Positions 1 through 64,000 of a stretch of 64,000 nt of DNA are shown here, in pieces. The position numbers and the translations under genes were made by a program. Location of the stretch: NCBI RefSeq assembly GCF_042453785.1, contig NC_091664.1, positions 29,126,501 through 29,190,500 of the forward strand. Reading direction: 5' to 3'. This DNA comes from Malus domestica. Its lineage: Eukaryota > Streptophyta > Magnoliopsida > Rosales > Rosaceae. Numbering within the stretch: position 1 is the stretch's first letter; each line of letters opens with the position of its first letter. The notes below the pieces were generated by a model. That model saw only the letters and a program-made list of their open reading frames with translations. It was not told the origin of the DNA and made no database searches.

Positions 1-16
1 GAATTTCATTGTGCAG

Positions 17-1617
17 GTACCCCAAAGGCTTTACACCTTGGATGAGCTGAAGCTGAATAAAATAGAAGCGTCATCTCTTCTATCCCCGGTGGATACTACT
101 CTCGGTTCCATAGAAAGAAACCTGCAGATTGCTGCTGTGGTAGGAGGTGTTTCAGCATGGAATGTGTTCGGGTTTAGTCCGCAACAGATTTTCTATCTTT
201 CTTTAGGGTTGTTGTTTCTGTGGACTCTGGACGCGGTAACTTCCTTACACTTGCCTGAGAACATACATGTCTTCAGAATCAATGCCATTGAAAATCTTGA
301 ACTGTTAGTTGAGGGGCTAACAACAATCTTCGAGATAGTAAAATCCACCGAAGTGGTTTCTCGCTCGCTGGAAATCATTTGTAGCCCTTTGACATTTCAG
401 TTTTTGTTTAGTTACAACCATTCATTGACTTGCATTGTGTCATCAATTTCTCCTAGATAACTTTCAATGGAGGACTTGGTAGCTTGGTTATTGATACAAT
501 TGGTCATACCTTTAGTCAGAAATACCGAAACAGGGTCACTCAAGTAAGATCTCTCTCGTGCCCTCATCGTATATCTTCTTTTGGTGTACATATATATATA
601 TATCTTCGTAGACATATATTTCCCTCTGAAAAACTTGTATTTCCTGTGGGAATATCATCATTCATCATGAAGTGTTAATCTGAAAGAGAAAAAAATATTG
701 CAGCACGAAGCAGGCCATTTTTTAATTGCGTACTTGGTTGGCATCCTTCCAAAGGGATATACACTAACCAGTTTGGAGGCTTTGAAGAAGGAAGGATCTC
801 TCAATGTTCAAGCAGGGACCGCCTTTGTGGATTTTGAGTTCGTCGAAGAGGTATATTTTTTCTTACATTACTCTGCATTATCATACTCTTTTCTGTTTCT
901 GCCATTGTTTTCATTCACCGAATGGGGTTCGTGCTGTTGATTGTTTTCTTTCTGAATCCATTTGTCTATGCAAAGCTTCATTGATATCCCAACATCGATA
1001 AAAAGAAGTACGATGTTCTGACAGATCAAATTCCAAGTTACTCATAACTTCTATGTCATGCTTTGCTTATTGTCCTTGATTTATAGCAGTTCCCACTCCA
1101 TATTGCAGGTTAATGCAGGGAAAGTATCAGCCACTGTATGTTACTACCATTTTTCTCTAAAATTTTTAATTCTCCGTTATTTCGAAGTGAGAAACGTTCA
1201 TGAATTGTGCATCTTATTAGACGCTGAACAAATTTGCGTGCGTAGCGCTAGCTGGTGTTGCTTCCGAGTATCTCTTATATGGATACGCCGAGGGCGGTCT
1301 TGCTGATATCAACCAGGTTTAGATCTGACCTTGTTACATGGTTGCCTGTAGGGCAAGTAAAGCGAAGGACGCAATGCAAGAAGTTTACTAACAAATGTGT
1401 TTGCGTGTCGAAACAGTTGGATTCGTTGTTCCGAAGCTTAGGCTTCACGCAGAAGAAAACCGATTCCCAAGTCAGATGGTCTGTGCTGAACACCGTCCTA
1501 ATTCTGCGCCGCCATGAAGGAGCACGGGTGAAACTTGCAGAAGCGATGGCAGAAGGAAAATCTGTAGGGGCTTGCATTGATGTCATAGAGGATACCATAG
1601 GCAATGCGGACATCTAG
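17..1617 (+). CDS. FtsH-like M41 peptidase-domain protein, 3' part
   Basis: Six exons can be read: 17-235, 457-543, 704-850, 1109-1135, 1221-1316 and 1417-1617 (stop TAG 1615-1617). All have GT-AG borders and keep frame, giving 259 C-terminal residues; the 5' part lies left of the window. A hydrophobic segment (IFYLSLGLLFLW, about residues 60-72) suggests a membrane anchor. The third exon opens with HEAGH, the zinc-binding HExxH motif of M41 (FtsH) peptidases, followed by AYLVGILPKGYTL. Later VALAGVASEYLLYG matches the helix after the metal site in plant FtsH relatives. No AAA ATPase motifs occur in the visible part. The closest type I recall is the plant 'stress-regulated', FtsH-like chloroplast protein family; plastid targeting is inferred. 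Start codon and transit peptide cannot be judged here. Confidence 0.8.
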
Positions 1618-1934
1618 CTATTGCAGGCGGGTTGCTGTTGATGCTCGGAAAAACTCAAGCTTTGATCTTTGCACTTCTTTTTCTTTCTTTCATTTATTTT
1701 GGATGTAAAAAAAAACACAAGGGAAAAGAGAGGTACTAAGATCATGTGCAATAGTGTGAGATAAAGCTTAAAAATTTAAACAAGAAACTTTTATGACATA
1801 ATTCAAAAATAACTTTTCTACCTTAATGGTTATGGCTTGAAATTTTAGCATTATTAAAAATGGTTTTAGTGTATTTTTTTTTTTTGGTTTAAAAAAAAAT
1901 TATGTAGGTTATCCAAACTTGGACGAAAAATGTA

Positions 1935-3207
1935 TGTCACATCCCAGATTGACTCTGCCGTAGCACGATATTGTCCGCTTTGAGCTTACCATTCCAGCAC
2001 GATTTTGTTTCTGAAAACTCATACGAGAACTTTCCAGGGGGTTACCCATCCTAGGACTGCTCTCACCCGAACTCGCTTAACTTCGGAGTTTCGATGGAAT
2101 CCGAAGCCAGTGAGTTCCCAAAAGATCTCGTGCTATATGGAGGTGGGCATGTACATATAAGGCACATCACCCCCTTTCCGTTGGTTGATGTGAGATGTTA
2201 CAATCCACCCTTCTTAGGGGTCCGACGTCCTCGTCGGCACACTCGCACCACACTACATGATGACTCTGATACCATTCTGACACATCCCAGACCGGCTCCT
2301 CCGTAGCACGATATTGTCCGCTTTGAGCTTACTATTCCGGCACGGTTTTGTTTATGGGAACTCAGATGAGAACTTCCTAGGGGGTCACCCATCCTAGGAC
2401 TGCTATCGCCAGAACTTGCTTAACTTCGGAGTTCTGATGGAATTCGAAGCTAGTGAGTTCCCCAAATGCCTCGTGCTATATGGAGGTGGGCATGTACTTA
2501 TAAGGTATATGTAACATCCTACATCGCCCAGGGGAGTGGATCCTGTAAGCCTTATATGTATATTCCCATCTCTACTTAGCACGAGGCATTTTGGGAGCTT
2601 ACTGGCTTCGGGTTCCATTGAAACTCCGAAGTTAAGTGAGTTCAGGCGAGAGCATTCCTAGGATGGGTGACCCACTAGGAAGTTCTCGTGTGAGTTCCCA
2701 GAAACAAAACCGTGAGGGCGTAGTCGGGGTCCAAAACGGACAATATCGTGCTAAGAAGGAGTCTAACCCAGGATGTGGTGGGGGTCCGGGTCGGGATGTG
2801 ACAATTTGGTATCAGAGCCAATCCTTGGCCTGAGGTGTGCCGACGAGGACGTCAGGCCACTAAGGGGGGTGGATTGTAACATCTCACATTGCTCAGGGGA
2901 GTGAATTATGTAAGCCTCATATGTATATTCTCATATCTACTTAGCACGAGGCATTTTGGGAGCTTATTGGCTTCGAGTTCCATGGAACTTCGAAGTTAAG
3001 CGAGTTCGGGCGAGAGCATTCCTAGGATGGGTGACCCACTGAGAAGTTTTCGTGTGAGTTCCTAGAAAAAAACTGTGAGGGCGTGGTCGGGACCCAAAGC
3101 GGACAATATCGTGCTACAAAAGAGTCGAGCCCGGGATATGGTGGGGGCCCGGACCGGGATGTGACAGCACATCATCCCATCTCTGTTGGTTGATGTGGCA
3201 TGTTACA
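1935..3207 (-). mobile_element. Cassandra TRIM retrotransposon (outer copy, interrupted)
   Basis: Fossil non-coding LTR element read on the minus strand. Its 3' LTR is 1935-2202, the short internal part is 2203-2277 with a tRNA-Met-type primer binding site next to the 5' LTR, and its 5' LTR runs 2278-2509 and resumes at about 3167-3207. Both LTRs carry the 5S rRNA-like block (around 2030-2110 and 2355-2450) that defines Cassandra. A second Cassandra copy sits inside the 5' LTR. The outer ends are flanked by a 4-5 bp duplication (tgta). It encodes no protein, as is usual for TRIMs. It must be older than the inner copy, and the LTRs differ clearly from each other. Confidence 0.85.
2510..3166 (+). 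mobile_element. Cassandra TRIM retrotransposon (inner copy)
   Basis: The 5' LTR is 2510-2803 (294 bp) and the 3' LTR 2875-3166 (292 bp). Both begin TGTAACATC and end GATGTGACA. The internal region is only about 71 bp and opens with a primer binding site (tttggtatcagagcc, 2805-2819) complementary to initiator tRNA-Met. Each LTR holds a 5S rRNA-like stretch (about 2611-2701 and 2976-3062) with the conserved 'ccgaagttaag' and 'cctaggatgggtgacc' blocks. The flanks gtata (2505-2509) and gcaca (3167-3171) read as an imperfect 5-bp target duplication within the outer element. The two LTRs still resemble each other well. It looks structurally whole for a non-autonomous TRIM. Confidence 0.9.
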
Positions 3208-3217
3208 TGTATGATTT

Positions 3218-4131
3218 TTTATTAACACCCCACATATTGTTGAATAAACCACACATAAAAATTTATTATTAAATGACTTATATATCCTATTATGAAATGA
3301 CTATTTAGGCCACATTTGAATTTAAAAAATAAAATTATTTTCTAAATACACCCCAAATTATTTTCATATTTTTATCTTCAAACTCTCAAAGTCACTCCTA
3401 CAATCCATTGTAGAACAAAACTTTAACAACTACCAAACAAGATGATTATAGATGAATACACACACGTAAAATCTAAAATCCCTAATTGATAGAAATCGAT
3501 GAAGTTTATTGAAAACTAACCCCGCGAAATGGGCAAAAATCTTTGTAGTTAATTGAATAGAGAAACCTTAAAATTCTTAATTGATAGAAACTCCAAAATG
3601 GAAGAATTAAAAATTGAAAAAAGAGTATGATAAAATTTTCGTTTCGCACTTGATTCGAGTTTCTTAATAGATGATAAACCATTTGAGAAACCCCTTAACT
3701 CGACATATCTCAAAAGTCCAACAATTCTAGATTAGAGGAAAAAGTGGGGTCCTCAAAGATGCACAAAGAAAGAAGCAAGATGATACTAATGGAGTTTGGT
3801 CAGACTTTTTCTTCATAAACCTTAAACCCTAAACCATTGATTTGAAGATGAGGCACTTCCTCTTTACACCTCATAGAAATTTCTACCCATGATCATTGGA
3901 CAATACTCGTTTTTGAAAATGGTGGCGAAGATGAACCTGTGAGACGAACATAGGATTTTGATTTTGATTTGGATTTTAAGTAGACAGTGTGGGGTAATGT
4001 AGAAAGTGTGGGGTGTGAGGATAGTATTGGAAAGTATGTGGAGCGTATTAAGATAAATTTAAAAAGTAAATGTGGCGTATATTAAGTATATGAGGTGTAA
4101 TCAACAAAACGTGAGGTGTGATGTGAATAAA
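3218..4131. mobile_element. Putative non-autonomous TIR element
   Basis: The left end (aacaccccacatattgttga, about 3224-3243) and the reverse complement of the right end (acacctcacgttttgttga, from about 4101-4119) form imperfect inverted termini of about 20-30 bp. Subterminal motifs of the tgtggggtgt type recur at about 3990-4070. No reading frame of note lies inside. I could not fix a target duplication, so the superfamily is open; the many subterminal repeats would suit a hAT- or Mutator-like element. The exact ends are approximate. Confidence 0.45.
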
Positions 4132-4312
4132 ACAACCCAAAATGTATGTTTATATTTTTTTAACATAAAGGTGTTTTCCACCTCTCAAAAAGAGAGAATA
4201 AATAAGATTTTGATCTTACATATCTTCTACTAGAATAAAACTCACATTTACATATCCTAGAAATGTAAAAATGATGTAAATAGGAAGTTCAACTTGAGTA
4301 AGAAAAAAATAA

Positions 4313-4468
4313 GGGAGCTTTAACAAAAAGCTTTCAGTGCTGTTTACTTTAACAAAAAACCATATCTTTACACTAAAAAGTCATTTCTGGTACTATTCAC
4401 TTTACCCTTTATTTTGTCATTATCGTTAAAACTTAAAGTTTTCAAGCCATTTTCATTAGTTTTCCTAA
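4313..4468. repeat. Interspersed repeat of the 'ctttaacaaaaa ... cactaaaaagtca' type
   Basis: This stretch reads gggagctttaac, then actttaacaaaaaacca, cactaaaaagtcat, ggtactattcactttaccc and ttttcattagttttcct. I recognise it as a common short dispersed repeat of Rosaceae genomes, probably a MITE remnant. Shorter, more diverged relatives of its 'cattagttttcct' end lie near 43460-43490. No open reading frame is credible here. Confidence 0.5.
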
Positions 4469-5768
4469 AAATTAATAATTTTACGGTCTTTAATTTGACT
4501 GGTGTAAATAGGAAGTTCGATATTACATTACTATTGTATAGATACCCTAAGAGCAATTCCACCCCTAAAAAAATGCACCAGCACCCAGTCTATTTAATCT
4601 ACTCAATGAACAGTGATAGACCCCAATGAACAATAATATGCTAAATGCATCTCTCCCCCCCCCCCCCAAAAAAAACAAAATAGCCTGGTCAATTTTATTA
4701 AAATATTATTAATTTCTGACAAGTTCTCCTTCTTCACACTTTTCTCAAAAGGGTTTCTCTGGATTCCTTCTTCTTTTTCTTCCCAGATTTTCCAACTATA
4801 AGGTCAAGCACAGTTTCACCACTTTTTCTTCCCTTCCTTTTCTTCTCTTCAAACTGCCAAAACCCATGTGAGATCAACCAAGTTTTGCCCGACCCGAATT
4901 CAAAGACAGGGGAAAAATTGAAGCTTTCTAGAGGTGGAAAGAGATAAAGATAGAGAGCGAGGGTTTTGGATATGGAAGCTCGAGTTGGGGTGTTGGTGGA
5001 AGGAAAGCAGAGAGCTTCGAATTCAGCTCAGGGAGGTGTGGCGGTATCGCCTGGCGTCATGTAGGCTAGGCAAGGGCTCAGCCAATAACTAAAATATAGA
5101 TAATATCGGCAAAATATCGTCGATATTATCGTTTTTCTGAAAGATCGATATTTTCCCTGTATCCCCCTAATTGTCGTCAAAATATCGCGATATTATCACT
5201 AATTGTCGTCAAAATATCGCGATATATTTGATATTATCGAAACAATCGTCGTGGCTCCGTCGTCGGAAAGGTAGACGAGGCTGCGTCGTCGCAGCTGCCC
5301 AGATCTCTCTCTGCAATCCAGGCTCAGACCCAAGATTTGCGCCTCCGTCGTCGGAAATGAAAAATCCATTTTCTCTGGATCCCAAAATCCGCTCGGGTTT
5401 GAATCAAACCGTTTGATAGATCCCTTTGCCTGATGGTGGTCGCCGGGAGGTGAGAAAGGGAGGAGGAACGGTCCCTAGGTGGTGATGGTGCTTGCCGGAG
5501 TGTGTGCCACTGTGGTGCTCGGCGGGTGTGAGTGTGGTGGTCTGTGCTCCGGGGAAGAAGAAACAAGGAAATGAATGAGGGAGAAGGCTCGAGGGATTGG
5601 GGAAGGGGGAAACACGGGGAAGTGGAGTGTGTGTGTGTGTGTGTGTGTTTGCTATGGGAAGAAGACTTGTAGAGAAGAGATGAGGGGAGAACTGGAGATG
5701 AATGAGGAGAGGAATGAGGGACAAGGAAGTGGTCTCTGTGTGTGTGTGGAAGTGGGGTGTGTGTGTTT

Positions 5769-5908
5769 GTGTGTTATCTGAGAGAAGAAAAAAAAAATCC
5801 AAACCTGCTTTCAAAATATCCAGCCCATGTGTCAGTCCGTGTGTGTTATCCGAGAAAAGAAAAAAAAAATCCAAACCTGCTTTCAAAATATCCAGCCCAC
5901 GTGTCAGT
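5769..5908. repeat. 71-bp tandem duplication
   Basis: Two adjacent near-identical units start at 5769 and about 5840. Each contains a polyA run followed by tccaaacctgctttcaaaat and ccagccca[t/c]gtgtcagt. It lies between GT-rich simple sequence and the short frame at 6071, inside the Harbinger-like element. Long frames seen across this stretch are by-products of simple sequence. Confidence 0.75.
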
Positions 5909-6070
5909 GATCGTGAGGTTTGGTCTTCAATATATTCACCCTACTTTTTGAAGCTACTGGAAATGTCTTCCATTTTGTTTCGTCTCTTTTCCCTTTGATT
6001 TGCTCTCTCTATCTCTTCGTCTGTCTGTCCGTTTTGATTTCCCTACCCTTCATATCCCATTCTTGTTGGG

Positions 6071-6304
6071 ATGGAATCGAGCGACTCATGGAAAGAATCT
6101 GAGACTCAGTCTTCAAATGATTTTGCTTATGGACAACGTCAACCAATCTTGGATCCATATGGGTGGCATGTTAACAATTACATGCAAAACTATTTTGGGG
6201 ATTTATCATTTGATGACTACTCTTCACAATACACTTACTCTACGCATAGAGATGATGAAGATAGTCAGAATTTTGAACCTTGTAGGAACTCTATATGGTA
6301 CTAA
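6071..6304 (+). CDS. Unrecognised short open frame inside a transposable element
   Basis: An ATG-initiated frame of 77 codons begins MESSDSWKESETQSS and ends CRNSIWY. It is rich in Ser, Asp, Tyr and Asn, acidic, without membrane segments or a known motif. The composition is more protein-like than its surroundings. It could be the C-terminal tail of a transposase of the hAT/DUF659 kind left in a deleted element, but I do not recognise it and offer no function. No neighbouring exon could be joined to it with confidence. Confidence 0.2.
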   Translation: MESSDSWKESETQSSNDFAYGQRQPILDPYGWHVNNYMQNYFGDLSFDDYSSQYTYSTHRDDEDSQNFEPCRNSIWY

Positions 6305-7094
6305 GTCGCTCATGTATCTTACCATGCAATATATAAAGTGTAAAATATTGTACTAATTCTTTATATATAAATGATTATGGTGTGTTTAAACTTCTTTGAT
6401 TAATTACTACATATTTTCTACACTCACAATGTTTACCAGCTCGTTATATAATCAACTTAAATCAGTTAAATCCATCATGCAATGCATTTCCTTCCAATTT
6501 TTTTGTGATAAACTAATAGATAATTGACTAAATAAACATTCTGCAAAGTTTCAATAAAAATTTCCAAGTTTTTCTTACAATTTTCGTAGTTTTTATTCAA
6601 TTTTTATTGATATCGATAATATCCCGATATTTCCATCGAAATTTTTGTATTTTTAGACTACCGATATTTCCGATATCATCGATATTTAATACCGCTCAGC
6701 ACATTCTAAGTCGGTCTAGAGACCAGCTTAGGCTGGGTGCTAGCCTATCTGCTCGGCTGGAGTGGATTGGCTAGGTGCCGGCCTAAAGGTTCCGCGGTGG
6801 AACTACTCTAATCACTCTCCCACCCTATGTTTTTATTTTTATATTTTATTTTATTCTTATATTTATTTTATTTTTATTATTTGGTATAATGAACCTTTTA
6901 AATAAATTTACCAATTTGTCCTTTTTCCTTTTGTTTTGTTGAAATCGTTTTTGCAGTTGACGCATTCTTGGTAAAGACGCGCGCAGTCTGCAATTGCAAG
7001 TCCTGAAATCAACCGGCGGCCTTTCTCATCTCTGTCGGTCAGATAGAGAGTCAGAGGAGTGAGAAACAGTACAGAAGGAAGAGAGAGAGAGAGA

Positions 7095-7253
7095 ATGGAG
7101 GTACAGTGGATTCTGGTGTGCCATGGTTTAGTCACACTACTCGTTCTAGTCTCCTTCCTCTGCGGCCAATGGCCCATCTTTGACGGCACCCCCATACAAC
7201 GCATCAACCACTTCCTCACCTTCGGCGCCTACGATTACTTCCAGTTCAGCACC

Positions 7254-7287
<34 letters not shown>

Positions 7288-10200
7288 AAGATTTAATTTC
7301 TGATATTTCTGTGCAGACGGTTTGTTGGGTTTGTGTTTGGAGCCAGGGGTACTAATGCCATAGCCTCCGTGGAATATTTCTGCTGTGATCGACCCAATCC
7401 AATCTTACAGGTTCCTTTTTTTCCCAGAAACGGAATTGTCTTTGTGTTGTTTTTGTGATTGAAATTTGGAAATTTGGAAATTTGGGTTCTGGTTGGTTGA
7501 CTTTGTTCATAAAGTTGTAAATTTTTGTGGGTTTTTTGAGAATTGGATCTGTGGGTTCAATTATGGTTCATTCGGGGTTACGGTGGTGCTGCTTTTGGTT
7601 AAATATGAACTCAGTTTTGTTGGATGACCCATCGAAAGGTTTGGTTTTTCGTGTTATGGATGTGCATTTGCAATGGAATTTTCGTGCGATTTGGTAGTGC
7701 ATTTTGTTAAATTGCTGGTTTTTTTCTGCTTAGAGTAAGCATGAAATGAGAAATCTTTAGCGAGGAGGCAAATTGTGAGGAAATGTGGTAAGAAATATTC
7801 GAGGAATTTGAGGATGGAGGATCTGATGCTCCCAAGTTACGGTATTTCAAGTTAGCGATGTATGAATGTGCTTAAAGTTGGTAAATTTGAAAGAATCATT
7901 AGGAATTGGTCAATGGTCAGTCCCTAGGATCTAGGTGGTTAAATGCTGCAATAGAAGAAGAAAAACTAGGTGTAACGTATGAGTGCCTTCGATTTTTACG
8001 CTGAGTGATGTAGAAACTAGGAACTCTTTTTCTCTCTGTCTTTGATTCGGGATTAATCATTAGCTTTCTGCTTCATTGCAGTTCATGTATCTTGCAATAG
8101 TAGGAGGAACCTATTACTTAGTTGCAACTTCTTCCTTCAGTTACATTCCTGGCTATTATATTAGTGAAATTCACAGGTACGCGTCAAAGATTAAGTTTAC
8201 GTAAAGTCTTCTTAGTACAGGATCCTCTAAGCAAGTTTGTTTATTTCAGGTATGCAAGCTTGTGGGCTGTTGGTGTTGGTGTTCTGCTCTTTCTATTAGC
8301 TAGCTTTTCTGATCCAGGAACAATAAGGGCTGATAATGTTTCTCTGTATCTCTCTGCTTATCCCTATGATAATATTATATATTCTGAGAAAGAATGTCCA
8401 ACATGCAAAATTCCGAAGTAAGTTCTCACCCTCAATGACTTATTTGATTCTTTCCATGGTTTTCGTTTTTTTTTATGTGATCTCTGTTTCTTCCTTCTCT
8501 TTTCTTAATTTCCTTTTTTCTTGTCCTTCTTCTTCTGTGGTTCAGACCTGCTAGGTCAAAGCATTGCAGTGTATGTGATCGATGTGTTGCCCGTTTTGAT
8601 CATCATTGTGGATGGATGGTCTGGAACGCTCTTAACTATTCTTCTTTTTTCGTCCATTCCCTCCTTCATATTTGGACATTCCATTTGTTGCTTATTGTAA
8701 ATTTGACACCACTGTTTGATAACAGAATAATTGTATAGGTGAGAGAAACACCCAGTACTTCGTAGCTTTTCTTTTGTGGTGAGTTCTTCTGTCTGATGCA
8801 GTAAGTGAATGTTTATTTGTGTTGTATGGCCTTTTGTTTTATCCACCGCCTATGCTTCCCAATTAATTTATTACACATGTTGATAGAGATTTTGTTGGGT
8901 AGCAATGTTTTACGGTTTGATAATGTGCTTACTGATAATCGAGGCTACCATCTAGAATCTCGTTTGAAATTTAGCAATCCTTTCTTGGTGTATCATGTTG
9001 ACATGAATAAAGATAAAAAAAAAACTTTTAGAACTTACGGTCTATTATGAGGTTTTAGGGCGTGCAATTTTCCGTTTCACTCTTGAAATTCACAGCAAAT
9101 TACACTGGAGAAACTCCAAGCCACTGTCTTAAAGTCACTAGTCTAAATGCTCAACCAATTTTAACTTTATTATAGCTGTGAGGTTATATGTTGTTTTCGT
9201 TTATTTGTGTGTTTGTTATCATTTATCTAGTGCTTTTTCAGGCACACTTTACTTTGCATATATGGAACAGTGGCCATTGGGTTAATTCTTGCTGGACAAG
9301 TTAAAGAATACAAAGTTATTGAAATTCTAACTGGTAAGTTGATTTGGTAAATTGAGTTTCGCACCAAGCCTCCTACTTGATGATAGTGTTGCATCTGAAG
9401 TTCTGAACCTAACTGGCGTTCCTTTCCCTAATTCTTCATTGCAGTTTATTATGGTGTAGATAATTCTTTTTGCGGTTTAACACCACATGTTGTGCAGGTA
9501 AGTTGATTTGTTTTGTTTTGGCGATTGAGACGAGCAGTAGCTTCCAATGATATTGTGGTTGTTATCTATAGGACATTAAAGTAAATTTCAGTTGAGAAAA
9601 TAATTCAAATGTCTAAAGTTTATTACTTTTTTGTGCATTCTTGTTCTCTGCACATTTCAAAAACGTTTCCATAAGCATACATTAGTGAAAAAACTTGTAT
9701 ACTCTGTTCATTGTCAAGCTGATTTACTGCACTTCTGGCGATCCCTTGCTATTATTGTGTTTCTGGACACGAAAAAGACCGTCTTTACATGGAGATGAGG
9801 CTGCTTGTGCTGGGTGTTTAACTTTTCACTTTGAATTTGTAGAAAAGGCCTAGTCAGTCTTCACTGTCCATGATGTCTCCAGTTATGAACTGCAGTTTTG
9901 AGTGTTGCTCATTGCATTGACCATTGTTTCGGCTTTTCCGTGTCATTGATTGCTTAATTTTGTTTTTCTGATATGTGACAGTGGTTGTTGGGGGACTACA
10001 ACACTCAAATACTTCTTATGGTGTTTCTTGCAATAGTTGCACTGCTATTGGCGGGTTTCTTTGGTTACCATGCAAAACTTTGTCTCACAAACACTACAAC
10101 TAATGAGGTCTATTTCTCTCTCCGACTTTGTCCAATAATTTATTTTGTTAATATCTTGGTAAAGTTCCAAAGAAGGGAAGGACATAGAGGTAATACTCAA

Positions 10201-10611
10201 TCAGGCGGGGATGGTTCATTAGGCTTCGCCGCTGCAACAGAAGAACTCCCCGGAAAAAGAAACTTTTAAAGAATGTGGCTTCTTTCGTTGCTGAAACAGT
10301 GGAACTTATCGTGTGTACTTCTTTTGAAACAGACGTATAAGTGGCAAGACTACGTAAGTTGGCAGAAGAAGCTAAATGAAGCAAGGGCGAGTTCTGCGGC
10401 ACTCAAAGCAAGTATCAGTGGGATAAGTAGTGAAAGAAAACCTCCAGAGAGCAAATGGAGAGCCATGTTCCGAAGATCCCCACTCGAAGATGCAGAGGCT
10501 GTGGTTAAGAATAACATTTACGATAAAGGATTCTTCCAGAATATTCTCGAGGTCATTGTTCCCCTCTCGAGCAGACTGCGTGCTTCCAGAACCAAATCAA
10601 AGTCTGGCTAA
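7095..10611 (+). CDS. PAT17: DHHC-type protein S-acyltransferase (PAT17-like)
   Basis: Ten exons: 7095-7243, 7317-7410, 8082-8176, 8250-8417, 8546-8618, 8726-8778, 9242-9333, 9445-9497, 9982-10107 and 10333-10611. They join in frame to 393 aa. The enzyme transfers palmitate from palmitoyl-CoA to cysteines of target proteins at an endomembrane. The cysteine-rich domain is complete: [33 protein letters not shown], then GERN. The Asp-His-His-Cys active site lies at the end of exon 5, and the NNC completing the motif opens exon 6. Hydrophobic segments lie at residues about 5-25, 85-100, 120-140, 220-240 and 270-290, the usual 4-5 passes. TTxE (NTTTNETY) follows the last pass, a family signature. 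The C-terminal cytosolic tail is basic. The first ATG follows a GA-rich leader. The order and length match Arabidopsis PAT17 as I remember it; Golgi location is inferred. Confidence 0.93.
7256..7288. repeat. (CT)n microsatellite in intron 1 of the DHHC gene
   Basis: About 16 CT units lie in the 73-bp first intron, directly upstream of the TAAG and acceptor region. The tract supplies the polypyrimidine part of this very short intron, so its length could affect splicing. Confidence 0.85.
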
Positions 10612-11519
10612 GAAAGACTGCTGGCCTGTCAATGCTGCATGCTTTCTTCTCGTTTCCTCCACCAACTGAACAGCTTCATAGCCTGTTCTCGCAAAACTTG
10701 TCGTGCTTAGATGGCCAGCAACAGCAAGAGACGGGGGCCTTGTGCTGTGCGGATCTAACACGATCAGATGCTTGTTCTAGCCTTCTGTAACATTATTGAT
10801 TCTTGCAGATGCCTATGGGCTATGTTATCTGATATTTAGTTCTCCCGTTGGGAGAATTTTACGTGTAGCATCACGTGATGAGAGAAATACATATCTAATA
10901 TCTCTTTATATAAAACTGAAAATAGTTCAGAATCTCCGTTTTCATTAAACCGAGAATAGCTAAGAATCTCTGTTTGCGCTCTCGAGTCACGCTTGCTAGA
11001 TAGGAAAAGCTTGTATTTTTGTAGCTGCTGAAAAAGAATCAAGAGCCCTTAAACAAAATTTTGTAAACTAAATGATATGAAAGTTGATGATTGAATTACT
11101 ACTTAAACGTTGATAAGCGTACTCATTTCCTATTGTAACACATCATTTAGTTTGCAAATTTCGTCTCCTTAGCATTACTCGTGAATTAAATAGGCAGGAA
11201 TTTTAAAAACACCAAAGTAAAGGGGCCAATTGAAAACAACCCAAAAAAACAGGGAGCTGAACCTAAAACAGTTAATTTTGCCCCAAAAACACACTGACTT
11301 GGTACGTCGTCATATAATCGCCATTGGAGTATCTCAGAGCTCCTTTCTTCTTCGTCTCAATGCTTCTCTTTGATTAACTTCTTGGGAACCAAAGGTTAAA
11401 TCTCGTCCGTTCAATTACCAATTTGTCTCTGCAAATTCTGAAAATTTCAGTTTATTTTTTCAGATTTAATCGAAGTTTTTAAATTTAATTTTGTGCAGAA
11501 GCTTGTTAGGGTTTCTACG
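10612..11519. other. Intergenic region, DHHC gene to cyclin L gene
   Basis: Holds the 3' UTR of the DHHC gene and the promoter and 5' UTR of the cyclin gene. An intron appears to end at ttgtgcag (about 11492-11499) just before the cyclin start, so the 5' UTR is probably spliced. No further gene or clear mobile element is seen. Confidence 0.6.
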
Positions 11520-24230: not shown

Positions 24231-27200
24231 TCAACTCAAAACGATCGTAATAGTACCAGGAATTGATACCTGATCAACCTCCCAGCAGCTTGCAAGCTGG
24301 ATGTCAATCTCCCCGGTATGAAGAAAAGCCGGAGCTTGGTGAGAGAATCTACCTAACTCAGCCCTTGGTATGTCGATGATGCCATTCTTCGATCTGTGGA
24401 TTCTTGGGGCCCTAAACAACGACTTGGATCCGTTAACGTGCGGCAGAACCGCAACCTTTGTGCTTTCGTCGTTATCTTCCAGGACTTGTACCATTTCGCA
24501 TTCACCCTTCGCTGAGTTCTTGTATAATGCCCAAACTTCACCTTTCCTGGGGTATATTTCAAACATCGTCTTCCCATTAGGTTTGGCTTTCACACAATGA
24601 GAGAACGACGAGCGGGAGAAGACCTTGGTTTGACCACTCTTCAGTTTAAATGTCCCACAACAAACCGGTTCACTCGCGTCTTCTGGTAAGCATGGTTCGA
24701 GCAACGCTACATGGAGTTGAAAATTTGGCTTCAACACAATCCTCTTAACTTGTGCATAAGTCCTAGGCATCCCGTTCTTATCACTATACAGCGCCCAGAT
24801 TTGATCAAGCCGAAATTTGTCCTCGGACCTTTGCCCATCAAAGTCATAGAACTGAGATCGGGATAAAATATGGAGAGGAGATGAAGATGAAGGGGCGACG
24901 GGGATTTTCAAGGAACTGACAGAAGGATGATCCTTCACACTTGAATGTGCCTGACTAGAAGTAGAGTTGACTTTAGTCGGAGTGAAGCTGGCATGGCTTG
25001 TATCGTTGGCGGAATCTGGGCACTTCACAGATACATTTGGTCTCGGAATGTTCTTGCTTACATCCCTTGGTGATCTTCTAAGGCTGAAAGACTTACCATC
25101 GGAATCATTTTTCTGATGCTTCTTTGGTGTGTTGATACTCTCATCAGCCTTCCGCGGAGTAGAACTTACCCTGGGTTGAGTTTGGTTACCCTGGTTTGTG
25201 CCATTGTCTTCAGTAATACCTTGAGTTGCTTCTAGCTTAACAGAATTCGCAAACTCGCCATTCGACATTCGTGGAGATCTACGTGTTGAAGTCTCTCTTT
25301 CTGAATAGTTCTTCTCCTGTTTCTCAGCAGCGCACACTTTCCCAGAACTCATTACAGGTTTGGTTTTGCTTTTGCTCATATCACTTGACGAACCATTAGC
25401 TTCAGTATTCATGGTTCTGTTGTCCGTCTTCGAAGCAATGAGGTCATCAAAATTGGTGGGCAAAGCAGCAGGATCAAACTCAAAGGATCCTTCTGGAACA
25501 CCCTCTCTCTCAGTACCTGTCATCTTGAAAGAGGGAATTCGATAAGAAAATCTATACAGCTCATTCGGTGGTACTTGAAACATGACAACCCCATGCTGCT
25601 CCCTTCGCTGAAATAGACTGACAAAACCTTTTACTTTGCCGAGATAAGCAACTCCAACGCCATAATTTTCGACAAAATCCGACAATACTTCCACAAAATC
25701 AAACTTGTACGGTACATGTTTTTCAGGCTCCGAACTCCACCCAATATCCCAATTCTGGTAGATGGCCCAGGTTTCTCCCTTCTTAGGATATACGAAAAAA
25801 GAGCTTCTGCCACTGCCTTTTATGCAGTGCATCTGATGAGAAAACATAAGATGATCTGTAACTTCTTCAGTGGCACCAAGCGTGTACTTGCCACAAGCAA
25901 CAGGCAACTCCTTGTTACACCAAGCAACCTCACGTTGGTCATCTGGACTGGGCTCCAACCAGGTGAATCTCAGCTTAAATCTGGGGGAGAACACTTTCTT
26001 GATACGAGCATAGAATCTGGGCAGTCCATCTAGTGGATCGTAAAGAGCCCACGTTTGATTAGCACTAAACACATTCTCTAACGTATCCACATCAAGCATG
26101 AACTTATTGAATTCAGGATCAGGAACCAGAACGCCTGCTGGTATGGATGTGACATTTGAATTTGGTCCAGAACCATTATCAGCTTTGGGCTTATCGTCAT
26201 TTTTATCTGGCATAGCTGCTTCCTCCACCTTTTGCTCGAATTCAGCAGTTTTGCTTCGTTTGCTGGGCAAACATTCTTCTAGAGGGCGAGTCACCTTTTG
26301 TTTTGCCTCTTTCTTATGTCCACCCACTGCAGCAGTAGTAGCACAACCTGGTTGACTATTATTTTTAGATACCCCACCATCCGCAGCTGCATTCTTCCTC
26401 TCCATTTCAGTATCACTGGAAAATTGACTATCCGTCGACCTTTTGGGCGGACTCACAAAATCATCATCATCATTTAGATTTTCATTGTAAGAAAGATTCT
26501 GTTTGATCCTCGAAGATCTCCTATGGTGATGGCCTTCATTGAGTTCAGAAGGTTTACAACTTTCACTGGATTCCCTTCCTCTTTTTTTGTTCATATTTCC
26601 TGAAGTTTTTGAATCCTTGGATTTCACAGGAGACTTCACAGGACCAGACTGGGATATTTTAACATCAGTGGCAATTCCCGCCTTTGATGGCGGATTTGAG
26701 GTTGCCTTTCCATAATGAAATTGTGTGGAGGATGGCTTTCCAGTACCACCATTACTTTGTGGGGCTGCATTTGAAGTACCCTGATTTGGAGGTTCTTTTC
26801 GATTTGGAAATTGATTCCCAACAGATTCTGGATGAGCATCCTGAGATTGAATACCCAAATCTTGTGCAACAAAGGCTCTTCTGCATTTTTGACAGCGCAG
26901 CAATCGATTTGCAAAATCTTTGAAGTATTGGTATTTTATCTTACAAAAAGGACAACATGTCCAGAATGTGTCCGGTGGGAACTGTGACTGAGGAGTATCA
27001 TTTTGTTTCCTGACAAATAAGTTTCCATTTGACGGGTGAGCTGATGGTATTGAAGAACCAGTTTTCACTTGAGCTCTACACTTCATGTCATACGTAGAGC
27101 GCTTTGCTTGGTCTGTTAGCACCCTGTTGGCTTCCCCAATCAACTTAAAAGCAGCCTCTGCACCAGCAAACTTATTCTTATCAGGATGAAGTAACAACGC

Positions 27201-27467
27201 CAGCTTCCTGTACTGTTTCTTGATGGTTACATCATCATCAGATTTCTGAATCTGAAGAATTCCATACCAGTCCATTTCAAATCCTATTTTGTTCTCCGAT
27301 GAACAGTGAACTTCACAGACTGTAAGTAATTTCTCAATGTTCTCAATTCCCGGAAAGAGTCTTTGTGCCTTTTGTGCCATCTTCCTTGCTCCTGTAAAAT
27401 CACTGTTTCGCATCTTTACTTCTGATAGTTGCATTGCTTTGAACGCCTCCTCTTTGTTGCACTCCAT
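24231..27467 (-). CDS. J-domain (DnaJ) protein with two DUF3444 domains
   Basis: A single coding exon of 1078 aa from MECNKEEAFKAMQLSE; an in-frame Met eight codons upstream is possible, but family members start at MECN. Residues about 65-130 form a type III J domain (DWYGILQIQ, KKQYRKLALLLHPDKNKFAGAEAAF) with the HPD tripeptide that stimulates Hsp70 ATPase. At about 175-210 a zinc-ribbon-like element follows (FWTCCPFCKIKY, LLRCQKCRRAF). A lysine/serine-rich, probably nuclear, linker comes next. DUF3444 occurs twice, about 455-670 (QTWALYDPLDGLPRFYARI, GETWAIYQNWDIGW) and about 850-1060 (QIWALYSDKNGMPRTYAQV, GEVWALYKN). This architecture is plant-specific and some members are implicated in chromatin or methylation reading; no role is assigned to this gene. 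The 5' leader, with introns, reaches about 29.0 kb. Confidence 0.93.
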   Translation of the reverse strand: MECNKEEAFKAMQLSEVKMRNSDFTGARKMAQKAQRLFPGIENIEKLLTVCEVHCSSENKIGFEMDWYGILQIQKSDDDVTIKKQYRKLALLLHPDKNKFAGAEAAFKLIGEANRVLTDQAKRSTYDMKCRAQVKTGSSIPSAHPSNGNLFVRKQNDTPQSQFPPDTFWTCCPFCKIKYQYFKDFANRLLRCQKCRRAFVAQDLGIQSQDAHPESVGNQFPNRKEPPNQGTSNAAPQSNGGTGKPSSTQFHYGKATSNPPSKAGIATDVKISQSGPVKSPVKSKDSKTSGNMNKKRGRESSESCKPSELNEGHHHRRSSRIKQNLSYNENLNDDDDFVSPPKRSTDSQFSSDTEMERKNAAADGGVSKNNSQPGCATTAAVGGHKKEAKQKVTRPLEECLPSKRSKTAEFEQKVEEAAMPDKNDDKPKADNGSGPNSNVTSIPAGVLVPDPEFNKFMLDVDTLENVFSANQTWALYDPLDGLPRFYARIKKVFSPRFKLRFTWLEPSPDDQREVAWCNKELPVACGKYTLGATEEVTDHLMFSHQMHCIKGSGRSSFFVYPKKGETWAIYQNWDIGWSSEPEKHVPYKFDFVEVLSDFVENYGVGVAYLGKVKGFVSLFQRREQHGVVMFQVPPNELYRFSYRIPSFKMTGTEREGVPEGSFEFDPAALPTNFDDLIASKTDNRTMNTEANGSSSDMSKSKTKPVMSSGKVCAAEKQEKNYSERETSTRRSPRMSNGEFANSVKLEATQGITEDNGTNQGNQTQPRVSSTPRKADESINTPKKHQKNDSDGKSFSLRRSPRDVSKNIPRPNVSVKCPDSANDTSHASFTPTKVNSTSSQAHSSVKDHPSVSSLKIPVAPSSSSPLHILSRSQFYDFDGQRSEDKFRLDQIWALYSDKNGMPRTYAQVKRIVLKPNFQLHVALLEPCLPEDASEPVCCGTFKLKSGQTKVFSRSSFSHCVKAKPNGKTMFEIYPRKGEVWALYKNSAKGECEMVQVLEDNDESTKVAVLPHVNGSKSLFRAPRIHRSKNGIIDIPRAELGRFSHQAPAFLHTGEIDIQLASCWEVDQVSIPGTITIVLS

Positions 27468-28962
27468 GGCTGATTTAGAATTAAAATCCACTTAAGTTCT
27501 TTCACATACAGGATATACACCAAGACAAAGCAAATGAAATCCACCCCTGCCTGCCCACTCTCTAGTCATCCAAATCTTCACCCTGTACACAATCGAAGCA
27601 ACTTAAGTCAAGCATGCCCCCCAACTACATATTTATCTAACTAACATTAAACAACAAGTTCACTTACCATTCAGTAAGTATGATCAAGATGATCAGGAGA
27701 AAGTAGATCCTGTAAAGAATGAGAAACAACAAACTGGATTATCCTGAACAAAAGGTTCAGGACAGTCCCATTCACATAAAACTACCACCCAAACTGCGGA
27801 AGCCCAAGACGGAGATCTCAAACCTGCTGACCAAAATCCATTTTAAAGAATCAGAAACAATTAATACGTCAATCCATATTTATAGGGTCTTACTTTATAT
27901 AATGAACAAAGTTTTATTAAAAAAAAAAAACAAACAATTACAATCTTTGAGGACAAGGTATCAACTAAATACAACAGAGCAAACATGATAAAGCTCTTGC
28001 ATACGCATACAAAAAACATCATCCGAGATTAGTTGTAAAAACAACAAATACAGGATCAAGAAAAATGGAATTTCCCCACAATTTCAAAGTAGCAAAAACC
28101 TAAATTGAAGCCCAAAAGCTTACTTTTGTCCCATAAAACATCGACCCCTCCCTAGTAAAATCTTCAAACCTCTTCTTATTCCTTTACCACCACACTACCC
28201 ATAATACAGAAAACACTCCGCAACTCTATACGACCTTTGCCTTCTTCCCATCGCCTTTCACAAAAGAGATCCAAGAAAACCAACAGAATTAACGCTGAGC
28301 ATAACGGAACACAAACAATGAAGAAACAGCTGGTCTAAAATCCCAACACATGAAACACCATTTGGGAGAAAGACAAACATTAGGACAAAAATTAAGTCCT
28401 CTCGTCAAGTTATAAGTGCTTAGCCTTTTCAAATCACATTCCTGCTATCCCTTTCAAAAGTATCTGCATCTGATGCATCCAATTAGTCCTTCAAATCACA
28501 CCCTAAAACTCAAAAGTAAAACTGGAAAAAAAAAATACCCAACCACATTCCCCAAAAGACCACAGTAATTCAAAACTCACAGAAATTTCAGCTTACCTTT
28601 AAAAAGTAAAAACAAAAGGACATGAGCGCTTAACTTTTTCACTCTTTCCATTAATTTTCTCAGCTACCAAACACTCGTATTTCCACAATGCACAATAAAA
28701 TCAACCAAAATCCAAACATATTAGCATACACAAATTACAAAAAACCAAAAATGATATTTGCAAACCAACCAAAAAGTACAAATCAAAGTAAATGCATGAT
28801 CGGAGATCCAGAGCTGGAGAACCAAACAGCCAAAATTAAGCTCAGCAAATAAGCATTCCAACAGAGCAAGGAGCTAGAGTAAAATTACCCAGGATCGGAT
28901 GGCTAAATTGTAATTATGCAGAATTTCAAAAACCCTAGAAATCTCGCTGACCAGAATTAGCT

Positions 28963-29011
<49 letters not shown>

Positions 29012-29270
29012 GGTGATCGTAGATTGCTAGGGTTTCCGCTTCTAGAGAGAGAGAGAGCGGGAAGCGAAACTGAGCGAAATAGTTGGAGGCAGAGCGGAGA
29101 GAGAGAGGGTGTGGTGGCGAGATGGGGGAGAGGAGTCTTTGAGTTTCGTGTGAAATTCCAATTTCGGGTTTATTTATCCTGAAATATTTTGTGCGCGGGC
29201 CGCTAAAACCAAAGGCTGTTGATTGGGGGTTTTTTGGGAAATTCACTCTGCTCCGCGTCAAAACTATCAA
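27468..29270 (-). other. 5' leader region of the J-domain gene
   Basis: Stops in all frames and pyrimidine-rich minus-strand sequence suggest leader exons and introns. A donor-like ccagtaagc (minus) at about 29008 follows the presumed first leader exon, in which the GA tract lies close by. Promoter and start are likely near 29.1-29.3 kb. No separate gene is seen. Confidence 0.45.
28967..29004. repeat. (GA)n microsatellite
   Basis: About 18 GA units at the start of the first leader intron of the J-domain gene (CT on the transcribed strand). Confidence 0.9.
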
Positions 29271-29456
29271 TGACATTGGCTTCCATATTTAAATTTGAAA
29301 TTTTCAGGAAATGTCTAGAGTCTGTGGGCTTTTTGGGGGGGGGGGGGGTCTTGATCTCCAATAAGAACCGTTGGATTGGATGACTTTGCAGGGTTAGGGT
29401 TTTTAAGCGTTGACTAGCATTGGGATTATCCCGTTTTCTGGTTAGACCGGTGTGGT

Positions 29457-29880
29457 GTTAGCCAAAGACGTTCAATGTGTTAGAGATATTTTCTTAAAAA
29501 ACTACAGAGTTGTTGAGAGGTCTGAAATTATCGATTTAATAAAAGAGATTTATGTAGCGGATAGACATAATTTTAAAATTTAAACTCATTCAATGGTGAT
29601 GAATATGGTATGAGCAAAAATGCACTCTTTAATGAATGACTTTGAAGTTATCAATAATCTCATTTCTAATTAAATTGTGCGGTGTTAGCCAAAGACGTTC
29701 AATGTGTCAGAGTTGTTTTCTTGAAATTTTGAAAAGTTGTCGAGAGTTCTGACATTATCGATTTAATAAATGACTTTGAAATTATCGATGTTCAATGCGT
29801 CTGAGATATTTTCTTGAACAACTAAAAGCTATTGAAAATCTTGAAATTATTGATTTAATGAATAATTTTTTTATTCTTAT
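29457..29880. repeat. Three diverged direct repeats of about 100 bp
   Basis: Copies near 29457-29555, 29683-29780 and 29785-29880 share gccaaagacgttcaatgtgt (the last copy only the gttcaatg part), agatattttcttgaa and attatcgatttaataaa. They are separated by related AT-rich sequence. There is no coding potential. They may be parts of one decayed element or local duplications. Confidence 0.65.
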
Positions 29881-29899
29881 TACAAGTAATACTCTACAC

Positions 29900-30700
29900 T
29901 AATCTACACATGTCCCAATGTGTTAAAAACGAAGGCCTGAACATAAGAACAATCCACCATTTGCATAGGTTATCTTTAAATAATGGTTAAGTAATAAACA
30001 GTTGCGAACATATAATTTGTATAGTAAAAGTACGTTAATGGCAAGTGGATGGACAAGGTGATGGGCATGGAGGAAGGACATACTTTTTGAATTATAATTG
30101 CATCCACCCATTGTGCACCTCTTTAGCACCTACTTGTAAATTGTAATTGACAAATATTGACCATACAATTATCATAATTAGAACTATTTGTTTTCTTGGT
30201 CATCATTTATATACCATTTTATAAAAATAAAAATAAAACAATTAAATTGAAGATTAATATAGTCATCCATCTAAAAAGAACAAATAGACGATTTATTATG
30301 AGAATGTTAATAATTACCAAAACTATTGATTTCTTCTATATATGTATAAATATATGAATAATTAAATGCTCTCCAATTTAAGAGATCTTTTCCTAAGATA
30401 ATCTTTGCATGATTTTTTATATGAGAATGAACCATATATAGTAGCATATATGGGCACATACAAAGTGTGTGAGAAATTTTTTTATTTTTGTTTTTGAAAT
30501 AGAAGGAGAGAGGAAAAGATATTTTGTTTTGGTTGTGTGAAATTACATTTCTGCCTCATATTTCTTATTCATGTTCTGTTTTAATTAAAGAGTTAAACTG
30601 GTAATTTCATAGGGTTTTGGTTGACAATTAGTGTTTTATTAATTAGTAGAGATTATGAAAGTTGTACTGTTAAGTGAGTATTATCCATATTATAAAGGTT
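29900..30700. other. AT-rich intergenic sequence
   Basis: Very AT-rich sequence without a credible reading frame, RNA gene or recognisable element ends. Confidence 0.6.
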
Positions 30701-30713
30701 CGAGAGTAGAAAT

Positions 30714-31240
30714 TAGAGTAAAATGGTCCCTCAACTTTAAAAATTGGAATAATGGTCATTCAACAAAAAGTTCATGGCTATTAGTCCTTTAACTTATAAA
30801 AACATGCAATTATATTCATTTTCATCATCTCTGTTATAACTTCTATCAAAATGAGTCACGTGCCGCAGTGCTTTTCGTCAATTTTGTTATAACTTCCATC
30901 AAAATGAGTCACGTGTCTTGCACATGAGATTGAATCAAGGAGAAAATATGGAAAACCAAATGTGAAAAGTTGTAGCTATGGTTCCTCAATTTTAATTCAA
31001 TTGGAGAAATGATCCATTAACTTTAACCCAATTGAAAAAATGATCCCTTCTTTAACCCAGATGTAGCAACGGTCCTTCAAACATGACTCATTTTGATGGA
31101 AATCTAACGGAGTTGATAAAAATGACCATAGCTACACGATTTGATGAGTTAAGGGACCAATGATCATGGATTTTTAGTTGATGGATCATTGCTCCAATCC
31201 GGTTAAAGTTGAGTGACCATCGCTACAATTTTATCTTGAA
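30714..31240. mobile_element. MITE with 'atggtccctcaacttta' inverted ends
   Basis: The left end gtaaaatggtccctcaactt (30718-30737) and the inverted right end (plus strand taaagttgagtgaccatcgc near 31205-31224, then tacaattttatc) are complementary over about 25 bp with few mismatches. Internally 'aacttctatcaaaatgagtc' is repeated about 60 bp apart (about 30838 and 30893) and once inverted near 31083. This is the common plant MITE type with 'ggtccctcaactttaa' motifs. A direct repeat tattatccatattata lies on both sides (about 30680 and 31253), too long for a plain target duplication. Confidence 0.65.
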
Positions 31241-31579
31241 TTAAAAATTGAATATTATCCATATTATAGTGGTAGTCAATAATAAATGAAATGTCTTAGA
31301 TTCGATTCTGCCAAAAAACGTCAACCAAATTGTTACGGCACCTCGGTTGCCCCTTACATTGCACACCTCCTTGTTTGGAGTGATTTTCAAAATAGGCTAC
31401 GAGGTTTCAATTTTCTCCTATTGGCACCTAAGATTTTGAAATTGTATCAATGCACGCCTTTTGTCCAATGAATTATTTATGACCTAAGGTAAGTACAAAA
31501 CGTTTCGAAATTCATGTTCACCAGAATCACAAGACACTCCATATGTGAAACTGAAAATTTTATTGGTACAACACGGTAA

Positions 31580-31690
31580 GTTAATAGCTGCAACAACAAT
31601 AACAAAACCGTATCTCACTATGTGGAGTCGGTTGTATGAATCCTGAAATGCCATTGTGTTCGGTTTTGTGCTAAATCTTCCTGTTAACCA
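31580..31690 (-). mobile_element. (TTG)-tailed retroposon copy, longer relative of 19511-19554
   Basis: On the minus strand the sequence reads a diverged 'ggcattt...ggattcatacaaccgact' body, then ccacatagtgagatacgg and a decayed gttattgttgttg tail. It corresponds block by block to the 3' end of the same plant retroposon family as the short insert at 19511. It sits just beyond the stop codon of the dehydroquinate dehydratase gene and may supply part of its 3' UTR. No target duplication was found. Confidence 0.5.
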
Positions 31691-31741
31691 CAACTGGAAA
31701 AGCACAGGATTGGCCTTAACGGGAGATTTGAGACACATTCC

Positions 31742-34700
31742 TCATGCATTTCTTGCCAACACATCCCTGATCAGTTGCTTTGGTGCTGCATTAGTGAACA
31801 ACGAAAGGAAAGGAACATGATAAGATAACGGTTGAAAAGGCGGTTAATATGCAGAAAGATTTTACAGAGAAACTTGCAATTGTTAAGTCTTTCGTGTTGA
31901 ACTTACCAGGTGAACCAGAAAACTTTTCAACCTGTACAAATGCTTGATTGAGGAACATTTCCGTCCCGGAAACAACGGCTGCTCCAGACTCTTGTGCTTC
32001 TTGTAAGAGTCTTGTCCATTTAGGTGTATGAATGGCATCAAACACCAAAGAATAGTTCTTCAAAGCGTTCTGTCAAAAGAAAGAGCAAAGATAATAGAAA
32101 GAAATATGTCACTACTCAGTTGCAACGCGAAGGTTCAAGAAAACATAATCTTTGTATCGAATTGATCACTGTATGTGTAGTGCGGACAAACCTTGGATAA
32201 GGGTGTTTGATCAATTCTCGGCTTCATTCCAACCGGTGTGGTGTTTGCAAGAACCATTCCCTCCTCTGGATGGAAATTTTCCAATTCAGCAAGAGTGATA
32301 GCTTCTCCTCCAACTTTGTTTGCAAGTGCCTTGGCTTTGTCTAGCAGTTGGAAGAAGAAAAAACTATGAATTCTCGAAGAAATAGGACCGTCAATTCAAG
32401 CTGACAAGGCAGTTGCCACTTCAAATTACATGGAAAAAAGAGAGGGAGAACGGATTTAAATAACACCATAGTTCCTCTCCATTTATCATGTTGGATAGTG
32501 GCCCAAATTAGTGACCAACTTGCAAATACATTTTGATTAAATAAAAGAAAAGAAAAGGTGGACAACATCATTGTGTCCCTTCCTTGTTTTGGGGAAAAAA
32601 AGGCAATTTGTCTAAAGTCCCTTTTATTTGGCCCTTTGTGAAAGCCACGGGATAGTGGCTAGGTTTTAATTAGGGCAGTAGCTGCCATTTGGAAAGAGTA
32701 GCAAAAAAATAAAAGCAGCAACAGAGAAGAGAAAGAAGAGGTAGTGCCGTAGCCTCTCCTTTTGGTTAGTAATCACCCACCAAGGTAGTTGTTGTTGTAA
32801 TAGCTTTGAGCTTTGTATAGAAAAGAAATTATCACTATATTTTTTTCTCTATTTGTTTCTTTGGTGTGTGTGAGCTATTTGTTGTATTGGGGTTTTGGGT
32901 TGTGAGCTTGTCAACACTTTGTAAACTCCCATTTGGTTAATAGTGGATTATTGAGTGAGTTCCTACTGCTCTGAGGACGTACTCCAATTACACTCACTGT
33001 TGAGGAATCTCGTTAAAATCTTGGTGTTCTTTTATATTTTGTACTTGGATTCCATTTGATATATTTCTTGTAGGTTAGCTTGAGTTGGTTCCATAAGGTT
33101 TGGTGCTATAGCACAACATATCAAATCAATGTTTACGGTCTATTTCATCAAAGAGTAAGGCAGTTTTTCGGTTTTCGCATGCTTTCCTTCTCGTAGTTAA
33201 CCTTACAATGTGTTATGAAATTCATTATCTTTTCCTTTCCCAGCATTTTAAGCTTGTATTTAGTAAAGGATTAAGACCGAAAAACTTGGCGGTCGGAGTA
33301 AAAGGACATGACCGAAGATTCTCACCATATGTGCGATTGGCAACTACCACTCTTGCTCCTTTCTGTTTTCCACCATATGCAAGTGCCTTTCCAGCACCAC
33401 CAGCTCCAATGACGACAAATAGTTTACCAGCTAATGGGGAGCCGGATCCATTACTTGAACCGTTTAATGCTGCGCAGAAAATAATAGCGGTTTGTTATTC
33501 ACCCTATCAAGACAGCTCGATCCATGAACTTATTTTGTAACAGTTCGTCCGAGAATATTGAATAGCTTGCGAAATGCAAAGAAACCTTGAAGTCCTTCCT
33601 CAATGGCTGCAATTGCTCCTAGATAGTCCATGTTGTAGCCTTTTAATTTGCCATCAGCCGGGTTCCTGATCATGCAACTAATAGCTCCTATTTCCTGTGA
33701 AAAACAGCTAGAAGGCTCAACGATCTTTTCCAGAGAAATTTAATGCCAAAATATTGACACTGTCGGGATGGGATGCTATGACAATATGCACGAAAGAAAT
33801 AATGTACCTTGGCATTTGGATCGATTTCATCACAGCATTTAATCCCAGCGTCGTCGTGAGGAATTGTGTAACTGCGTTTCATATATATGAAAGGCACTCC
33901 CTTTTTCGAAATAACTCACTAGGGAATTCCTAGGTGAACTTACTAAGAAAAAGTAGAAGCTATGCTGAAGTTTCTGAGATCAGAAGTTACCTGTATCCAA
34001 CAAAGTCGGGGGAGTTATAGGTGTCAATAAAATTCGCAACGTTATCAACCAACAAAGGCAAATAAATTCCATTGAAATTGATAGATCTGAAGGCTGCATT
34101 GTAAAGATGAGGGATTTTGCTGTGACCGATAGGATTTCCTATCACACCATGTACTTTGGTATCGGCCCCTATAAGTCTGAAGTTGTATAAGTCCAGTAGA
34201 TCTCTTACGGTGGGCTGGCCAGGGGCCGATACTACTCCCGCCTCTATTGTACCAAAAGTGAGGAATGCACCATATTTTGCACTAAGTACGCGTGAGATCA
34301 AACCCTTCTCGCCCATAACAAGCCCTATCATTGGGACCTACAGTTTGAGTTCAAATGTCATTTACGCGCTGCAGAAGATGTCGGATAGTAAGATGACTCA
34401 AAATCAGATCAACGGGTTTGAGTCACTTACTTGAGAATGCGCTAACACTTGAAATACACGTGCAGAGTCGGTGATGTCTAAGCCAGTTGTCGCGATCTTC
34501 ACTATGTCAGCTCCCGTAGCTTGTATCCTTGCAACAAGATCACCAACTTCCTCGGCAGATGGAGTTTTCTCATAGTTGTGTGAAGAAACAATGATTTTGA
34601 CCTTTTCTGGCTTCCTCCCTTGAATGGAATTGTAGAACTCGTCGGCTACCTTCAAAAGAGAAAACCTCGAAAGGCTTAGTGACTAGATTAGCAGTTGCCA

Positions 34701-35464
34701 ACTTAGGTTCTGATGGACTCATAGCAGTTGCATACATCCATGCCGTGGACAGTATGACCGAAAGAAGATAAAAACTTTCAACTGTGACTATTCAAAGATG
34801 CATGAGATTCGTACCTTAAGTTCGACGTCAATAAAATCCGCTCCCAAATCCATGGCTACACGCAGTGCATCTTGTCGCTGCTTGTCGTCACCCTTGTATT
34901 GACCGCCTTCCCATGCTGGCCTATAGGTAAATGAAGCATAAGAAAAACTGCTAGACTGCACTTAACAGAGACACTACCACGCCGAAATGAATTCAACAAA
35001 ATACGCAAAACATATATGCAGCAGCAAGGCGAGTTTGAACATGAAGCAACTAAAAGAACATACACAAAGCAATCAAACTACTCGTATCCTTTAGACTAAC
35101 GCGATTACTCAGCATCCAAAAACTCGTAACTTTAGACTCGGCAGACATTATTCAATCCAACGCTCTTAAATTCTTAAACTCCGGAACTGTGACTAGTATA
35201 TACTGTGAATAGATTGCATTAAACTAAGTGATATATCAATCGGTTCAACGATTACCTGTAAGTGACAAGGGTAGGCAAAGGACTCTGTTTGATCAATACA
35301 CTGAGGTCTTGTCTTGGACTGAAGTTCTTCAAAAAATCAACCCGAAGTTCAACGAGGTCAGCGCCAACTTCCTTTGCCTTCCCCATTTGGACCAGCATCT
35401 GATCAACTGAATCCGCCACTACCGGCGCACATATCAATGTGGAATTTCTTCGAGTTCCATCCAT
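31742..35464 (-). CDS. DHQ-SDH: Bifunctional 3-dehydroquinate dehydratase/shikimate dehydrogenase, altered SDH site
   Basis: Ten minus-strand exons: 35464-35256, 34920-34815, 34649-34431, 34337-33991, 33871-33808, 33694-33586, 33469-33326, 32340-32192, 32069-31907 and 31785-31742. They join to 517 aa. The type I dehydratase half (residues 1 to about 245) keeps its catalytic set: VELRVD, DVELK, SSHNY (His) and DIVKIATT (Schiff-base Lys). The dehydrogenase half keeps the NADP loop (VVIGAGGAGKALAYGG, ANRT) and the late Gln (MFLNQAF). However, the active-site TIPHK of plant enzymes reads TIPHDDA here, so the catalytic Lys (Lys385 by Arabidopsis numbering, from memory) is Asp. The substrate-binding SKSP reads SKIP and GYNTD reads GYNMD. 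Shikimate dehydrogenation is therefore doubtful, while dehydration should be intact. There is no transit peptide: the protein starts MDGTRRNSTLICAP, so it is possibly cytosolic. Reading frame and splice sites are intact. Confidence 0.92.
32572..33118 (+). mobile_element. Copia-type solo-LTR-like remnant in an intron
   Basis: Fossil sequence in the large intron between exons 7 and 8 of the dehydratase gene, opposite in strand. It has features of a plant Copia LTR: TG start, ttgtaaactcccatttggtt, a 'gaggaatctcgttaaaatcttggtg' type block before a T-rich stretch, and an end in caaca. No internal domain is seen, so it would be a solo LTR. The flanks (atcat and tatca) are only similar, so boundaries and family are tentative. 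Confidence 0.4.
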
Positions 35465-35831
35465 GATATGAAGATCCGAAGCTGCCAACTGAAAGTTCAC
35501 CAAATGAAACAAACAAGCAAAAAGTGTACAGGTCATAAAATTCGCAACATGAACCTACCAAACTACACCAGATTTTCACACATAGGAAGCAGAAAGGAAT
35601 CGACTTTTTCGGTTAGCAATGGAGGCAAATGAAAACCCATAAAAACCAAAAAGCCCAAATTTTCTGGGCCGTTTTTATTTTCCCTCCATTTTCTCAGCAA
35701 CCAAACAAAGGGGTCTGACTATTTACCAGTTTGGCACCCAGAGAACCAAGACTCAAACAAGTAGCATTCAAATCCAAAATTTGCTATAGCAAATCCTCAC
35801 TGCCCTCTTAAGTAACAACAGAACAGAACAG

Positions 35832-35859
<28 letters not shown>

Positions 35860-35866
<7 letters not shown>

Positions 35867-35990
35867 TGGGTGCAGAAAGAACAAGTTAGATTACCGGGAG
35901 GGTGCTGCGAGTCATTTCCCTTCAATTGCGTAAGGTTTGGAACTTCAAAGGTGGCCAGCAATGCCAGCAAAATCACCTCCTATTGGTCTA

Positions 35991-36039
<49 letters not shown>

Positions 36040-36230
36040 AAACAGAGTAGAGAGAGAAAATTTGAGTGCGAAAGAACAAGTTGGATTACAGAGAGGGTGC
36101 CGAGAGTCATTATTGTCCTTCAATTACGTATGGTTTTGAAACTTCAAGGGTGGCGGCAACCAATGCCAGCAAAACCAACTCCTATTTGTCTAGAGAGAGA
36201 GAGAGAGAGAGAGGTTGGTGGATGTGGTTG
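35860..36230. repeat. Tandem duplication at the dehydratase gene 5' end
   Basis: Two units of roughly 185 bp lie side by side. Each contains aagaacaagtt[a/g]gatta, a gagtcatt block, ccttcaatt[g/a]cgta, cttcaa[a/g]ggtggc, atgccagcaaaa and a tctcctattt-like end. Each is followed by a (GA)n tract (35993-36035 and 36193-36213); a third GA tract precedes them at 35836-35862. On the minus strand the unit includes a donor (cccg|gtaatc, about 35897) that should splice the leader to the ATG exon. The duplication therefore copies leader and core promoter. Confidence 0.75.
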
Positions 36231-39200
36231 GTGGAATATATAGAGACAGGACAGAAGAAGCCGTAACCTTCTTCCCTTCATCTCTGATTTTTTTTCCGAT
36301 CCTGCAAAAGGAAAGGGTAAAAAAAAAACAATAAAACAAAAAGGATTTTCAGTCAGTAAATCGTAGTAAATATATCTGCCATTAGCTTTTGCATTTTTTA
36401 TTTTGTACGGATGAATTTTTTTACCGAAACTAACTAACTTTTGAAATTTTGGAATCGGTTACTTCATCGGCAGAGGAGCAGAGCAGCAGGCGCGGAAGCA
36501 GCTGGTAGATGAAGCAGTTGAAATTATCATATTGCCCTTCCTATTGGCCCACTTGGGAACGAACCAATTTGGATTACAACTCTGACCGTAAAATCAATAT
36601 AATTCGAACCGTTTTGTAGGGGTGTAATATCCACACATCCCTTTTTACTTCTCTCACATATTTTTTGTTTTCGGTCATCGAATTGGATGAATTGAAGAAA
36701 ATCAACAAACATAAATTAATAAAGAGTGTAAGAAGTAAAAAATGGTACGTGGATAGCACACCCCTCTTTTTATTATGTTCAAAGATTATTTTTGAAAAAT
36801 TTTCTTTGATTTAAAAATTGATTAGTCACTCATGTGAATCGACAAGAGAATCAACCAAAAAGATATTGGAAAGTATGAAAGGGGAGTTAATTTCCCATTT
36901 GCCCCAACTACCTAGTGTTTTGTCTTTTTCCCCATTTGCAATTGGCAAGTCCTGCCGTATATAATCAAGGTTTGGTGTATCCCTTCCGAGGGGTTTTTTT
37001 TTTTTTTTTTTCATATTTGTACTTTTTGAAGGTGGAAATTTTTTCTGGTGACGTAATAGAGAGATTGGTTACTTCACCACCAACTAAAGAATATTCACAA
37101 CTTTAAATTAGAATTACTTAGGCGTGACACTTAATTGTCAATTGACATCGGTATGATTTATTTTAGAATTTATAGATTTCGCACCTTCGACGACTGTTGG
37201 CAGGTAAACTCGAACTTCGATAAGGCGACACATATAACGAAATTGTGAATTGAGGCAACCACCACAAGGTCTATTTTGTATAGACGTTTTATGTAATTTT
37301 ATTTTGTTTATTTACTAATGGTTTACATGTGATCAAATGAGAGTCCATACTTTTTATTCGATGGAGAAAATTTTCAGTGTGTTTTGAACACGAGATGATG
37401 CGCTATATGCAGTGGCGAAGTCATGTGAGGGTGAGGAGTGGCGGCCGCCACTTCCCTTGTCAAAAAACATGACTGGAGCTCTGGTTCAACCCCTCCCCTC
37501 GCCGAAAAACCTAACTGGTTCAACCCTTCCAGACCGGAGGGGAGAGCTTTGAGGATGAGATGAGGTGGGACTGACGGAAAGAGGCTGGAAAAGAAGACGA
37601 GAGTGAGGTTGTAGGACGGCAGAGGTTGAAGAGGTGAGGGTTGGTCAGCCATGTCTGGTGGGGTTTATGGGAGGAAGAAGAATGTTGTTTGGTTATCAAG
37701 TTATGGGAGCAAGTAGGATGTTTGGTTATCAAAATAGCAGGAGCTTGGAGCAATCAAATGGACAGGTGTATCATTTCTATTAAGCTATATAATGGTCAGT
37801 AAAAATGGTTTACCGACCTATCAGTAGGCAAGTATTATCCGTTTGGTTATCAGGATAGCAAGAATTTGGGTGTGAGTTTTAAAGACAGGTGTTGGACAAT
37901 TATTGGGCCACCTAAGTTAGTAAAAATTGGGTAATGATGCCTTACCCTAGTATTATCCTACTGACCGTTTGTTTACTTTTTTTTTCTCTCTTAAAATATT
38001 GTGTTGATCACTACTTCTCTTCCGGTCTTCATCTTTCTCCCCCACTTGTTTGTTTACCTATTTCTCCCCTTTTTTTTTATCTCTTCTGACCCCACCTTTT
38101 TTTGTGATTTATTAACCCATATCTCTCTTCTTTTTTTCTTTCTTTTTATTCTTGTATGTATTTTTATTTTCTCTTTTAAGATTCCTACCGTATTTATCTT
38201 AAACTCTCACATTATTTATAAATATTGTATCACTTTTTTAAAATAATGTAAATATTGTTTAATGCTTATCTTATGATAATTTAAAGGGAGTTTTAATGAA
38301 AAGGGCTTGGGGCAACTTTTTCTTAATAAAAAACCATTAACAACTTTTATTTAATGAAAAGGGCTTGACATTTAATGAAAATGACACAAGTCATACAACA
38401 GGCAAAAAAAAAAACAAAAGTCCCACGGGCTGAAGCAAAGCCCAGCATGCAACATCAATTTTTTCTTCCAGCTTTGTCCCTGACAGATGTTAACCAAAAT
38501 CTGTTAATATAACTTCATATTATTTACGAAATTGCCATCGAACCCAAAAGTCAAATAAAACAAAAACTAATTCATTTTCAACTTTTTTTTTTCCTGAAAC
38601 GGTTGCAATCATTCCACCAATTGAAAACCCATATCATGACAATTTTTATTCCCAATTTGATAATTTATTTTAACATTTGCTCTAAAGCTGGCAACCCACT
38701 TTTGTTACTTGAGAATAGCTAGAACAAAATAACCATTCACTAGACCATAACTGCCATAGATCTATAATTAACTTTTTTTATTTACAGGTCATGTTTAACA
38801 TTCTTTAGGAATAAAAATTGCCATGTTGTTTATTCCAAATATTTATTCACCTTTGACCCGAGCTTTAATGAAAAAGGTTTTTTCAGACTTTTTATTAACC
38901 AAAAATCATTTACTAACTTTATTTAATAAAAAGGACTTAAACTTTAATGAAAAATGACAAAAACTAGAAAGAACAACCAAAACAAGGAAGCCTCACGTGC
39001 AAAATAAGAAATTCATTTTGCATCCATGCCCCTGCCTTCCGTCAGCCCACTTTTGTTAGAATTAAATTTTCATTTATTTACAAATATGCAATTTTCTAGA
39101 GGATTCGTCAAAAATAAAAAAATAAAAAAAACTTTTGCCAGTCGATACCAATTAACCCCCAACATAATTAAGTATCTCCAATTCCTCGCCTCGCCTCTCA

Positions 39201-39540
39201 TCAAATAAATTCAAAAAAAATTTAAATTCCACAAATCACTACACAATAATGAACTTTAGATTGGAAAATGACATAATTTCACGGAGTGTATCACATTGCA
39301 CATTCACTTGTATAATCCAAACTTCTACACAAATCACTACAAAATAATGAAGGTTAAAGGAAGATTTCTTGGATCAGTGAAACTTAAAGTGCGAGACTCA
39401 CATCAACATTTATGATTATGTTTTTTTTTTTATTATGTTTGGTCTGAATTATGTTTGGAAATTAGTTTATGATTATGTTTGGTCTGAATTATATTTGGAA
39501 GTCTCATGCAATTGCCTTGGATCTATCTCATTATAAAATT
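36231..39540. other. Gene-poor intergenic region
   Basis: Long AT-rich stretches with polyT at 36987-37010. A GC-richer patch at 37380-37740 contains 'gcagtggcgaagtcatg' and 'gtggcggccgcc', resembling the end of a degraded transposon. No frame here looks coding, and the promoter of a further gene is not evident. Confidence 0.5.
38285..38965. repeat. Two diverged copies of an AT-rich repeat
   Basis: About 38285-38400 and 38868-38965 share the order agctttaatgaaaa, a T-rich part, ttattaa..aaa.cat, ttatttaat.aaaa.gg, tttaatgaaaaatgacaaa. The motif order is similar to the 'ctttaacaaaa' repeat at 4313-4468. They are probably remnants of one MITE family; ends cannot be set. Confidence 0.45.
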
Positions 39541-39550
39541 GAACTCTCGT

Positions 39551-39572
39551 GTGTGTGTGTGTGTGTGTGTGT
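39551..39572. repeat. (GT)n microsatellite
   Basis: About eleven GT units immediately before the 54-bp minisatellite array. Confidence 0.9.
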
Positions 39573-39577
39573 ATAGT

Positions 39578-40556
39578 GTTCCGTTTGAGAAATAATCAGT
39601 GTTTAGTTTTACAAAACAGTGATAGTACTAGTGTTCTGTTTAATAAATAGTCAGTGTTAGAGTGATAGTACTAGTGTTCCGTTTAATAAATAGTCAATGT
39701 TTAGTTTACGAAACAGTGATAGTACTAGTGTTCCGTTTGATAAATAGTTAGTGTTTAGTTTACAAAACAGTGATAATACTAGTGTTCATTTGATAAATAA
39801 TCAATGTTTAGTTTACGAAACAGTGATAGTACTAATGTTCCGTTTAAGAAATAATCAGTGTTTAGTTTACGAAACAGTGATAGTACTAGTGTTCGGTTTT
39901 AGAAATAGTCAGTGCTTAGTTTACTAGTGTTCGGTTTTAGAAATAGTCAGTGTTTAGTTTACTAGTGTTCAGTTTTAGAAATAGTCAGTGTTTAGTATAC
40001 GAAACAGTGATAGTACTGTTGTTCGTTTGATAAATAGTCAGTGTTTAGTTTACGAAATAGTGATAGTATTATTGTTCCGTTTAAGAAATAGTCAGTTTTT
40101 AGTTTACGAAACAGTGATAGTACTATTGTTCGTTTGATCAATAGTCAATGTTTAGTTTACGAAACAATGATAGTACTAGTGTTCCGTTTAAGAAATAGTC
40201 AGTGTTTAGTTTACGAAACAATGATAATACTAGTGTTCCGTTTGAGAAATAATCAGTGTTTTGTTTACGAAACAGTGATAGTACTAGTGTTCCGTTTAAT
40301 AAATAGTCAGTGTTTAATTTACGAAACAGTGATAGTACTAGTGTTCTGTTTAAGAATTAGTCAATGTTTAGTTTACGAAACAGTGATAGTACTATTGTTC
40401 GTTTAATAAATAGTCAGTGTTTAGTTTACGAAACAATGATAGTACTAGTGTTCCGTTTAAGAAATAGTCAGTGTTTAGTTTACGAAATAGTGATAGTACT
40501 AGTTCCGTTTAATAAATAGTAAGTGTTTAGTTTACGAAACAGTGATAGTACTAGTG
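39578..40556. repeat. 54-bp minisatellite array, about 18 units
   Basis: Head-to-tail units of about 54 bp of the form gtgttccgtttaagaaatag, tcagtgtttagtttacgaaa, cagtgatagtacta. Most copies differ at a few sites. Two or three copies near 39900-39970 are short, lacking the 'cgaaacagtgatagta' part. Because 54 is a multiple of 3, a periodic open frame (18-residue repeats) arises at 40134-40406, which I take as accidental. It is not a CRISPR array: there are no unique spacers. Confidence 0.95.
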
Positions 40557-40889
40557 AATCAAAGACTCTTAATATGGTGATTCGAAAAAATGGTGAATTC
40601 GAATGGAATTGAAAATGAAAATAGAGATTAGGAAGCAACGAACAATTCAACTTGTGATACGAAAGCACTCCATACTCAAGCTGTAAAGGGCTGCAAAGAA
40701 GAGACCACCGAAATAGTGGCAATATGAAAAGAAAATTTACAAAACGAAAACATAATACTAAGAATAATTGACAAGGAACAAAAACCAAAGTTGAGATGAA
40801 TTGAGCTACAAGGAAAGCACTTCACCCTTGCAATTTTCCAAGATAGTTAAAAGATAAAATGTGCGCATGCATCATTGAGAGGGTTCTCG

Positions 40890-40992
40890 AATATACTATT
40901 CTTAAACTGAACATTATATTATTACTATTTCTTAAACTGAACCTAGAACTGAGCACGAGTACTATCATTATTTCTTAAACTGAACATGCATG
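40890..40992. repeat. Inverted outlying copies of the minisatellite motif
   Basis: The block tatttcttaaactgaac, the reverse complement of the array's gttc[c/a]gtttaagaaata, occurs three times (about 40899, 40927 and 40968). The last is preceded by gtactatcat, matching the inverted 'atgatagtac'. They lie about 340 bp beyond the array and in the opposite direction. Confidence 0.6.
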
Positions 40993-41183
40993 AAACAAAA
41001 ACACAATTACAGGGCACCTACAGATACAACAATAACACCACATAAATTTTCATGCACAAATCCATGATTTTCATTCACAAAAAGATGTCAAACCTTCCAA
41101 AAACACATGTGTGCTCAGATTATAGTCAGTGCAGTCAAATGTAATTTCTCAAACCAGACTAGACATTGAATCTACATCATAGA

Positions 41184-42107
41184 CAGGGCCGGTCCAGAGA
41201 TTTTTGAGGCCCGGGGTGACGCCCAAAAAAGTGCCCTAACTTCATATAAGAAAATTATTTATTTTCACACGTAAGACATTGATAAAATTATACTTAGAAA
41301 AACACTTCAAACTCAATAATTTAGAAACACAAAAAGACTAATTTATTTTGTATTGAGAGAAGAAAACCAAACAACTCTGCGCTTATAAGTAGATAGATGA
41401 TGAGTTTTGTTTTCCATTTGAACTTTGAAAGTGTTTTTGCATAAATCATGAGGTGTTTTTTCTTATTTACTAACCTTGTCAATATGGGACTAAAAACATA
41501 ATGATGTTTTCGAGTCTTTAATTGATATGTATTAGTAATGAATGGGCATTAAATTAAATATTTTGATAACACGTCATATAATTTACAAATTTGCGCAAAA
41601 AATTTGGTCTACGTATTACTCATTGTTGAAGATTAGACTTGAATTGAAACAAATATTTAAAAATAACAACTCACATAGCTACTAGCTAGTAACTAAAAAT
41701 AAATTAACAACCAAACAAAAATGTGTAAAAATTGAAAAAAATAAAAATGCACATAGCATTTCGAACTTAGGACCTGTTGTTAATTTTAAACAACAAAAAC
41801 CATTGCTTTTAATTAAACTTCTTGATCCTTTAACCAAATTTTATAAATTTATACTCTTATAAAAAGAAATTTGTAAAAATTAGAAAGTAAATAAGCACAT
41901 GTGATGTTTTGAACTCAAGACCTCTCATTATTTTCAAATGACCAAACCACCTCTTCTACTTAAATTTCTGTGTCATTGAACCAAGTTTTATAAATTTATA
42001 CTCTTATGAAAACATATATAAATATACCGCCCTAATAATTTTGGTGCCCCCAATATTTTTGGGCCCCGGACGGTTGCCCTGCTTGCACTGGGCTTGGGCC
42101 GGCCCTG
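41184..42107. mobile_element. Non-autonomous hAT element, 924 bp
   Basis: The left terminus cagggccggtcc and the inverted right terminus (plus ggccggccctg) pair over 11-12 bp. Similarity continues inward: 'gaggcccggggtgacgccc' against 'gggccccggacggttgccc' inverted in part. A perfect 8-bp target duplication atcataga lies at 41176-41183 and 42108-42115, the hAT length. The interior is AT-rich with no transposase frame. The element is inserted in the kelch pseudogene. Confidence 0.9.
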
Positions 42108-42424
42108 ATCATAGATATAGTCGCCTAAAACCACTGCCCTACCGGAAATACCAAAAAACTTGTTGGGTTTAGATACACAATGCCACTTTTTCTCATGCAC
42201 ATGATAGGCAAATAATCTGTTGCTAATCGAAACCAAAATATGACCGCTGCAGACTGCATAACCAGCTACAGTGTCATGTAGATTATGACGAAGATCGGGG
42301 GGAATTCTTGGCAGATCTTTCCAAGTGTCAGAACCGAGATGATAACACTGAAAGGGGCTCGACAGCTCCCCATGGACCCTTGGCTGTGCAAGGTAATAAC
42401 GGTTGTCATAGGCAGAAATGAGAG

Positions 42425-42498
42425 CTCCACATGGTTCCAGTGAATCGGGGGCCTTGAATTTCTCCATATGGTTCCAGTGAATCGGGGGCCTTGAATTT
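42425..42498. repeat. 37-bp tandem duplication in the kelch pseudogene
   Basis: Units 42425-42461 and 42462-42498 both read ctcca[c/t]atggttccagtga followed by atcgggggccttgaattt. They differ at only one or two places, so the event is recent. Since 37 is not a multiple of 3, it breaks the frame of the kelch gene. Confidence 0.9.
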
Positions 42499-43143
42499 AC
42501 CTGTTAACTTGTGATGAGGGTCAAAAGTACGTCCCATAGACAACCACTTGGTGGAGGTGCCTGTTCCCAAATCGCTTTCCCATACAGGCAACAACATATA
42601 TAACTTCCACTTGAACCAATGACTTAACAAGACACGACCTGAGGGGAAAATCCAACTGTATCTACCATTGTCTTGATCACCATGCTTGCCACAATCACCA
42701 CCGCCGTTGGGTTGTGATACTTGATATAACTCAGCTTCCCCATTTTTATTCGTGAAACAATCCACTAATACAAAAACAGATTTAGTATCCATGAACACGA
42801 AGATGGAACAGGTTTTTACACGAAGATGGAACATATTTAGTATCCTAATTTAGTTGGATTACATAATATCAACTAAAATGGAAAATGTTTTTACAGAATA
42901 ATTCTTGAAAAATAAATTAAAAAAAAACAGAGAGGAAGAAGAATTACATAATATCAATCCTAATTTAGCAACGGTTTGAGAATTTTGAGTACCTTTTTGT
43001 TGATTGATGAGGCTTCGATCGGAATCAGACTTTGAATTGGGGATTTTAGAGAGGGAAGAAGGTGAGCGGAGAGAGAGGGAGAGAGGGGGTGGACGGGAAT
43101 TAGGTTGTCGAGTGTGAAAATAGATAGCAATTGGATCAATTTG

Positions 43144-43287
43144 TATGGGAAACGACCTCCATGGGCGCAATCGCGTAGTACTTGGAGAAATTTGAAATGG
43201 AGGATCAGATGTATATCCATTACATACTTCTTTTGAATGGGCATAGTATGGAAACGACCTCCATGGGCGCAATCGCGTAGAGCTTAG
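43144..43287. repeat. Duplicated 40-bp block about 102 bp apart
   Basis: The block [g]gaaacgacctccatgggcgc followed by aatcgcgtag occurs at about 43148-43177 and 43250-43281. It lies upstream of the kelch pseudogene, in its presumed promoter or leader. The frames that read through it (RLRPWRSFP twice) are by-products. Confidence 0.8.
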
Positions 43288-44090
43288 CAACGACATTCGT
43301 CAAACCTAACGTTGGAGCAAGACTGATGTTACGGGGTAAAACCGGTAGTTCGATAAATTATTTTGTTTGGGCTAATCTTAATGGGCTGGTTTGACATTAG
43401 GTTTTGTCCTAACCATTAAATAAAACTATTAGCTGATTTTTGGTTAAAATTCAAAATATTGAAGCCTTTTTCATTAGTTTTCCTTAATTTAAATCCATCT
43501 AGGCTCCTAGCTGTTAGGTCCCAATTCGTTGTTTGACTAGCGCCTAACAATTTTTAGGATGTAATCTTAACCAATCTAAGTTTCTTACATTGGCTTTGAT
43601 ACTATTGCTTACAACTGTTTTGGTAGAGAGACTATTTTCTAGTATGAATATTGACTCAAAACTTTGCACTCTCTAATGTAAAAGCAACCACTTCGATTGA
43701 ATCTTGCACGCTTTTGAATTTCTCCCCTCCCCTTGGCAAATCCTGGCATCGCCACTGGCTATATGTTACTTATAATACAATTGGAAAAAGGTTTTTTTTT
43801 TTTCAAGTATCATTCCAATTGTATAATTACATGTGATATTCCGCCCCGAGTTTCGAGTAGAGTTGGCCCACCACCACCTTATGGGTCTTGAGTGATTTGG
43901 ATGACAATTAAAAGTGTCTATTTGTGTTTTAGATCGTATGTGTTAAACATAAATTCAAAAATTTTACACGAGTTTGTAGTTACGTGCCGTCACAAAATGC
44001 ATTTGCTATTGCGGAACGATGGCAAATATGGCATCAAAATAGAAAGCGACTGTGGACAGCTGCCAACAATCTTGACGGCTATAATTTTTA

Positions 44091-44893
44091 TGAATATGTC
44101 CTTGGATTCGTTCGATCCCAACCTTATTAGCACCAAAGGTATCCTAATCAACGGGCCCTTGAAAACTACTTTCTTTTGTGACAAAATAAACCAAGCCTAG
44201 TCGGTGGGGTCGCCTTTTTACATATTTCATTAAGTTGATGAAGACGGGGCAAATGCCGTTGCAAAAAGGAATTTGGGATAAAAAAAAAATTTAATGATCA
44301 TGCATTTCTTTTTGAATATGTCCTTGGATTCATTCAATCCCAACCTTATAAGCACCAAAGGTATACTAATCAACGGGCCCTCGAAAACTACTTTATTTTG
44401 TGACAAAATAAACCAAGCCTAATCGGTAGGGTCGCCTTTTTACATATTTCATTAACACTATATTTGGATGAAGAAATTTAAGATTACTATGAAATTTTAA
44501 AATGATGGAATTTTATTTTATAGAATTTGTGAATTTTCTTGTTTGAGTAACCTAAAAGAACAATGGAATTGAATACGGAATTTGTTGTTTTTAAACTCTC
44601 AATCATAGAAATTAGAAAATGACACATATTTACATGAAATTTTAACTTGGGAATTGGAGGTCCCAAATTCCAAGTTTTTTTCCATGTGGAAATTCTAAAT
44701 TTCTATGTTTATGAATCCAAACAAATGAATTGGTGCATGTCACTTTATAAAATCTGTCTTTAATTCAAATTCCAAGTTTATTTTCCTCATCCAAACATAG
44801 TGTAAGTTGATGGAGACGGACCAAATGCCGTCGCAAAAAGGAATTTGGGATAAAAATAAAAATAAAAATTTAATGATCATGCATTTCTTTTTC
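44091..44893. repeat. 222-bp tandem duplication, second unit split by a MITE
   Basis: Unit 1 is 44091-44312. Unit 2 is 44313-44455 plus 44803-44893. Shared blocks are tgaatatgtccttggattc, tatcctaatcaacgggccc (or tatacta...), gtgacaaaataaaccaagcc, tttttacatatttcattaa and ttgatg[a/g]agacgg, then aaaaggaatttgggataaaa. The origin of the sequence is unknown. It has weak coding character (gcggaacgatggcaaatatgg upstream) but no family I recognise. Confidence 0.85.
44456..44802. mobile_element. Tourist-like MITE, 347 bp
   Basis: The ends cactatatttggatgaagaaa and inverted cactatgtttggatgaggaaa match at 18 of 21 positions. TAA is duplicated on each side (44453-44455 and 44803-44805), typical of PIF/Harbinger-mobilised Tourist MITEs. 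Unit 1 of the surrounding tandem duplication (ttcattaagttgatg at about 44227-44241) shows the site without the insert, confirming both the boundaries and the duplication. The interior is AT-rich and non-coding. Confidence 0.92.
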
Positions 44894-45379
44894 CCTGATA
44901 AAATTATGAGTTCCATGTCTGTTTGGTTACCCTTATTTCATAAAAATTATCATACATCAAGATTCATCTGTTTTTTTTTTGTCGGAAAATGATTTTTGCA
45001 TTCCCGTTTTCATTTCTGCATTATTTGATTCGTTTCTAGCAGTTGGATCTTAATAAATAAAATGAGAGAATCGAAGAAAGGAAACAAAGGGGGGAGTGGA
45101 ACGGAAACAAAAAGAGGAGTGCAGAAGGAAAAACGGAGTGCGAATAGCATTCCCAATTCGAATGTCGTACTTAAATGCAGACAAGGCGTGGTTGATATTT
45201 TATATAAAAGATGACAATTGACAAAGTGGCCCTGCTCCAGCTAAGAGCCTAAAATTTGGTCATATTAGATACATATCACGACAAACTGTCAATTTTCCGT
45301 CACCAAAAGTAAGGGGTGATTCAAGGTTCACGGTACAGGTATGGTTTTCGGAACTAGGATGTACATTTTACACCGTCCA

Positions 45380-48300
45380 TCATGGCTCCTCTTTCATCTG
45401 CCTGAGACGTTTACTTTTACGGCATTGTTCCGGTTCAGTCCTGATGGATGAACGGCTGCTTCTACGCTTCCCTTTTTCGTGCTCTGGTTCATCCTTGGGG
45501 ACAACAGATGGCATTGAACTTCCTGAATTCTCCTTAAGTCGTTCCAGCTTAACGATCTCTGATTCAATGTCCTTGAACGGGAACTCAGACTCGAGGTTGT
45601 GGTCTTTGATGTATCGAATCAGATCTCTCAGCTCGGCTATTTGGTTGCCTAAAATTTCATCCTGTGAGCAAAATTAAGCCATGAAAGATGTACAATTTCT
45701 GTTATTACACTGAGCGTGGTTCCGATTTAAGTATTTAAGCAAATAGCTATGGGATGTCAAGAAGAGTAAAGCTACCTTTTCATCAAGTGATTCTTCTTCC
45801 AGCCATATTGTGCGGTATGACTTTCGTGCATCCTCCGCATAATCTTTCAAGAGTATTGCGGGCGAGAACTTGCCATTTAACTTGAAGGCACACATGAATT
45901 TAACAGCGTCGATGACCTGCTTCCTTTCAATGAGATTCTGAACAACATCTGTTATGTTTAACACAAAGTTGGAATCATTAGACTGCTCCACAGAAGTTTC
46001 AAAAGGACAATTGCACACTTAAAGAAGTTATCATTAGCAAAAGCATTAAAAATAAATAGCGTTGACAATTTATTCTGTTGCTGCGTTGTACACTATTTTC
46101 CCAGTTAGCTTTTGTTTCGGAGACTCAAAACAAAAAAGATTCTATTCCATCGATCGCTTTTTACCATTTGCCTTTTTCTCTTTATATTTTTATATTCTTT
46201 TGATTCATTTGCCTTTTCCATTTCCATTTGCCTGTTCCTCTAAGTGATCAAACGGAGAATCCCAGTGATGACAACACGATTCATGAAACTCTCATCCGAG
46301 GAGAGGACAACAGTTCCCCGACAAACTAAATATCAACCATCAAAAGATACACTTGTGTGGAAATTTGTTAAGCTTCCGAACAACCCTATATATATAAAAT
46401 AAAATAAAATAAATCCCAACAAAATCAGTATCTCAACAAGATGATTGACTCATGAAATTGATCACAGGCTTATCGGTCATGTTTAAGCTATTTGCTAATA
46501 TTCGACTAGTAATCAACTCCTGAAGATGGTCTAAAACCAACATAAACCTATCACCCTAGCAAAATAGACATAAGAATGGCATTGAGGATACTCATAGTTA
46601 CAAATGCATAGAGCCAGAATTTTGTAAGTTGCAGAAAGAAATTAATTAACATACAAAGAAATAGGTAAGAGAAGGGTACTGGAACACAAATGTCACACTC
46701 TCAAAGTTAATATTCAAGAAACTTACCAGGTAATATCTTATCCGCAAAATCAAGTGTCTGACATAACTTTGTAGCCTGTTTATGCTGACATAACACCCCA
46801 AGAAGCTTTACAATATCATCTCCATTTAAAGTAGAAAGGATTCCATATGTAGCTATAAACTGCAGAAAACCCAAAATCTCCAGTGAATTTCCGATATCAG
46901 CTCTCATTTTTGCTTGCCACTGGACTGCTAGCTTTACTGCATCTTCTTTCACAATAGGTCCAACATCCGGTCTAACTTTCATTAGATCATTCAACATGGA
47001 AATATGATTCTTCATGAAATATTCTTCAAAACCAACACCTCCTTTTCCCCAGTGCTCATTAAAAGATTCTTGCATCAGCTTCAAAAAAAGATTTGCTGGG
47101 TCAGTTGACCTTTTTAAAACAGCAAGCATTCTGTTTTGCATTGGCTGGTTCTCAATTAGTGAAAGATTTGGAGAAGATGAAGTTGCTGCATTTCTGACAT
47201 GTGAAGATTCTGGTTGCTCAAGTTTAACAGGGAAAGAATTGTAGATTTCCGCTATGTAATTGCAAAAGGAAACAAAGAAAGATAGTACGGTGAGTGACAA
47301 GGTTTGAGTTTATGGTATTATTGTGGCAAAACAAAAGATCGATTCAGAAGTATACACAAAATGCAAACCTTTGCAGAATATAACCACAAGGCAAAAAAGG
47401 GGACAATTGCTATGAAATATGTTTAGAAATCATTGCTTTTGTTAAAGTAAATGTCTCCCCTACAACTTCAAAATATGAGAGATATATTACATAACCAAAT
47501 AAAAATTAGAAGAGCTTACCAGGTGCCTGATTTGTGATACCAAAGGCCTGGAGTAGTTCAGTAGCCTGTTCTTGCATAGCAACTATAGCTTTGATAGTCT
47601 TCTCCTTACACTTTTGATTTTGGATGTATTCCTCCGTGGATTTTTGAATCGAATAAAATTCTTTTTGTTTCAATTTGAGATCCTTGACCTGTTTTTCAAG
47701 TTGCCTCTCTCTAATTTCAAGTCCATGGGATCGTTCTTGCAATGAGTTTTCTTGTAACTTCATATGCTTTTGGCACTCTTGATTCATGGAATCAACTTCT
47801 TTTTGTTTCAATTTGAGCTCCCTGACTTGTTCTTCAAGTTGCCTCTCTCTCATTTCAAGTCCATGGGAACGTTCTTGCAACAAATTTTCTTGTAAATCCA
47901 TATGCTTCCGGTGCTCTTGATTCATGGAATCAATTACTTTTTGTTCCAATTCCAGATCCTCGACCTTTTCTTCAAGTTGCCTCTCTCTCATTTCAAGTCC
48001 CTGGGAACGTTCTTGCAACGAATTTTCATGTAAATCCATATGCTTTTGGCGCTCTTGATTCAATGAATCAAATTTCTTTTGTGTCAGTTCAAGCTCCTTG
48101 ACCTGTTCTTCAAGTTGCCTCTCTCTCATTTCAAGTCCATGGGAACGTTCTTGCAACAAATTTTCTTGTAAATCCATATGCTTTAGGCGTTCTTGATTCA
48201 TGGAATCAATTTTTTTTTGTTTCAATTCCAGATCCTTGACATGTTCTTCAAGTTGCCTCTCTCTCATTTCAAGTCGATGGGAACGTTCTTGCAATGAATT

Positions 48301-49305
48301 TTCTTGTAAATTCATATGTTTTTGGCACTCTTGATTCATGGAATCAAATTCTTTTTGTTTCAATTTGAGCTCCTTGACCTGTTGTTCAAGTTGCCTCTCT
48401 TTCGTTTCAAGTCCACGAGAACATTCTTGTAACAACTTTTCTTGTAATTCCAATTGTTTTTGCCGTTCTTGCATCAACTTCCTGAGTGAATGACACTGCT
48501 CTCCTTGCAACTGAACCTCACCAAGGCATTCACTAACCCTACTCTCAATCAAACTGAGTTCTTCAACTTTTGACTCAACTTCTTTTTCTCTCAGTTCAAG
48601 CTTCCCCACCCATCCTTCGAGTTCCCTCTCTTTCGATTCAAGTTTACAAAACCACTTCTCCATGGACTTCTTAAGCATGTCAAAATCTTTCGCCTTCACC
48701 TCTATTTCCCTGGTCATTTTCTCTCTCGATTCAAGTGTCTTAGAGCATTCCACCATTGATTTCTGAATCAGCCGAAGTCTCTCATTTTTCGATTTCATCT
48801 CTTCCTGACATTCTTCGAGTGATTTCTTTGCTTCCTTAATCTGCTCATCCATCAAATCAAACACTCTCTTCCCCTCATCAATAGACCCCTTAAACCCTTC
48901 CAATTGCCTCCGTTTCAACTCAATATCTTCACTGTACTTGCTCACTTTCTCTGTCCCTTCCTCAATGCATTTCTCAACTTCCAGTAACCGTTTCTCTTTA
49001 CCATCAACCTCTTTTCTTTTCTCCTCTGCCAACCTCTCGATTTCGCGCAATTCCTCAGCTTTCGATTCCATTTCCGAGTTAAAGTTCACAACTTTGGCTT
49101 CCAGCTCCGTTTCCCGGTCCTCAACTTCCTTGATTCGGGTCCGGAGCGAGTTCCGATCCGAGTTAATGCCGTCCTGGATCTCCTGGAATTGGCTCTGAAG
49201 CATATTCCGAGCGGAGCCCATCTTCTCCAAAAGACCCTTCAGTTGCAAGGAACCATTGCACTGCATCAACTCCGATTGTTTCAAACGGGTAACCATCTTC
49301 GCCAT
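45380..49305 (-). CDS. FRL: FRIGIDA-like protein, array member A
   Basis: Four minus-strand exons: 49305-47520, 47251-46727, 45948-45776 and 45661-45380. They join in frame to 921 aa from MAKMVTRLKQSELMQC. Exon 1 codes a coiled coil: about 300 residues of Glu/Lys/Leu-rich helix, then six 46-residue repeats ([35 protein letters not shown]). It ends with ATELLQAFGITNQAPG. Exon 2 codes a Frigida-domain module (VDREKLMQES-type start, LAVQWQAKMR, LEILGFLQFIATYGILS, FADKILPG). Exon 3 gives DVVQNLIERKQVIDAVKFMC. Exon 4 ends with IAELRDLIRYIKDHNLESEF and a basic tail (KSKRLRQMKEEP). Compared with members B and C, the first Frigida module at the end of exon 1 is nearly all missing. The family includes the flowering-time regulators FRI, FRL1 and FRL2; a role in flowering is not shown for this type. 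Confidence 0.88.
47680..48510 (-). repeat. Intragenic 138-bp repeats in FRL-A (six)
   Basis: The block ttcaagttgcctctct recurs near 47696, 47833, 47972, 48109, 48246 and 48384, at a spacing of about 138 bp, and encodes 46-residue coiled-coil units. Units are closely alike, more so than to those of B and C, which points to expansion or homogenisation within the gene. Confidence 0.85.
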
Positions 49306-49753
49306 TGTTGATCAAGTTTGTCTTTCTTCTAAAAATTAAAAATTAAATTAAATTAAAAAATCCAAAAAATTAAGAATCGAACTGTTACGAACACGATTCG
49401 GTTAAACATGAAGAAAAAAAGAGAAAACCCTAATGTGCCTAGTGTGTTCAGTGATCAAAGAAGGTGCATTTTCAGTTTCTGAAAAAACAAAACCCTAAAA
49501 ACAGAAAACGTGAGATTACTGAAAGAGAACGAAAGGCCGCCATTGCTGATGAAATGAAAGAAACTGCGTACCTTTTGAGTTGAGATTTCTCGGCTCTGGC
49601 CTTGAAATCGACGGCTATGGAGGAAGGACGGCGCAAACCTTGACGCTTTAGCTACCGCTTCTTCTTCTTCTTCTTCTTCTTCTTCGAGCTCTCTGAAGCA
49701 GTGAAGCTCCACCAGCTCGGTTGTTAGGAGTAAACGATCATGCAGATCATACG

Positions 49754-49827
49754 GACAAAGCAACGGCTAGGATTTATGGGGACTGTCTCTGACAAAGCAA
49801 CGGCTAAGATTTATGGGGACTGTCTTA
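49754..49827. repeat. 37-bp tandem duplication upstream of FRL-A
   Basis: Units beginning at 49754 and 49791 read gacaaagcaacggcta[g/a]g, then atttatggggactgtct. The pair lies at the presumed promoter/start region of FRL-A. A related 'gcacaaagcaacgg' stretch occurs upstream of FRL-B (about 54876). Confidence 0.85.
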
Positions 49828-50039
49828 GTACCGCACGGTCGGCGGCCACGTGTCCAGACGTACTGTTTTGGCCTTTAGTCGGCCAATTTTTGGTCTTTCC
49901 TGTTTGTCATCACTGGCCGATGAGCCCATCCTCTGTGTGTTTGAACAATTTTATTTTATTTTATTTTTTTATTAAGGAGTGTGATTAGTTTTTAAAATTT
50001 TAAAATGATTATGAAAAAATGATAGTGAGATAATTTCTT

Positions 50040-50245
50040 TTAATAAGTGCATATTTTATCTTAATATTACATAATTACTGTTTTGTCCTCCTTATGTAAA
50101 TATTGTATATCAAAAGTGAGAGTAAAATCGAAAAAATAGGGATATGATTGTTATTTTCTCAAAAGATACAAAATTACTATTTTGCCCTCATTATGTAAGT
50201 ATTGTGTATTAAAAGTGAGGGCAAAATAGGAAAAAATGGGGCAAA
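50040..50245. repeat. Two diverged 'attttgccctc' repeats
   Basis: About 50070-50145 and 50166-50242 share aattact[g/a]ttttg[t/c]cctc, ttatgtaa[a/g]tattgt and aaaagtgag[a/g]g[t/c]aaaat. The right flank 'tcttaataatagtacagat' is a motif common at the ends of dicot repeats. It is probably a short decayed transposable element. Confidence 0.55.
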
Positions 50246-50844
50246 ATTTTGACAAGGAGGGTTCTCTTAATAATAGTACAGATTATTACTTACAGATAAT
50301 ATTATTTCGGCGTTTATCAAGGCATGTTATTTTTCGAATGGTTGTTTTATATCCCTGTTGAAGATGCAAACATTTCAACACAAATTCGTTTGACCAAAAA
50401 AAAAAAAAAAAACGAAAAAACGGGGTTTTTGTTTTTTAAATTTGACGCTTAATTAATCTTCTCAATTCAGTGAGATTAAAAAAATAACTCACTTGTTAGT
50501 TGTGACAAATTCACCACATAACAAACTCATATTAGAGTACGGTTTATTTTTTAATACGGGACACAAATTTATGATCGGCTAATGCCATTGAGACAATAAA
50601 TTAGTTGAAGAGAGAACCTCAACAACTAAAAAATTAGTTAATCCCATTCATATTATTTTTTTCGTCCTCAAACTTGCCCTTCCGAATAAGTAAACATGTC
50701 ATTTCTTCTTAGTAAAACTTTATAAACTATATTTTAAACATGATAGTTCAAGCAAATTCTGAACATGTTTCCACTTCCACACAAGCAAATTCTGAATAGC
50801 TGCTTCTCCTGCATGGAAGTAAAGCCACTCAAAATTTTCTGCAA

Positions 50845-53800
50845 TCACGGCAGCTCACTCAGCCGTCTGAGACGCTTACATTTGCGCCGTTCCGGCGGTT
50901 GAATCTTGATGCCAAGATTCTGAATCAAATCTGCAACATTTTACGACAAGAAGGTTGCCATAAGGAGAATAGCATGAGCGTATATAACAACTCGAACTTG
51001 TAGAACTCACTATTACTATAAGCAAACATGAACCGAAGAACTCGTATTTCAGATGGAACGGAATCCTAATTACGCAAGCTAAACACTTTATTCCTAGGAG
51101 ATAGCAAATGCTCTCGAAAAACTAACTACAAAACCAGTCAGAAGTTACACTAGTAACAACCAAACCAAACTTAAAGGTCGTACCCAGTGCACAAGGCTCC
51201 CGCTTTACGCAGGGTTTGGGAGAGGTGAATGTCGGCTAGCCTTACCCCTATTTATGGAGAGGCTGCTCCCAAGTCTCGAACCCGAGACCTACCGCTCATG
51301 GACGAAGGCACTTGCCATCGCACCAAGTGCGACCTCTTCCAGAGCAATGGTAGTGGAACATGAGCATAACGATATGTATGAATGTCGATTTTCAAGAAAC
51401 TTACCAGGGATCTTATCCGAAAGACCAAGTGTCCGGTGTGAGTTTAGAGCCATTTCATCCAGATAAATCATCCCAAAAAGCTTCACAATCTCATCTTTGT
51501 TAAAGGCAGAAAGCAATTCATATGTAGATATAAACTGCAAAAACCCCAAAATCTCAAAGGAATTTTCAGAATCAGCTCTCAATTTTGCCTTCCACTGGAC
51601 TGCTAGCTCTTTAGCATCTTTTTTCACATCAGATCCAACAAGAGGTGTGACTTTTGCTAGATCAATCAACAGGGAAATGGTATTCTCCATGACAACTGCT
51701 CCAAGACCAACATCTCTGTTCCCCCAGCATTGATCCAAATGAGTTTTTATCAACTTGAAAGCAAGTTTTTCCGGGTGCAATGACATTTGTAGGGCAACAA
51801 ACATTTCATTCTGCATTGGTGGGTTACCACTTGAATGCTCGTTTAGAGAGCCCTGCATATTTGTTGCATCTGTAGTGGCACCAGGTTGAAGATTTGGAGA
51901 AGATGAAGTAAGTACATTTCTAACCGGTGAAGATTCTGGTTCCTCAACTTTGACGGGGAAAGAAATGCTGTTGCTCGCTATGTGATTGCAAGAAGAAACC
52001 AAGAAAAGGATAAATAAGAAGAAAACTTGCTAAAAACCTTTAACAACACAATAACAAAATAGGGACAAATAAAACTATTCACATTTTTTAGGCCAACAAA
52101 AGGGAGAGAGTATTTACTTACATAACTTTAAAGCTCCAAAAAATCTTTGCAGAATATAACATTTTTAAAATTTCTTTATAAACCATTTCTTGAAACAACA
52201 TCTTAACGTAAATAAGTAATCTGGTAATCTACAACTCCAAATGAAAAAGGTATAGAGAGCTTACCGGGTGCCTTGTTTGTGGTCTTAAGTGCCTGGCATA
52301 ACTCACTTGCTTGTCCATGCTGAGCCACGATAGTGAGAAGACTTTGAAGCTCCTTTGGATCACAAGCAGTTGTGATGTCATACACAGTAACAAGCTTCAA
52401 AAAGCCCAAAACCTCCATATCATTCTCGCTTGCCATCGTCATCTTAGCCTTCCAATCAGCTGCCAAATTCATTGCATCTTCTCTCACCTGAGGACTTATT
52501 TGTGGGGAGAATATCTTCAACTCCTGTAACAAAAGAATACAACTCCTCCTAATAACTCTCAAATCATAATCAAACGTCTCCGAGTTGTCTCCAGTCAAAT
52601 TTGAAGGATAAAACCCTTGCATTGCATTCAAAACTAGTTTTGCTGGGTCAGATGACACCTGGAGAACAGTTGAGATTTCAGTGCCAACTAAATCAATTCT
52701 TTTCAAATGCTCATTCATGAGCAACTGCAAGCCTCTTCCATCCCTATTGATAATGGTAGCAGGGGTACATAGCAATTGCTGATCATTATCCACTTCAGGA
52801 TGGACATTAGTCTTCTCCTTGGATTTCAGGTTTTGGATGTGTTCCTCCGTGGATTTTCTAATCGAATCAAATTCTTTATGTTTCGATTCAAGCTCTTTGA
52901 CCTGTTCTTGGAGTTGCATCTCTCTCATTTCAAGTCCATGTGAACTTTCCTGTAACAACTTTTCTTGTGAATCCAAATGTTGTTGGCGTTCTTGAATCAG
53001 TGAATACGATTGTTTTTGTTTTGATTCAAACTCTTTGACTTGTTCTTCAAATTGCCTCTCTTTCATTTGGAGTCCATGGGAACGTTCTTGCAACCATTTT
53101 TTCTGGGAATCCAAATGTCGTTGGTCTTCTTGAATCATCGAAACAAAAACATTTTGATTTGACTCAAACTCTTTGACATGTTCTTCAAGGTTCCTCTCTT
53201 TCATTTCAAGTCCATTGGAGAATTCATGTAACAACTTTTCCTGTGAAATGAATTGCTTCTGGCTTTCTTGAACCATTGCATCAAATTGTTTTCGTTTCAA
53301 CTCGAGCTCCTTGACCTGTTCTTCAACTTGCCACCATTTCATTTGAAGTTCATGGAAACAGTCTTGTAACAACTTTTCTTGTGAATCCAAATGCTTCTTG
53401 TGTTCATGAACCATCAAATCAAACTGTTTTTGTTTCAACTCAAGCTCTTTGGCCTGTTTTTCAAGTTGCTTCTCTTTCATTTCAAGTCCGTGGGAACTTA
53501 CTAGTAACATCTTTTCTTGGGAATCCAAACGTTGTTGTCGTCCTTGAATCATCAAATCAAACTGTTTTTGCTTTGATTCAAACTCTCTGATCTGATCCTC
53601 AAGTAGCCTATCCTTCACTTCAAGTGCACAGGAACGCTCTTGTAACGAACTTTCTTGTGAATCCAAATGCTTTTGGCGTTCCTGAATCACCGAATCAAAC
53701 TGTTTTTGTTTCAAGTCAAGCTCTTTGGCCTTTTCTTCAAGTTGCCTCTTTTTCATTTCAAGTCCATGGGAGCCTTCTGTTAACATCTTTTCTTGTGAAT

Positions 53801-54467
53801 CAAAATGTTGTCGGCGTTCTTGAATCACCGAATCAATTTGTTTTCGTTCCAACTCAAGCTCTTTGGCCAGTTCTTCAATTCTCTCTTTCTTTTCAACTCC
53901 ACCGGAACATCCTTGCAACGACCTTTCACACGAATGCAATTGCTTTCCTTCCAATTGAACCTCATTCAGGCATTCAGTGACCATGCTATCAACCAAACCG
54001 AGTTTCTCAACTTGTCTCCGTCTAAATTCGAGCTTATCAACCAATCCTTCAAGTTCCCTCTTTTTCGCTGCGAGTTTACGGGTCCTCTTCTCCATTGCCC
54101 CGATGACTTCTTCTTTCGATTCGAGTGTATTACAGCATTCCACCATTGATTTCTGAATGAGACCAAGTTTTATAGTTTTAAACTCAACCTCTTTTCCTTT
54201 CTCCTCTGCCAAACTCTCGATTTCCTGCAACTTTCGGGCTTTCGCTTCCATTTCCAAGTTAAAGTTTAAAACTTTAGCTTCCCATTCCTTCTCCCGGTCC
54301 TCAATATCTCGGTTTCGGGTCAGAAGCGAGTTCCGTTCCGAGTCAAAGTAGTCCTGGAGCTCTTGGAATCGGGTCAGGAGCTGCACATTCCGGGTCGAAC
54401 CGTCAGAACCCAAAACCTCCTTCCATTGCTGGGCAAGATGGCTCTGCTTCAACTCCCTTTTCTCCAT
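50845..54467 (-). CDS. FRL: FRIGIDA-like protein, array member B (shortened 3' end)
   Basis: Three minus-strand exons, 54467-52265, 51977-51405 and 50930-50845, join in frame to 953 aa. The start is MEKRELKQSHLAQQWKEV, by analogy with member C. Exon 1 has about 220 residues of coiled coil, then about eight 46-residue repeats ([29 protein letters not shown]). A full first Frigida module follows ([64 protein letters not shown]). Exon 2 codes the second module ([34 protein letters not shown]). The last exon joins the start of the usual exon 3 (DLIQNL) directly to the end of the usual exon 4 (IKIQPPERRKCKRLRRL). An internal deletion thus removed most of both exons and the intron between them, while keeping the frame. 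It probably still makes a protein. Confidence 0.85.
51172..51336 (-). mobile_element. Au-type SINE in the second intron of FRL-B
   Basis: Read on the minus strand it begins gaggtcgcacttggtgcgatgg, has an A-box-like gatggcaagtg and a B-box ggttcgagactt, then gcctctccataaatagggg, ctagccgacattcacctctc, gcgggagccttgtgcactgg and gtacgacctt. This is the tRNA-derived Au SINE of flowering plants, essentially full length. No convincing target duplication is visible, so it is not the newest insertion. Confidence 0.88.
52850..53900 (-). repeat. Intragenic 138-bp repeats in FRL-B (about eight)
   Basis: The 'cttcaagttgcctctctttcatttcaagtcc'-type block recurs about every 138 bp near 52912, 53048, 53186, 53323, 53460, 53600, 53737 and 53875. 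Each unit encodes 46 residues of coiled coil. The units are more diverged than those of member A. Confidence 0.8.
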
Positions 54468-55909
54468 TGTTGCGCTTCTGTCCCAAACAAAGAAAAGAAA
54501 CAAAACAAAAACCCCAACTGTTACGACCTCCATGGCGGATGAAATTTGAAGAAAAAAAATGAGAAACCCTAAAACATAGAAGGTGCATTTGCAAATTTCC
54601 TAAAAAAAATTATCAGAAAAAAAAAAAAAAAAAAAACCTGAACGGATACTGAGATACTGGAAGAGAATGTGAGCGGGAGGTATAATACGACGGCGTAGTG
54701 ACATACCTGCGTTGGGGATTTCGAATTTGCTCTTGAATCGACGGCTATGGCGGAAGGAGGCCGCCAAAGCTTGGAGCTTTGAGCTTCTTCTTCAACACTC
54801 CAACGTTCAGTAGCACGCACAGGTGCTCTACTCATTTGTTTCATACAAATTGCATCTGGGCCGTTAGTTTAATGCTTGCACAAAGCAACGGACAAGATTC
54901 AAGCTAACCCGGATCATGCCAATATGAATGAGTCTTATGTCCGTACGGCTAGTTGCCACGTGTCTAGGTTTTTCCCGCTTTGGTCTGCAATCAGAAAAAT
55001 CGTCCGTGCGGACCACGCTACCACAACCACAACAAAGCCAATCAACCGTGAGATTCGCACCGTTCAAGAGAGACGAGGATCCAGACCCTTCAATTTTGTA
55101 AAGTGAGCTAGTACGATAGATTAATGGGTGCTGTAAAATTTGAAATAAATGGTTGGAATTACTTAGTTCATAATCCACACCGACCTGTTCTAACTAATAC
55201 CAACGTAGAAATGCCCGCTTGTTTGTATCTGATGCCAGGGGGGCTCGTCGTGCTTGTGGAAAAAAATTATCTCCTAAGATGGTTTAATTTGATCTGTTTT
55301 GAATTTGAGCTTAATTAACCTCTTTCTATTTAGTGGGATTACTTGGTCTTTACTTAAAAGGAAAAAAATGATATAATAATGGTCTTATATATATATATAT
55401 ATATATATATACCAAATTTGGATTAGAACATTATGTTCCTCCTATTTCTGCATTCAAGTTTAAATCTCCATATTTTGTAATTAGATGAATTTGGTGTTGA
55501 ATATCGGTTGTATAGAAAAAAAATCCCCCCTTTTTTTTTGAAGAATCCTCATATTTAAGTTTTAAAGTACATAGAAATTGATTTAGAATTTCATATCAGC
55601 AATCAAATATTTAGCTAAAAGAGTGTGTGTGTGTGTGTGTATATATATGTATATATATGTATGTATGTATATAAGAATTAGTCAAGACATTTCCTTTCAT
55701 GTATCTCTCAAGGTTTTGCAACATAATCTGTTTCCACAGAGAAACAATTCTACCTTGAAGTCAGTCAAACAAACTGCTCCTCCCAAATGCAAGGCAATGC
55801 AACTCAAAAGAAGGCAGCTGACAACAACCTATCAAACTTCGCAATTAGCAGGTAACTAGAGGCTAATACTACGGTCGAGGTTTTCGGTTTTACTATGCAC
55901 ACGAGTCCA
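54468..55909. other. Region between FRL-B and FRL-C
   Basis: Contains the leader of FRL-B with the element 'gaatcgacggctatggcgga' (about 54733), a G-box-like cacgtg near 54957, an (AT)n tract at 55386-55411 and a GT/AT tract at 55622-55672. The 3' UTR of FRL-C ends it. There is no other gene. Confidence 0.55.
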
Positions 55910-58900
55910 TCAGGCTAGCCGTTTGAGGCGCTTGCAGTTACGCTCTTCAGGCGGTTTGATCTTGAAGGATACAAGGTTGGTATTTGGTTTCTTCCCTTTC
56001 TCCTGCTCTCCTTCACCCTTGGAGCCAACAACTGGAACCGAACGTCTCCAATCCAACTTGTGCTTTTCCAGCTTAACTATCTCTTTTTCGATGTCCTTGT
56101 ATGGGAATTCTGACTCGCGGTGATTGTCTTTGATGCAATGAATCGCAGCGCTCAGATCAGCTATTTGGTTGTCTACCACCACATTCTGTGAACAAAATTA
56201 AGGCTTGAAATTTGTATATTTGTATCGAAGAGGGTAAATGATCCCGAAATTAACTTTTTATGAAGCAGCAGCTATTGGAAGTCCAAAGAAGATGTATGTA
56301 CCCTTTCATCAAGTGATCTTTTTACCAGCCATTTTGTGCAGTAAGACTGCCTTGCACCTTCCACATATTCTTTTAAGTATTCTTTTAGGAGTGGTACCGG
56401 AGGGAACCTGGCAGATAAGTTGAAGCCGCAAATCAATCCAACAGCTTCAATCAGTTGCTTCCTTTCAATAAGATCTTGAACAAAATCTGCAGCATTTAAA
56501 CAAAATTGACGGATTCATCAAACAGCCAGAGAAGCTCCGTAACGAGAATTGCAAATTATAATCCATCCTCAATGAAAATTCAGTCTAGCCTGTAAATAAT
56601 CTCTTTCTAAGCTTCATGTACTTTTTCATGATAAGTTATATTGACCCATGAAGTTTTCCATCGATCATCTTCAAGCCATTTGCAAATGTTAGACCAATTA
56701 AATCCCGAAGGCAGTATAAAACCGGCTCAAACCTATCGCCCTAGCACAATGGACACAGGAATCGCATCTAGGACACTCAGATACAATCAAATATAGCCAA
56801 AATTGGTAAACTACCAACAGAAACAGATAAGAGCTTTGGTTCTGGAACAAAACACCACACTATGAATCAAGAGACTTACCAGGGATCATATCTGCAAAAC
56901 CAATTTCCTGGCATGATTCCAAAGCCTTTTTGTGCAGACAAATCGTCCCAAGAAGCTTTACAATCTCATCTCTGTTAAAGGTAGAAACCAATCCATATGT
57001 AGCTATAAAGTGCAAAAACCCCAAAATCTCAATTGAATTTTCAGAATCAACTCTCATTTTTGCTTTCCACTGGACTGCTAGCTCTATTGCATTTTTTTTA
57101 ACATCTGGCCCAATTTTCATGGAGACTTCCGTTAGATCATTCAACAGGGAAATGCTATTCTCCATGACAGCTGATTCACAGCCAACATCTCTTTTTCTCC
57201 AGCATTGAGCCAAAGATTCTTTAATCAACTTTAAAACAAGTTCTGCTGGGTCCATTGACATTTGTAGATCAAGAAGCATTTCGTTCTGTACGGACTCTTT
57301 CTCACTTAAATGCTCATCTGTAGAGCCCTGAAAATTCCTTGTATCTGTGGTTGCACTCGGTTGAAGATCCAGAGGAGATAAAGCTGCGACATTTATAAGT
57401 TGTGAAGATTCTTGTTCCTCAATTTTGATGGGGAAAGAAACGCTGTTGCTCGCTGTGCAATCGCAAGAAGAACAAAGAAATGGATTATTTGACAATTGTG
57501 CTTTACTGAAGACTGAAGACTTAAGTGGTATGTCAGACACCAAATCGTGTTATGTGCAAATTGGAGACAGAGGCTGCCTAAACGATCAAACAAGAAGAAT
57601 TTGCAAAACTCCAATAACAAGATCTGGGATGAAACGGTTCAAAGCAAGAGTATGTGCGGCACCAGACACCTTCACTAAGATACTTAAACGATAAATGAGA
57701 AGACAACATGACACAGCAGATCGAAATCCTTAGATAACACAGTTATAAAAGTGGGACGAGTAAAACTGATTACGTTTTTTTCAGGCCAGCAAAAAGGATT
57801 AAGTAATTACTTCGAAAACTTTAAGGCTCTATCGTCTACATGATATAACAACCACTTGTTATATTAAATGAATAAACAGATAACGTAAATAAAACCGAAA
57901 ACCAGGTGCCTTACTTGTGATACCAAGGGCCTGGCATAGCTCAGTTCCTTGCTCATGCTCAGCCACTGTACCAAGAAGACTCTGAAGCTCCTTTGAATCA
58001 TAAACAGTTGTGATTTCATACACAGCAACAAGCTCCAAAAAACCCAAAATCTCCAATCCATTCCCAGTCGCCGCAGTCATCTTACCCTTCCATTCAGCTG
58101 CCAAAGCCCTTGCTTCTTTTCTCACCTGAGGGTTGATTTGTGGTGAGAATCTCTTCAACTGCTGTAACAAAAAAATACAACTCCTCCTAATAACTGTCAA
58201 ATCAAAGGCAAACTCAGTGGTGTCCACTGTCTGATTTGAAGGATAAAACCCTTGCATTGCATCCAAAACGAGCTTTGCTGGGTCAGATGACGCCTGAAGA
58301 CAAGCTGCGATTTCGCCACATACAAGATCAGTTCTCGTCCAATTCTCATTCATGAGAACCTGCAAGCATTTGCCATCCCTGGAACAATTAGTCTTCTCCT
58401 TGGATTTCAGGTTTTGGATGTCTTCCTTGGATTTTTGCAGCGATTCAAATTGTTTTTGTTCTGATTCGAGCTTTCTGACCTGTTCTTCAAGCTGCCTCTC
58501 TTTCATTTTAAGTCCATGGGAACCTTCTTGTAACAACTTCTCTTCAGAATCCAAATGTTGTTGGCGTTCTTGAATCATCGAATCAAATTCTTTTTTATTC
58601 GATTCAAACTCTCTGACCTTTTCTTCAAGTCGCCTTTCTTTCTTTTCAAGTCCGTGGCAACCTTCTTGTAACAAATTTTCTTGCAAATCCAAACATTTTT
58701 GGCGTTCTTTAACCGTCAAATCAAATTCTCGTTGTTTAGATTCAAACACTCTGACCTGCTCTTCGAGTTGCCTCTCTTTCATTTCGAGTCCATGGCAACG
58801 TTGTTGCAACAACTTTTCTTGTGAATCCAAATGCTTCTGGCACTCTTGAACCATCAACTCAAATTGTTGTTGTTTCAACTCCACTGCCCTGATGCTTTTC

Positions 58901-59556
58901 TCTTTGGATTCGAGTGTACGGTAACATTCCCTTATCGATTTTTCAACGGCACCAAGTATCGTCCTTTTCGATTGAATCTCCTTATGACATTCTTCGAGAG
59001 ATTTATGCGCCGCTTTAACCTGCTCTTGTTTCGAAACAAAATCTTTCATGACATCGTCAATAGACCCCTTAATCGCATTTAATCGCCTTCCGTTCAACTC
59101 AGCCACCTCCTTCTTCATCTTCAGCTCTCTCGACTTCTCATCCAAACTTTTCACAACCGAATTCAATTTCTCCGTTCGCTCTTCGATATCATTTTTTATC
59201 AAATCACGTTCCCTCTCCTTCTCCCTAACCGATTCCTCGTTTTCCAACAACCATTTTTCCTTACTACCAACCTCTCTTCTTTTCTCTTTCGCCAATCTCT
59301 CGATTTCATACAATTCCTGAGCTTTAGACGCCATTTCCGAGTTAAAGTTCAAAACTTTGGCCTCCAACCCCTTCTCGCGCTCCTCAACCTCCCGCTGCCG
59401 TGTCTGGAGCGAGTTCCGCTCCGAGTAAAAACGGTCCTGGAGCTCCTCGAACCGGGTCTTGAGCGAGTCAAAGTGGTCCAAGAAGTGTTTCCACTGCAGG
59501 GCCAGATTCCCCTGCTTCAACTTCGGTTCATCCGAACCGGACACCATCGTTTTCAT
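55910..59556 (-). CDS. FRL: FRIGIDA-like protein, array member C (most complete)
   Basis: Four minus-strand exons, 59556-57903, 57452-56880, 56486-56302 and 56185-55910, join in frame to 895 aa from [15 protein letters not shown]. Residues 1 to about 390 are coiled coil, including about three 46-residue repeats. Frigida module 1 spans about 395-551 ([63 protein letters not shown]). Exon 2 codes module 2 ([31 protein letters not shown]). Exon 3 gives [20 protein letters not shown]. Exon 4 gives [20 protein letters not shown] and the basic end [15 protein letters not shown]. All modules found anywhere in the array are present here, so it is the best reference for the ancestral plan. The donor after exon 1 is a weak G|GTTTTC; reading through would stop after a few codons and drop the later modules. 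Confidence 0.88.
58470..58860 (-). repeat. Intragenic 138-bp repeats in FRL-C (about three)
   Basis: The 'tgacctgttcttcaagctgcc'-type blocks lie near 58478, 58617 and 58756, one repeat period apart. This is fewer than in members A and B. Confidence 0.8.
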
Positions 59557-60043
59557 CGCTGGCGTCTCTGCAACTTCTGCAAAAAAAAAAATATAGAAAT
59601 AGAAACCCTAATCTCTGAAATACGACGCCGTATGAAAATGCAGAGCGAAAAACGATAAAACCCTAAAGTGCCTTGGCGATCAGAGAAGGTACATTTCCAA
59701 TTTTCTCAGAAACAAAAACCCCCAAAACAGAGGAGGTGAAATGTTGAACCAGAATGCGAGAGAGAGAGAGAGAGAGAGAGCTAAAATACGACACCGTATC
59801 GACGTACCTGAGTTGCGGCTTTCAGTTTTGCTGCAATACGACGACGTATCGGCTATGGCGGAAGCTTCAAGCTTTCTTCTTCAGCTCGACGTTCTCAGTC
59901 CCTCACATGCAGTACTCAGTGGGTTAATTAATTGCACGATGCATCTGGGCCGTTGGTTTAGATGTGTGGTGAATGAACGGATGGGATTCAGTCTAACCGG
60001 GTCAGGCCATTAGGCCAATCAGAAACGAGTTTTGTTTCCCTAT
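59557..60043. other. Leader and promoter of FRL-C
   Basis: Contains a (GA)n tract at 59759-59780, the 'tatcggctatggcggaag' block shared with the leaders of A and B (about 59846), and agcttcaagctttcttcttc. There is no coding sequence of its own. Confidence 0.5.
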
Positions 60044-60485
60044 GGCCAAATTGGATTATTCATCCCGTGGTCACAGGAAACTTGCATGATGACCCATGTG
60101 GTGAAAAAACTAGGAATTAAACCCCTGTGGTCAATAATGTTAGCAAATTTAGTCCAAAAGTAAGATTTTTGTTAAATGACTGTTAAAAGTATGGGTAAAA
60201 CTGTATTTTCAGTTCCAATTGACATTTAAAATAAATAATTTTTTATAACAATTACAAAAAAAATAATGCTTAATTTTTTAAATAAAAAAAAAACCCAATT
60301 CAATGTCAATTGGAACTGAAAATACAGTTTTACCCTAACTTTTAACAGTCCTTTAACAGAAATCTTACTTTTGGATTAAATTTGCTAACATTCTAGACTA
60401 CAGGGGTTTAATTTCTAGTTTTTTCACCATATGGGTAATCATGCAAGTGTCTTATGATCGCAGGGATGAACAATCCAATTTGGCA
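60044..60485. mobile_element. Mutator-like foldback MITE, 442 bp
   Basis: Two arms of about 190 bp (60044-60235 and 60300-60485) are inverted copies of each other. Examples are gccaaattggatt[a/g]ttcatcc, aggaattaaacccctgt and tgtattttcagttccaattg, with an AT-rich spacer of about 65 bp. A perfect 9-bp direct repeat tttccctat flanks it (60035-60043 and 60486-60494). Nine bases is the Mutator-superfamily target length. The arms agree at roughly 85-90% by eye. No frame is present. Transcripts through it would form a long hairpin, a typical source of small RNA. Confidence 0.92.
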
Positions 60486-60499
60486 TTTCCCTATTGTCA

Positions 60500-61541
60500 A
60501 ACGCCACGTGTCTAGATTTTTCCCGCATCGGCCTCTGATCGGTCAAAGTTTGGTCTTATGTTAGAAATACCTTTTTGCTGCAGGGAGAGAAACAGATCCG
60601 TATTTGTGTCAATATTTGGTGGGACTGCAACCTATTTAAATAATTAAAAAATTATTAATATATTTCTTTCTATGAAAAAAATTGATAATTTTCTTTAGGA
60701 GAAAAGACTGATAAAGTACGATATTCATTACCGCAGTGATTTGTGATATTCTCTTTCTTCTAAATTCTTTTTATATTTGAACGATTATAGTTAAATCATG
60801 TTAATATTTTGTATTGATTTCTTACAGAGAGAGACAAAGAAAAAAGTGAGGAGGAAATGAGAAAGGAATTTGAGGGGAGATAATTCTACTCCAGAGTCGC
60901 TAAAACTTTGTCAAAGCTTTCAAACCAACTGAAAATTAAGAGTGTTGCACGACTTGCACCATAGAATACATTTTTTTTTCATTTATTATTAACGGGAGAA
61001 AAAGAGTTCAAAACTATTACAATAATTTAGGGAATGAGGGAGTTCCAAACTGAAATGCACCGTTAAAAACTTAACATCCTTTTCACTAAAATATTAGACC
61101 ACATGCAACTACACTATATAATAGTAATACATAACGTTCATAATAGGCTCAAAAAACATAATAATTTTTATAAATATCAAATAATCCATTCCATGAAACT
61201 TCTACAATCTCATCTTTCACTTAAAAATCATATGAGCAATCAAATATTATTTTACCTCAACCAGATAAATTATTTCAAATGTGCATTAAACCAAGAAGAA
61301 ATAAGCAAGAGCTAAAAACAAGGGCTTATAACTCAATAAGTTACGAGTTTTTTAGCTCTACGCTGGTAGTCAAGCGTTCAATTCTCCCTATTCCAATATG
61401 GCTTATACGAAAATAGAAGGGGACATATATTGAGCTATCAGCTGAAAAAGTTCATTGGTTGTCTTTTGCATAGAGAAAACAGAGCCTATACTTCGGCATC
61501 AAAATAGGAAAGACATGTTTTGATTTGCTATCCAAATAGTA
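60500..61541. other. AT-rich intergenic sequence between FRL-C and FRL-D
   Basis: Starts with the 'cgccacgtgtctagatttttcccgc' block that is also found upstream of the other array members (about 54955 for B), so it is duplicated upstream DNA of the array. The rest is AT-rich without credible genes. Confidence 0.5.
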
Positions 61542-61680
61542 AAAATTTCTACAGTGCTTCGAAGTATCTTATACTATGAGTTTATAACCGTTAAATCTTG
61601 ATCAGTGTAATTTTTTTCAATAGTATTCTAACAGTTAAAAACTCCGGAGTCTAGGATACTCCAGAGCACCGTAGGAATTC
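61542..61680. mobile_element. Short MITE, about 139 bp
   Basis: The left end aaatttctacagtgcttcg, then aagtatcttatac, pairs with the inverted right end gaattcctacggtgctctgg, then agtatcctagac, over about 40 bp, leaving a loop of about 55 bp. The 'cctacggtgctc' end type is a common small MITE. The target duplication is unclear. Confidence 0.7.
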
Positions 61681-61992
61681 ACCCAAATGCTTTGAACTTA
61701 CACCAGCTAGAATTTGTACAACATCCTAAGCCACACACAATAATGTTTTCTAAACATGTCAAGGACTGTATTCCATCTCCAGGTTTCTATACTACAAGTC
61801 AGTCAAATGGAAGTAGTGCAACCCACAAACAGAAAGCAGGCTGGCTCCCTACCGTATTCGTGTCGTAGATACAATTACGTGCGACACAAGGATGACGTTA
61901 TAATCGTATAAGGACGGTGTAAACTACAATCAGAACTACACACTGGGGTTGAAAGTGGTTCATCAAAGTTTACTTGTGTGGAGGGTTTCCTG

Positions 61993-63778
61993 CTAGGTTT
62001 CTCTACGGCCAAAACGATGAGTGCCGGGCAAGAACTGATTAGAGTTATATAATCCGGCATCCTGCATACAACTGAAATCAGTGCCAATCTCATGCTCGTT
62101 GGAAGCCAAAGGAAGCGGCGCAGGTAATCCAAAATTTTCAGCCAGCTGAGAGGACGACCTTAACTGCATGGGACCAAAATTAGCACCGATTTCATGGTCC
62201 ATAGCAAACTGCAAAGGGTGTCCATAGTTTTCATACAGCTGAGACGATGAAGTTAACTGCTCGGAAACAAAACTGCAACCAGTTTCATGGTGGTTGGCAA
62301 ACATGCTAAACTGCCCAGGGTGTCTATTTCCAAATAGCTGAGATGATGGATTTAACTGCGAACGGAAAGTTGTGTAGGATCTAGCAGCAGCTGCTAGAGC
62401 TGTTGGATGACTTCTATTTTGACGTTTCTCTGGTGGTTGAAACTGGGCGGTAGAACTAGTACTGCATCTCTTCCTTCTTTCCTGTTCTTGCTGTTCACAC
62501 CTGGATGCCGTCCCCGTCGGCAAGAATCTCAAGTTCTCCTTTAGTCTTTCCAGCTGAACTATTTCCAATTCAATGTCCTTATATGGGTATTCGGACTCAA
62601 GATTGTGATCCTTTATGCACTGAAGTACACCTCTCAGATCAGCTATTAGGTTGTTCATTACATTATCCTGTGAGAAAAATATAAGCCATGGTAAATATAT
62701 ATTACATATACACTGAGGAGTCCTCGGTTTAACTATTCAAGAAGCATCGCTATTGGATGTAAAGAAGTAAAGGTACCTTTTCATAAATTCTTTTCTTTCC
62801 CGGGAATATTGCACGGAAAGACTTCCTTAGATCCTCCACATAATTATTTAAGAGTACTACTGGCGGGAACCTGTCAGTTAACTTGAAGGTGCAAATCAAT
62901 CTAACAGCCTTAATCATCTGTTTCCTTTCAATCAGATCCCGAATAAAGCCTGCAAAACAAAATTGCAGGTTCATCAAACTGCTTCAGATCAGTTTCGGAA
63001 ATAACAAAGGATTTAACAGAAAAGACGATTTTTCAAGTCAGTAAGCAACCCCTAGCGATCACCCTGGCACTATGGACACAGAAATGACATCTAGGTATTC
63101 ACAGTTACAAACATCTATAGCCAAAATGTTGTAAACTGAAGAGAAATGTAATGGAATACAAACATCACACTACGAATGCCATGTTGTTGAGAAACTTACC
63201 GGGGATCTTATCTGCAAAACTAAGTATCTGACATAATTGTAGGACCGGTTTATTCTGACATATGTTTCCAAGAAGCATCACAGTCTCATCTACACTCAAG
63301 GTAGAAAGCAATCCATATGCAGCCACAAATTGCAAAAAACCCAAAATCTCCCACGAGTTTTCTGTATCGGTTCTCATTTTTGCTTGCCACTGGACTGCTA
63401 GCTTGACTGCATCTTCTTTCACATCAAGGGCAACATTTGTTGAGATTTTCATCAGCTCATTCAACATGGGAATGTAGGTCTTCTTGAGATTGGCTATGAA
63501 ACCAACATTTCTATTGCTCCAGTACTGATCAAGAGATTTTTGCATCAACTTCAAAACTACTTTTTCTCGGTCTACTGGCAGTCGTAGAACATCAAGCAAT
63601 TCGTTATTAGCTGAGTCATTCCCACTTAAATGCTCATCTAGACAGTCCTGCGAATTCCTTGCATCTGTGGTGGCAGTCGCACTTAGTTGAAGAATTGGAG
63701 AAGGAGAAGTCGCTACATTTCTGACTGTTGAAGGTTCTGGTTCCTCAATTTTGACAGAGACTGACAGGGCGCTATATG
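61993..63778 (-). CDS. FRL: FRIGIDA-like protein, array member D, 5' part outside window
   Basis: Three exons are in view on the minus strand: 63778-63200, 62949-62777 and 62667-61993. Phases match those of members A and C, and the coiled-coil exon must lie right of 64000. Exon 2 codes the Frigida module (LAVQWQAKMRTDTENSWE, GFLQFVAAYGLLS, FADKIPG). Exon 3 gives GFIRDLIERKQMIKAVRLIC and RKSFRAIFPGKKRIYEK. The last exon is longer than in A and C, 224 codons: after IADLRGVLQCIKDHNLESEY and a basic stretch it adds a Ser/Gln/Asn/His-rich tail. This tail has three repeats of about 35-40 aa (SSSQLYENYGHPLQFAMDHE, SSSQLAENFGLP). The stop is at 61993-61995. The long tail resembles that of typical FRIGIDA-like 5 proteins, so A and C may have lost it. 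Confidence 0.85.
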
Positions 63779-64000
63779 CTATGGAATTGCAATAGGAAAC
63801 AAAACGAGGCAGCACACAGGTCAGTACCTGAATAATTCTGCATGTAATGTATCAAAAGATATATACAACACTATGTGCCATCTGTGCTTCTACTCAAGCA
63901 TTAACCAATAGGTGACGGTGTGCATAGCTTTTTGGGTCAAATTATACCGAGAAACACTAAATATATACATACAAAATACCCAAACATAAATAACAAAATG

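Follow-up and report, generated by a model that had tools for sequence, protein, structure and literature searches.

The lysine of the shikimate dehydrogenase (SDH) catalytic dyad is replaced by aspartate in a Malus domestica gene for a fused dehydroquinate dehydratase (DQD) and SDH, which raises the question of what such an enzyme can still do. The gene lies in the window, the whole 64,000-nucleotide stretch of DNA that was analysed, and is called C4 here; C12, C15, C1 and C7 are other contigs of the same genome. The original prediction described a dehydratase with a lost or changed dehydrogenase function, perhaps a neofunctionalised paralogue without plastid targeting.

In the spliced model, C4 runs on the minus strand from start to stop codon over 31742..35915 in 11 exons and encodes 532 amino acids. 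The coding sequence of 1599 nt has no internal stop, and all 10 introns are of the GT-AG type. The protein contains, in order and all above cut-off, the Pfam domains DHquinase_I (PF01487), Shikimate_dh_N (PF08501), Shikimate_DH (PF01488) and SDH_C (PF18317), the architecture of plant bifunctional DQD/SDH enzymes, in which a type I DQD domain is fused to a three-part SDH domain, and residues 21-529 align with the Arabidopsis DQD/SDH chain 2gpt. Exons 1 (35915-35895), 3 (34920-34815), 9 (32340-32192) and 11 (31785-31742) follow from the spliced model; the residues of the other exons, all likewise on the minus strand, are best described by comparison with Arabidopsis. The DQD domain starts in exon 2 (35488-35256), where the equivalents of E124 and R126 are kept, and exon 4 (34649-34431) retains the catalytic His144 (Arabidopsis H214) and Lys171 (K241). 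Exon 5 (34337-33991) keeps DQD Arg209, Ser230 and Gln234 together with SDH Ser266, and has Ile268 instead of Ser338 (codon 34115-34113) within the motif HSKIP. Exon 6 (33871-33808) encodes TIPHDDA (C4 residues 311-317), where Asp315 (codon GAC, 33855-33853) replaces the catalytic Lys385. In exon 7 (33694-33586), Ser336 and Cys337 replace Asn406 and Thr407, Met352 (33631-33629) of the motif GYNMD replaces Thr422, and Asp353 (D423) is kept. The NADP loop GAGGAGK and the NRT motif are both intact in exon 8 (33469-33326), and in exon 10 (32069-31907) His478 replaces Tyr550 (codon 32030-32028), with Gln506 and Gln510 kept. At residue level, the spliced model thus bears out TIPHDDA for TIPHKEA, SKIP for SKSP and GYNMD for GYNTD, as well as the predicted integrity of splice sites, frame, NADP loop and dehydratase residues. 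The interval first given, 33808..34337, covers exons 5 and 6 with SKIP and TIPHDDA; GYNMD falls outside it, in exon 7.

A tblastn search found no other DQD/SDH copy within the 64-kb window, and no alternative exon 6 bearing the Lys was seen in the introns adjoining exon 6. Intron 8 contains a solo LTR-like insert of 630 bp (32489..33118, plus strand), which is flanked by TATCA direct repeats, a target duplication, and leaves the coding sequence untouched; a relative of it (78%) is found at C12:29288043-29288701. Coding exon 1 has a tandem duplicate at 36090..36110 (minus strand), and 153 of 186 aligned columns are identical between the copies. The duplication (36090-36110 versus 35895-35915) lies between GA-repeat tracts and takes in the 5' flank and the donor. 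Each copy has its own ATG and donor, and therefore alternative first exons are possible. Elsewhere in the window, an open frame of 1085 amino acids (24237-27491) with DnaJ and DUF3444 domains is collinear with C12, and several FRIGIDA-like reading frames lie in tandem at 46700-64000; two of the three scanned match the Pfam model, and frames of this kind match several places in the C12 region.

The replaced lysine is part of a wider change. Six of the 11 SDH-pocket residues published for Arabidopsis (listed in the accessible part of PMC4892741) differ in C4 from 2gpt/2o7s, namely S338I, K385D, N406S, T407C, T422M and Y550H, and Ser336, Thr381, Asp423 and both Gln are kept. The predicted Lys to Asp change is therefore real but belongs to a set of six, from which N406S, T407C and Y550H had been missing; T407C, and possibly N406S, is an ordinary group IV state in the published material available. 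The Lys/Asp dyad is incomplete, with Asp423 kept and Lys385 changed to Asp, and so is the carboxylate clamp Ser336/Ser338/Tyr550, in which Ser336 is kept and the others are Ile and His. Codon 385 is GAC in C4 and AAG in C12 and in both C15 copies (C15a and C15b), and Lys is present in all five other copies of the genome that are readable at this position. Because Lys to Asp requires at least two base changes in the codon and the five other readable copies have Lys, the replacement is not due to chance or to a single read error. Lys is also found in all seven distinct SDH-family PDB proteins examined residue by residue, and Lys385 and Asp423 are fully conserved across the 32 dicot sequences, including the group IV strawberry FvSDH2, compared in the accessible text of PMC4892741. 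A plant DQD/SDH without Lys385 is not mentioned in the parts available of the literature searched, which consisted mostly of papers outside subscription; within the same limits, new combinations of active-site residues have been described for the pomegranate PgSDH3a copies (PMC6836501).

The DQD half presents a different picture. All eight catalytic or binding residues (E124, R126, R155, H214, K241, R279, S300 and Q304) are identical between C4 and Arabidopsis. E124, R126, R155, S300 and Q304 are positions that we take to be DQD site residues. A ninth position, K298, which to our knowledge is not a published site residue, is Val in C4 and Ile in both C15 copies. H214, K241 and R279 are named as DQD-site residues in the portion of PMC6797610 that is accessible. 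Profile scores are in line with these residues: C4 reaches 209 bits with the aroD model (cut-off 139.3; Arabidopsis 216), but only 169 bits with the aroE model TIGR00507, below the cut-off of 200.2 that Arabidopsis passes with 217.7, a control that is not itself a group IV enzyme. Arabidopsis falls below the cut-offs of the SDH model NF001319 (215.8 versus 252) and of other SDH models listed. In relative-rate tests with five bacterial or archaeal SDH chains as outgroups, 47 SDH columns are identical in all five, of which eight are changed only in C4, none only in Arabidopsis and six in both (p=0.008). The three outgroups available for DQD agree in 85 columns, where four are changed only in C4, four only in Arabidopsis and 35 in both. 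Searches for DQD/SDH relatives found at least two distant loci in the prokaryote collection and none in the viral collection.

Among the known systems, C4 shares its two-domain architecture and DQD catalytic residues with Arabidopsis DQD/SDH (2gpt, 2o7s), to which it is 62% identical over 496 codons, and differs from it in the SDH pocket and in the aroE score. With the AroE shikimate dehydrogenases, its SDH half has in common the domain architecture, the Asp of the dyad and the glycine loop, but not the catalytic Lys, which is Asp in C4. The plant quinate dehydrogenases of groups II and V are, like C4, derived from DQD/SDH and changed at position 338; however, in the published accounts as far as available they have Gly at 381 and, in all cases but one, also at 338, and group II has an NAD motif and two members with damaged DQD residues, whereas C4 has Thr381, NRT and an intact DQD site. 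With the group IV enzymes (VvSDH4, FvSDH2, EgSDH2, Poptr5, DkSDH and CasSDH3), C4 shares Asn406Ser, Thr407Cys and NRT. According to the accessible part of PMC4892741, group IV usually has Ser406, Cys407 (except in EgSDH2) and Val422 and keeps Ser338, Lys385 and Tyr550; at 338, 385, 550 and 422, C4 has Ile, Asp, His and Met instead. Positions 406/407/422 read Ser/Cys/Met in C4 and Asn/Cys/Val in its C12 sister, compared with the group IV signature Ser/Cys/Val. Residue numbers of C4 are identical with those of EcDQD/SDH2 at the four pocket positions named in the available text (336, 337, 352 and 510), although EcDQD/SDH2 has Gln at 407, where C4 has Cys; from its residues, we place EcDQD/SDH2 in group IV. 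By signature residues alone, C4 would be a gallate-clade, group IV-like DQD/SDH. By ChloroP, transit peptides are confined to certain members of groups I and III (PMC4892741, accessible part), and the lack of one would therefore be ordinary for group IV. WoLF PSORT, in the available portions of PMC7752791 and PMC11921145, puts EcDQD/SDH2 and 3 in plastids, which disagrees with the ChloroP picture.

Searches of the whole genome (651 Mb, 19 contigs), in which best candidates were scored, gave at least seven further DQD/SDH places. An intact sister gene, collinear with C4, lies at C12 29284554-29280532 (within C12:29278001-29287000). Its 11 exons match those of C4 in length; it has no indels and 46 amino-acid differences, and is without a stop, frameshift or lost splice site. 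The sister has Lys385, but its SDH half carries other lesions (S336V, G463A and K466T) and also T520A and S570F. Collinearity of the two regions extends to the neighbouring genes, whose dS values are 0.17-0.20 for three of the four compared (the fourth lacks a one-to-one partner) versus 0.33 for the C4-C12 pair. This excess suggests that both genes may descend from an older tandem pair that predates the genome duplication, of which one was kept on each side, an origin that would leave the pocket count unchanged. Some 3.3 kb upstream of the C12 sister, a relic exon 2 of another DQD/SDH (C12:29287975-29287844, 44 amino acids, 55-57% identity to C4 and C12) is probably what remains of a lost tandem paralogue. 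C7 carries, from 25629584, an intronless fragment set in other sequence that corresponds to coding bases 1-410 of C12 (94% identity; 86% to C4) and is retro- or capture-derived; since it is intronless, it shows that a C12-type transcript had introns 1 to 3 removed in the way modelled. Two further pairs are located on C15 and C1, one of group I type and one with Gly381 (C15:37254501-37264000 and C1:7567501-7577000). The C1 member of the latter is a pseudogene, in which exon 2 was not found within C1:7567501-7577000, the acceptor of exon 5 is lost, nine bases are deleted and three stops are present, one of them in a poorly aligned exon. Its C15 partner has the quinate-type Gly381 change and keeps NRT and the DQD residues. 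The two best-candidate whole-genome searches showed no DQD/SDH copy with an NAD-type motif, which suggests that a group I-type gene may have gained quinate activity anew.

The sister pair offers a measure of selection. By the Nei-Gojobori method, applied to 496 of 532 codons, C4 and C12 differ with dN 0.040, dS 0.328 and dN/dS 0.12 overall; dN/dS is 0.09 in DQD, 0.14 in the SDH half and 0.10 in the SDH half minus the 11 pocket residues. Neutral evolution of the SDH half, which would have spoken against the original prediction, is not observed. The differences are concentrated in the pocket, with 8.5 nonsynonymous changes on 28 sites, and 6 of its 11 residues differ versus 18 of 253 in the remaining SDH half (Fisher p=1e-4); none of the eight DQD-site residues does. 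A four-sequence maximum-likelihood codon model in which equal ages were set for C4 and C12 (the clock model) gives, for DQD, the rest of SDH and the pocket, dN/dS of 0.13, 0.06 and 1.6 on the C4 branch and 0.10, 0.16 and 1.6 on the C12 branch. In this model, dN/dS=1 is rejected with p<=5e-12 in three tests (C4 DQD, and the rest of SDH on both branches); for the pocket it is not rejected (p=0.45 for C4, 0.41 for C12), and pocket and rest differ (p=0.012 for C4, 0.006 for C12). If anything, the rest of SDH is more constrained in C4 than in the background (0.06 versus 0.18, p=0.027). With no clock, the C4/C12 root is poorly placed owing to saturation of the outgroup at synonymous sites, and here the test of dN/dS=1 on C4 gives rejection for DQD (p=0.008), weak rejection for SDH minus the pocket (p=0.049) and none for the whole SDH half (p=0.10), with a borderline result for C12 DQD (p=0.051). 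As controls, the group I pair has 0 of 11 pocket differences at dS 0.10-0.15, a weaker contrast than it appears because this pair is younger in dS than C4-C12 (0.33), and the pseudogene pair has dN/dS of 0.36-0.52, with one of 11 pocket residues changed and one unreadable, both in the poorly aligned exon. In the partitions tested, constraint is evident in both sister genes everywhere but in the shikimate pocket, where it is undetectable in either.

When 40 differences are polarised against both C15 copies and Arabidopsis, 15 are assigned to C4 and 9 to C12 and 16 are not assignable, the change at T422 being one that these sequences do not polarise. The C4 changes outside DQD are S338I, A376V, K385D, E386D, L389I, N406S, D513E, S522P and Y550H, with six more in DQD. 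N406S may alternatively be an old group IV state that reverted in C12. The changes assigned to C12 outside DQD are S336V, I459M, G463A, K466T, N508T, T520A and S570F, with two more in DQD. On the residues so assigned, the losses of C4 fall on the substrate and catalytic side and spare the cofactor side, and those of C12 mostly do the reverse. C12 lost its SDH residues by another route, as is expected if the activity itself was no longer needed, and loss of shikimate chemistry is most likely the common outcome of both sister genes.

On balance, C4 appears to be a bifunctional DQD/SDH of the gallate-forming, group IV-like type that is now mainly or only a 3-dehydroquinate dehydratase. The gene is intact, its residues are as described above and both of its halves are under strong constraint. 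The N-terminal half would make 3-dehydroshikimate via the usual Schiff-base lysine, Lys171. The C-terminal half would keep its fold and NADP loop and have lost the reduction of 3-dehydroshikimate, since Asp has taken the place of the dyad's Lys and, of the three residues that bind the carboxylate, Ser338 and Tyr550 are gone. Instead of being pulled on to shikimate, 3-dehydroshikimate would be released to other enzymes, and the SDH half would be held for folding or NADP binding. From these residues we infer that SDH activity is lost and DQD activity retained, with release of 3-dehydroshikimate, and the prediction of a dehydratase with a lost or changed dehydrogenase function is still the best reading, given the intact DQD site, the remodelled pocket and the constrained SDH half. 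Against this reading, a mere passenger SDH domain would need neither the strong constraint outside the pocket nor the untouched NADP loop; the unusual strength of that constraint in C4, together with the intact loop, may leave room for a new reaction.

Such a reaction is the substance of a tentative second reading, possible but less probable, in which C4 binds NADP and a new pocket (Ile268, the Asp315-Asp353 pair, Ser336, Met352 and His478) uses another substrate or works only in the oxidative, gallate-forming direction, a variant that would want a base rather than a general acid. This reading is favoured by the intact NADP loop and NRT, by the contrast between the rest of SDH and the pocket in dN/dS on the C4 branch, and by the location of the 15 C4 substitutions, of which six lie in the substrate lobe, three in the NADP domain (one being the pocket residue H478) and six in DQD; in addition, the published text available connects gallate formation in Eucalyptus with changes at positions 406, 407 and 422. 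However, pocket dN/dS is indistinguishable from 1, and drift therefore explains the pocket equally well, the sister gene took another route, and the gallate-forming VvSDH3 and VvSDH4 keep Lys385 (PMC4892741, accessible part). Because the Asp is not common to the C12 sister, which has other SDH lesions, the neofunctionalisation that was originally suggested is not shown. An unlikely extension of this reading is that the sister genes independently dismantled opposite sides of one active site, with scaffolds and dehydratase sites held by selection, and that C4 turned into an enzyme that binds NADP and has an Asp-Asp dyad, a broken carboxylate clamp and a substrate new to the family.

That C4 is an ordinary, slow shikimate dehydrogenase in which other residues compensate for the Lys is improbable. 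Asp423, Thr381, Ser336, both Gln and the NADP loop are kept, and the K69A mutant at the equivalent Lys of a bacterial SDH, with kcat down 68-fold, still retains about 1.5% of it, according to the accessible part of the source; but positions 338, 385 and 550, which hold or turn over the substrate, are changed together, along with 406, 407 and 422, and the aroE score stays under the TIGR00507 cut-off. A decaying pseudogene or an assembly error is very improbable, since C4 and C12 are both free of stops, frameshifts and lost splice sites over 1599 nt, overall dN/dS between them is 0.12 and Lys to Asp takes two or more base changes. The LTR-like insert in intron 8 and the real DQD/SDH pseudogene on C1 of the same genome would fit decay, yet that pseudogene is visibly damaged and its pair has a far higher dN/dS. 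The change of Ser338 recalls the quinate dehydrogenases, a paralogue of which C4 is extremely unlikely to be: position 338 is Ile rather than Gly, the signature Thr381Gly with Ser338Gly is absent (C4 has Thr311 and Ile268), and NRT stands in place of DID. The kept Thr381 and NRT and the intact DQD site make the quinate route unlikely; that site includes His214 and Arg279, both of which are lost in the group II CsDQD/SDHb and VvSDH2 in the descriptions available.

According to the accessible part of PMC10304466, ellagitannins occur widely in Rosaceae, with the oligomeric forms confined to Rosoideae. It is through DQD/SDH paralogues that plants have diverted quinate and gallate from the shikimate pathway, and the C4/C12 sister pair represents two natural experiments in one genome. 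Apple may have lost hydrolysable tannins, a lead that would explain a freed site. If the preferred reading is true, C4, as a constrained copy lacking the catalytic Lys, would offer a natural form of the enzyme with dehydratase function only. One could then test what preserves the SDH half (folding, NADP binding or a new reaction) and whether tannin loss sets gallate-clade enzymes free.
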